Assembly: GCA_946699065.1 (NCBI GenBank)
Contig: CAMPDV010000077.1
Location: 620,001 to 684,000 of the forward strand
Source of the DNA: Loxodes magnus
Lineage: Eukaryota; Ciliophora; Karyorelictea; Loxodida; Loxodidae
DNA: 64,000 bases
Reading direction: 5' to 3'
Shown: positions 1-64,000 of the stretch, piece by piece
Numbering within the stretch: the first letter of the stretch is position 1
Layout of the letters: every line of letters begins with the position of its first letter
Notes under the pieces: generated by a model
What the model saw: only the letters and a program-made list of their open reading frames with translations
Databases searched by the model: none
What the model was told of the DNA's origin: nothing
Made by a program: the position numbers and the translations under genes

Positions 1-102
1 AATTTAAAGGCCTTCTATTAGTATAAATTATCTGAGCTTTAGCAAAATGTTATATATGCTTATTTAGAGTTTATCCTATTTATATGATTAAAGCTAAACT
101 AC

Positions 103-366
103 TCAGACATTTCCCATATTCTTTTATAATTACATTAAGACTATTAAAGGTTAAATACTATAACTAATCTTAATTTTAGTTTATTACAGTCTCACCTCTT
201 CATTTCTTCCCTTCGTTTCTCAAAAAGCCCTCAGAACTACTATTTCCTTATTAATAAAGCCCTCGTTCTGTCTATTATTAAGAGATTTAGCGATTTCTTT
301 CTTAGGAAGATAATTAATCCTTTTAGTCTTATTTTGCTGTCTTTTTTGTTTTAAGGTTCTATTCAT
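103..366 (-). CDS. Small basic protein of unknown function, possible last exon of the kinase gene
   Basis: Reading TAA/TAG as Gln and TGA as Trp, an ATG at 366 opens 87 codons to a TGA at 105-103. The protein begins MNRTLKQKRQQNKTKR and contains INKEIVVLRAFWETKGRNEE, where the W is TGA. It is rich in Lys, Arg and Asn. Many codons begin with G, as in coding sequence. It lies 38 bases downstream of the apparent end of the TPR-kinase on the same strand, so it may be a separate small gene, a continuation of the kinase after an unseen intron, or a chance frame. No family is recognised. Confidence 0.3.
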
Positions 367-403
367 TTAATACCTATAATTAAGCTTATTAATCTTAAGC
401 TTT

Positions 404-3400
404 TCATTTTTCCTTCAAAATATCTACTTTATTTTTGAATGTAACAATGTCAGGTCTTTTACTTGGTTCATAGCTGAAGCATTACTTTAATAATTAAACT
501 AATTAAGGTTCTTGCTTTATTTCATTTGAAAAGTTAGGATATTTTTTATCCTAATAAACTAGTTTAAATACTTATGCCTGAATTTATAATTCTGGATAGG
601 GTAATCTTTCATTAAATAACTCTACAGCTACACAAGCTAAAGATCAAATATCGCTTTTCTAATTTACTTTGCTATTGAATATTTCAGGAGCCATTCATTA
701 ATATGATCCTTTTTATTCTAGTGTAGTAGTAATGTTTGCTTCTTTAACTAATCCAAAATCAGCTATTTTAGGGGAATCGTTGTCATCTAATAGAATATTT
801 AGCGACTTTAAATCTCTATGAACTAAATTTCTTTAGTGTATTGCTTATATTCCTTCAGCTATCTAACTTATCAACTTAAGCTTCTTGTAAAATCTAAGTT
901 ATGGATCTCTCTTAGATTCTGCAAATAACTGCTTATATTATATTTAATTGAATAAGCTTCCTTTAGCCATGTATTCAGTAAATAGGCAAAAACTATAATT
1001 GCCTTATTAAGTTGTATCAATGGCGACGCCCATAAGTCTTATTATTCTTTAACTGTTAACACTCAAAAGAGCTTTGCATTCTAGATAGAAGTCTTCGTAT
1101 AGTTTTTGAGGTTTATTCCCTTCGAACATTTTTTTGAGAGCATATTAAAATCCATCTACAGTTATTAAATACACAGTACTATATCCTCCTTGCCCTATTA
1201 CTTTCAACCTATTCATATATTCCTAGTTAGGTATCAAATCTTTATAATCTCATATACGAATTTACGATCTAGTACCTTTACTTGCTCCATTTTGATACAG
1301 AAGCTAGTAAATATCATCCATTTTATTATCTTTTGGAAGTTGATCATTTATACTTCTGAGGGAATTATAAAATTAGGGTTAAGTTGATGAGCAAAATTGA
1401 AGCATTTAATAGCTTCTCTAATATTTCCTAATGCCTTAAGAGAATTTCCTTTATGCTTGTATGGATTAGGAAAGTTAGGCTTAAGTTAAATGGCTTTGAT
1501 AAAGCATTCTATCGCTTCTTCATGTTTATCTATATTCTATAGTGAAAACCCCTTATTATTATAAACGATAGCATCACTAGGATTAAGAGTAATAGCTCTA
1601 TCGAAGCATTTAATAGCTTACTCAAACTCACATAGGCAATTAAATGAAAATCCTTTATTACTGTAAATTAAAGAATCATTAGGATTTAAATCAATTGCTT
1701 TATCAAAACATTGAATTGCTTCATCATGCTCACTTAAGCTTTAGAGAGCTGATCCTTTGTTAAAGTAAGATTAGGCATAATAAGGATTTATTTTAATTGC
1801 TGCATCATAGCACTCAATAGCTTCTGGTACTTAACCTAAAAGTTGAAGGGATTAGCCTTTGCTTATATTAGCATTTAAATGCTGAGGGTTAAGATTAATG
1901 GCTAGATTGTATTGTTCAATAGCTTCCTTATATTGAGTTAAGCTTTAGAGAGCAGTTCCTTTTTAATAATATGTTTGAGGTAAAGCTGGATTAAGTTCAA
2001 TAGCTTTATTATAACAGTCAATTGCTTCAATCAATTAGTTCAAAGATTGAAGAGCAGATGCTTTGTTGATATAAGCAGTATTATGTTAAGGATTAAGTTA
2101 AATTGCTTTATTATAGCAATCAATGGATTGTTAAAACTCTCCTAAGTTTTAATGGCAAATACCTTTATTAAAGAAGGATTCAACACGAGATGAATTAAGT
2201 TTAATAGCGTAGTTAAAGTTTTCGATAGCTAATTAGATTTTACCTAAAAACTGAAAAGAGAGAGCTTTATTAAAATAGGCTTCTTCAAAGTTAGCATTAA
2301 GCGAAATAGCTTAATTAAAGCGTTCTATAGCCTATATATTCTTACTAAAAATCTATAGAATTACGCCTTAATTATTGTATGGTTGTTCATTTTAAGGATT
2401 TATTTAAATTGACATGATATATGATTCTATTGCTTCTTCGTATTTTCCTAATAGCTTTAAAGTATTGCCTTTATTTAAATATGCTATATCATTTTCAGGA
2501 TTTATTTGAATAGAAATATTACAAGCTTTTAAGGCTCCTTCGTACTTTCCTAAACTAATTAAAGATTCTCCTTTATTGTTATAAGTTTACCATTGTCTAG
2601 GATTTATTTGAATCGACATATTATAAGCTTCTATTGCTTCTTCATACTTTCCTAAACAACTTAAAGCTATTCCTTTATTGTAGTATGAATTATCATTATT
2701 AGGATTCATTTGAATCGATATGTTATGAGATTATAATGCTTCTTCATACTTTCTTAATTGATTTAAAGTCATCCCTTTTCTATAATAGGCTTAGATAAAA
2801 TTAGGATTTATTTGAATAGATATGCTATAAGCTTCAATTGCTTCTTCAAGCTTTTCTAATCTATTTAAAACATCTCCTTTATTTAAATATGCTTGTATAT
2901 TTTTAGGATTTATTTGAATAGACATATTATAAGCTTCTATTGCTTCTTCGTATTTTTCTAATAGCTTTAAAGCATTACCTTTATTCAAATATGCTATATC
3001 ATTTTCAGGATTTATTTGAATAGAATTATTGTAAGTTTCTATTGCCTCTTTGTATTTTCCTAAAGTAATTAAAGCATTTCCTTGATTGTAATATGCTTAC
3101 ACATATTTAGGATTTATTTGAAGAGACATATTATAAGCTTCTATTGCTTCTTCGTATTTTCCTAATTAGCTTAAAGCGTTTCCTATGTTTTAATATGTTT
3201 ACTCATATCTAGAATTTGCTTAAAGTGGCATATTATAAGTTTATTTTACTTCTTCATTTTTTCCTTACTGCTTTAAATTATTTCCTTCATTGCAGTATGC
3301 TTACACAGATTTTGGATCTTTTTGGGTAGGCATAGTATAAGTATCTATAGCTTCTTTATGCTTTCCTAATAATTTTAAGGTCTAGCCTTTATTGTAATAT

Positions 3401-5121
3401 GCTTGTATATTTTTAGGATTTATTTATATAGACATATTATAAGCTCTTAAAGCATTTCCTTTATTGTAGTATGAATTATCATTATTAGGATTTATTTGAA
3501 TTGACATGTTATAAGCTTTTATTGCTTCTTAATACTCGCCTAAATTTTCTAAAGAAAGGCCTTTATTATTATAGGCATTATCATTTCTAGGATTTATTTG
3601 AATAGACATGTTGAAAGCTTCTATTGCTTCTTCGTGTTTTCCTAATAATTTTAAAGAATTGCCTTTATTTAAATATGCTATATCATTTTCAGAATTTATT
3701 TGAATTGACATGTTATAAGCTTCTAATGCTTCTTCATACTTTCCTATATTATTTAAAGTATCTCCTTTTCAGTTATATATATTCTCAAAATTTGGATTTA
3801 TTTTAATAGACATATTATAAGCTTTTAAGGCTTCTTCATACTTGCCTAAATTTTCTAAAGAAAGGCCTTTATTATTATATGCATTTTCATTTCTAGGATT
3901 TATTTGAATAGACATATTATAAGCTTCTATTGCTTCTTCATACTTTCCTAAACTATTTAAAGCATTTCCTTTATTGTTGTATGAATTATCATTATTAGGA
4001 TTTATTTGAATTGACATGTTATAAGCTTCTAATGCTTCTTCATACTTTCCTATATTATTTAAAGTATCTCCTTTTCAGTTATATATATTCTCAAAATTTG
4101 GATTTATTTGAATAGACATATTATAAGCTTCTAAGGCTTCTTCATATTTTCCTAAATTATTTAAAATATTTCCTTTTTCGATATATGATGTATTATTATT
4201 AGGATTTTATTGAAGAAATATGTTATAATATTCTATTGCTTCATTGTATTTTCTTAGATTACTTACAGCATTTATTTAATTTTTATATTCTTACACATAT
4301 TTAGGATTTATTTGAATAGACATATTATAAGTTTCTATTGCTTCTTCGTATTTTCCTAATTAGCTTAAAGCATTTCCCTTTCTATTATATGTATAATTAT
4401 TTTTAGGATTTATTTAAATATACTTATTATAAGCTTCTATTGCTTCTTCATGCTTTCCTAAACGACTTAAAGCTATTCCTTTATTGTAGTATGAATTAGC
4501 ATTATTAGGATTAATTTTAATCGACATGTTATAAGCTTCTATTGCATCTTTATACTTTCCTAAATTTCTTAAAGCATCTCCTTTAGTTTTGTATGCTAAC
4601 TCATATTTAGGATTTATTTGAATCGACATGTTATAAGCGTTTATTGCTTCTTTGTACTTTCCTAAATTTCTTAAAGCATCTCCTTTTGAAATAAACGCTT
4701 AATATTTTTTAGGATTGATTTAAATAGACATGTTATAAGCATCTATTGCTTCTTCATACTTTCTTAAAAAATTTAAAATTTATCCTTTATTAAAATATGC
4801 TGATTCACTTTTAGAATTTATTTGAATTTACATATTATATGATTCTTTTGCTTCTTAATACTTTCCTTATATACATAATGCTGTTCCTTTATTATTATAT
4901 GCCATATCATTTTATGGATTGATTCGAATAGACTCATTAAAAGCTTCTATTGCTTCTTCTTGCTTTCCTAAATGTTATAAAGTTCTTCCTTTATTATTAT
5001 ATGCCATATCATTTTATGGATTGATTTGAATAGACTCATTAAACGCTTCTATTGCTTCTTCATACTTTCCTTATTGATATAATTATACTCCTTTATTGTT
5101 AAAATAGTTACTATTCCCCAT
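404..5121 (-). CDS. TPR-repeat protein kinase
   Basis: The start ATG at 5121 gives MGNSNYFNNKG followed by about 36 TPR units of 34 residues (102 bp), consensus Y.NKG.AL..LGKYEEAIEAYNMSIQINP, down to about position 1380. One unit near 3440 is shortened but in frame. The kinase domain follows: glycine loop VIGQGGYSTV, lysine in YALKKM, HRDLKSLNIL, DFG, and the APE motif. The Trp before MAPE and the Trp in SDIWSL are both TGA. The last codons KEK are followed by TGA at 406. The repeat and kinase frames differ; a GT...AG intron of 50 nt at 1304-1353 restores continuity. HRDLKSLN is typical of TKL-like kinases. The TPR solenoid probably binds partner proteins and brings them to the kinase. Substrates are unknown. 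Confidence 0.85.
1304..1353 (-). other. Candidate 50-nt spliceosomal intron in the TPR-kinase gene
   Basis: On the minus strand this interval begins GTATAAATG and ends ATTTACTAG. Its length is 2 modulo 3, and removing it joins the TPR reading frame ending LNPNFIIPSE directly to the kinase frame beginning LLYQNGASKG. The alternative is a one-base indel between 1350 and 1380. cDNA would decide. Confidence 0.45.
1380..5121 (-). repeat. Tandem 102-bp TPR-coding repeat
   Basis: About 36 copies of a 102-bp unit encode 34-residue TPRs. The middle of the array (about 2400-4700) is the most uniform, and both ends are more diverged (units near 1400-2300 vary most). This gradient fits unequal crossing-over or slippage acting mainly in the centre. 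TAA and TAG are frequent and sit at Gln positions of the repeat. Confidence 0.85.
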
Positions 5122-5383
5122 TTTTTATAATTTTATCTTCTTTTTAATTATATAACATTTTTCAAGAAACTTATTTTTCAAATCTCATCCTGCTATTTAT
5201 AGTTTATATCCATCCATAACAATAATTCGTTTTATTCCATTTCTCTAAAAGTATTTAGTTTGAATAAGTTAGATTTTTAATATTTCTTAAAGTTTCGTTC
5301 TATTTAAATAGCTTCACTTCCTTTTTTGATTTATATATTATATCTGCATTTAATAATCAAAAGAACAGCAGGAAGATTTTTAA

Positions 5384-6760
5384 ATGTCTGGTTATTCTTA
5401 CAATCCTTTGGAAAGTCCTTGGTTGAATCAAAAGTCTTATTATTTGGCTCTATTTTCCTTCTTAGCTTTAAAACTTTAATTAATTGAATGTTAGAAGGTT
5501 AAATTAATACTTGTTAGTGTTTATACAAATTTCTTATTTATAAAGCATTCTAGGATTGATCAATTATAGTAGGATTGGTATTCTGGAATCTAATGATTTT
5601 AGTTAGAAATACTTAAAGGAATTAAAGTTAGCTATTTATTATTAATCCTAGACTGATGGATATAAAAGCTAGTGTTATAACCACTTGATATAGTGCTAGT
5701 GATATGGATTAGAATGCTAATTACTTATAAAGCTAGATAGCTTTCTTTTCTATTAGCTAAGGCTATTTTTTCATAACTATACTTTTTTATTCAAACTTGA
5801 TAACCATTCTCTTGCAAAAAAGCCTTGAGTAGATTTAGAGAAGGAAAATAAGAGAAAGATAAACTACAATAAATTGGATAGTTGTATTAGCAAGAAAGGC
5901 TTAGTAGGATAAGCATTTAAAAGGCATGTAAGTTTTAATATCAACTAGGATTGCTAAATTAAGAATATCTATTTAGGGACACTTATCTGATATTATAGAT
6001 ATGAAAATATCCTTTTCTTACTGGTGATGAGGATTTTCTTTTAGTACTCATCTTATAAAATTTACAGCAATTATAACTAAGGTTATATAAGTTGGATATT
6101 TGCTTGCCAGAAAAAAGAATCATTCTATTTGTAATTTAAAAATAGATGCATTGAGGAAAGAAAAGTACTTCAGTTGCCCAAAATTTTCAGAAATAAAAAT
6201 AAAAAATTTCTTTTGAAAGTATAAAGATAAATCTTGATTAAGAAGTAAGAAACTAGTCCATAAGTGACTTTTACATTTTTAAGGCCTTGAATCATGCACA
6301 TCTGTAATTTTACCTGAAGTTCACGTGAAAAATAAAAAGCTTTTACTAATGCTTATATTTAATGAGATAGAACAAGCAGAAGAATCAAAGCATAATCCTT
6401 TGAAGGATTGTAAAGTATTTTGGAATTAGAAAATCAAACATTGCGTTTTAAGAGTTTCTAGATGGAACTTTGATGTTTTTTGAAATAAATTTACCTTTAT
6501 TACTATCTAGAACTGATTCTTAAAAATAGATCTTATTTGATGCTTAAACTATGTGCTAAACTTCATTGACTCTAACATTTTGAAGTAAAGCGAAGATAAA
6601 ATAGAAGCATTAACATAATCCTGATGCTTAGAAGCAGAAAGCAAATTTAATTTTTCCAGATTTCCATGTCGGCCAGGAGTCAAAAAGATTTTATATATTT
6701 TCAAATTAACAAAGAGAAATATGATGCAAAAAGAGGTAAGTAAGAAGCTTAAATGTAGAA
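5384..6760 (+). CDS. Unrecognised protein, possible GAF-like segment
   Basis: An ATG at about 5379-5384 gives MSGYSYNPLESPWLN. Coding character (many codons starting with G, balanced composition) then moves between frames, suggesting introns. Readable stretches include LDNHSLAKKPWVDLEKENKR, CISKKGLVGQAFKRHVSFNI, and EIEQAEESKHNPLKDCKVFW near the 3' end. The GLVGQAFKR stretch followed by a short basic and hydrophobic run recalls the G-(I/V)-(A/V)-G-x-(V/A)-F motif of GAF domains, which bind small ligands. The match is short and not proof. It is convergent with the minus-strand gene ending at 6874. Exact exon limits cannot be fixed from the sequence. Confidence 0.35.
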
Positions 6761-6873
6761 ACAGAGCTAATAAAAAATAAAGAATTAAGTACTAATAATA
6801 AAACTAATGATGCTATAATGCCAATCATTGTCAAAATATATATAGCTTTATCATAATTTTCATTGTAATGAGA

Positions 6874-7430
6874 TCAATCCTACAACATTAAAAATAAACA
6901 GCAGGATTATTAAGTCCCAGTATGAAATTTTTATTTAAAAACGATAACGACCTTCTATTCTGTATCGCGTCTTAGAATTTCTTTTAAAGATAGAGGAAAT
7001 CTTATTGGCATTATTCTCATAAAAATAGCTTTTTAATTTAAAAGCGACTCAATAAAGTCATTCTCACAAATAAGCTTAAGAAATCCTCCGATGTATAAGG
7101 ATTCATACATGTCAATTTAATTAATCCTAACATTTTTCTAAGATTATCAATATAAAGCTTCTTAAAGCTTATTCTACTATTTTTGAGTTACGATGTTAAC
7201 TTTAAAGGCTTGGTGATCAATATTACTAAGCTATCTTAACTTTATTCCCTCAAAACTGCTTAATTAATAAATACCTTCTATTTTCCTATAACCGTATCTA
7301 CAGATATACTACAAAGTAAACCAAAATACTTGCACTTATTATAAAAATAGACAATTTGTCAGATCTAAAAATCTCAAAAAAGGTAATCAAACTAACAAAA
7401 TACTAGACAACTAATTTACTTTTATTACCC
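6874..7430 (-). CDS. Unrecognised protein
   Basis: One frame reads without interruption from about 7400 to a TGA at 6876 and is rich in G-starting codons. Typical parts are NIDHQAFKVNIVTQKQQNKL, DMYESLYIGGFLKLICENDF and SLKEILRRDTEQKVVIVFKQ. The 5' end is uncertain: no clear ATG was chosen, and an upstream exon is possible. No signal peptide, membrane segment or known motif is evident. It is tail-to-tail with the gene at 5384-6760, and the next minus-strand gene upstream ends at 7570. Confidence 0.4.
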
Positions 7431-7569
7431 TTTAATTTTTATTTATAACTATTACTTTTAAACCTTTAGTGCTATATTATTACTTACAGTTAAAGATACT
7501 TAAGATAGTGCTCATTTTTGCTTTTATTAATGCTACTTAATTATTATAGCGATAAAGCTAAAATATATA

Positions 7570-7974
7570 TCAAAATAAGATTGAAATGCCTCTATTAGTA
7601 ATTTATTAAACCTTGATTCCCTTTTTATTACGAGCTTGCTATAAAGCTATAATTACAACTTTTTTAACTCTGGGTAATTTTAATTATTCTAGCTTTGCTT
7701 TTCTTTTTTCATTTTTTAAGGCTAATTTGACTATTCCAAACCTTATTTATTCTAATTATTAGCTTTTTTATAGTCCAATTGATTTTTATCTTACTTAGCT
7801 TGTATGAATGCAACCTTTTATAATTAGACTGAATCTAAGTTTAACTGTAGAGAGCTTAGTACTAGATATTGAGTACTTATCATCTAATTATCTTTTTTGA
7901 ATATCTTAATATGTATTAATAAGCCAGACTCACTTATAGGATTATACAAACCTTAAACTATTTTCCCTCTTCAT
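7570..7974 (-). CDS. Small basic protein of unknown function (134 aa)
   Basis: A single frame runs from ATG 7974 (MKRENSLRFVQSYKW) to TGA at 7572-7570, 134 codons plus stop, with no frame change. The C-terminal half is strongly basic (KLALKNEKRKAKLEQLKLPR, then VKKVVIIALQQARNKKG), which would suit nucleic-acid or ribosome binding. Three in-frame TGA/TAA/TAG types are used as sense. Its start lies 19 bases from the ATG of the divergent plus-strand gene at 7994, so the two may share a promoter region. Confidence 0.45.
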
Positions 7975-7993
7975 TAATTTCTTCTATCTAGCT

Positions 7994-9050
7994 ATGCAAT
8001 AACCTACCTATTGTTATTTAGATATAAAGGCAAAGAGATATATAGATGCTATATAATTAAGAGGTATTTTAAAAGGATTTATTGAAGAGACTAACTAAAC
8101 TACAGAGAGTAGTTATATCATTATCTAGTACTAAAAGTAAAAAGAGCTAAGTAAGAGGTTTAGTAATATGGCTATTGCAATTAAAATAGAAAGCATAGAG
8201 CTTTATTAATAAATAATTATATAGTAAATGATTTAAATTAAAGAGTGGAAGCTGCTATAGTAATAGCATGCATAATTGAGTATATAAATAATAGTAGATA
8301 AGAATATTGAATCAAGTGAATGTGAGAATGGGTTAAAGAGAATTAATAAATCAGTTAATTAGATCTAAAATTATGTTAATGACTGGAAAGTAAATTATTA
8401 TGCAAACTAGCTTTATTAATGCTCTCTATATTTAGAAGCAGATATTTTGATGATATGATACTAAGAAAATACCTAAGCTATTATTGAAACTAATAATTAA
8501 GTGAGTAAAGGAAATAAGTTTATCTAGCTATGATTTAAATTTGATGTATGATTAACATGCTAATTGGTAATAGTCTAAGAAAGTCAATTTTATAAAATTA
8601 TTAAAGTAGGCAATTTAAAGAAAATCATTGGTATCTTAATCTTCTACAGGTATACTTATAATTCTTTAAATTTACAACTATAAGAAAAGTGATAATAATT
8701 GAAACTAGTAGCTCATTTATTAGCTCTTCTAGCGTAATATTAAAATAACTTAAGTTAAACCTAGAAGTGATATTCTTAAAAGTTAAGAGGAAGGGAATAT
8801 TATAATTAAGCTTTAAGAGATATAAATTACTAAATTGAAGTGAATATTTAATATCATTTAGTTAGATTATCTTAGCATTATTATAAATATTCTGGTTATA
8901 CTTATAAAGCGAAGTCATATATGACTTAATTGCATTATTAATGCTTAACTATTTGCTTGCTCTTATTTGATATAGATCAAGTTTTAATGGATTGAAATAT
9001 TTAAGACTCTCACTTACCAAATTTTTTTTACTTGACTATCTGTTTGTTAA
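7994..9050 (+). CDS. Unrecognised protein
   Basis: ATG 7994 starts MQQPTYCYLDIKAKRYIDAI, continuing LRGILKGFIEETNQTTESSY with good coding character. Near 8230 coding character shifts frame (NDLNQRVEAAIVIACIIEYI), then later stretches such as IVDKNIESSECENGLKRINK and VIYDLIALLMLNYLLALIWY are seen. The latter could be a membrane helix. At least two introns or indels are implied. The 3' end is uncertain and may be near 9050. No family is recognised. Confidence 0.35.
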
Positions 9051-9530
9051 ACGTCAGTAAAGCCTTTTTTAGTTCTCATTTCTGGTTTCACAAAATCTAT
9101 CTTGAATAAAGTCTATAAGATTGATGAATAGCAGTGATTGTAAGAAATTACCTTCTTAAATACGAAATTTTGCATTCTCTTACTTCCCATGCAACAGCTT
9201 TAATTTTTATATATGTTAAAAAATATTTATTTTGCTATCAAACCTCAGTAGGCAATCCAAGTTCTAAATAAGTTAGTTTTAGTAATTAAAGTTTGCTTAT
9301 CAAAGTCTTCTATATATATGAGTCTGTTTTCGAACCTGACAGCTACTAATATTTAGAAATCACAAGAAAGTTAAACTGAAATCTATATTATTAAAAAGGA
9401 GAAAAAGTAAGAAGTTCTTATGTTACATTGCAATTCTTTACTAATTCTTATGATTCTAATATTGATCTTAAGTTTACTAATAGTTTGCATATAATAATAC
9501 CTTATTATAAGCAAAATGGAACTTGAAAAG

Positions 9531-10727
9531 TCAAAAAGGTGTTTTGTTGTGCTATTAGAAAAAGTTTTCAGTTAATAGTGAAGAAATTACTTTCTTATTC
9601 AATTTTTTAGAGGAAATTAGATGTTAGTGAAGCTACAAATTTAATTATCGTTTTAATATTCTTATGTATCTTTAAAGCAATGCATCTACAATTTGCCTTT
9701 AATGCTTAAAATTCAAGATTATTCTTCCAAGCTTTCAAAATTTTTGATTCAAAGTATTTCTAGAAGTAGAGTCCTTCTATCTATTGTCAAACCAGTTCAG
9801 TATTCTCTTCTCTTACACTAAATTTCCTTTATAAAGCAAGTTCCTTATTTCCATAAAGTTACTATTTAAGTATTCCTAAATTATATATTCGATTTCCTTT
9901 ATTTTGCTCGGTCACCACTTATCCAATTCTTCAACTATCTTAGATTTTTTCCTCTCACGCTTGACATAATTGTCTATTTCCTTTTCTTTATTATAAATTT
10001 AGTCTTTTTAATGTAATTAAAATAGTACAGACTTTTTACTTCATAATATCTAGCTTAATTTATATAAACTCATAGAAAACTTAAAATTTCAAGTTTTATC
10101 TAGATGAATTAAATCTAAAAATGATGATGTGACTCTCAAATCTAAAAGCATTTAACAAAGTAATATTTATTATAATTACCTTACCACTTTAAATTTTCGA
10201 TTTCCTTTTCAAATTTCAATTCATAGCTTTATATAAATAAGTTGAACTCTTATTATAGAAACTTATAAATGCACTATCTCTAAAAGTTAGATTGATCTGT
10301 TTATTTACCTTTTGCTATTTAATCATTATGTATTCAAATTTTTAACTTCTATCTTTGATTTTTTATACCTTCACTACCTTTCTTACTATCACTTACTTAT
10401 TATCTTCATTAGAGTAAAAATAAACGATTTTAATCCTACGAAATCTATTACTATAGGTATATCTTAATGTATTTCAAGCTTTTACTTAGTTAATAGCATT
10501 ATACTAGGTTTATTAATAATAAAAGCTTTTAATAACTAATGTGCTTTTCATTATATAGACCATTGAAGAGTTTTTTTTCTAGTAATTAGGCTAAATTTTG
10601 CTTTATGATGCTTATCTAGTTTTTATATTACTAATCTACCCTCTCTTAGTTCAAACTAGCCTATCATTTCTTTGAATCTTCTAGCCTTTTTTTTGTTATA
10701 TTCAATCTTAAAACCTAAGAAATCCAT
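9531..10727 (-). CDS. Unrecognised charged protein, about 390 aa
   Basis: ATG 10727 gives MDFLGFKIEYNKKKARRFKE, followed by QFELREGRLVIQKLDKHHKA. A middle part reads YSNEDNKQVIVRKVVKVQKI, and a C-terminal part reads EKEIDNYVKRERKKSKIVEE then LDKWWPSKIKEIEYIIQEYL (one W is TGA). The last part, HQRQIVDALLQRYIRILKR, leads to TGA at 9533. Two frame changes (near 10560 and 10000) point to introns. The protein is Lys/Glu-rich with helical stretches. It is divergent from the plus-strand gene beginning about 10740. No catalytic motif is identified. Confidence 0.45.
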
Positions 10728-10745
10728 TGGATTTATATAGTAAAT
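10540..10745. promoter_or_regulatory. Divergent gene start region
   Basis: The minus-strand gene starts at 10727 and plus-strand coding character begins by about 10740, so any promoter must be very short or lie within the coding sequence. A similar head-to-head arrangement with 19 bp between starts occurs at 7974/7994. No sequence motif can be named. Confidence 0.2.
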
Positions 10746-13450
10746 TAGATTAAATAGCAGTAAGAGGAGATAACTGAAGCTTTAGAGATAGAAAATTCGA
10801 TTAGATAGAATTAGCTGCTACCTAGTTATGTTTATAAAATGAGATTGCAAAAACTAAATAAGTTTAACTAAGTTACGAAAAAAAGAATTAGTGGAAGTAA
10901 TATAATCTAAGTAAGTTTAAGAGAGAGTGAGCAAGATATTTTGAGCTTATCTTTCTTTGAATATATGGATATGATGTCCTTACTATTTACTATTTTGGTT
11001 TATTTTTTAAATTTTATCTTTCTTTATAAAATTCCCTTTTATTTGACTCTCAGCTAAACTTTTAGCTAAATATAGAAACAACTCTACCTTTAATTATTTA
11101 CAGCTCATTAAAAGAAGTAATAGAGTAGTTAAATAAAGTAGCCAGAATATAGCTAAAGTGGCTTAAGATTTAGTAGGATAGAAGAATTATGGGTAGATGT
11201 ATGAAGTAATAAGTGAAATTGTTTAGTAAGCAGTAATAGATAGACGTTCAAATCAAGCGCAATAGTGCTTTACCTTACTTTAGTTCTTATTTCTGACTAG
11301 CAAAGTAGTAGCAAGAATGCCCATGATGTAAATAGAAAATTGGTGAGAGAGATAATAAAAGTGCTAAGAATCAAGGTAATAAAAAACTGAGCGACCAGAA
11401 AGCTAAATAATATATGCTTGAAGAGATTTAAGAGATGTAAGCTAAGTATTCGGAAGGTTACAACGATTTAATAATCCTTGGCAATAAAAATGATTCGGTA
11501 AGGAACTTGAGCCCTTTCTCCACCCAGCTTTTAAAGCTAATCCTCCATATGTAAATATTTGGATTAAGCTAAATATAATTAATAAGCTAGATTGATTTAG
11601 AAGTAATACTTCCGTTTAAGCAAAGGTGCTAGAAGCAGTCTAATCAAAGCATTGAATAATATTCTATAGCGAATATGAAAAACTAATTTTAAATAGATCC
11701 TATAAACATGCTTGGGATTCTAGAAAGAAACTTAAAAACTTAAAGCACTTTTTACAATTTTAAGACTCGTCAAGCTTTTAAAAATGTATGATTTCTTAAT
11801 AACTCGAGAAGAATCAACGAATAAGATAATGTAAGATATTTGTGATAATGACGAGGAAATTAAAAAAGCCTTTTAGGATCTTAAAGTAGCAGTTAAATTT
11901 TAGAATCGGATCCTGTAAAATTCGGATCTATATAACTACCTCCACAAAACTAGAATGAAAGATCTTAATTAAATTCTATATTATTTGACTAAAAGGAGAA
12001 AGGAGGAGGGATATACTTAGCAGCAGTCTTAATCTATTTAGCCAATGCCTAAAATAGCATATTAAGTTAAATTTTAGAATATCAATAGATTGTATAAGTC
12101 ATTAAAGAGAATTGAAACATAGAAAAAACTCCATGATCTATTATGGAAATCGATCTATAACATATATGGAGTGCTAACTTAGCGAATCCAGAGTATTGTA
12201 GCTTAGCTATTCGTGATCCAGAATATGAAAAATGCAAGTAACGTTTTTATTTCGCATTTGACCTAATCCAAGACAAGAAATTATAATCACTTAACCTGCA
12301 AAAATTTTTACACTCAAAAAACATAGAATTCATAAACTACCAATTCGAACTATTTAATATTAAAGGATCTCAATAAAATTTAATAATCGAGATAAGGTAA
12401 AAAATCCCTAAAAGAGCCTCGAAAGTAATTAAAAGATATAAATAGAAAGCTAATTATCTAACAAAAGCATTAACTGAAGAGGGTAAAATTAAGGTGCATT
12501 AGCTCCGAATTAATATTTTAAGTTGCTTCTAGCTTCTCTAGAAAAAATAAACTTTTCGGAATTTTGAACTATCCTTTATAGATAAATTTCTTCTTCCATT
12601 AAAGCAGCACAAATGTAAAGTCAGATTTAGATCTTCTTCAAATCTTGTATTAACTTAAAATTCTTCTTTCTATGTCAGAATTTATATGCCAGTTAGTTTT
12701 ATCTGAGACTTACTGAGCTTCCACTCAATACTTGTTTAGAAATATTCTGAATTTAGTAGTTTTTTCTTATAATTGATAGTCTCATATCTGTATACATTCT
12801 ATAACTATAATCTATCATAAGAATACATGATAATGTACTCATATAAGAGTAACTCAAAAGATAGCCAAAAAAGAAACCTTTAGTGTTCATTATTTCTTTT
12901 CCTTGTTTAGGATAGGTATATCTATGTGGATACTGAGAAGCACCAATTCTATTTAAAATAGTTCTGGAATGTTTTCATTATCCCTAGTTTTTAAAGCTAA
13001 TTTGAACTATCATTTCTATAGTTTAAATTTTATCTGCTTTACTTTTTATATTTAAGTCTAAACCTTTATAAAACCCAGACTTTGTAAAAGCAAAATCAAA
13101 GAAAGAAATATAGGTAAAAATGAATAGGACAATCTCTTTCAAAAAAGGAAAAATATGATTAAAGAAAATAAGCTTAAAGCCAAACTGTGACTGTATAAGA
13201 TAATAAGATAGTAATATAGATATTAAAGGTTTATGCATAATCAGGTATATTCTATATATGCCATAATATTTCTTAATTAAGAGGATTGAAATTTTAATCT
13301 AAGTGATATTTTAGGAGGCATTGAATAAAATTTTATTTGATGCTAACTAGTCTTGTTAAAGAATTTAGATCAATAAGAAAAATGAAGGTTGCATATATAA
13401 GATACTAAGTATAATTGATAGTTTATTTTGGTAAATCGAAGTAAAACTGA
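10740..13450 (+). CDS. Unrecognised large protein, or two adjacent genes, with a CPWC segment
   Basis: A long stretch with plus-strand coding character and several frame changes. Readable pieces, in order: FDQIELAATQLCLQNEIAKT (10.8 kb), AKVAQDLVGQKNYGQMYEVI and VQQAVIDRRSNQAQQCFTLL (11.15 kb), QECPWCKQKIGERDNKSAKN (11.3 kb), KELEPFLHPAFKANPPYVNI (11.5 kb), ICDNDEEIKKAFQDLKVAVK (11.85 kb), KRIETQKKLHDLLWKSIYNI (12.1 kb) and FAFDLIQDKKLQSLNLQKFL (12.27 kb). The CPWC pair could be half of a zinc site. The number of frame changes (at least five) means short introns, decay, or assembly error; none can be excluded. A TGA near 13450 is a possible end. No homologous family is recognised. Confidence 0.4.
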
Positions 13451-13663
13451 TATATATAAACTGATTTAGAATTTAGAAAAGTTAAAGAGAATCAGTTATT
13501 GCGTCTTCTTTTTAGGTTAAAAGTAATATTAATGGTTATCAATAATATGTCGTTTTGTTTCATGGAAGAAACAAAAGAATTAGAATCAGAAAAAGACTAA
13601 AATAAATTGTTTGATAATCCAGCTAAGATTTAAGCTAACAACTAACTTAAATCTAATGATACT

Positions 13664-14459
13664 TCATTTTTTTCTTTTTTAGTAAACTAATTACCTTTTA
13701 GTTCTATCGAATTTTAAATTTTCAACCTCAATTTTTATGCAAATATCTTTATTATTTCTTATTTTCTTTTCACCCAGACTCTATATCTTATGCACTCTTA
13801 ATACTTTAAACAATTATTTTAAAATTTTAACCTAAAATAAAATTTAATTTCTTAGATACAATTTTAAAAGCACTTCTTTAATTTTCGTTTGAAATTTTTC
13901 ATGTCTATTATCTTTTACTTCCTGCATAACTATTATAGTGCAATTCCTTCGTTATCTCAGCTATTATTTACTTCTTTAAAACTCAACTAGAACTTACCAT
14001 GTTAAAGCATTACATTAATTTTTTATCTAGTTAATAAATTAAGCATTTTTCTTCATAGGCTTTTTTATTTCAGAATTTCTATTTTAAACGAGGTTCAGAA
14101 AAGACTAACGTTAACTTAGATTCATTACCATAAGCTATTAGTCGAATATTCTAGCACCTTTAAATTGATTTCTAATCCCTCTTAATCCTTTACTCTGTTC
14201 TTTATTTATATCAGTTTGTTTCACTTTCTAAATCTTTAGTAAGCAAGTATAATTTAACTAACTCTTCCTCTTAATTTTCTGCGACTATCTTTACAACTTA
14301 ACTGATTCAAATATAACTACTATAACTCTACTCAAAGCATTAGTTATTAGCCAATGGAAATACTAACTAAAATTACTTTTTAAAATACTATTGGATAGTC
14401 CTTTATACTCTATTGCTATAAAGTGAGATATCTGTATTCTGTTGGTTAGCTTTGCTCAT
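13664..14459 (-). CDS. Unrecognised protein, about 260 aa
   Basis: ATG 14459 gives MSKANQQNTDISLYSNRVQR, then IVAENQEEELVKLYLLTKDL. One frame change near 14250 leads to QTDINKEQSKGLRGIRNQFK, VQNRNSEIKKPMKKNAQFIN and SLGEKKIRNNKDICIKIEVE, ending at TGA 13666-13664. The 796-bp span is not a multiple of three, as expected for one intron. It is basic overall, with no recognised domain. The opposite strand here also reads open but has few G-starting codons, so the minus strand is preferred. Confidence 0.45.
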
Positions 14460-15342
14460 TTATAAGTCTAAAGAAGTATAAAGAGGAATGAGTGTAAGAC
14501 TTATAGGATTATTCTTAAGGTTAATTGCTAAAGATACTCAATTATAGATAGTGTATTTAGAATGAATCAGGATTCATCTTAATAATAAGCTATCAAAGGC
14601 AAATATTTATGGTTACAAAAGAAGTAATCAAGTTAGGAACAGATAATAGTGGTAAATAGCCAAAGAGTTCTAGTATATAGAACTTTTAAAAAGTAAAGCA
14701 GATATCAATAAAGTAGTTACTTTGAAAAGAGGTTCTTTAGTGCAATGTTTCATATATTCTTTAAGTTTAGAACCTGTTTTGCATATAAATAACCTTTTAT
14801 TCTCATTATAGATATTTTTATAACTTTACTAGTTCTCCAGACTAAATATTTGAGATCTCGTTAATATACTTTCAAGCCATAAATTATAATTCAATCACTT
14901 AAATTATCATACAATAGTTAATGAATCTTCAACTTTATTAAAGTGTACTTTAAGCTCATCGTTTTTTTTGTTTATTAGGTAATTTAATTTTTTTCCTTAA
15001 TAGGGACTCAGTTTATAACCATAAGCATACAGACATAATTAATAAATTTTAATTATGAATGTAAAGTTAAACTTTGTATTATATCATTTACTTCATTCTT
15101 TAATGGGTTTTTGTTATTAAACTAACGTGTTACCTTCTAGTTGTTTTAATTTCCTTTTGCATAACAGAGTTGAATAATCAAATTAATATTCCCCCCATTT
15201 AGCTATTATGTTTTTAATGTTATTTGCGTTGACCAATTTTTCTTTTTGCTTATATCGATATCTTATTCAAAATTATTGAAGAGAAGTTTCAAAAACAATA
15301 ACTTATTCTAGCATCCTAATAACTTCTTTATATGCAGTAGAT

Positions 15343-17110
15343 ATGTTAACTTTAATTTAAATAGTAGCAATAAATCACTCATCTTAGATTACATCTCTAC
15401 TTTTAGAGCCATAATAACAAGATACAATACACTAACTAAACACAATACTAGATTCTAATAAGTTAATGTGCTAAAAGCAAGGCATTGAAAATGTCTCTTA
15501 GTTATAAGCAATCGATATATCTTATGTAACTATTTCAGTCTCCATTATTTCTATAGTATTAGTATAAAATCTAGAATTGTATTACCAAGTTACAAAAGTT
15601 AGTGATAGCTAAATGGATTAATTAGTTAAAAGGGTTATAAAATATTCGTTAAGATGGATTGTGTGGAGATATAAGATCCTATAATTAAACGTTAGTTTAT
15701 AAATATAGATTAAGATAATGGAAGAAGGTAAAGAGAGATATCATGTTACAATATTCATTGTTACTAAGACCTAACTGATATACAATAATTAAAGTGCTTA
15801 ATCAAAATAAGCTTATTATGTTAAAAATTTTGTACTACAAGAATCTCAAATGATTAGATAAATTTAACTAGAAAGCATTATAAAATAGAGATTTTATCCT
15901 GTCTAAATAGAGATAAATAATGAGAAAGCATTATATTAGTTACAGTATAAAAATTTAACAAAGTTAAAAATAGTTCTAAATATAGATGTTTAGCAGGCTT
16001 TCAGAAAGCAAGTTTTAATAATCTTAGCTTTCTAAGTTAAAGCTGCTTAATAATAATTATATTGCTATTTCTAAGCTCTTAAATAGTAACCCTTTTTGGA
16101 ATCTTATGATAAGTCTTTATATAAACATACTATCTAATGTTCTTACTTCAACTTGCTTTTGATGCACTAAAAGCTTTGCTGCAAATTGCTTATAGATGTA
16201 TTTAAAACTTCTTTATTTCTTATTATAAAAATCTAAGATCTTAATTATAAAAAGTCTAATAAAGCATTATAACAGATTATTATAGACATCTTCTTAATTC
16301 TACCTATAAAAAGAGAAAGCGATATTTATTTCAATAAAATGGTAAAATAATTAGCTTTAATTTTAAAATAGTTTAGTAGCATTTAATTAAAGCTAAATAT
16401 ATACACTAGTTTAAATAGCTTTAGCTGTATAATCATGTAATAATAAAAAGCTTAACTAAAGCTTAGAAATAATAGTTAGAAATTATCAGTTTAGAGTGTA
16501 ATAAAAATAGTCTGCTTTATGAGTTTCGTAGTCATATTAAATTTTGGTTTTATAAAGGAAAAAAATTTAGATTAATTAGAATTATATTTAGGTTATCTTT
16601 TTAGATAAGAGAAAGGATTTGATTATGAAGTAGTTGTTGGATATAAAAAGAAATGCTACCATAATGAATAGCTATATAAAGCTGGTATTTATATCTGTTG
16701 GTGATTTTACAAAATTAAGAATTTTATATTTAGAATCTTTATAATTATAATGTAGCCAATATTGATGACGCTAAAGATAAATCAGTTCGTTAATATTAGT
16801 GATAAAGATTTTTATATCTAATATCTCAACTCATATATATTAAAATAGCGCAAAAAAGCTAATTAACGTTATATTGGGAGAATAACTTTACTGAACTACT
16901 TTTTAATTATTAAGATAGTTGTTTAAGAAAAATAGAAATGAAAATAAGTGCTTTTCTTCTGATGGAAAGGAAGTTAAAATGTTTAATTTCTTTATATAGA
17001 TTTAGACGTAAATGTATAATAGTGCCAACATAAACTTTTTCTAATAATATTAAAATAGTTAAACCAATTAAAGATAGATAACTCTTGTATAACCTTCATT
17101 TTGTAACTTG
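15343..17110 (+). CDS. Unrecognised protein, about 580 aa
   Basis: From ATG 15343 (MLTLIQIVAINHSSQITSLL) one frame continues to about 16696. It includes TKVSDSQMDQLVKRVIKYSL, KIMEEGKERYHVTIFIVTKT, LGYLFRQEKGFDYEVVVGYK and KCYHNEQLYKAGIYICWW (the second W is TGA). Removing a 23-nt GT...AG segment at 16697-16719 joins it to YNYNVANIDDAKDKSVRQYQ. A further shift leads to CFSSDGKEVKMFNFF near 16960. The true start could lie upstream, and the end near 17110 is approximate. It converges on the minus-strand gene ending at 17343. Function is unknown. Confidence 0.45.
16697..16719 (+). other. Candidate 23-nt intron
   Basis: Starts GTTGGTGATT and ends AAATTAAG. Its length is 2 modulo 3, and its removal connects the two parts of the gene that show coding character (GIYI before, YNYNVANIDDAKD after). 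Very short introns are known in several ciliate lineages. A one-base indel is the alternative. Confidence 0.35.
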
Positions 17111-17342
17111 CTTATACTTATTAAGTGTTTAAACCTTTATAAATTCAAATAAATTGTGAACAAAAAATATATAATAACTTTTTGCTTAATTTGTAAAATT
17201 AACTGTTAGATTAGTTCTCAGAAAAAGATATTCTGTAATCTCTATTTTAGCTTTTTTTTCTTTATGCTTATGTAGTTTAGTAAAGGCTAAAAATACTTTT
17301 TTGCGACTATTTGTTAATTCTACTCTGGTTTAATCTAATTTT

Positions 17343-18893
17343 TCAAATATGTAAAATAATTAGAAAACTGCTCATATCTCTTAAGCTATAACTACTGCTA
17401 TCTTCTTTCAATTTAAAATGACTATGAGTTATATTTATCAATCTTGCAAGACATTATTCTAATTCTTGAGATTTTTATTTCTCTTTAGAATATTAGAAAT
17501 ATAATAAAATTATACGCTTAAATATAAGAGGAAAAAATCCTTATATATTCTTTAACTGTGTCTACTATATGAAATATTGTGAAAAGGCAGATTCTATGCT
17601 TACCTTATCTCTATGATTTCTTTTTTCTTTATATAAATTAAGTTCCTTGCAAATAGCTTTATAAAGATTACATCTATAAGAAGAAAATACTTCAGTCATT
17701 ATCTTCCAGCATGTTCTATAGTATTTCTGTTTGCTATTTAGAGATACATTTTCAGGGATATTGATTTCATCAAGAAAACCCATAATTTTATTCATATATA
17801 ATAGTATAGCAGCATTATGCTTAAATCTCTTATTATTTATAGTTTATCATATAAGTAATAAATTAAACTACTAAATTACAGCATGATCCTAACCTTATCT
17901 TTTCAGCAAGACTTTAATCATTGAAATTTTTCCATGGCTCGTTTCATTTATTTTTTTGTAATTATTTTCTTTCGTTTTTATGGATAATGATATCAATAGA
18001 ATTATCTACTGTAATGAATAAACAATTTAAAGATATTATTATAAGCTATATTTATTCCTTATAAGGTCCAAATGCTCTAACTTCTTAATGGATTATATTT
18101 TAAATTATAATTAATTTTCTAAATGAAGATTTTCTTAAGTTCCTATAATATTACTTTCTTAAAGTTTTTGTCTTATTTAAATATATCAAAATTCCTTAGT
18201 TTTGACTTAAAGAAATTAGATTTTACTTTACTTTTTTTCTTAATTTCTTGGATAAATAAAGTTAGAATACCTTTAAATAAGATAGTAGAATAAGTATGAT
18301 TATTGCTAAAATAATATTTTTAATTTATTTTCTTCTTTATTTCCATTTCCTCTTTAGATAGTTAGACTTTAATTTATTTTTATTAGCCTTTAACTAGCAT
18401 ACTTCTTATATCTTTCTAAAGGGATAAGAATCTTTTATTAAACCTTCAAAAAATTATCTATTAAAGATCTTTAATCATAATTTGATAGACCTAAAACTTG
18501 AAGTAACTTCATATTAAAAGAGTTTGTATAGGAAGAAAAACCCTGCAGATAAGTAACCAGGCAAAAAATAGCTCAAAAGTAAATTAATAATTCTTTCATT
18601 TCGTAAATTAGTTAATTAATAAAAAATTTTGCTTATTTGTTAAAGTCAAGAAATGCTTTAAAACTAATAGACTCTTTATTTCCAATCTGCTTCTGGACAG
18701 ATTTCTACTGGCTTTCCGCTTTGTACTTTTTAGGATGTTTGTTGAGACTCAGATCTTCTGTAGCAATATCTGATAAATAATTCAATCTTAATAATGCTTT
18801 TAAAATTCTTTAATTTTTATCTTCTTCGAACTTCAAAACATCTTAGTCTTTTACAGTTTATTTTGTCAGACGATATTCGATTCCTTTTTTCAT
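17343..18893 (-). CDS. Unrecognised protein, 516 aa
   Basis: A single uninterrupted frame from ATG 18893 (MKKGIEYRLTKQTVKDQDVL) to TGA 17345-17343. Parts: LSDIATEDLSLNKHPKKYKA, QVLGLSNYDQRSLIDNFLKV, MGFLDEINIPENVSLNSKQK, and CNLYKAICKELNLYKEKRNH. Three internal TGA codons read as Trp; TAA and TAG are common Gln codons. A hydrophobic stretch near residue 110 (LLIYFWAIFCLVTYL) could be a membrane helix. The first about 85 codons and about 95 bp upstream lie inside the left arm of an inverted repeat, whose other copy is at 21575-21924. No known domain is recognised. Confidence 0.55.
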
Positions 18894-18987
18894 TAATTTT
18901 AGTAATTAATTTAAGTGAGTATTTTTTTTAATTTTACCAACTACACTGATTTATTTTATTATTATTTTTCCACTTTTTCTATTTACA
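18640..18987. repeat. Left arm of a 0.35-kb inverted repeat
   Basis: The reverse complement matches 21575-21924 over about 348-350 bp with only scattered differences (for example TTCATTAA versus TTCAGGAA near 18890, and one or two substitutions near 18650-18710). It covers the 5' end of the 516-aa gene and its upstream sequence. The arms are separated by 2.59 kb of AT-rich DNA. Confidence 0.9.
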
Positions 18988-21574
18988 ATTATTGATAGCT
19001 TCATATTCCAATCCTTATTAGATAACTTATAAAATTATTTCAAGAACTTCTATAAGTTTATTACGATTGTTAACTAATGATATCAATAATATAATTTGAT
19101 AAATATAAATAAATAAAATGAAATACAAAATAAAAAATAGTATAAAATTAAGTAAATTTAGCCTATCTTAAACTTCAAATTCGTAACTAAAAACTGTAAA
19201 TATATTTACAATTCAACATATACCAGTACTACTATGACAAAATATCCTATTACTGATATTATTAAAATTGCTATAAAAGTAAATTGTTTAGATAACTTCT
19301 ATGTATTTATATCAGAATGATTATATCAATAAAATTAGTTTAACATTTTGAAAATTAGAAATTTATAACAATTTTTATTAGCAATATTCTTTTTTAGTAT
19401 TAAGATTTCTCTATCTATTTTTGTAACGCTTAATTGATCAGTGAATGGTATTATTTTATTTTAAATTCGATATAATATATGTATTTTAATCTTTATTTTC
19501 ATTTTTTTATGTTTTTTAAGACTTAATTATTATTTTTTTAATTCAAGAATTCCTTTTTAAATAATTTTTCATTAGTTCATTTAAAAAATGATATAGTTTA
19601 TTAATATACAAGTCAGATATGTTAATAAAATTATGTTTATTGTTATTCCTATGCTTATGATCGAATTTATGTTATTTTTTTATTATGCTTACAATTTCTT
19701 AATAATGATATTCAAAGAAAGATTTTACTTTTAATTTTTCTCTTTTTAATATATCTAATTTTTTAAAAGTTTAAACTATTTAATGATAGTTTTTATTGTT
19801 TAAATTAATTTTTTAAATAATAATATTTTTAACTTTACTAATAATGCGTTTTTTAACCAACTTTTTAATCAATTTTTTATTTATATATTATGAAGATTTG
19901 CTCTTAATAGAATGGAAGTAATTACATTAAAAATTTAATTTTTTAATTCTAAAATGTTGCTATTTTCCTAAATAAGAAATTTAAAATATCTGATTCAATT
20001 TAGTTATATAATATGTCTTTATAAATTTTATAAGCACGAAAAAGGATAAAATTTAGATTTAAAATAATTTAAAAGCTTTTAAGCAATATAACTATATCAA
20101 ATAAAGATATTAATTGGTAAATATTGGTTTAATTATTTGCTTCTTTATAAAAAATAAGAGCTTATTTTTTTAAATTACTATAAAATATTTTTAGAGCTTT
20201 ATATTATGAAAAGCTTAAACAATCTAATAAATAAGTAATAGAAATTTGAAAATATTAGTTTCAACAATTAAAATAAGGATTAAAGATTTGACACAATAAA
20301 AACTAAAAGAGATACAAAAATGTTGAAGAAGATAAAATATTATAGTGAAATAGAATTTCACTTAAGTAATTGATAAAAATGATTATTTAAAATTTTTATT
20401 TGATTTAGTTTAAAAATTATTAAAACTGAAATTAAAATTATATATTTTTAATTTTTGTAATTCGTAATAAATAAAAATAATTACAATTATAAATAATATT
20501 TTCTTAGAAATAAAGAATAATTTTCTCTAAAAGTTATAAAATAAGAAAACAATCTTATAAAGAGAAACTGCTCTTATCAACTCTAGTATTTTAGATTAAA
20601 AAATATACTAAAATAATAAATTATTTTAAAGAAGTATAATTTCAGAAGATATATTATAATTTCAATTTAATAATATATGCATTTAGTAGGCAACTTCCAT
20701 TATAAAATGATTATCTTCTAAAAAAGAAAATCTTAAAGAAGATAAAGAATAATGAACAACATTAATGTAATAATTCTTATTATATAAACCAAATAATAAT
20801 TGATTATAATAAAATAATTTTTTTAACTTGTCAATTTAATAAAATTATGTAAACATTTAAGAAATAATTATATAAAATGAAAAAGAAAAGGTATAATTTA
20901 GATTTATAAAATGTAGCATTCTCTAAAATTAATGCTAATAAGAAAATAAATATTATAATTAGGCTAAAAATATGCATTATTAAAAAAGAAATATAAAAAA
21001 GGTAATATAAATAAGCATTCTATTTTTTTATTTAATAGAGTTTATAAAACAATAAATTAAGAATAATTTAAACTTATATAACTAATATAATTGCATCATT
21101 TTATGTATCTAATTAATGTTTTATAGATCTTAAGAATTAAAAAAAATTCAGAATAATAATAATTTACCACCAGAAAATTAACAATTATTTCATCTTTTTT
21201 ACCGTAAATCTAGTAAGCATAATTTTATTTTAAGATAAATTTGCTAAGGAAAAATATATTAAGCAAAAAAGAAGGTTATTAAGTCATAAATATTAGAGAA
21301 AATTTCTGCTCAAGCAAATAAATAAAATTTTAGATTAATGAAAAACGAATTATCGTAGGATAACTACTAATTTTGTTTCTATCTTAAAGATAAAAATTCT
21401 TTAATTACAAAAGCCTAAAGGATTTAAGAATCTGTTAAGATTACAGAAAGGTTCATTAACTAGAAAATTAAATAAATAAATTAAAGAAAAAATGTAATCT
21501 TAATATTTAGAGCATGCAGATTATTCGTAAAAGTATTTTTTAATAATGATTGGAATATGAAATTATAAATAAAA
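18988..21574. other. AT-rich spacer without a recognisable gene
   Basis: About 2.6 kb of extremely A+T-rich sequence dominated by poly-A/T and TAT runs. No frame on either strand shows the G-starting codon bias seen in the neighbouring genes. I see no RNA gene, tandem array or transposase motif. It may be intergenic DNA or the interior of a degenerate element bounded by the two inverted-repeat arms. Confidence 0.6.
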
Positions 21575-21924
21575 TGTAAATAGAAAAAGTGGAAAAATAA
21601 TAATAAAATAAATCAGTGTAGTTGGTAAAATTAAAAAAAATACTCACTTAAATTAATTACTAAAATTCCTGAAAAAAGGAATCGAATATCGTCTGACAAA
21701 ATAAACTGTAAAAGACTAAGATGTTTTGAAGTTCGAAGAAGATAAAAATTAAAGAATTTTAAAAGCATTATTAAGATTGAATTATTTATCAGATATTGCT
21801 ACAGAAGATCTGAGTCTCAACAAACATCCTAAAAAGTACAAAGCGGAAAACCAGTAGAAATCTGTCCAGAAGCAGATTGGAAATAAAGAGTCTATTAGTT
21901 TTAAAGCATTTCTTGGCTTTAAAA
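21575..21924. repeat. Right arm of the 0.35-kb inverted repeat (truncated gene copy)
   Basis: An inverted copy of 18640-18987. On the plus strand it encodes KKGIEYRLTKQTVKDQDVL onward to FKAFLGF, the first about 85 codons of the gene at 17343-18893. After 21924 the similarity stops and AT-rich DNA follows, so this is a 5' fragment. The start-codon position differs between the arms: the left has ATG, the right reads CTG. Confidence 0.85.
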
Positions 21925-23694
21925 TTTAAAATTTTCTATATTAAGATGTTTTTTAGTAAACTAAGGCTTTATCTAATTTTACTTCGAATATTTTTTGTTT
22001 AATATATGAATAAACATGTATTTTAGATTGAAACATAATTTAATATTTGATTTAAAAAAATTTAATTTTATTTATTATTAAATGGATTTTTATAACACTA
22101 AATTTGATCTTAAAATATGTAAAATCTAATTGATTTTCCAATATTTTTAAATAGTAAATATAACTTACCATTTTCTTAAAACTATCGTAATTTTTAAATA
22201 GAATTTGTATTTATTATCTTTATTATTAAATATATTTATAGATTTGTAAATTTTTTATTTTATAAGCACTTGGATTTATAAAGAAATATTTAAAAATATT
22301 AAACTATTTTAAAAAAATTCATTTTTTTCAAGTTCTTGCTAATTTATAATGATTTTATTTAAGGAAATTATGCTTAGTTATGCATAATTTCAATATTCAT
22401 AAATGAAAATTATTATTTACTATAATAAATAAAAATATATTAAATTTATTTAATTAGATATTTTTTCAATTTTCCTCTTTTATTTTTTTACTGTATAGAT
22501 AAAATTTTTATTTTCTTTTGAGTAATAAAATATAAAAAATAGCTTTTTATTATTTTTATTCTTAATTTCTTATAAATATATAATATCATCATATTTTTAT
22601 AAAATTAAGAATATATTAAATTTACTAATAATGTATCCTACATTTATTTCTCAATATTTTGCAAATATATCCAGCTATAAAAAATCCTTATTTATTAATA
22701 TTGTAAGTATTTCTGGTATTTTCATCTATTTCTTATTGAATTTTTAATTTTATAACTTATTGAAAATCTCACTTTAAATAGCTAATTTCATATTATTTTT
22801 TTAGTTTCTTGACTTTAATTTAAAAATGACTAATCCTAGAGCAACTTAATATGTTTGTTACTTTTTAAATAATGTAATGTACTTTTATGTATAAATAATA
22901 CATAATTTTCCTAATTATATTTTTATTTGACTATACATAAACTAATATTAATTATCTAAGTTAACATACTTTAACATGACTAGAACATTATTAAAATAAT
23001 TTATTTCTGATTAAATTAAATTTAGCAACTCCTATATCTGCTTATTATAATTACTTTAATTTACTTAATTTATCATTTAATAGTTTTACATACTATAATT
23101 AGATAAAACTCTTAATTATATAAAATTGCTAATAATTAATTTTAAACATAGAAATTAAATTTCCTTACATTTTCTAACTAACTAGCATTGAATATTTGTA
23201 AAAGAAAATAAAGGAGCAAGTGATTACAATTATATGGATATATTATTTCTAATCGGATTATAAATATATTTTTAAATAATAAAAAATGATTTTAGAGAAA
23301 TATTATTAAATTCTTTAAAGAATAATATAAAGTTTGTATAGACAAGAGTTGATAAAATATACAAAAATATAATTAATCTTATTGAGTACATTATAACTAA
23401 GGTTCCTATATAATGCTATTTATTATTGCTTTTTTATAAATTTTATTTTATATAAAAGTTAGATTTAAATAATTATCCAAATTTTAAGTATTTTATTATA
23501 ATCAATCTTAAACTTATTTTCTACTTTAAATATTTAGATTTCAAATATCTTATAAATATATTCATTGCGCTATTTTCAAAATTTTATATGTCTATCAAAT
23601 ATAAATTGCAAATACTTAAAAAATTGATTAATTATACTAAATTCGCTAATCTAAAATCTTTGTGACTCTTCTTTATTAAAAAAAGCTGATTTGC
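21925..23694. other. AT-rich region, no gene seen
   Basis: About 1.8 kb of A+T-rich sequence with long T and A runs and no frame with coding character on either strand. No known repeat or RNA motif was recognised. Confidence 0.55.
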
Positions 23695-24663
23695 ATGAAT
23701 GGAACGCAAATAGGTGAACAGAAGCCTTCAATAATAGAATTCGGAGATTCTATAATAAAATAAGCCAAAGAAAAATTTGAATTTGTTAAATTGATAAAAA
23801 AATGAAACCAATAGACGTTAAAAAATCCATAAAGTTCTTCTAAAGTTGCTTAGAAACTCTTTAGATTGAGAAAAGCAATTTTAGAAAGATTTGATAGCTA
23901 AAAAGTTTAGTTATAGGTAGAAAAGTAAATAAGCCGTCAAAATTAAAATAAATTAATAGGGAATTTATTTTTTTTAAATTTGATTCACTTATAGAAATAA
24001 AGATAGGAAAAATTATTTTTATATAAATAAGAGTTAAAATTAAAATAAAAAGCTATTATAGTAATAAAGTACTTAAATTTATATTTAACTGATACTAAGA
24101 TGTAAGAAACATAAAAATCAGGCGAGTAAATTGAGTTGAATCTAGGAAATTATTTTGATGTTTAGCATCTGAAAAATAGTTATATAGATAACCTTTAGAT
24201 AAAAAAATTATAGCTTAAAAAATAATTTAATGAATTAGCCATTTAGTTTTGAAGTATTAATATTTATTTAATTATGAAAAACAATTTTCTATCATGAGAA
24301 CTTAAATAATAAAATATCTGACTGATAAAAATAAAAATAATTTAGTAGTAAGTGTTATTAGGATTCTAAATAAATTAGAAGCAATTACGATTTGATCTTC
24401 CTCAAATATAAAATGTATCTAAATAAAAATGATTAAAAAATAAAAAATACTGAAAACAAAATTAGATGCTTTAATAAAACTAAGGTAAAAATATAAATTT
24501 AAATTTATTAGCGAAAAATGAATAAATTTTAAAAATATGTATAGTTATCCAATTTTTAATTTATCTAAACGCCAAAATTGTATAGAATGAGGGTAATAAT
24601 TACTTTAGATAAATAATTTTAGATTAAAAAGTTAATTTAAAGATTAAATAATTAAGCACGTGA
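23695..24663 (+). CDS. Unrecognised protein, 322 aa
   Basis: A single frame from ATG 23695 (MNGTQIGEQKPSIIEFGDSI) to TGA 24661. It continues KQAKEKFEFVKLIKKW, LRKAILERFDSQKVQLQVEK, TDTKMQETQKSGEQIELNLG and NYFDVQHLKNSYIDNLQIKK, with further coding character to the end. Several in-frame TGA codons read as Trp. It is Gln/Lys/Leu-rich with a likely coiled-coil or helical region in the first third. It is preceded by about 1.8 kb of AT-rich DNA. No domain is recognised. Confidence 0.5.
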
Positions 24664-25879
24664 ATCCCAGGAGAAACCATAATCTAAATTTTTATTAGCA
24701 AAAAATGAAATAAGCAATAATTGATTAATAGGTTTCAACACAAATTCAATATAGGATAAAAATGTAATTAAGATGAAAAAGTTTTGTTTCGAAATTATTA
24801 AATAATTTATAAGTTTCTATTTTAGTATAATTCACTTTATTTTACCAAATTTATATAATTATCCTTTATTAAATTTAAACGACATCAGTTTTACTTTAAA
24901 TATTTTAAAAAGTTCTATTTGGATAATTATAATAAACAAATTAAAAAATGTAGCATTCAAATTTAAATAAAATTAAATATGCAAAAGAAGCAACAAGATA
25001 GATTAATTAAATAAAGGCATTAATTAAATCTATTAATAAATAATAGCTCTTAAAAGGCTTTAAAAAAGCAAAATTATGAAATTTAAGTTATCTTAAAAGT
25101 ATTCTTTAAATAAAAGAAAAATATTTCTAAAATTACTTCAAGGTTGTAATACACAAAAAAATGTCCTAATTAAATATTAATTTTTTTTTCTTACCAGTTT
25201 TTATGCTGAAAAATATCAAACATTATTTCTCATCAAAAATTTGCTTTAAAATCTATTTTTATTCTAGAAGAAAAAAGTTTTACTTCCTAAATATTTTAAT
25301 TTCAACAATCATTGAAGTTAGTTAACTTATTTAATATTGAATAACAAGTTATCAAACAGAAGCCACTAAAATAGAACCCCTTTATTTATAAATGGTTATA
25401 AGAAATAATATTAATAAGCATCATTAACAAATTTTAAAGCATGTATTTTTTCTTTGTTATGACAAATGCTAAAATGAAGAAATTTTTTTAATCTTTTGAT
25501 ATTATGATAAACTAAGAAATAATAAATTTAGAAATCAATCTGCTTTATTAAAATATATGAATTATTAAAAAATATAGTATTATTTGTAAATAAACTAAAG
25601 AAAATGTAGAAATTTAATTAATATTAGCATTTTTAGCATTATGTCCTAAAGAAAATCCAAAAAGATATTTAATTTTAAAATAATTTATGGGAATTTGAAT
25701 AAATTTCATTAGAAAATAACCCACTAAAATAAAAGGACATCGATTAATAAAATCTTCTCATTGAAATTTACTCTCTAGAAGCAGAAAATATCTAAAAGTA
25801 ATTCTAAGACTTAAATTAACGAATCGATTCTCTAACTTATAATATGCAATAACTATAAAATGAAAATAAATTAATATAA
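24664..25879. other. AT-rich interval, coding potential unclear
   Basis: No frame stands out clearly. Short stretches with weak coding character occur around 24950-25100 and 25600-25800 on the plus strand, but they lack motifs and cannot be separated from chance under a code without stops. Confidence 0.4.
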
Positions 25880-26484
25880 ATGGAATTATGCACCAATGCC
25901 TATATGTCTCAATTTAACTAAGAATTGGAAAGAATAGAGCAAAAGATAAAAGAATATAATAATTAAAATAATACAGAATAACTTCTTTTCCTCCACAATA
26001 ATCCATGGTCATAGAATAATAGAAATCTAAAATTTTTCGAATAAGAAAAAAATAAAAAAATGTTTTAAAGAGCGAGAAAGCAGGCGATAAATGAAAGAAC
26101 TGCAAGAAAAGATGCTTCTACTGTTTTAAGACGGAATATTTATAAAAATTGTAGATAACTAAATAAAAGAAAGTTTTAGAAAATAAGAAATTTTGGAAAA
26201 AAATAGCCAAACTATACTTCACTGCAAGTAGAGAAATATTCAAAGAAAATTATTCGATGGAGACCAATTTCTAGAAGATATTGCTAACTCTTACGAGAGA
26301 AGGATTAGACTAATTTTTGAAAAAGAAAAGACTGGAGCAAGATTCAAATGTAAAGAAAGAACAAATTGCAACAAGAAGATATGTAATTGAATAAATTAAT
26401 CATAAAGAAGAAACTACATAAAGGATTATTAACAACATTTGGAGTTACTGTGATTAACCGAAATAAAGGTAGATATCATGTTAA
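25880..26484 (+). CDS. Unrecognised protein, 3' part interrupted by a retroelement insertion
   Basis: ATG 25880 gives MELCTNAYMSQFNQELERIE, then NNPWSQNNRNLKFFEQEKNK, RKQAINERTARKDASTVLRR, SLQVEKYSKKIIRWRPISRR, NFWKRKDWSKIQMQRKNK (W at TGA and TGG) and FGVTVINRNKGRYHV, all in one frame of about 200 codons. The frame reaches GGTAGATATCATGTTAA, which is the target duplication of the insertion at 26485-27446. The gene may have continued past the insertion at 27464. It is basic and charged, with no recognised family. Confidence 0.5.
26468..26484. repeat. Left copy of a 17-bp target-site duplication
   Basis: GGTAGATATCATGTTAA occurs here and again at 27447-27463, flanking the inserted element. 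Immediately inside this copy is the AAATTAAATTAAA run, which on the minus strand is the element's (TTTAA)n tail. Confidence 0.8.
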
Positions 26485-27446
26485 ATTAAATTAAATTAAA
26501 GTTATTCAGAGAAGGGATTGTTTTCTTAATAGTTTCCTACTCCCTATCCAACTGATAGGTACTTGAACTCTTGGTGGTCTGTTCCTCCAGTCACTTTCAA
26601 GTCTTCGCAGTGGATTGCTCCGAATATTGCTTTTCTTCCTATAAATATTCCCACTGCTAGTTGGGTAGAATTAGGTTAATTCGTTTCAAATTTTCTTTTT
26701 TATCTCTTTTCTTTATCTGCATTTCCTTCAGAGATGGTTTATTCTTCCACAGATAAAGCATTTTTTCTTAAAGTATCTTTCTTTAGTTAATTCAATTTGT
26801 TTATTCTAGACCTCTTCCAACTCCATTGGAACGGAGTGTGCTGTCTAGATCTTGATATCATTCTTGATATTCTCCATTTTAAGGTTAATATTGTTTTCAA
26901 TTTTCTCTAACTTGATGTGCATGTTCTCGTTCATATCATATAGCTATTCCAACTGCCTGCCGAATTCGTCAATTCGAATATTCATGGCAGCTTAGTTTTT
27001 GTTTCTAGGAGCATGGGTTTCCTCATCTTCTAAATGCTCTTGCTGTTCTTAAGCTAGTTCTTCAATCTGTTTTTCCAGGTCTTTATTTTTTCCTATTAAT
27101 GCTAAGATAAGCTTAGCCATTTCCTCCTTCGTCATTCCTAAGATTTGTTCTTTATTGAGATCTCCGAGGTCCATGTAGGGGTTGAATGTCCTAATCTAGG
27201 CCTGAAAGTTACTAATCTTTTGCTTCTTGGGAAGGTCCTCAGTCGATATTGTTGCATGTTAGTGTTTCTAGGGTTGTCTGGGGGGTGTTGTTTAGAGTTG
27301 CTCCTATATGGTTTAAGAAGAAGGTTTGGTTTTGGAAGATGACGTGTGGTGTTTAGAAATTTAGGTTTCCTGCTTCCTCTCTTCCTTTTTAGCTTAGAAA
27401 GAGGTGGTATAGAAGCCCTTTTTGAAACCTTCTACCATATTTTATG
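26485..27446 (-). mobile_element. Short non-LTR retroelement insertion encoding an ORF1/gag-like protein
   Basis: A 0.96-kb insertion, richer in G+C than its surroundings, bounded by a 17-bp direct duplication. On the minus strand the 3' end is (TTTAA)n, the same tail as the LINE at 37.6-41.2 kb, so it was probably mobilised by that family. The minus strand encodes a long coiled-coil segment (EEMAKLILALIGKNKDLEKQ onward) and a CCHC zinc knuckle, CFICGRINHLWRKC, whose W is TGA. That order is usual for LINE ORF1 or gag nucleic-acid-binding proteins. No polymerase is present, so it is an incomplete or non-autonomous copy. The intact duplication suggests fairly recent insertion. Confidence 0.7.
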
Positions 27447-27463
27447 GGTAGATATCATGTTAA
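27447..27463. repeat. Right copy of the 17-bp target-site duplication
   Basis: Identical to 26468-26484. The sequence that follows (AATTTATTATTATATTTC) would have been continuous with the interrupted host sequence. Confidence 0.8.
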
Positions 27464-27792
27464 TAATTTATTATTATATTTCATATCTAAATCGGGAGCT
27501 TTCAAGTAATTTATATGCTTAATTTTGAAAATAAAAATTTAATTTTTTTAATAAGAAATTTTATCTTACTATTTGCTAAAATTTATTCAAATAATTTGAA
27601 ATGATAAGTTAAAAGACATAAATTGATTTTAATTAAGTGTTTAATAATATACAAAAATAAATATTATTATTCTTTTTTATTTTCTAGCTTTTGTAACAAA
27701 TAAAATTGATTAAATTAAACAGAAGTAAAAATGTAAATATTTAAGACGAACTTTCGTTAAAAATTAAATAAAAATAATAAAAAAATTACTTT

Positions 27793-28542
27793 ATGATTGA
27801 GATGCATAAACAGAAAGAAAAAGTAGCAAATTTCAAAATTAAAAATTAACTAGTAAACTTAGATAAAAAATGTGAAATAATTAGAAAGATTTTAAGAGCA
27901 AATACATAATTATTATATAAAATTTTATGAAAAAATGAAATGAAAGATTTCTTGAAAAATTATCTTCTTAAAAAGATTCATCTCAACCTAAATATGATCA
28001 GTAAGCAATGCTTTAAGAACTCAAAACTATGCAATAAAAACATTTTAAACGTTTAAGACATATTTAAGAGCTCGAAAGAAAAACTGAATACATGATGATT
28101 AATTTAAATGTACAAAAAAGTGAAAAATAAATAGGCAGTGAATATAAGAATCGATTAATTAGAAACAAAATTCAACCAACTTGAAGAGCTGACGGAAAGC
28201 ATATTCCTTTGAAATATCGATGATGATCCGATTGTTTTGGAGTAAAAACTTACAATAAATTGTATTCCCCTTAAGATATCTTAGCTTAATTAGGAGATTT
28301 AAAAATAACCTTTGAATCTTGCAAAAAACTGAAGAAATTAAAAAAAGATAAATTTCAGAATATAAATAATTAAGTTAACTATATTTAATTATAATTCTTT
28401 ACAATCTCTAAAATATAAACTTTATAAATAATAGATAAAAGAAGCACTAACTAATCTATAACTAATAGATGCATTTAATTATAAGGAAATGTCTATAGCT
28501 ATAATAATAAATTATTATTTTTGGTAAACCAATCAATGGTGA
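27793..28542 (+). CDS. Unrecognised protein, at least 249 aa
   Basis: One frame from ATG 27793 (MIEMHKQKEKVANFKIKNQL) to TGA 28540. Parts: VNLDKKCEIIRKILRANTQL, FNQLEELTESIFLWNIDDDP (W is TGA), IVLEQKLTINCIPLKISQLN and KEALTNLQLIDAFNYKEMSI. The frame remains open upstream, so an earlier start, or continuity with the gene at 25880 before the insertion, is possible. Mostly helical and Lys/Leu/Asn-rich. No known motif. Confidence 0.5.
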
Positions 28543-29059
28543 AACCACGTAAATTAATTCAAATTAATTACTTCATAAAATAAATAAAGGAAATTATAAT
28601 AAAATTAAATTAAAAAATAATAGCATTGGTAACCTTATAAATAATTTAGCTAAGGCTAAATAACTAATATTAAGAAGCTTAGTATTTTAAAAGTAACTAA
28701 TAAATTAAATTTTCCTTTCTTAAGTTAATCGTAATAAATAGATATCTATTACTACTACTATTACTATATATTTATTAGCATTAAACAATATTTCCATTAA
28801 AGAATTGAATGAACTACATTAGCTGAAAATTATCTTAGAATATTAGAAATATACAAAATATTTGAAAATAAAATATATGAACTATTGGGCTTGATGCACA
28901 GTTAGAATAAATGAATAAAAGAAATATAGATCTAATCCCTAATATAGCAAACTATGGTAAATTTATTTATCTCAAGTATTTGAATAGCATCTTTATTTTG
29001 GATATAAGATTGAATAATAGAATCTACAAGTTAAAACTTAATTATTTAATTATTTAATT

Positions 29060-29992
29060 AATTTTAACTATAAGGGTTAGGGTCATCTTTAATTAGATGA
29101 AATGTTTCCTCAAATTAAAGACAACAAAAGTTTTTATATTCAATACTATTCTGTACATGTTTTCATCTGAATCAATTTTAAACTGAGATAATTCTTCTTT
29201 CTCTTCAATAAGCTCATAGAATTGTTCTTCCATCTTCTTGTAATTTTTCTCCAGCCTTCTAAACAAATTCTAAGGTCATTTTTGTCCTTTTAAAGCTATT
29301 TATTCTGTTACTATTAATTACCAAGATCCTGTTTGATTAGTGTCACACTTGAACCATCTAATATCAGCTTCTTTCTGTAAATACCTCCAAAGTAGTTACA
29401 ATATAGCCTCCTCGATGTTCCAAATTATTTACGGAGCTGCTCAAACACTCTTCTTCACTTCAGACATTACCTCCAAAAATTTTCAGCCTTTTGACAACAA
29501 TAGCAACGTTTTATTAAAGGCTTGAATTTAAATTTAGATTCTGTTTACATTTTTTCAATTTCCATCTTATCTGTTTGAGGTTAGTTTTTTTTGATTGGTA
29601 ATCGAATTTCTTCTTTAATTTTCTATTGATTTGCTTCTAGGTTTTTTTCTAAAAGTTCAAATTAGGAAGTTAAGGCTTCAATTTAAAACTAAACTTTACT
29701 TACCAAGTCTTGATCTTCTTTTTTTCTATCTTACAAAAGAAGCGAAGATTCAAGTTTTCCGCCATAAGGATCTATATTTTGGTATTCATTTTCTCAATTA
29801 ATGAATAAAGCTAAATAATGTCTTATTCGTGGGGTTTCTCAAGCTTTTTCAGTTACTAGGAAATTCAGTATTTCCCAATCCTTAACAGGAGTAGATTTAT
29901 CTTTTTTGAATTCTTGGTTCTTGTTAGTTAACTGAGACTTAAGATTGATCTTTAAGATTAGAATTTAAGGTTTAGATTCCCGAGTTTTCCAT
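29060..29992 (-). CDS. Protein with a WWE-like domain and a coiled coil
   Basis: ATG 29992 (MENSGIQTLNSNLKDQS) begins the region. Strong coding parts are STPVKDWEILNFLVTEKAWE, RHYLALFINWENEYQNIDPY (several W are TGA) and a coiled coil, QIEALTSQFELLEKNLEANQ. Farther on comes EADIRWFKCDTNQTGSWQLI, then an acidic helix and YSIEYKNFCCLQFEETFHLI near 29120. W-(F)K-D-x-N-x-G-x-W followed by Y-x-I-x-(F/Y) is the pattern of WWE domains, which bind poly(ADP-ribose) or ubiquitin-system partners. Two or three frame changes imply introns. The last part of the domain is in a different frame, so the call is tentative. The 3' end is uncertain. Confidence 0.45.
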
Positions 29993-30305
29993 TTTTTTAA
30001 TACTAAAATATAGAATAACTTAATTATTTATAGTTCACATAACTAATAATTAAAATATAATTAAGCAAGACTTATAAGCTTAGAATAGCAAAAAGAAACT
30101 TAGAACATTAAAACTATAGTGGGGTAATTATTTCTAAAGAGCTTAAGATTTCTTTAATTTAAGATTATTTTTGATATTAAATATAGTAATATAACTAAAT
30201 CATTTTAATTATCTTTTAACTTTAACTCTTTTAATTGCTTTAGATGTAATCTAGCTTAATCACTTTTTTAATTTTAGTTAATCTTAAAATTTGAAAGCCA
30301 AATAA

Positions 30306-30913
30306 AATGGAAAATATTAAGCCACAACTAAAGAAACACTTATCTATATCAAAAGTAAAGACTAGCAAATATTTATAAAATAAAGAAGAGATGAAAGATA
30401 AATTTTTCTATTTAAAATAACTAAATTGATGCAAGATTCTTATTTTATAGCTAAATAGAAAGAAGAAATCAAGAGAAGGCTTTAACGTATCTACTTCTGA
30501 TTAATTAAGAATGAAATTACCTTTTAATCCTACAAAAAATAATTTTTAAAGCATGACACTGACATTATTCAGAGCGTGAAAAGAAATGGATTCTGAATTA
30601 TCTTTCAATCAAAAATAAATATGGAAAAAAGGTGATATGGTCCAATATTCTAATTAGAGAAGAACTAGTTCAGTGACTTAAAAATGAGTTAATCTTAGAA
30701 ACTTTGAAAGCTTCCTAAAATTTTATCAAGTCTGATGACGTTTTTAAAAGAACCGGAATTTTACTCAGCATTTGAAATTTCGAAAAAAAACAAGACTTCT
30801 TTCAAATACTAATTTAAACTTAGTTACTTTTAGTTCTTAAAGAAGTAGAGTTTATGTATATCTTATATTAAAATAAAGAATATTGTGAGTATTATTTATT
30901 TAGATACTAGAAA
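30306..30913 (+). CDS. Unrecognised basic protein; 3' part lies in the large inverted repeat
   Basis: ATG 30306 gives MENIKPQLKKHLSISKVKTS, continuing KSREGFNVSTSDQLRMKLPF, FRAWKEMDSELSFNQKQIWK and KKGDMVQYSNQRRTSSVTQK (W is TGA), in one frame to about 30790. It then approaches the left arm of the 2.23-kb inverted repeat at 30914. Sequence inside the arm also reads as coding in this direction (for example KKAERKKANKKLQKFLKINQ near 31420), so the gene probably continues into the arm. A different gene start (47575, minus) enters the other arm at the matching point. Confidence 0.45.
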
Positions 30914-33145
30914 AACTTTATAAAAATCGATCTAAATAGTCAATAAGAATTAATTTGATTTATAAAATTAGTTCTACTAATCAAATTATATTCAAAACGT
31001 ACCAGTTAAAGACGAAAAATAAGATATTTTGAGAATTAAAAAAATTTCCAATAACTGATTAGAGATTTAATCATAATTCCATTAAAAAGCTTTAGATAAA
31101 GACTAATTTTGAATAATAAAAATTCTATTTAACCGTTACGCTCATCATTAGTAATAGAAATAAATATAAATAAAATCTATAAATATTTGCATTTTGAATA
31201 ATATCATACTGGTTTTTATATTTAAATCATTGAGATTTTTTTATTTTGATTTATTATTTAATGTTCCAGTAAATTCTTTATTAAAACAAAATTAGATATA
31301 CATTGGAATTTTAAAGAATTTATTAATTTTAATAAATTTTGCTCATCTTAAATATGAAGTAAAATATAAAGATTTGCTAGCACAATGGATTCTAAATATT
31401 ATTATAAAAAAAAGGCGGAAAGGAAAAAAGCAAATAAAAAATTATAGAAATTTTTGAAAATAAATTAAGCTAAATGAATACTAGACAGGATAATATTTTT
31501 TAAATGAAATAAAAATAATCAATAATCAATAAAAATATAAGAGTTTATTTAATTAAAATAGTTAGTTGTGAATAATATTGAAAAAAAAAATATATGAAAT
31601 ACTGAAAATTAAGAGTGAGAATTAATCATATTTATATTTATCTTATTATTACTTCAAAAGACATATAATTTTTTTTCTTAAAAATTTTTACTTTTTATAA
31701 AAATAGAATAATTATTATTAAAATTGAGAAATTCATTGCCATCAAATTCATAATTTTTTAAGTAAGTTATATGATTGCATGTTTAAAAAAACTCCAAATA
31801 CTTTTTCTAATTTGATTTTAAATAGTTAAATTTGGTAAAAAATTGAATAAGATGAAACAGGATAGAATAATAAAAATCCTAAAAATTAAAAAATGCTTCT
31901 AATTACCAGAATTTTACAAAAAATTAGTTTCAAATTTTGAATAAAAAAATTAAACAAATTGATTCATATATAGAACCTAAAATATATTAGATTAAATCAG
32001 TATAAATAAAAGTTTTGATAACTTAAAAATAATTTAAATTAGATTAAAAGAAAATAATTTAAATAACTTTTGCTTTTCATTAGATTCTGAATTTATTATA
32101 AATTATAATTGAGATTTATAAGAAACAGAAAAAGATTTAAAAAATAATAAATTAATATTAATATTAATGATTACTATTAAGGGATTTCGTTCAAAAAAAC
32201 TTAATTTAATTTTGTAAATTTATTTAAAAATGGTATCAATATTTCCTTATAAAAAATATATTTTATATCTTAAAAACTAAATAAAAAATAATATATTTGG
32301 TACTAAGTCTTTCTTGAGTATAGCTTTACTTTTCCATAATGAACTTATCTATTCTGTGACTTCGAGAAAAGCCTATAATTTCTGTTTGAAATTAAGTTAT
32401 GCTATAAAAAAATTTAAGTTTCTATCCACGAATTTATAAAGGAATGAAGCTTAAATAGTGTCATGCTTCATTAATAGAAAGTATGTCAACTTTGTATTAC
32501 AGAGTAAACTGCTAAATACTTAATTGTTTAGTGGAAATTGAATTCATATTATAATAAGTAAACTTTAATGCGTTTTTATTTTATCCTCCTTTAAGAATTT
32601 TGTCATATATTCAGAGAACTTTTGACCATTTTAAATTTAGATAAGAAGCAAACTTGGAGTTTATCTTATTGTATTTCTATAGTTCATTATAAAGAATAAA
32701 GTCAATGAGTCATATTCTTATAATAATTATCTATCTATTTTAATTGGTACTGAATTTCTTAAGGTACAATTTAGTATACAAGACAAAGTAATAAACCTAT
32801 TTTCTATTGTTGTGAGTGATTCTATTCTTCCATGGTTTGATCAAAGTATTGAACGAATTATAATTTTTAAAATTATACTTCTTTAATAAATCTTCAATAT
32901 CAATATTTTACAGTTTAAATTATGTTATGATGAGTCAAAAATCCTTAATTCATTTATGCTTCTTTTAAATTTCTCTTGCCATTTTGTGTTAGTATAGTCT
33001 AATAAGTAAAATGAATTTGAACTTAATCATTTTCGATATTTAATCTAATGTATCTCAGTTACAATTTTATTATCAATTTTATAGTTCATTTAATTAAATT
33101 GTCTAACTAGCTTAATTTTATTTTTAACATTTAGAAATTGACTGA
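30914..33145. repeat. Left arm of a 2.23-kb inverted repeat
   Basis: The reverse complement of 45050-47281, the same length (2232 bp) with roughly 99 % identity by eye. The few differences include two adjacent bases near 31012, one at 31483 and one near 31415. Similarity stops sharply at both ends. The arm contains the 3' part of the minus-strand gene that starts near 34530 and, from the outer side, the probable 3' part of the plus-strand gene at 30306. Confidence 0.92.
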
Positions 33146-34530
33146 ATAGTTTAATTTCAATATCGCGGTCTTCCATTTATTCTAAAACTCCTACTCCGCT
33201 ATACGCGCCAGACTAGAATCAAACTCAACAGAACAAAGCTCGTTTCCTTCTCTGGTTGAGCGCTCTAAATTTTTGTATAATCTTACTAATAAATCTGAGC
33301 TAGAATAATCAAAGTTCTTAACACTACTTAATATTCTAAAATATTTGGATCATCTGGCAAAGTTCCCAGAAGAGCTGGCAGTTGCTCATATATGAGATTT
33401 TCTTATTATCGCAAGACAGTTCTACTTTTTCAAGAGTTTACAAATACCCAATTTAAAAGTGCTTTGCAAAAATACCTCGGAACAGTTCCTAATAAGTGAG
33501 TTCTGAAAAATTGTTTTTCTCTTAAACTTCATTTTTGAAGAAAAAAGTTTGGGACTTCTAGAGTAAGTTAGGGTTAGTTATTTTTATATATCAAACTTCT
33601 AAATTAATTAGAAACCATTCAAACTTATCTAGCCTTATTATATATTTTTGACTATTTTAGAATTAATTAGAGTCTTCCTTTTTCTATAATCTTTTTTTTA
33701 AATTTTCTATTTATATGAAAGTAATTTTCAATCTTGTTTGAAATCAGCAGCAAAATTTAGCAAAATTTAATCAAAGGTTTAGGAAACTGCAAAGTAAAAT
33801 TACTTATCTTTTAACTTTATTGCTAGTTGTTGTTCTTATACTACATCATGAAATAGCACTTTTTTAAATTTAGAAGGAAACTTCTAGATAACTCTTATTC
33901 AGAAGCTTTTTAAAGATTAGAAATTTATAAATTCTAATATTTTAATATTCTCTTCTTTTAAACTTCTAAGCATTACAAAGTATTTGGTACATCTATATAA
34001 AGATTTGTTCTTAGTTTGAGTTGATATTCTTAAGTTTATTTAGTTGCAATTTAATTAAAAATTAGCTTTAATTTTTAGTAGTATTTGTTTAATACCTACA
34101 TTGATTATGATTAATTGATAAACTAATAAATAACTATATGGTTTATAATTTGAACACATTAAGAATTTGAAATAGATCTAGCATATATGGATATATTCCT
34201 TAATATTAGATATCTCTAATTTTATAAATGCTATTAGAGTATCTATTAATAATCATACAGTTGCTCATTAATTATTGTTTTAATAGAGCTAATTAATTTT
34301 AGAAGGTTATAATTAACTTTCTAATCTCTTAAATAGCTTTTAAACGATTTACAGCTAATATATTAAACTAAATTATCTCTTACTATATCATCAGCATTGC
34401 TTGCTTTTATGTAGTTATACAATCTTTTAAATTTAGATAGAGCATTTTATATTTAGTTGCTAAGTTATATTCAATTTGAGTCAATCAACTAAATTAAATT
34501 ATTTAATTTCGGAATCTTCAAACTTAAAGA
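32280..34530 (-). CDS. Unrecognised large protein (at least 700 aa)
   Basis: Coding character on the minus strand runs from about 34530 (FKFEDSEIKQFNLVDW) through ASNADDIVRDNLVQYISCKS, RTNLYIDVPNTLQCLEVQKK, NNFSELTYQELFRGIFAKHF and ISYMSNCQLFWELCQMIQIF. It continues through EQMEDRDIEIKLFSQFLNVK into the inverted-repeat arm (YLLDYTNTKWQEKFKRSINE, LKEDKIKTH), ending near 32280. From about 33520 to 32570 it is a single frame. The G+C content is higher around 33180-33480. It is helical, Asn/Gln/Leu-rich, with no known domain. The second half is shared with the gene at 44640-47000 through the repeat arm. Confidence 0.5.
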
Positions 34531-35749
34531 ACAAAAAAAAGTAATAAAATATTATAAATAAAACTTATTTTGTTTTACTTAATATTTCTATTTATTTTAT
34601 TGCAGTTTAAGAATATATATCTTATTCGTCATTTAAACTAGATTTTATTAGTTGCTTCTTTGCTATTTTAATAATAAATTAAATTTAAAAATTTAATATA
34701 TTTTCAAGCAAAATTCTGCTTACATATTTTCATAACTGCTAATTCATATGATATATCTACTTACATATAAAGAGAATTTTAATTAACGAAATTTTTACAT
34801 TTTAATGAAATATTCCCATATTTAATACTGACAAATCCTTAAAAATTTACTTTTCATAAGCATTTTATTATATTCCTATCTTCATTAAAAAAATGTATAA
34901 TATGATATTTCACTATTTAAACTTTGCTATAAAATTATAAATTTAAATAGTTCCCAATAGTAAATTAAATTAAATTATGACTCCATTTGTAATAAATTTA
35001 TTTTTTATTTATTAAATATTTATCTGTTAAAATCCATTCTTATAGAAGTTAATATAGTTATAAAGTGAGATTATATTATTTTTATAGTTATTTCTAAAAA
35101 TGTTTATTATTTTATCAATATTTGTTTTTTCAATTATTCTAATTCCAGTATCCGTATATCATAGACACTTTTTATAAGTTTTTCATTTATATTATTTCGA
35201 AACAATATCAAATTTCGGTAATCATGGAAATATGTAATTTCTTTTAATTCATCTACTATGTTCTGAAAAATTTATTTCAGAACTAAGTTTAAAAATTAGA
35301 ATCGATTTTTTAATATTTTTGTACATTTTCTCAAACAATTTTTAATACTTATTATCTATATAGTGTAAATCCTAAATAGGAAAGCTCTTATTTTTGATAT
35401 ATTTGTATATTGTTTGACTATATACATTTATATTTATTATTATTCTTTATTTCCTTTTAAAGTTTTAATTTATTGCTTTTTATTTATATCTATTATAACT
35501 AAAACTCTTTGCTTTCTATGAGTTATATATCAAATAACCTAAATTTTACATATTTAAAATAAATACCAATTTTTAAAATTTTAGTAGCTTTTACAAACAA
35601 AATTAAAAATATCTGATAACATTTGAGGCTAATATTTCTAAATAAAACATAAATATAAATACAAATGTTTGATCTGTGATTAGTTTGGACACAGTTATAG
35701 CCTTTGTTAAAAGATTTGAAACTAGAAAATCTAAAATTTATAACGTCAA
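34531..35749. other. AT-rich interval, no gene seen
   Basis: About 1.2 kb of A+T-rich DNA with T-rich runs and no frame with coding character. It separates the start of the minus-strand gene ending near 32280 from the plus-strand coiled-coil gene and LINE. Confidence 0.5.
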
Positions 35750-36660
35750 ATGAGAAGAAGCAAAAAGACCCAAGCTATTTAAATTTAAATCTAAATAAAG
35801 CAAAATAACGTAGATTTTTTAAGACTTTCAGAACCTTACAAAGAAATGATTGAAATGTAAATGAAAGGACTCCAGAACCAAGTAAATTTAGCTTTAAATA
35901 AAGTTTATCAAGAAACAATCAAGAATTCTAAAGATATCTGGAAAATTCACTTGTGAAATCAGCATGTTAGGAATCTAACGAGGAGAAGAAATGAAAAACA
36001 ATTAAACTCCTAAAAATTTTTCACCTAATTAAAAAGGAATTCCATTTCTTGTTTTCATGAACATTCTTAAGAATATCATCCATAAATAATTATAATCTTC
36101 ATTCGTTTAAATATTTAAGAAATAACTTCTCCATGCAGTAGAAAAGACAAAAAAGAAAGCAGATTTCTTTTAATAAGAGATAGAAAATTTAGTTGGATAA
36201 TAAGAAAGATATGAATCTAGTAACAAAAAATTACTTGAATAATTAGACGAAGAAATTATGTGCAAAAGTTCTTTAAAAAATGAAATTGAAATATTAAATA
36301 TTAACTTTGATTAAGAATTTTAAGAAAAAGATAACAAAATCGACAAAATTTTTAGATAAAAATAAAAAATCTTTGAGCAATGAACTTAAGATAAAACAAA
36401 TTTTGAAAACTACAATAATTAACTAAAGCAGGAAATTTAAAATTTAAAAAACAATTTAAATTCATAACTATCCTAATAGTAACAAAATTAAAAAAAAATT
36501 TAACAGAATTTTCATCTAAAATTGACCAGTTAACAAGAGATAAGATTAAAGAAAAATAATCTAAATATAACCTGTTATAATTAGCAAGTAGAATGTAGAT
36601 AGAAAAAATAAATTAAATGCACAAATAATTAAGTAAGTATGCTTGAAATAAATGAAAAAT
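35750..36660 (+). CDS. Coiled-coil protein, possible LINE ORF1 or filament-like protein
   Basis: ATG 35750 gives MRRSKKTQAIQIQ and EPYKEMIEMQMKGLQNQVNL. A frame change near 35935 leads to KGIPFLVFMNILKNIIHKQL, then a long coiled coil: KKKADFFQQEIENLVGQQER, NKKLLEQLDEEIMCKSSLKN, EIEILNINFDQEFQEKDNKI. The LD-E...L..EIE.L...F.QE pattern recalls intermediate-filament rods, but it is weak. Its position directly upstream of LINE ORF2 on the same strand makes a LINE ORF1 equally likely. It ends near 36660. Confidence 0.45.
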
Positions 36661-36737
36661 TATAAAATTGACTATATAAACACTATTTTAAAATTCAGAA
36701 TTATTATTTTTTAACTACCTTAATCATCTAATAACTA

Positions 36738-37520
36738 ATGAAATCTGAACAAAGCTTGCTAACTGAAGTATTAAATACAAGTTAATTTGTTCTAACAAGA
36801 GAGAGATTATAGATGTGCAAATAAACACAAAATAAATAAGATAAGTTAAAATTAAAAGAACTAAGAACGTGCAACTCCTGAAGGCATATGCATAAAAAAT
36901 TTAAAATGGATGCAAATATCGCAAGATCCAAAAAATTGAGGATAGCTATTTAAATATAATATAAAAGGAATAAAAAAAGTAGAAAACTAAAAATCCAAAG
37001 TTATAAGATCGGCTAATAGAACATATATTAAAAAAGTTTAGAATGAATAATTTAAAAATTATATATGAAGTTTTCAACTTTTCTTTGATTACGAAAAATA
37101 TGAAAATTTCCAATAGAAAGTGAATATGTTAAGTTAAATCCATCACTTAAGGCAATCTATAAACATAATCCAATAAAAGTGGTCGTTGATAAAAAAATTA
37201 AAGAGACTTGTCTTAAGAAAAAACAAATAGTTTTTTTAATGTAAAATACTCTCAATCTCTACACAAGAACATTCTAAAAATATAGAAATAATAGAATAAT
37301 TGTTACTTATGCGTATTTGATAAGGGATTAAGAGGAGGTATGTAATAAAGGCAAGCTAATCTTTATTATTTTAATTTAAACTAGCACAATAATCAAGAAT
37401 AACGATTTTAATCTAGCTATGATTAATAACTCCAGTACAATATTGTATAATAAGGAATTATATAGCAAAAGTGAATAAATTATAACAAATGCGAGATATT
37501 AGATTAAAAAATTTTCACTC
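36738..37520 (+). CDS. Unrecognised ORF upstream of LINE ORF2, possible part of ORF1
   Basis: ATG 36738 gives MKSEQSLLTEVLNTSQFVLT, a basic middle part, then PIESEYVKLNPSLKAIYKHN and PIKVVVDKKIKETCLKKKQI near 37110-37210 in the same frame, and KKKQIVFLMQNTLNLYTRTF. The reading continues with weaker character to about 37520, just before the endonuclease of the LINE. LINEs of the L1/CR1 type carry a coiled-coil and RNA-binding ORF1 at this place. No RNA-binding motif is certain here. Confidence 0.35.
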
Positions 37521-37599
37521 ATTATATTAAGTAAATCAATAATTAAAAGACTGGCACAACTTTTAAAATTAGTTAACTAATTAAAGTTAACTAAATAAT

Positions 37600-40500
37600 C
37601 AATAAGATTGTAAACAAATCAGACAAATATTAAATATTGGCTGTCTTAATATACATGGAGGATATTACAACAAAAACAAGAACTAATAGATATTATCGAA
37701 AATAATGATCTAGACATTTTATTTATATAAGAAACTTGATCTGAAAAAGAATATCAATTGCAACCAAATCTTAAACAATTTTTTACTCCAAGTAAAGGTA
37801 AAAGTGCAGGTGTGATGTCATTCTTTAAAGATAGTTTATAAGTCGAATAAATTACTCTTGAAAATTATATGAATCGCATATAAGCATTTAAAATTAACAA
37901 CACAATCCTCATTAATGTTTATATGCCTACAAGCAGTTATCCACTGTAATTAGTAAATGAATGCTATACTGAAATAAGCTAAATTTTAGTGGAATATTAA
38001 AATTATTCTATTATCATATGTGGAGATTTTAATACCCACTTAGAGTAATGTGAATTGACTAAAGAAATAGATGAAAAACTATTCCATTTTGTATAAACTT
38101 TTAATCTTTGAGATACAAATTAATTAAAAATGGAAACACATCGTATAAAAACGAATAAAAAAATAAATAATAGATTATATTTTCCTTAACCACAATATTA
38201 ATGAGTCACAAGTTAAAACTTTTAGTGTCAATGAAAATACTGGTCTGTCAACAGATCACTTTCTTCTTTAGGCATAAATAGAAATAAAACACTTAATATA
38301 TAATGATGAATAGCTAAATAATCAACCAAAAGTTATATATAATATCAATAAGTTGAAAGATCATTTCATACTACAATCTTACAAATAAGAGTTCTTAGGC
38401 ACATATGACTACTTTTTAAATTACATCGACTAAGATAATTTAGAAGACTAGTATGAATTTATATCAAATTTAACACATATTTCTGCATATAATACATTAG
38501 GGTATAAAAATGAAAAACCACATACCTTTCCTCCTTTCTTAGTTAAACAAATGCAGATGAAAAGAAATGCTAAAATCAACTATAATTGAGTACTTAATCA
38601 AAACAATAGAATGAACGATTGTGTATTAGAAGCAAAAAGAGATTATTTGAAGGAAAATAAAAAATATTACAAAATGTTAAATAAATATAATAATTAACAA
38701 AGTGAAAATAAATAAATAAATTTAAACAGCTCAAATTAAGACATGACTAGATAAGCAAACAAGATTCTTAACATACGAAATAAATAAAAATTCAACTACA
38801 ATAAATAGTAAACAGAGAACTTTATATCAAACTGAGAAAACAATGTTTTCAACAAACATCGAAATTTAGATGCTAACTAAATTTAAGTAATTAATGACTA
38901 AATTGATAAAATTTATAAAACGAATAAAGAGTACTGCAAATAAGCAAAAATAAAGGATGGAATTAAATTATATACTAAGAGGTATTTGACATAATACACT
39001 ATTTACCAAATAATAAAGCCACTGGCTTTGATTGTATACCTAATGAACTTATAAAAAATGCTAATCATGAACTCTGAAACATAATTACCAAATTTTTTTA
39101 AAATTGCTAAAGAAAGTAAACCATTCCTATAAAAATGAATAAAGTTAAAGTTATCATGTTATATAAAAAAGGTTCAAAGTCAGATTGAAGAAATTATCGT
39201 CCCATAGCTTTAATAAACTCGATATAAAAGATATTTGACAAAATTATAACTAACTAGATATATCAGTAAATTATAGAAAAAAAATTACTTAGTTAAAGTT
39301 AAAAAGGATTCTTAAAAAAAATGTAAACTGAGAATAACATATGACAAATTCAATAATAGATCACTTCAGGACAAAACTCAAAAAGAAAAATAATAAATTG
39401 CTATTTGTATTACTAGAAATAGAAAAAATGTTCGATTCAATATCCCAAGATTTATTATTTATGCAATTATAAAGGTTTAAAATATCTGAAGAACTTATAA
39501 ATACACTATAACAATAATACAAGCAAACTTAGCTACACTATATTTTGGATAATTAAATAATAAGGAAAATAATTTATAAAAACGGTGTACTACAAGGAAG
39601 TTCAAGTGGACCTATTTTAGCTATAACTTTTTATGATATTATATTAAGTCATCTTTAGTAACATGATAAATTAGGTTATAAAATAAGCAATATTTATCAC
39701 ACATAAATGGTATGGGCAGATGATCTTATATTAATATCAGACTCTGAATAAAATATTTAAAAATTAGTCCAGGAAACTTGTTGAATCTTTGGTATTATTC
39801 GATTAAGCATTAATGAAATAAAAGTGAATTTTTGTAAATTTTAAAAGGAAATTAAGAAAGATAATAATTATAAATATTTGTAAATAATCAAGAACTATAA
39901 TAAAAATAAGAAATTATTTATTTGGGATTTACTATAAATGAAAAGTAACTGCTAAAAAGCCATTTACTAGAAATGTATAACAAATTCTAAAAAAAACTTT
40001 TTTATTTTAAGCTCAGTTCTATAAAAATTCTAAAAAACTTACCCAATTAATTTAAAAAATTTGTATAGACTCTTCTGTTTACCGAAACTTGAATATTGCT
40101 CTGAAATAATACCTTATAGCATATTGCCAGGAATAATATAAATTAAAAATAGAATTCACACAACTTAAAGATAAGTAATAAGAAAATTTATGAAAATAAC
40201 ACAATCCTCCTGAAATGAACTATAACATATAGATTTTAATTGACTATAATTTGAATAAATGACAGCGTTAAGATACTTTAAACTTTATAAAAAATTATAT
40301 GAATAATATAGAACCTAAATAAATCAAAGTGGAATGAGATAAGATTCTTAATTTATACAATTATTCGAACTTTGCTAAAAGAAAAATTCTTCTTACAACA
40401 AAAACCTTCAAAAAATGTTAAAGTTTTATGATATATCGACGCTGGAAATTGATTAAATTAAAGAAAAAAACTTTTCTATGTATAATGATTTTATTATGAA

Positions 40501-41130
40501 AAAAGTAAAAATGAAATTCTTTTAAAATACCATAGAAAGGATAAAAATAGATGAGGAAAGCAATAAAAAAGGACTAAAAACAGCATAAATAGTGTATAAG
40601 TAATTTTAAAATGAATTATATTTTCCAAAAATTACTTACATGATTAAAAACTAACATAAAATTAAGCAACAAAAGATAATTTTCAAACTAAGAACTTAAT
40701 TACTATCATTCAGAGGTGATTTAAATAGTAGAAATATTATATAATAAGAAATTTAATGTATTTGCAAAAAGGAAGAGGTATATAAACATATATTTGATTG
40801 TAAATACTACCATGAAGAAATATTATAAATAGAAAAAGCATTAAAAATTATATAAAAAAAAATAAAAAACAAAATCAAATAAGCAATATTAACGTAAGAG
40901 AATATTTAGAATATAATCAAATTTAAATTAACAAAATAACAAAGAATAATAAAAATCAAATTGAAGAAATAGATAAAATAATAAAATAAAGCTGAAGTTA
41001 AATTTAGTTCAAAAACAAGACAATAATAAAATTTTAAGAAAAACTACATTCAGAAAATATACATTGAAAGAATCAAGATAACAAAGAAATAGAAAATTTA
41101 TTCGATAAATATTTTTAAGTAGAAAAAAAC
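37600..41130 (+). CDS. LINE ORF2: endonuclease and reverse transcriptase, with a frame break
   Basis: Endonuclease motifs: LNIGCLNIHGG near 37640, ILFIQETWSEK near 37705, IIICGDFNTHLE near 38010. Reverse transcriptase: PNNKATGFDCIPNELI near 39010, SDWRNYRPIALINSIQ near 39180 (W is TGA), NGVLQGSSSGPILA near 39580, and the catalytic VWADDLIL near 39712, a variant of the usual (F/Y)xDD. A Cys/His cluster, CICKKEEVYKHIFDC at 40757-40803, matches the C-terminal zinc motif of LINE ORF2 proteins. The frame changes once between the first and second endonuclease motifs (near 37670), so this copy is probably inactive unless that is a sequencing error. About 1150 codons, normal for ORF2. Confidence 0.8.
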
Positions 41131-41196
41131 CTTAGAAAACTGAAAATAAGTAATGAATGAGAACCATAGACTTGAAAGCTTTTAAGCTAATATTTA

Positions 41197-41221
41197 TTTT
41201 TTAATTTAATTTAATTTAATA
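41197..41221 (+). repeat. (TTTAA)n 3' tail of the LINE
   Basis: Three to four tandem TTTAA units directly follow the ORF2 end. The same unit ends the insertion at 26485-27446 (minus strand), and a similar run lies at 41602-41621. It therefore appears to be the family's 3' signature, likely arising by slippage during target-primed reverse transcription. Confidence 0.7.
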
Positions 41222-41419
41222 ACTATTTTATAATCATTTTTTTATATAGTTTCATTGAAAGCTTTTAGCATTTTATTTTTCTTCAAAAAAGACAAGAATG
41301 TTTATTTTAATTAAAATAAAAGCTTTATCAAAATTTAATTAGTCATTACACTTAAATTTATCTATAAAATATTTCAGTTTTTAATATTCTTTTTTTATAA
41401 ATTTTAAGTATAAAAAATT

Positions 41420-42190
41420 TCAATACCTTACTAAGTAAACCAGTTCATCGTTTTCACAATATTCTTTCAAGTAATTTTTTAAAAGTCTGATTTTGCTTAT
41501 AGAAGATGTTTCTTAAAACTTTTCATCTATCATAACTTCCTAGGTGTTCCTTAAATTTAAACTTGATTTTAAGAGTTCTACAACTAATATGATCTTATAA
41601 TTTAATTTAATTTAAAGTAATAAATACTTTTGAGAGATTTTCACATCTCTCCAGAATAATAGCAAATTTTGCTTTGTGATATAATAAAAAAGATTGAAAT
41701 TCTAATTTTTTCTAAATTTTTCAAATAATTATATTTTCTTTTGCAAAACTTTATCATTCTTTTAATTTTATATAATTTCTTTATCAATTATTAAGTTTAG
41801 TCATTTTATTTATCATTTTTATTTTTACCTAAATATAGGTTGCAATCGCTTATAAATTTGCAATTCTATTACAAAGTTACTTTAGGTCATCTGATTATGT
41901 AATCTCAATATCTCATTTTTTTGATCTTCAATATTATTCATTAGGTATCAAATTTCTTCCTCTTGAATGAAAATTATATTTTCATATTTTTACGTTAATT
42001 TTAAACTCTAGTCAAATTAAACTTAAAATTTTTGATTAATTTCGTTCTTAGATTCCCTTGTCTCTACCATTTCAATCGTATTTTACTTTCAAATCAAAAA
42101 GTAAAATTAATCTTTGTTGCTATTATATTTTGTTCATTTTCGCCGCTTTTCTTCTTAATATTTAAAGTTAGTTCTTTGAGAGACGAATAA
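41420..42190 (-). CDS. Coiled-coil protein
   Basis: The minus strand from about 42190 reads SSLKELTLNIKKKSGENEQN, then, in another frame from an ATG near 42070, MVETRESKNEINQKFQVQFD, IIFIQEEEIWYLMNNIEDQK and NEILRLHNQMTQSNFVIELQ: heptad-like coiled coil. After an AT-rich gap at about 41600-41830 that contains a TTTAA run (41602-41621), coding resumes as VVELLKSSLNLRNTQEVMID and KNYLKEYCENDELVYLVRY, to TGA at 41422. The gap may be an intron or a small insertion. Function is unknown; the coiled coil is the only feature. Confidence 0.45.
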
Positions 42191-43374
42191 ATCCTTTATT
42201 TTTAATTTAAAATTATTAAAAAAATTATAAATATAAAATGTTTTATTTTAATATCTAAGAAAAGCAATTAAATCTAAATAATAAATATTACTAAGATTAT
42301 CTAGCATAAAAAGTATCATATTAATAAAATTATCATTAATAATATAGCATAGCTATAAAGTTTATTCAATAAAAGAATAAATAAAAATAATTAATAAATT
42401 TAGTATTTACAATTGCTATATAGATCAGTTTAATAAAGTTTGAAATTATTAAGATGTGTTAAAGACTTAAGATTTTTAATTCAATTTCATAGAATACTAA
42501 AAGCGTTTTAAGTTCAGATTATTTATTTAATAGTTTTAAATTAGCAATATTGTTAGGTAGGCAAGATATTTACTCTACAGATAATATATAAAACTTTATA
42601 TTTAAAGATGGGATTTTTGTTTCTCAATCATAATCTATTTTTTATAAAAAAGCTTAAGGAGATTTTATCTGAGAGATAAAAAACTCAACTTGGCCTAAAC
42701 TTTCCATTTTTAATATAAATAATAGTATGAGACTTAATTGAGTAAAATATTGCAAGTATAAATAAGCTACAATCACAAGTATTAAGTATGTAAATTGAAA
42801 TTACATATTTTAGACTTAATTTAATATCTTCTAATTACACATAAAAAGTATATTTAAGATATTTTCTTCAATTTTGAAACTAAATTTATATATTTCAAAG
42901 TTTTTCATTTTACATAATTGAATAACGAAAAAATAGTTTCTACATTTGAGGTTAAAAGAAAAGTAAAATAAAATCAATATTTCCATTAGTTATAATATTT
43001 AGGCAGAAGAAAAATTGAAAATTTCAATTATTTTTTATTAACTTTAGTCAATAAAAATTCTTTTATAATAATAAATTTTGCTTGCATTTATAAATAAAAT
43101 TTATCTAATAAAATTTAAAAGCAAAAAGATTGAAAATTTAAATTTAATTTAAAAGAAAGAAAGAAAGAAAGAAAGAAAATTATATCAAAAAAAGATTAAT
43201 TGTCTCATATATTTAATCTGAAAAAAATCTTAAAATAAGCAATAAGAATTAAAAAAATTATGTTTTTATTAGAAAAATTGCATATTCAAAAGAAAATATG
43301 GTAAGTTCTAGTATCTTAAGTTAAGATTTATTATTTATAAAATTTTCTTTTATATTAATTATAATATATAAAAA
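42191..43374. other. AT-rich interval with a (GAAA)n microsatellite
   Basis: About 1.2 kb without a frame of coding character. A run of five to six GAAA units lies at 43154-43177. No RNA gene was recognised. Confidence 0.55.
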
Positions 43375-44600
43375 ATGTTGATAAAGATCACTGTTGGTAG
43401 GGTTTTCAAATTAGATGTCACTACGGATAATGGAGGGAAGGATTTAAAGAGAATTGTCTAACTTATTCGAGGGTTCTCATTAAAATGGAATTTTTTTATT
43501 TGATCAAGTTTCAAGAATTTAGGATATATTAGAAGTTTACATTTGATAACTATTGTGTCTCAAGAATTGCAAAAAATAATTATCAAGAGAACATTTTAAG
43601 TATTTTTTAAACTAAATTTGTGACATACTTATTACAGGTGACATCACATTAATATTATACATTATATATTTAAAAAGACACTTAAAACATAACAATCTCC
43701 TAACTAGATCAATAAAATACAATAAGAAATATAAATTTATCTTTAACATCTACAAAACGAAAATCTTATATACTAACAGGTAGTCTAAGAATTTTCAAGC
43801 AAAGTCTGTGTTCTACCTTAGCAAATAGATTAACTGAAACAAGAAAAAATGGATTATAATATCGTAAGTAGATCTTCTGATCGGTAAATATACTCAATAA
43901 TCCAGCAGACTGAATAAAGATTAAATGAATAAATTTTGAAAAGAATTAGTATATTAAAATAAGACGAATTATTATCCAATAGATCTAGAGACTGAGAGAA
44001 AAAATTAAATTAAATATTAATTTATGCATACAGAAATATCGATTATAAGGTGTTGAAATTGTAACAAACCAGGTCATAAGGTAAGAAACTATTGAAAATT
44101 TTAGGAAAAAAGAAAAACAGACCCCAAAAAAAATTGAAATAAAATTTAGAATGTATTGCACAAAAGAAGCAAAATTATATAGAGGAAAGAATAATAAACC
44201 CTACAAACATTATCTCAATACTAATGGAAGCAAGAGAATGGAACAAAAGACAATACGGATTCAACGTAGGAAAGTTTATGAAACAAGTCTCGATGGAAGT
44301 AAGAAAAAGCAAAAAATGGAATTTGTAAATAAATGGAACTAGAAAAAGATACGATTTTTATGCAATCGGAAATCATAATTAAGCCAGCTCTGAAGAAATT
44401 CTATTATTATAGGAACATAAAAAATTCTATAGACAATGCTAGTAAACAAAGAAAAAGTAAAAAGCATAATCTAATATGGCTCAAATTTTAGATATTATTA
44501 ATATGAATCTTATTTAATAAATAATTTAATCCTTTAAAAACCAAATAGAAATAAAATTTATATTAATTTCCACCAAAAAAATTATATAAAAAAGAAATGG
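43375..44600 (+). CDS. Protein with a ubiquitin-like start and a zinc-knuckle-like segment; possibly a retroelement relic
   Basis: ATG 43375 gives MLIKITVGRVFKLDVTTDNG followed by KDLKRIVQLI, close in pattern to the first strands and helix of ubiquitin. A frame change then allows GIFLFDQVSRIQDILEVYI, like the second half of that fold. A charged middle part follows (RSSDRQIYSIIQQTEQRLNE). Near 44055 comes a CCHC-type knuckle-like segment, CWNCNKPGHKVRN, then a Lys-rich tail. A ubiquitin-like domain plus knuckle occurs in RBBP6/Mpe1-type ubiquitin ligases, but knuckles also mark gag-like proteins, and the neighbouring LINE makes that possible. If it is the latter it is a broken relic with a few frame breaks. 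Undecided. Confidence 0.35.
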
Positions 44601-44639
44601 AAAATGATAGTTCAAGTGATTTTATTTTGCTCTAGAGAA

Positions 44640-47000
44640 ATATCAAAATTCTACATAAATCATATTGAAAACAATTGAATCAATCTTGTGATTAAGAAAC
44701 TAAAGAAAAAATGTACTAGTAAAATTAAAATAAGATTAATCTTAAGTAGAAGTAATATATAACAATTTCTAATCTGTAATTGATCACGTTTTTGACAGGT
44801 TTGCTTAAACTGAAGCTACTTTTTATCAAAAAAATTGTAGAGCTATAACTAAAATTAGTAACTAATAGCTTAATTTTTCCTTCTTAGAGTTATAATCTTA
44901 TATAAGTGAATGTAAAATTCAAAGAACTTTTAATTTTTTGAATATTTAATATAGTTAACTGATCAAAAAATTAATCGTGAAATTTAACTAAAAATATATG
45001 CTTTATGCAAGAATATTGAACATAAGAAATAAAAGAAAGAATATATGACTCAATCAATTTCTAAATGTTAAAAATAAAATTAAGCTAGTTAGACAATTTA
45101 ATTAAATGAACTATAAAATTGATAATAAAATTGTAACTGAGATACATTAGATTAAATATCGAAAATGATTAAGTTCAAATTCATTTTACTTATTAGACTA
45201 TACTAACACAAAATGGCAAGAGAAATTTAAAAGAAGCATAAATGAATTAAGGATTTTTGAGTCATCATAACATAATTTAAACTGTAAAATATTGATATTG
45301 AAGATTTATTAAAGAAGTATAATTTTAAAAATTATAATTCGTTCAATACTTTGATCAAACCATGGAAGAATAGAATCACTCACAACAATAGAAAATAGGT
45401 TTATTACTTTGTCTTGTATACTAAATTGTACCTTAAGAAATTCAGTACCAATTAAAATAGATAGATAATTATTATAAGAATATGACTCATTGACTTTATT
45501 CTTTATAATGAACTATAGAAATACAATAAGATAAACTCCAAGTTTGCTTCTTATCTAAATTTAAAATGGTCAAAAGTTCTCTGAATATATGACAAAATTC
45601 TTAAAGGAGGATAAAATAAAAACGCATTAAAGTTTACTTATTATAATATGAATTCAATTTCCACTAAACAATTAAGTATTTAGCAGTTTACTCTGTAATA
45701 CAAAGTTGACATACTTTCTATTAATGAAGCATGACACTATTTAAGCTTCATTCCTTTATAAATTCGTGGATAGAAACTTAAATTTTTTTATAGCATAACT
45801 TAATTTCAAACAGAAATTATAGGCTTTTCTCGAAGTCACAGAATAGATAAGTTCATTATGGAAAAGTAAAGCTATACTCAAGAAAGACTTAGTACCAAAT
45901 ATATTATTTTTTATTTAGTTTTTAAGATATAAAATATATTTTTTATAAGGAAATATTGATACCATTTTTAAATAAATTTACAAAATTAAATTAAGTTTTT
46001 TTGAACGAAATCCCTTAATAGTAATCATTAATATTAATATTAATTTATTATTTTTTAAATCTTTTTCTGTTTCTTATAAATCTCAATTATAATTTATAAT
46101 AAATTCAGAATCTAATGAAAAGCAAAAGTTATTTAAATTATTTTCTTTTAATCTAATTTAAATTATTTTTAAGTTATCAAAACTTTTATTTATACTGATT
46201 TAATCTAATATATTTTAGGTTCTATATATGAATCAATTTGTTTAATTTTTTTATTCAAAATTTGAAACTAATTTTTTGTAAAATTCTGGTAATTAGAAGC
46301 ATTTTTTAATTTTTAGGATTTTTATTATTCTATCCTGTTTCATCTTATTCAATTTTTTACCAAATTTAACTATTTAAAATCAAATTAGAAAAAGTATTTG
46401 GAGTTTTTTTAAACATGCAATCATATAACTTACTTAAAAAATTATGAATTTGATGGCAATGAATTTCTCAATTTTAATAATAATTATTCTATTTTTATAA
46501 AAAGTAAAAATTTTTAAGAAAAAAAATTATATGTCTTTTGAAGTAATAATAAGATAAATATAAATATGATTAATTCTCACTCTTAATTTTCAGTATTTCA
46601 TATATTTTCTTTTTCAATATTATTCACAACTAACTATTTTAATTAAATAAACTCTTATATTTTTATTGATTATTGATTATTTTTATTTCATTTAAAAAAT
46701 ATTATCCTGCCTAGTATTCATTTAGCTTAATTTATTTTCAAAAATTTCTATAATTTTTTATTTGCTTTTTTCCTTTCAGCCTTTTTTTTATAATAATATT
46801 TAGAATCCATTGTGCTAGCAAATCTTTATATTTTACTTCATATTTAAGATGAGCAAAATTTATTAAAATTAATAAATTCTTTAAAATTCCAATGTATATC
46901 TAATTTTGTTTTAATAAAGAATTTACTGGAACATTAAATAATAAATCAAAATAAAAAAATCTCAATGATTTAAATATAAAAACCAGTATGATATTATTCA
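44640..47000 (+). CDS. Paralogue of the gene at 32280-34530, sharing its 3' half
   Basis: Upstream of the arm, coding character reads NVLVKLKQDQSQVEVIYNNF, SVIDHVFDRFAQTEATFYQK, NCRAITKISNQQLNFSFLEL and YMLYARILNIRNKRKNIW. At 45050 it enters the repeat arm in frame with FLNVKNKIKLVRQFNQMNYK, the same sequence as in the left gene. The first half differs from the left gene, the second half is nearly identical. The end probably lies near 45915, where the left copy ends (about 32280), although the arm stays open beyond. No known domain. Confidence 0.45.
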
Positions 47001-47281
47001 AAATGCAAATATTTATAGATTTTATTTATATTTATTTCTATTACTAATGATGAGCGTAACGGTTAAATAGAATTTTTATTATTCAAAATTAGTCTTTATC
47101 TAAAGCTTTTTAATGGAATTATGATTAAATCTCTAATCAGTTATTGGAAATTTTTTTAATTCTCAAAATATCTTATTTTTAATCTTTAACTGGTACGTTT
47201 TGAATATAATTTGATTAGTAGAACTAATTTTATAAATCAAATTAATTCTTATTGACTATTTAGATCGATTTTTATAAAGTT
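45050..47281. repeat. Right arm of the 2.23-kb inverted repeat
   Basis: An inverted copy of 30914-33145. The outer edge at 47281 pairs with 30914 and the inner edge near 45050 with 33145. The enclosed segment, 33146-45049, is 11.9 kb and includes the LINE. No short direct duplication flanks the outer edges. Confidence 0.92.
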
Positions 47282-47575
47282 AATATATTTAAAATTTTAA
47301 ACTTTGTCTTCTTGCTTATACTTTTCTTATATGAAGTTATATTTTCAAAGCTCATAATTTTATCATTTTGTCTTCTTATGTTTTTAAGCTAAGCTTTCTA
47401 CATCAAAAACATTTGTGGTATTTTTAATAATAATTGAAGCAATAAATTAAATATTCCTTATATAACATATTGCTTGCTTAACGAAAAGCAATTATGAAGC
47501 TGAAATTGTCTTGACAATTATTTATCATTCTCCTTCAAAAGGCTCAAAACTAAACGGATATATTGTCGAAATCAT
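47282..47575 (-). CDS. Unrecognised protein start; gene continues into the right repeat arm
   Basis: ATG 47575 gives MISTIYPFSFEPFEGEWQII (W is TGA), then VKTISASQLLFVKQAICYIR, TTNVFDVESLAQKHKKTKW and EKYKQEDKV in one frame, reaching the outer edge of the right arm at 47281. Inside the arm, coding character continues toward 45900 (for example KKAERKKANKKLQKFLKINQ). The plus-strand gene at 30306 enters the left arm at the same point, so the two share a 3' part but not a 5' part. Unknown function. Confidence 0.45.
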
Positions 47576-48140
47576 GCTAAAATTATTAATATTTATGTAA
47601 AATCTTTTATAACGCTAATAATTATTTAATTTAATATTAAAATTATCACATAATTTAAATTAATTTTTGCTTAAAAACACTTTTCTTTTTCGTTTAAAGG
47701 TATTATTTTAATCAGATATGCATATTTATCTCTTATTTTATTTTCAAAATAAATAAAACTTATTTAACTTTTACAATTATCAATAAACTATGGTTTATTA
47801 ATTTTTTATTTCTAGTTTATTTTTATTATTTTAATAAATATCTAATTTAATTTTTTTTAATTTTTTTCTTTAAAGATATCTTTTTAGATTATTATTGATT
47901 TTGTTACGATAATAAAAGAACTAATGATAATTAATTTTAATTTATAATATAGTTTTTTCTTACTTTTTTATAAGAAAGATTTTAGTTTGCTAAGATATAT
48001 TTTTAATGCTAAATAATTATTAATATTTTTATTCTACTATTTAACAAAAAAAATTATGAATAATTTGTTTTTTATATTTTTGATCATTTAACTAAGTGTA
48101 ATCTAAATAAATAAATAAATAAATAATAAATAAATTTGAT
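47576..48140. other. AT-rich interval, no gene seen
   Basis: Very A+T-rich with an AAATAAAT repeat run at about 48103-48132. No coding character on either strand. Confidence 0.5.
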
Positions 48141-48144
48141 TATA

Positions 48145-48178
48145 GAGCGCGTAGCACTCTCATTGGTGCGCAGCTCTT
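48145..48178. other. GC-rich imperfect palindrome
   Basis: AGAGCGCGTAGCAC ... GGTGCGCAGCTCT can form a stem with one bulge around a short loop. It is conspicuous in DNA that is otherwise about 80 % A+T. It could be a structured RNA element, a terminator-like hairpin or an element end. No flanking evidence decides. Confidence 0.4.
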
Positions 48179-48335
48179 TAAAAAAAATGTTTCATACTGA
48201 CAAGAATGTTTGTTACTGATAAAATTATCAGATACTGATAAACCTTGTTCAATACTGATATAATTTCAGAATACTCGTATCTTTAATACTTGTTGGAGGT
48301 CCAAGGACTCGGCAGGATTGTGTCTCATTGCATCA

Positions 48336-48550
48336 CCAAAGCAGAAGACGACATATGTCAATTATGGGTACTTAAATTCCTCACCTCTGATGAAGCTCGC
48401 AATATTATTTCTTTTTAGTTCCAGAATTAAAAATTAAAATAAGTCAGTGTCGAAGGTCAAACTAGCAGATGTTTCGAGGCCAAGCCAAAGCAGAGGAAGA
48501 CATAAATTCGATTATGGGTACTTAACTTCCCCAACCTCTGATGAAGATGA
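48336..48550. repeat. Two diverged direct copies, spaced 150 bp
   Basis: A segment of about 65 bp containing CAAAGCAGA, ATTATGGGTACTTAA and ACCTCTGATGAAG occurs at 48336-48400 and again at 48486-48551. The copies differ by several substitutions and small indels. The G+C content is above that of the flanks. No coding frame is convincing in either copy; it may be a small dispersed element. Confidence 0.6.
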
Positions 48551-48949
48551 CCTTGTTGCTCACCTTCGAACAATGAGCAAAGCAATTTAATATATATATA
48601 AAATAATAATATTTCAGAAAAACGTTTTATATGAAATGCATTATGGTAATAATATTCCATTAAGAATTATATTTAGAAATAATCCTTTTATATTTTATAT
48701 TTTAAACTCGTAGCATTGTACTATTAAAAATCTTGCAAACTCAATATAATATAATTAGATTTATTTCTTTTTATAATATTAAAAAATATTTATAAAGAAA
48801 ATTAATATAATCATTAGTTTGAATTACAAACATTTGAAAAAAGACTGTTTTGTTAAGTTGATTAATCTTTTTCAACTGCTTAAAAAAAAACAATTTTTTT
48901 AACTTAAAAATTATAATTCTCACATCTCTCATTAAGAGTTTTGTTTAGG

Positions 48950-49700
48950 CAATCTGGCTTAGGAATATTGTAATAATTTATTTTGAATCTATTTTTCTTT
49001 AGAAATTCTGTTTTTTTATCTTTTTATCAATCAGATTTCTTTCCTTTTAGTTAAAAAAGATAGGTCCATATCCATAAATTTCAGTAAGAACAGTTTAGAT
49101 TTGATGTCACATTGAGTATCTGCTAGCTGTAATAAATAATGAAACATATCTAGGATCCGAAAAAGGAAAAGATAAGTTACTAAAAAATATTCGTGTGTCG
49201 ATTTGCATGCATTGAGTCATATAATTAATTATTTCTCAAATATGAGCAGGATAAACAATCTTATGATCTTACCTATTTCAGTATTTAGCAAGAGACCTAA
49301 GAAATTAAAACAGACTAGAATCCCCAATCTAGCTTTACAATTTAATATGCTATGCTTCATTCTAATTATTATAAAAGCTTAAGATTTACCAATTTTAAAA
49401 AGAATCCACTATCTTATCTTAATTTAAATTATTTAATTGTGGCATTTCTTAGCTTTATGTAATTTCTTCTTATGTCTCCTTTCTTCATGATATAATTGCT
49501 TATGATTCTTAACTTTATTATATTTATATTTAAGATTCTAAGCATTTTGATATTTCTTCTTATGCTTCTTATCTTTATAATATCAACTCTTATACAAGTT
49601 GATTCTAAGTAGTTTCATTTTGTCATTCTCAAGTTTGTGTAGTTTCCTCTATTGTTTCTTTTTCAATCTGATTAAACTCTTATGCTTATAGCAAGTATAT
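48950..49700 (-). CDS. Lys/His/Tyr-rich repetitive protein
   Basis: The minus strand from about 49690 reads HKSLIRLKKKQQRKLHKLEN, YKDKKHKKKYQNAQNLKYKY, KVKNHKQLYHEERRHKKKLH and KAKKCHNQ, then AFIIIRMKHSILNCKARLGI and VCFNFLGLLLNTEIGKIIRL. The first half is built of imperfect repeats of KKHKKK-type blocks (TTCTTATGC repeats on the plus strand). The second half has a hydrophobic run, LLGLLLN-like. Start and end are uncertain. The basic repeats suggest RNA or DNA binding; no family is recognised. Confidence 0.4.
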
Positions 49701-50040
49701 GAAAGTAAAAATTACAAACAGTTTTGTTAGAGTAGAAATGCTCCATAAGTATTTAGGTCTTACAAAAGATAATTTTTTAATAAATTAAATAATTAAATAT
49801 AATGAAATTAAATTAAAATTATTTTAAAACTAAACTAAAAAAATCTACATATAATTGTCAGCTTAATAATTATTTAAGTCAATTAAAATCTTCAATAAAT
49901 TATCTTATTATCTCACAATCTTAAAGCTATTCTAATCTGAAATCTTATCTCAGAATTAATTTCATTATCTTCATATGTAAAAATTAAAATAGAAGATAAT
50001 TAAAATTAATTAATTAATTAATTAATTTCAACTAAAAAAG

Positions 50041-50335
50041 TTTTTGGATCGGAAACTCCTTTCCGATTGTGAGACCCGACGCTCTCTTTTTATGGAATAG
50101 CGGGGATATTCTGTTGTGCTCCAGGTACAGCTGCTAGGGAGCTCCATCGCTATGAGCAACCAGGATTCAAGCCCCTACCAAGACCGGATAATCTCAAAGA
50201 CAGTGTTCCCTTCAGAAAATGACTCAGACCAGGGACTTTCTCAGCGACAGGAAAGTAACTTGTTCCTAGCCATAATTCCAGAAAGTGTTGTCACTAAGGT
50301 CATTCTCAGCTCCCACCATCTTTTCAATTATTAAT
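50041..50335. mobile_element. GC-rich island, SINE-like or foreign fragment
   Basis: About 295 bp at roughly 50 % G+C in DNA of about 20 %. It starts with a perfect 8-bp hairpin, ATCGGAAA CTCC TTTCCGAT (50048-50067). The plus strand contains GATTCAAGCCC and the minus strand GGCTTGAATCC near 50166-50177, both close to a tRNA B-box, so a tRNA-derived SINE is possible. A 72-codon frame at 50116-50334 avoids reassigned codons altogether, unlike local genes, so it is probably not a native gene. Edges are AT-rich; an (ATTA)n run (50009-50027) abuts the left side. Confidence 0.4.
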
Positions 50336-51153
50336 GAAAATTAATTATTGCCTGTGATTGTTCAATAATATCAATTTTAATAAGAGAGTTATAAAAATTA
50401 AAGTTCATCTATGAAAAGAGTAGAAAACTTTGAAAAAAATTAAGAATAAAAAAGAAAAATTAGCAAGAAGAAATGCTTATATTTTCAGTTAAGCTTAAAT
50501 TAAATTAAAAACTGCTAAAAAATTGTTTATTTTTTAATATTTAAACATAATTCCGTTCGTAAATATAAGAATTGAAAATTTTTTGATTTTAAAAAAAAAT
50601 TTGATAACTTATTTTAAAAAAATCATGCAATAAAAAATGAAAAAGTTTATAAGCAAACTGAAGAAGTATAAAAGTAATCACATATAATTTTTTAAGATAT
50701 AAGGTTTGTAAAAGGTTTTAAAAATAAGGGTGGAGTAAAATGTTAAAATTATAAAGAGAAAAATTGAAAAGATGTATGCTTTGACTTAATTAAACGCATT
50801 TGATGTATAAAATATTCTTTTTACAAAAAAGGAAAATACTAAAAACTAAATAATATCTTATCATCTTTCGTATTATTATGCTTTTTATTTTAAAGAGAAC
50901 TTTTCTATATTTTTAATCGTCAAAACAAATTAGAACATGACTTAACTTATTTATAAAATTTTATACTAGTTTTCGGCGAAATATTTTGACAGCTTTTCTC
51001 AATATGTTAATAAATTTATACTATGAATTCGATCTTAGAATTAACAAGTAAAATTAAATAAAAAATTTTCGTAAAAATAAGATAAATCAAAAATTTATTT
51101 TGCTAAAAAAAATTCTAAAGGGCTACAATTTAAAGAAAAAAAGAAATATAACT
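50336..51153. other. AT-rich interval upstream of the WD40 array
   Basis: No convincing gene. An ATG at 51023 opens MNSILELTSKIKQKIFVKIR, but this frame is not the one of the WD40 units (it is off by one base), so it would need an intron or indel to be the true N-terminus. No promoter element can be assigned. Confidence 0.4.
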
Positions 51154-54100
51154 ATATCCAGTGATTAAGAGTTCATCGTATCGGGAAGTGCAGATTATAC
51201 GGTGAGACTATGGGACGTCAAGACAGGTACCTGTAAGACCACGAGTGGTCACACTAGTTGTTTATATGCTGTGGCTATATCCAGTGATTAAGAGTTCATC
51301 GTATCGGGAAGTGCAGATTATACGGTGAGACTATGGGACGTCAAGAATGGTACCTGTAAGACCATGAGTAGTCACACTAGTTATGTATCATCTGTGGCTA
51401 TATCCAGTAATTCCGAGTTCATCGTATCGGGAAGTGCAGATTAGACGGTGAGACTATGGGACGTCAAGACAGGTACCTGTAAGACCATGAGTAGTCACAC
51501 TAGTTATGTAAATGCTGTGGCTATATCCAGTGATTCAGAGTTCATCGTATCGGGAAGTCATGATTATACGGTGAGACTATGGGACGTCAAGACAGGTACC
51601 TGTAAGACCATGAGTAGTCACACTAGTTGTGTATATGCTGTGGCTATATCCAGTGATTAAGAGTTCATCGTATCGGGAAGTCATGTCTAGACGGTGAGAC
51701 TATGGGACGTCAAGAATGGTACCTGTAAGACCATGAGTAGTCACACTAGTTATGTATCATCTGTGGCTATATCCAGTAATTCAGAGTTCATCGTATCGGG
51801 AAGTCATGATTATACGGTGAGACTATGGGACGTCAAGACAGGTACCTGTAAGACCATGAGTAGTCACACTAGTTGTTTATATGCTGTGGCTATATCCAGT
51901 GATTAAGAGTTCATCGTATCGGGAAGTGCAGATTATACGGTGAGACTATGGGACGTCAAGAATGGTACCTGTAAGACCATGAGTAGTCACACTAGTTATG
52001 TATCATCTGTGGCTATATCCAGTAATTCCGAGTTCATCGTATCGGGAAGTGCAGATTAGACGGTGAGACTATGGGACGTCAAGACAGGTACCTGTAAGAC
52101 CATGAGTAGTCACACTAGTTGTTTATATGCTGTGGCTATATCCAGTGATTAAGAGTTCATCGTATCGGGAAGTGCAGATTAGACGGTGAGACTATGGGAC
52201 GTCAAGACAGGTACCTGTAAGACCATGAGTGGTCACACTAGTTGTTTATATGCTGTGGCTATATCCAGTGATTCCGAGTTCATCGTATCGGGAAGTGCAG
52301 ATTATACGGTGAGACTATGGGACGTCAAGACAGGTACCTGTAAGACCATGAGTGGTCACACTAGTTGTTTATATGCTGTGGCTATATCCAGTGATTCCGA
52401 GTTCATCGTATCGGGAAGTGCAGATTAGACGGTGAGACTATGGGACGTCAAGACAGGTACCTGTAAGACCATGAGTGGTCACACTAGTTGTTTATATGCT
52501 GTGGCTATATCCAGTGATTCCGAGTTCATCGTATCGGGAAGTGCAGATTATACGGTGAGACTATGGGACGTCAAGACAGGTACCTGTAAGACCATGAGTA
52601 GTCACACTAGTTGTTTATATGCTGTGGCTATATCCAGTGATTCAGAGTTCATCGTATCGGGAAGTAGAGATAATACGGTGAGACTATGGGACGTCAAGAC
52701 AGGTACCTGTAAGACCATGAGTGGTCACACTAGTTATGAATCATCTGTGGCTATATCCAGTGATTCCGAATTTATCGTATCGGGAAGTGCAGATTAGACG
52801 GTGAGACTATGGGACGTCAAGACAGGTACCTGTAAGACCACGAGTAGTCACACAGATTATGTATTATATGTGGCTATATCCAGTGATTCAGAGTTCATCG
52901 TATCGGGAAGTGCAGATTATACGGTGAGACTATGGGACGTCAAGACAGGTACCTGTAAGACCATGAGTAGTCACACTAGTTATGTAAATGCTGTGGCTAT
53001 ATCCAGTGATTCAGAGTTCATCGTATCGGGAAGTCATGATTATACGGTGAGACTATGGGACGTCAAGACAGGTACCTGTAAGACCATGAGTAGTCACACT
53101 AGTTGTGTATATGCTGTGGCTATATCCAGTGATTAAGAGTTCATCGTATCGGGAAGTCATGTCTAGACGGTGAGACTATGGGACGTCAAGAATGGTACCT
53201 GTAAGACCATGAGTAGTCACACTAGTTATGTATCATCTGTGGCTATATCCAGTAATTCAGAGTTCATCGTATCGGGAAGTCATGATTATACGGTGAGACT
53301 ATGGGACGTCAAGACAGGTACCTGTAAGACCATGAGTAGTCACACTAGTTGTTTATATGCTGTGGCTATATCCAGTGATTAAGAGTTCATCGTATCGGGA
53401 AGTGCAGATTATACGGTGAGACTATGGGACGTCAAGAATGGTACCTGTAAGACCATGAGTAGTCACACTAGTTATGTATCATCTGTGGCTATATCCAGTA
53501 ATTCCGAGTTCATCGTATCGGGAAGTGCAGATTAGACGGTGAGACTATGGGACGTCAAGACAGGTACCTGTAAGACCATGAGTAGTCACACTAGTTGTTT
53601 ATATGCTGTGGCTATATCCAGTGATTAAGAGTTCATCGTATCGGGAAGTGCAGATTAGACGGTGAGACTATGGGACGTCAAGACAGGTACCTGTAAGACC
53701 ATGAGTGGTCACACTAGTTGTTTATATGCTGTGGCTATATCCAGTGATTCAGAGTTCATCGTATCGGGAAGTGCAGATTATACGGTGAGACTATGGGACG
53801 TCAAGACAGGTACCTGTAAGACCATGAGTGGTCACACTAATGTTGTATATGCTGTGGCTATATCCAGTGATTCCGAGTTCATCGTATCGGGAAGTGCAGA
53901 TTATACGGTGAGACTATGGGACGTCAAGACAGGTACCTGTAAGACCATGAGTAGTCACACTAGTTGTTTATATGCTGTGGCTATATCCAGTGATTCAGAG
54001 TTCATCGTATCGGGAAGTGCAGATTATACGGTGAGACTATGGGACGTCAAGACAGGTACCTGTAAGACCATGAGTGGTCACACTAGTTGTTTATATGCTG

Positions 54101-57100
54101 TGGCTATATCCAGTGATTCCGAGTTTATCGTATCGGGAAGTGCAGATTAGACGGTGAGACTATGGGACGTCAAGACAGGTACCTGTAAGACCATGAGTGG
54201 TCACACTAGTTATGTATTATCTGTGGCTATATCCAGTGATTCAGAGTTCATCGTATCGGGAAGTGCAGATTATACGGTGAGACTATGGGACGTCAAGACA
54301 GGTACCTGTAAGACCATGAGTAGTCACACTAGTTGTTTATATGCTGTGGCTATATCCAGTGATTCAGAGTTCATCGTATCGGGAAGTGCAGATTATACGG
54401 TGAGACTATGGGACGTCAAGACAGGTACCTGTAAGACCATGAGTAGTCACACTAGATGTTGTATATGCTGTGGCTATATCCAGTGATTCAGAGTTCATCG
54501 TATCGGGAAGTGCAGATTATACGGTGAGACTATGGGACGTCAAGACAGGTACCTGTAAGACCATGAGTAGTCACACTAGTTGTTTATATGCTGTGGCTAT
54601 ATCCAGTGATTCCGAGTTCATCGTATCGGGAAGTGCAGATTATACGGTGAGACTATGGGACGTCAAGACAGGTACCTGTAAGACCATGAGTGGTCACACT
54701 AGTTGTTTATATGCTGTGGCTATATCCAGTGATTCAGAGTTCATCGTATCGGGAAGTGCAGATTATACGGTGAGACTATGGGACGTCAAGACAGGTACCT
54801 GTAAGACCATGAGTGGTCACACTAGTTGTTTATATGCTGTGGCTATATCCAGTGATTCCGAGTTCATCGTATCGGGAAGTGCAGATTAGACGGTGAGACT
54901 ATGGGACGTCAAGACAGGTACCTGTAAGACCATGAGTGGTCACACAGGTTATGTATGTGCTGTGGCTATATCCAGTGATTCAGAGTTCATCGTATCGGGA
55001 AGTGCAGATAATACGGTGAGACTATGGGACGTCAAGAATGGTACCTGTAAGACCATGAGTAGTCACACTAGTTATGTATCATCTGTGGCTATATCCAGTA
55101 ATTCAGAGTTCATCGTATCGGGAAGTCATGATTATACGGTGAGACTATGGGACGTCAAGACAGGTACCTGTAAGACCATGAGTAGTCACACTAGTTGTTT
55201 ATATGCTGTGGCTATATCCAGTGATTAAGAGTTCATCGTATCGGGAAGTGCAGATTATACGGTGAGACTATGGGACGTCAAGAATGGTACCTGTAAGACC
55301 ATGAGTAGTCACACTAGTTATGTATCATCTGTGGCTATATCCAGTGATTCCGAATTTATCGTATCGGGAAGTGCAGATTAGACGGTGAGACTATGGGACG
55401 TCAAGACAGGTACCTGTAAGACCATGAGTGGTCACACTAATGTTGTATATGCTGTGGCTATATCCAGTGATTCAGAGTTCATCGTATCGGGAAGTGCAGA
55501 TTATACGGTGAGACTATGGGACGTCAAGACAGGTACCTGTAAGACCACGAGTAGTCACACAGATTATGTATTATATGTGGCTATATCCAGTGATTCAGAG
55601 TTCATCGTATCGGGAAGTGCAGATTATACGGTGAGACTATGGGACGTCAAGACAGGTACCTGTAAGACCATGAGTAGTCACACTAGTTGTTTATATGCTG
55701 TGGCTATATCCAGTGATTCAGAGTTCATCGTATCGGGAAGTGCAGATTAGACGGTGAGACTATGGGACGTCAAGACAGGTACCTGTAAGACCATGAGTGG
55801 TCACACTAGTTGTTTATATGCTGTGGCTATATCCAGTGATTCCGAGTTCATCGTATCGGGAAGTCATGATTATACGGTGAGACTATGGGACGTCAAGACA
55901 GGTACCTGTAAGACCATGAGTGGTCACACAGGTTATGTATGTGCTGTGGCTATATCCAGTGATTCAGAGTTCATCGTATCGGGAAGTGCAGATAATACGG
56001 TGAGACTATGGGACGTCAAGACAGGTACCTGTAAGACCATGAGTAGTCACACTAGTTGTTTATATGCTGTGGCTATATCCAGTGATTCAGAGTTCATCGA
56101 ATCGGAAAGTTATGATTATACGGAGAGACTATGGGACTTCAAGACAGGTACCTGTAAGACCATGAGTGGTCACACTAATGTTGTATATGCTGTGGCTATA
56201 TCCATTGATTCCGAGTTTATCGTATCGGGAAGTGCAGATTAGACGGTGAGACTATGGGACGTCAAGACAGGTACCTGTAAGACCATGAGTGGTCACACTA
56301 GTTATGTATTATCTGTGGCTATATCCAGTGATTCAGAGTTCATCGTATCGGGAAGTGCAGATTATACGGTGAGACTATGGGACGTCAAGACAGGTACCTG
56401 TAAGACCATGAGTGGTCACACTAATGTTGTATATGCTGTGGCTATATCCAGTGATTCCGAGTTTATCGTATCGGGAAGTGCAGATTAGACGGTGAGACTA
56501 TGGGACGTCAAGACAGGTACCTGTAAGACCATGAGTAGTCACACTAGTTGTTTATATGCTGTGGCTATATCCAGTGATTCCGAGTTCATCGTATCGGGAA
56601 GTCATGATTATACGGTGAGACTATGGGACGTCAAGACAGGTACCTGTAAGACCATGAGTGGTCACACAGGTTATGTATGTGCTGTGGCTATATCCAGTGA
56701 TTCAGAGTTCATCGTATCGGGAAGTGCAGATTATACGGTGAGACTATGGGACGTCAAGACAGGTACCTGTAAGACCATGAGTAGTCACACTAGTTATTTA
56801 TATGCTGTGGCTATATCCAGTGATTCAGAGTTCATCGTATCGGGAAGTTAGATTATACGGTGAGACTATGGGACGTCAAGACAGGTACCTGTAAGACCAT
56901 GAGTAGTCACACTAGTTGTTTATATGCTGTGGCTATATCCAGTGATTCAGAGTTCATCGTATCGGGAAGTGCAGATTATACGGTGAGACTATGGGACGTC
57001 AAGACAGGTACCTGTAAGACCATGAGTAGTCACACTAGTTGTTTATATGCTGTGGCTATATCCAGTGATTCAGAGTTCATCGTATCGGGAAGTGCAGATT

Positions 57101-60100
57101 ATACGGTGAGACTATGGGACGTCAAGACAGGTACCTGTAAGACCATGAGTAGTCACACTAGTTGTTGTATATGCTGTGGCTATATCCAGTGATTCCGAGT
57201 TCATCGTATCGGGAAGTGCAGATTATACGGTGAGACTATGGGACGTCAAGACAGGTACCTGTAAGACCATGAGTAGTCACACTAGTTGTTGTATATGCTG
57301 TGGCTATATCCAGTGATTCAGAGTTCATCGTATCGGGAAGTCATGATCTAGACGGTGAGACTATGGGACGTCAAGACAGGTACCTGTAAGACCATGAGTA
57401 GTCACACTAGTTATGTATTATCTGTGGCTATATCCAGTGATTAAGAGTTCATCGTATCGGGAAGTGCAGATTAGACGGTGAGACTATGGGACGTCAAGAC
57501 AGGTACCTGTAAGACCATGAGTAGTCACACTAGTTGTTTATATGCTGTGGCTATATCCAGTGATTAAGAGTTCATCGTATCGGGAAGTGCAGATTATACG
57601 GTGAGACTATGGGACGTCAAGAATGGTACCTGTAAGACCATGAGTAGTCACACTAGTTATGTATCATCTGTGGCTATATCCAGTAATTCAGAGTTCATCG
57701 TATCGGGAAGTCATGATTATACGGTGAGACTATGGGACGTCAAGACAGGTACCTGTAAGACCATGAGTAGTCACACTAGTTGTTTATATGCTGTGGCTAT
57801 ATCCAGTGATTAAGAGTTCATCGTATCGGGAAGTGCAGATTATACGGTGAGACTATGGGACGTCAAGACAGGTACCTGTAAGACCATGAGTAGTCACACT
57901 AGTTATGTATCATCTGTGGCTATATCCAGTAATTCAGAGTTCATCGTATCGGGAAGTGCAGATTATACGGTGAGACTATGGGACGTCAAGACAGGTACCT
58001 GTAAGACCATGAGTGGTCACACTAGTTGTTTATATGCTGTGGCTATATCCAGTGATTCCGAGTTCATCGTATCGGGAAGTGCAGATTAGACGGTGAGACT
58101 ATGGGACGTCAAGACAGGTACCTGTAAGACCATGAGTGGTCACACTAGTTGTTTATATGCTGTGGCTATATCCAGTGATTCCGAGTTCATCGTATCGGGA
58201 AGTGCAGATTATACGGTGAGACTATGGGACGTCAAGACAGGTACCTGTAAGACCATGAGTAGTCACACTAGTTGTTTATATGCTGTGGCTATATCCAGTG
58301 ATTCAGAGTTCATCGTATCGGGAAGTAGAGATAATACGGTGAGACTATGGGACGTCAAGACAGGTACCTGTAAGACCATGAGTGGTCACACTAGTTATGA
58401 ATCATCTGTGGCTATATCCAGTGATTAAGAGTTCATCGTATCGGGAAGTGCAGATTATACGGTGAGACTATGGGACGTCAAGACAGGTACCTGTAAGACC
58501 ACGAGTAGTCACACAGATTATGTATTATATGTGGCTATATCCAGTGATTCAGAGTTCATCGTATCGGGAAGTGCAGATTATACGGTGAGACTATGGGACG
58601 TCAAGACAGGTACCTGTAAGACCATGAGTAGTCACACTAGTTGTTTATATGCTGTGGCTATATCCAGTGATTAAGAGTTCATCGTATCGGGAAGTGCAGA
58701 TTAGACGGTGAGACTATGGGACGTCAAGACAGGTACCTGTAAGACCATGAGTGGTCACACTAGTTGTTTATATGCTGTGGCTATATCCAGTGATTCAGAG
58801 TTCATCGTATCGGGAAGTGCAGATTATACGGTGAGACTATGGGACGTCAAGACAGGTACCTGTAAGACCATGAGTGGTCACACTAGTTGTTTATATGCTG
58901 TGGCTATATCCAGTGATTCCGAGTTCATCGTATCGGGAAGTGCAGATTAGACGGTGAGACTATGGGACGTCAAGACAGGTACCTGTAAGACCATGAGTGG
59001 TCACACTAGTTGTTTATATGCTGTGGCTATATCCAGTGATTCCGAGTTCATCGTATCGGGAAGTCATGATTATACGGTGAGACTATGGGACGTCAAGACA
59101 GGTACCTGTAAGACCATGAGTGGTCACACAGGTTATGTATGTGCTGTGGCTATATCCAGTGATTCAGAGTTCATCGTATCGGGAAGTAGAGATAATACGG
59201 TGAGACTATGGGACGTCAAGACAGGTACCTGTAAGACCATGAGTGGTCACACTAGTTATGAATCATCTGTGGCTATATCCAGTGATTCCGAGTTCATCGT
59301 ATCGGGAAGTGCAGATTAGACGGTGAGACTATGGGACGTCAAGACAGGTACCTGTAAGACCATGAGTAGTCACACTAGTTGTTTATATGCTGTGGCTATA
59401 TCCAGTGATTCAGAGTTCATCGTATCGGGAAGTAGAGATAATACGGTGAGACTATGGGACGTCAAGACAGGTACCTGTAAGACCATGAGTAGTCACACTA
59501 GTTGTTTATATGCTGTGGCTATATCCAGTGATTCAGAGTTCATCGTATCGGGAAGTAGAGATAATACGGTGAGACTATGGGACGTCAAGACAGGTACCTG
59601 TAAGACCATGAGTGGTCACACTAGTTATGAATCATCTGTGGCTATATCCAGTGATTCCGAATTTATCGTATCGGGAAGTGCAGATTAGACGGTGAGACTA
59701 TGGGACGTCAAGACAGGTACCTGTAAGACCACGAGTAGTCACACAGATTATGTATTATATGTGGCTATATCCAGTGATTCAGAGTTCATCGTATCGGGAA
59801 GTGCAGATTATACGGTGAGACTATGGGACGTCAAGACAGGTACCTGTAAGACCATGAGTAGTCACACTAGTTGTTTATATGCTGTGGCTATATCCAGTGA
59901 TTAAGAGTTCATCGTATCGGGAAGTCATGATTATACGGTGAGACTATGGGACGTCAAGACAGGTACCTGTAAGACCATGAGTGGTCACACAGGTTATGTA
60001 TGTGCTGTGGCTATATCCAGTGATTCAGAGTTCATCGTATCGGGAAGTAGAGATAATACGGTGAGACTATGGGACGTCAAGACAGGTACCTGTAAGACCA

Positions 60101-63100
60101 TGAGTGGTCACACTAGTTATGAATCATCTGTGGCTATATCCAGTGATTCCGAGTTCATCGTATCGGGAAGTGCAGATTAGACGGTGAGACTATGGGACGT
60201 CAAGACAGGTACCTGTAAGACCATGAGTAGTCACACTAGTTGTTTATATGCTGTGGCTATATCCAGTGATTCCGAGTTCATCGTATCGGGAAGTGCAGAT
60301 TATACGGTGAGACTATGGGACGTCAAGACAGGTACCTGTAAGACCATGAGTAGTCACACTAGTTGTTTATATGCTGTGGCTATATCCAGTGATTCAGAGT
60401 TCATCGTATCGGGAAGTAGAGATAATACGGTGAGACTATGGGACGTCAAGACAGGTACCTGTAAGACCATGAGTGGTCACACTAGTTATGAATCATCTGT
60501 GGCTATATCCAGTGATTCCGAATTTATCGTATCGGGAAGTGCAGATTAGACGGTGAGACTATGGGACGTCAAGACAGGTACCTGTAAGACCACGAGTAGT
60601 CACACAGATTATGTATTATATGTGGCTATATCCAGTGATTCAGAGTTCATCGTATCGGGAAGTGCAGATTATACGGTGAGACTATGGGACGTCAAGACAG
60701 GTACCTGTAAGACCATGAGTAGTCACACTAGTTGTTTATATGCTGTGGCTATATCCAGTGATTAAGAGTTCATCGTATCGGGAAGTGCAGATTAGACGGT
60801 GAGACTATGGGACGTCAAGACAGGTACCTGTAAGACCATGAGTGGTCACACTAGTTGTTTATATGCTGTGGCTATATCCAGTGATTCAGAGTTCATCGTA
60901 TCGGGAAGTGCAGATTATACGGTGAGACTATGGGACGTCAAGACAGGTACCTGTAAGACCATGAGTGGTCACACTAGTTGTTTATATGCTGTGGCTATAT
61001 CCAGTGATTCCGAGTTCATCGTATCGGGAAGTGCAGATTAGACGGTGAGACTATGGGACGTCAAGACAGGTACCTGTAAGACCATGAGTGGTCACACTAG
61101 TTGTTTATATGCTGTGGCTATATCCAGTGATTCCGAGTTCATCGTATCGGGAAGTAGAGATAATACGGTGAGACTATGGGACGTCAAGACAGGTACCTGT
61201 AAGACCATGAGTGGTCACACTAGTTATGAATCATCTGTGGCTATATCCAGTGATTCCGAGTTCATCGTATCGGGAAGTGCAGATTAGACGGTGAGACTAT
61301 GGGACGTCAAGACAGGTACCTGTAAGACCATGAGTAGTCACACTAGTTGTTTATATGCTGTGGCTATATCCAGTGATTCCGAGTTCATCGTATCGGGAAG
61401 TAGAGATAATACGGTGAGACTATGGGATGTCAAGACAGGTACCTGTAAGACCATGAGTAGTCACACTAGTTGTTTATATGCTGTGGCTATATCCAGTGAT
61501 TCAGAGTTCATTGTATCGGGAAGTCATGATTATACGGTGAGACTATGGGACGTCAAGACAGGTACCTGTAAGACCATGAGTGGTCACACTAGTTATGTAT
61601 GATCTGTGGCTATATCCAGTGATTAAGAGTTCATCGTATCGGGAAGTGCAGATTATACGGTGAGACTATGGGACGTCAAGACAGGTACCTGTAAGACCAT
61701 GAGTAGTCACACTAGTTGTTTATATGCTGTGGCTATATCCAGTGATTCAGAGTTCATCGTATCGGTTAGTGGAGATTATACGGTGAGACTATGGGACGTC
61801 AAGACAGGTACCTGTAAGACCATGAGTGGTCACACTAGTTATGTATATGCTGTGGCTATATCCAGTGATTCCGAGTTCATCGTATCGGTTAGTGGAGATT
61901 ATACGGTGAGACTATGGGACGTCAAGACAGGTACCTGTAAGACATGAGTGGTCACACTAGTTGTTTATATGCTGTGGCTATATCCAGTGATTCCGAGTTC
62001 ATCGTATCGGGAAGTCATGATTATACGGTGAGACTATGGGACGTCAAGACAGGTACCTGTAAGACCATGAGTGGTCACACAGGTTATGTATGTGCTGTGG
62101 CTATATCCAGTGATTAAGAGTTCATCGTATCGGGAAGTCATGTCTAGACGGTGAGACTATGGGACGTCAAGAATGGTACCTGTAAGACCATGAGTAGTCA
62201 CACTAGTTATGTATCATCTGTGGCTATATCCAGTGATTCAGAGTTCATCGTATCGGTTAGTGGAGATTATACGGTGAGACTATGGGACGTCAAGACAGGT
62301 ACCTGTAAGACCATGAGTAGTCACACTAGTTGTTTATATGCTGTGGCTATATCCAGTGATTCCGAGTTCATCGTATCGGTTAGTGGAGATTATACGGTGA
62401 GACTATGGGACGTCAAGACAGGTACCTGTAAGACCATGAGTAGTCACACTAGTTGTTTATATGCTGTGGCTATATCCAGTGATTCCGAGTTCATCGTATC
62501 GGGAAGTGCAGATTATACGGTGAGACTATGGGACGTCAAGACAGGTACCTGTAAGACCATGAGTAGTCACACTAGTTGTTTATATGCTGTGGCTATATCC
62601 AGTGATTAAGAGTTCATCGTATCGGGAAGTCATGTCTAGACGGTGAGACTATGGGACGTCAAGAATGGTACCTGTAAGACCATGAGTAGTCACACTAGTT
62701 ATGTATCATGCTGTGGCTATATCCAGTGATTCAGAGTTCATCGTATCGGGAAGTGCAGATTATACGGTGAGACTATGGGACGTCAAGACAGGTACCTGTA
62801 AGACCATGAGTAGTCACACTAGTTGTTTATATGCTGTGGCTATATCCAGTGATTCCGAGTTCATCGTATCGGGAAGTGCAGATTATACGGTGAGACTATG
62901 GGACGTCAAGACAGGTACCTGTAAGACCATGAGTAGTCACACTAGTTGTTTATATGCTGTGGCTATATCCAGTGATTAAGAGTTCATCGTATCGGGAAGT
63001 CATGTCTAGACGGTGAGACTATGGGACGTCAAGAATGGTACCTGTAAGACCATGAGTAGTCACACTAGTTATGTATCATCTGTGGCTATATCCAGTAATT

Positions 63101-64000
63101 CAGAGTTCATCGTATCGGGAAGTCATGATTATACGGTGAGACTATGGGACGTCAAGACAGGTACCTGTAAGACCATGAGTAGTCACACTAGTTGTTTATA
63201 TGCTGTGGCTATATCCAGTGATTAAGAGTTCATCGTATCGGGAAGTGCAGATTATACGGTGAGACTATGGGACGTCAAGAATGGTACCTGTAAGACCATG
63301 AGTAGTCACACTAGTTATGTATCATCTGTGGCTATATCCAGTAATTCAGAGTTCATCGTATCGGGAAGTCATGATTATACGGTGAGACTATGGGACGTCA
63401 AGACAGGTACCTGTAAGACCATGAGTAGTCACACTAGTTGTTTATATGCTGTGGCTATATCCAGTGATTAAGAGTTCATCGTATCGGGAAGTGCAGATTA
63501 TACGGTGAGACTATGGGACGTCAAGAATGGTACCTGTAAGACCATGAGTAGTCACACTAGTTATGTATCATCTGTGGCTATATCCAGTAATTCAGAGTTC
63601 ATCGTATCGGGAAGTGCAGATTATACGGTGAGACTATGGGACGTCAAGACAGGTACCTGTAAGACCATGAGTGGTCACACTAGTTGTTTATATGCTGTGG
63701 CTATATCCAGTGATTCCGAGTTCATCGTATCGGGAAGTGCAGATTAGACGGTGAGACTATGGGACGTCAAGACAGGTACCTGTAAGACCATGAGTGGTCA
63801 CACTAGTTGTTTATATGCTGTGGCTATATCCAGTGATTCCGAGTTCATCGTATCGGGAAGTGCAGATTATACGGTGAGACTATGGGACGTCAAGACAGGT
63901 ACCTGTAAGACCATGAGTAGTCACACTAGTTGTTTATATGCTGTGGCTATATCCAGTGATTCAGAGTTCATCGTATCGGGAAGTAGAGATAATACGGTGA
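51154..64000 (+). CDS. Giant WD40-repeat protein (partial, runs off the window)
   Basis: Continuous tandem 41-residue units of the form HTSCLYAVAISSDSEFIVSG, S-x-D-x-TVRLWDVKTGTCKTM. The GH/SH dipeptide, the Asp before TVRLWD and the terminal WD are classical WD40 features, so the product should fold as a chain of beta-propellers: 104 units would give about 15 seven-bladed propellers. TAA fills the SSDQEF position and TAG the ADQTVRL position in many units, as Gln. One TGA (about 61602) reads as Trp. Single-base indels occur near 54455 (+1), 56848 (-1), 57165, 57288 and 57345 (+1 each), 61942 (-1) and 62709 (+1); each group restores the frame. No start codon in frame and no other domain is seen upstream. 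It may be a gene, a gene interior or a repeat-rich pseudogene. Confidence 0.8.
51201..63995 (+). repeat. 104 tandem copies of a 123-bp WD40-coding unit
   Basis: The GTGAGACTATGGGACGTC core recurs every 123 bp. From the first at 51201 to the last at 63996 is 104 x 123 + 3 bp, the 3 extra bases being the net of the indels. The units are nearly identical outside two variable sites: codons after CACAC(T/A) and codons after TCGGGAAGT. One unit (about 56097-56215) is unusually diverged. A block of 12 units (1476 bp) is repeated: 51448-52900 equals 52924-54376 in order of variants. A 7-unit (861 bp) shift matches 59692 with 60553. Confidence 0.95.

What the first reader, a model, noticed from the sequence alone, without database searches (positions are those of the whole stretch)
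51154..64000. A 104-unit, high-identity WD40 array running off the window
Units of 123 bp keep near-perfect identity over 12.8 kb, far beyond the 7-14 repeats of ordinary WD40 proteins. If translated it would be a chain of about 15 propellers. Such length and homogeneity need active homogenisation.
Basis: seen in the sequence. Interest (0 to 1): 0.85.

Follow-up and report, generated by a model that had tools for sequence, protein, structure and literature searches.

The report
Giant ciliate WD40 array, variable blades
A stretch of what looks like ciliate DNA holds over a hundred almost identical copies of one protein building block, nearly frozen except at residues on the face that such proteins use for binding; it resembles the sensor part of fungal self/non-self recognition genes, but its reading frame is broken and nothing shows that it is expressed.

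Summary
From 51152 to the window end lie 104 head-to-tail WD40 units of 123 bp; 97 of 103 spacings are exactly 123 nt, mean pairwise identity 93.5%. They read as long protein only with TAA/TAG as glutamine, the ciliate code. Two corrections. As assembled it is not one protein: six units change length and one carries TGA; the longest open runs hold 35, 27 and 19 units. And variation is not spread evenly: it concentrates in unit codons 19-23 and 38-40. Codons 20, 22, 38 and 40, four of the five most variable, match by my mapping the codons reported under positive selection in Podospora hnwd genes. Seven units are modelled as a seven-bladed propeller with these residues in the d-a and b-c turns. 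Block duplications and shuffled variants indicate recombination. Best reading: a highly repetitive WD40 array under concerted evolution, built like a diversifying binding platform, possibly now a pseudogene or silent locus. No NACHT or effector domain was found in the ORFs searched. Pooled bacterial WD40 units vary at the same positions, so an immune role is inference.

The parts
51152..64000 (+). WD40 array, 104 units of 123 bp (41 aa), continues beyond the window
51152..54486 (+). open run 1 in the ciliate code, 27 units; the frame is open upstream to 50941 without a recognisable N-terminal domain
54443..56863 (+). open run 2, 19 units, in the frame reached after the +1 change in unit 26
57193..61602 (+). 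longest open run, 1469 aa, 35 units; ends at the TGA in unit 84
62686..64000 (+). last open run, at least 10 units, off the window end
54400..54523 (+). unit 26, 124 nt: length change in the variable segment; equals a prefix of one unit plus a suffix of another
56738..56859 (+). unit 45, 122 nt, one base fewer near codon 38 (by inspection)
57106..57354 (+). units 48 and 49, 124 and 125 nt: gains near codons 20-21 (both) and 39 (unit 49, by inspection)
61537..61659 (+). unit 84 with an in-frame TGA at codon 22
61906..62027 (+). unit 87, 122 nt, one base fewer near codon 13, outside the variable segments
62643..62766 (+). unit 93, 124 nt, chimera-like junction near codon 22
52327..53187 (+). seven-unit stretch modelled as a seven-bladed propeller (pLDDT 90.1, pTM 0.88)

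Best explanation
The array is a highly repetitive WD40 coding array of a ciliate, homogenised by unequal exchange or gene conversion between units while residues on the binding face of each blade stay diverse. Seven open units can fold into a seven-bladed propeller whose top face is a mosaic of eleven d-a variants (one carrying the TGA) and eight b-c variants. Each recombination event thus reshuffles a binding surface without touching the scaffold, as in the sensor domains of fungal hnwd NLR genes. Shown: WD40 identity, reading frame in the ciliate code, homogeneity, position of the variability, block duplications, mixing of variants, predicted fold. Inferred: that exchange is the homogenising process, that diversity is or was selected for binding, and that the present locus is a pseudogene, a silent member of a family, or a gene with consensus errors rather than one long expressed protein.
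For: Frame: in table 6 the WD40 frame has no TGA in 90 of 91 unit steps; the two other forward frames average 1.9 and 1.1 per unit, the reverse frames 0.7, 1.2 and 1.9. Four neighbouring TPR/kinase ORFs hold 60 TAA and 6 TAG codons (they lack TGA by the way they were chosen). Variability: codons 22, 38, 40, 21 and 20 have the highest residue entropy; the four codons taken from the fungal papers are 4 of the top 5 (P 4.9e-5), and their mask scores 5.56 against at most 3.05 at the 40 other offsets. Codons 19-23 and 38-40 hold 20 amino-acid alternatives and no synonymous one, the other 33 codons 11 and 6. Variable nucleotide sites: 18 of 24 inside that cluster, 18 of 99 outside. Exchange: 26 combinations of 11 x 8 variants; repeated triplets of units 10 against a shuffle mean of 0.05. 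Fold: 28 strands, pLDDT 90.1, variable residues at the d-a loop and start of strand a and in the b-c turn; first PDB match TM 0.94. [quoted passage not shown]
Against: Six length-changed units and one TGA break the frame. Of 47 ORF segments outside the array run through Pfam (many overlap in other frames, and not all 87 ORFs were run), none matched NACHT, NB-ARC or HET. Bacterial WD40 units pooled from eight loci also vary most at these positions (ranks 5, 6, 1, 2 of 29; all four in the top five in 3 of the 8 loci), so position alone does not show immune-type selection. The synonymous test on the four preset codons alone is weak (12:0 against 19:6, one-sided P 0.076); the P of 0.005 for eight codons uses a cluster chosen after seeing the data. 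Outside the cluster 11:6 shows no strong purifying selection. Fungal codon 8 is conserved, but its match here, codon 21, varies. My mapping to fungal codons was not made on a fungal sequence in any call. No transcript, reads or second individual were available.
Confidence: 0.6

Rival explanations
1. Decayed germline satellite: a WD40 fragment was amplified as a minisatellite, perhaps in micronucleus-limited DNA, and is never translated; homogeneity reflects recent amplification.
For: Abrupt start in AT-rich DNA without a start domain; broken frames; mobile-element fragments and inverted repeats in the same window; no strong purifying selection outside the variable codons (11:6).
Against: Variation is concentrated at binding-face codons and changes the amino acid there in every alternative, which a neutral satellite would not keep unless inherited from a functional source; open runs of 35 and 27 units remain.
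Confidence: 0.22
2. Assembly effect: a real but different array, expanded, collapsed or chimerised by the assembler, with frame changes produced by consensus mixing of different units. Not exclusive of the other readings.
For: By my reading six of seven length events lie in the variable segments (nominal P 3e-4 for a cluster chosen after seeing the data), where consensus mixing would create them; fungal hnwd arrays are not recovered reliably from short reads (PMC12222747, abstract and introduction).
Against: Exact block duplicates of 300 nt or more have many different spacings, such as 2, 7, 12, 17 and 46 units, unlike a simple assembler loop; 51 distinct units.
Confidence: 0.13
3. An ordinary long WD40 scaffold gene whose surface residues vary simply because they are unconstrained.
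For: Pooled bacterial WD40 units vary at the same positions; PMC5587647 section 11 reports hotspot diversity in highly repetitive WD40 proteins.
Against: Alternative segments differing at several bases are shared between distant units, and no synonymous alternative occurs at the face codons, which suggests more than relaxed constraint.
Confidence: 0.15

Closest known systems
Podospora anserina hnwd genes (het-d, het-e, het-r), WD40 sensor domain of NACHT-type NLRs
   Same: Near-identical tandem WD40 units, concerted evolution, variability at codons that match 7, 9, 25 and 27 with the same spacing by my mapping, new combinations by shuffling
   Different: Fungal units are 42 aa and functional alleles usually have 11; here 41 aa and at least 104 units; no HET or NACHT domain found, frame broken, ciliate code. 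Fungal codon 8 is conserved; the matching codon 21 varies here (L/V/E)
Highly-Repetitive WD40 proteins (PMC5587647)
   Same: Internal identity of at least 0.7 and diversity at hotspot sites; reported from bacteria, fungi and protists
   Different: Many more units than the solved example 2ymu (577 aa); frame interrupted
Tetrahymena tandem 90-bp-exon LRR genes (PMC6564038)
   Same: Ciliate tandem arrays proposed to change by unequal crossing over in TE-rich germline regions (section 22); WD40, TPR and kinase are named among domains of species-specific genes
   Different: LRR and exon/intron based, not one continuous exon-like array
Paramecium WD40/TPR tandem repeats (PMC5405496, PMC3464196)
   Same: WD40 and TPR tandem repeats reported in ciliate DNA (passages)
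   Different: Mentioned only in passing in the passages seen; no unit number or hotspot analysis there

Membership tests
WD40 repeat (PF00400) | Profile match and beta-propeller fold | tested here: met
   27 stretches, E 9.6e-244; seven-unit model pLDDT 90.1, PDB TM 0.94
Highly-Repetitive WD40 protein (PMC5587647) | At least six of eight contiguous repeats with all pairwise identities 0.7 or more | tested here: met
   62 of 62 eight-unit windows without a length change, ungapped identity
Highly-Repetitive WD40 protein (PMC5587647) | One continuous protein | tested here: not met
   Seven open runs of three or more units, longest 35 units; assembly errors cannot be excluded
hnwd-type NLR | NACHT and effector domain upstream of WD40 | tested here: not met
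   No such hit among 47 ORF segments outside the array; short exons or untested ORFs could hold one
hnwd-type NLR | High variability at codons 7, 9, 25, 27 | tested here: met
   Unit codons 20, 22, 38, 40 are four of the top five; not specific to NLRs,
hnwd-type NLR | Positive selection on those codons | tested here: inconclusive
   Within-array alternatives 12:0 against 19:6, P 0.076; no alleles available
Ciliate-code nuclear gene | TAA/TAG read as Q, TGA absent from the frame | tested here: met
   with one TGA in 97 full units; longest standard-code run of the array 163 aa

The most novel reading that the evidence does not exclude
The locus is a germline archive of WD40 blade variants: a long, largely untranslated store from which expressed recognition genes of the ciliate receive new binding-face segments by gene conversion, a sequence-donor array comparable in logic to silent antigen cassettes.
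Probability: 0.08. Interest if true: 0.88.

Novelty: new member of a known kind. Interest (0 to 1): 0.5.

Why it matters
If the array or its relatives are expressed, a single-celled ciliate would carry the sensor design that fungi use for self/non-self recognition: frozen blades with a reshuffled binding face, with about ten times as many units as the usual 11 of the fungal genes. It would make testable whether ciliates have a repeat-shuffling recognition system and where in the germline it is diversified.

Tried and rejected
Rejected: one protein of 15 propellers. Rejected: a dominant 7-unit period; shared blocks lie 7, 12, 17, 46 and other numbers of units apart. Inconclusive: a 14-unit model (pLDDT 73.3, pTM 0.59), so how long chains pack is unknown. 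Control: the 40 other offsets of the four-codon mask. Control against my reading: nine bacterial loci were fetched; eight gave at least five units (64 in all), the ninth (L009) gave four and was left out of the pool; the mask ranks 5, 6, 1, 2 of 29 in the pool, but all four fall in the top five in only L002, L003 and L008. A first, stricter extraction kept only one locus and was replaced. Source: no genome held; a viral-contig scan found nothing; Tetrahymena breakage and telomere motifs, both recalled, gave no match with up to 2 mismatches; the species is not established. No tRNA or Rfam hit. No other copy of the unit in 1-51151 (best nucleotide match 12 bases, best protein E 0.32). Horizontal transfer as cause of the high GC was considered: the nine bacterial loci found by short peptide patterns are 34-43% identical, which names no donor; GC-biased conversion is equally open.

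Full report
What is there. Tandem Repeats Finder reports 51152-64000 as 104.4 copies of a 123-bp unit, 93% matches. An anchor scan gives 104 units; of 103 spacings 97 are exactly 123 nt, three 124, two 122 and one 125. Mean pairwise identity of the 97 full-length units is 93.5% in DNA (84.6-100%) and 87.5% in protein (70.7-100%). There are 51 distinct sequences among 103 units. The array reaches the window end, so its true length is unknown. It is a GC island: 39-45% in each kilobase from 51 kb on, against 14-31% before.

Reading frame. Under the standard code the longest open run of the array is 163 aa. With TAA and TAG as glutamine (table 6) the WD40 frame has no TGA in 90 of 91 unit steps, while the two other forward frames average 1.9 and 1.1 per unit. 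The same code opens a TPR array and a kinase fragment on the minus strand at 698-5184; four ORFs there hold 60 TAA and 6 TAG codons (they lack TGA because they were picked between stops). I therefore take the source to be a ciliate or another organism with this code; the species is not established. As assembled the array is not one protein: six units change length and unit 84 has a TGA. Open runs of three or more units hold 27, 19, 3, 35, 3, 6 and at least 10 units. The shifts cancel in pairs (units 26/45, 48/49, 87/93), but by my own estimate three such pairs are not improbable by chance, and each stretch between them holds at least one TGA in the original frame.

Where the units differ. Residue entropy per codon is highest at 22, 38, 40, 21, 20, 23, 16 and 19; 18 of 41 codons show a single codon in all 97 units, silent sites included (counted). 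[quoted passage not shown] PMC2873952 passages). Mapped by the general WD40 motif and my recollection of the fungal unit, not by an alignment in any call, these are codons 20, 22, 38 and 40 here, with the same spacing 2, 16, 2. They are four of the five most variable (P 4.9e-5), and the mask scores 5.56 at that offset against at most 3.05 at the other 40. The seven classification positions of PMC12222747 (passages), mapped the same way, give five in the top eight (P 0.0014). Fungal codon 8 is conserved, but its match here, codon 21, varies. At codons 19-23 and 38-40 there are 20 amino-acid alternatives and no synonymous one; elsewhere 11 and 6 (one-sided Fisher 0.005, for a cluster defined after seeing the data; for the four preset codons 12:0 against 19:6, P 0.076; the TGA is left out of these counts). 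Of nucleotide sites 18 of 24 vary inside the cluster and 18 of 99 outside.

Control against over-reading. In eight of the nine bacterial loci fetched as relatives (the ninth gave four units and was dropped), 64 WD40 units pooled, the same four positions rank 5, 6, 1 and 2 of 29. Locus by locus all four are in the top five in three of eight (L002, L003, L008) and lower in the rest. Hotspot diversity on a conserved frame is described for highly repetitive WD40 proteins, a set of 305 (PMC5587647 section 11). So these positions tend to vary in WD40 proteins generally. What stands out here is the contrast between scaffold and face (mean entropy 1.39 against 0.22), which one bacterial locus (L008, 1.65 against 0.26, five units) matches.

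Structure. AlphaFold2 on seven units (52327-53187, nine array rows) gives 28 strands, pLDDT 90.1, pTM 0.88. Codons 19-23 are model residues 13-17 in the first repeat (d-a loop and start of strand a) and codons 38-40 are residues 32-34 (b-c turn). I did not inspect coordinates; that both lie on the top face rests on the description. The first PDB match is the WD40 domain of a Thermomonospora protein, TM 0.94, with many WDR5 entries close behind; the highly repetitive 2ymu is the best sequence match. Fourteen units gave only pLDDT 73.3 and pTM 0.59, so packing of longer chains is open.

Dynamics. Unit order is far from random: 24 repeated neighbour pairs against a shuffle mean of 2.5 (maximum 9 in 5000) and 10 repeated triplets against 0.05; exact duplicates reach 830 nt at a spacing of 12 units, 606 nt at 17, 485 nt at 7 and 472 nt at 46. 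Eleven d-a variants (one with the TGA) and eight b-c variants occur in 26 combinations. Four of the six length-changed units (26, 48, 87, 93) are exactly a prefix of one existing unit plus a suffix of another with 0-4 bases of overlap; for unit 87 a plain loss of one base explains this as well. By my reading six of seven length events fall in the variable segments (nominal P 3e-4). Real exchange or consensus mixing in assembly could both do this.

Setting and meaning. The array starts abruptly in AT-rich DNA; the frame is open upstream to 50941 without a recognisable domain (one search showed the best 25 of 46 families for this run, all propeller or WD40 models). Of 47 ORF segments outside the array searched in Pfam, which overlap and are not all the ORFs, only the TPR, kinase, endonuclease and reverse transcriptase fragments reached the curated cut-off. 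The endonuclease and reverse transcriptase fragments lie between inverted arms of 2232 nt. Tetrahymena work proposes TE-rich germline regions as centres of repeat-gene innovation by unequal crossing over (PMC6564038 section 22) and lists WD40, TPR and kinase among the domains of species-specific genes (passages). That fits this window but does not prove that it is germline DNA. Paramecium papers mention WD40 and TPR tandem repeats in passing.

Verdict. A real, very long member of the highly repetitive WD40 kind, with the face variability and repeat shuffling of the fungal recognition genes, in an apparently ciliate genome. It works, or its source worked, like a recombining binding platform; it is not shown to be an NLR and, as assembled, does not encode one protein. 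Eight searches of open-access papers, of which I saw the listings and in four of them only the top of the list or a capped share, showed no paper on such an array in a ciliate; this is no proof of absence from print.

Noticed in passing
30914-33145 and 45050-47281: Inverted arms of 2232 nt, 99.7-100% complementary, 11.9 kb apart, enclosing endonuclease and reverse transcriptase fragments: a large young mobile element, a segmental inversion or an assembly foldback.
   Followed up: partly
18633-18990 and 21572-21929: Second inverted pair, 358 nt, 98% complementary, 2.6 kb apart; no transposase found by Pfam in three ORFs between the arms.
   Followed up: partly
698-5184, minus strand: TPR array of 102-bp units (73-76% matches) in three open segments, followed by a protein kinase fragment in a separate segment; looks like a TPR-kinase gene with introns or frame breaks.
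   Followed up: partly
48150-48600 and 50030-50330: Two short GC-rich islands in AT-rich DNA upstream of the array, without Pfam match in the ORFs tested there; the first has an internal 62-nt repeat and a hairpin-like start; unidentified.
   Followed up: partly
56000-56245 (units 39 and 40): Two neighbouring units hold the five amino-acid changes seen in a single copy at otherwise near-fixed codons (V1E, V6F, S28I, V34E, G36E): a local patch of errors or decay.
   Followed up: no
51152-64000: GC at third codon positions of 43% against 14-24% in four neighbouring TPR/kinase ORFs: foreign origin or GC-biased conversion.
   Followed up: partly
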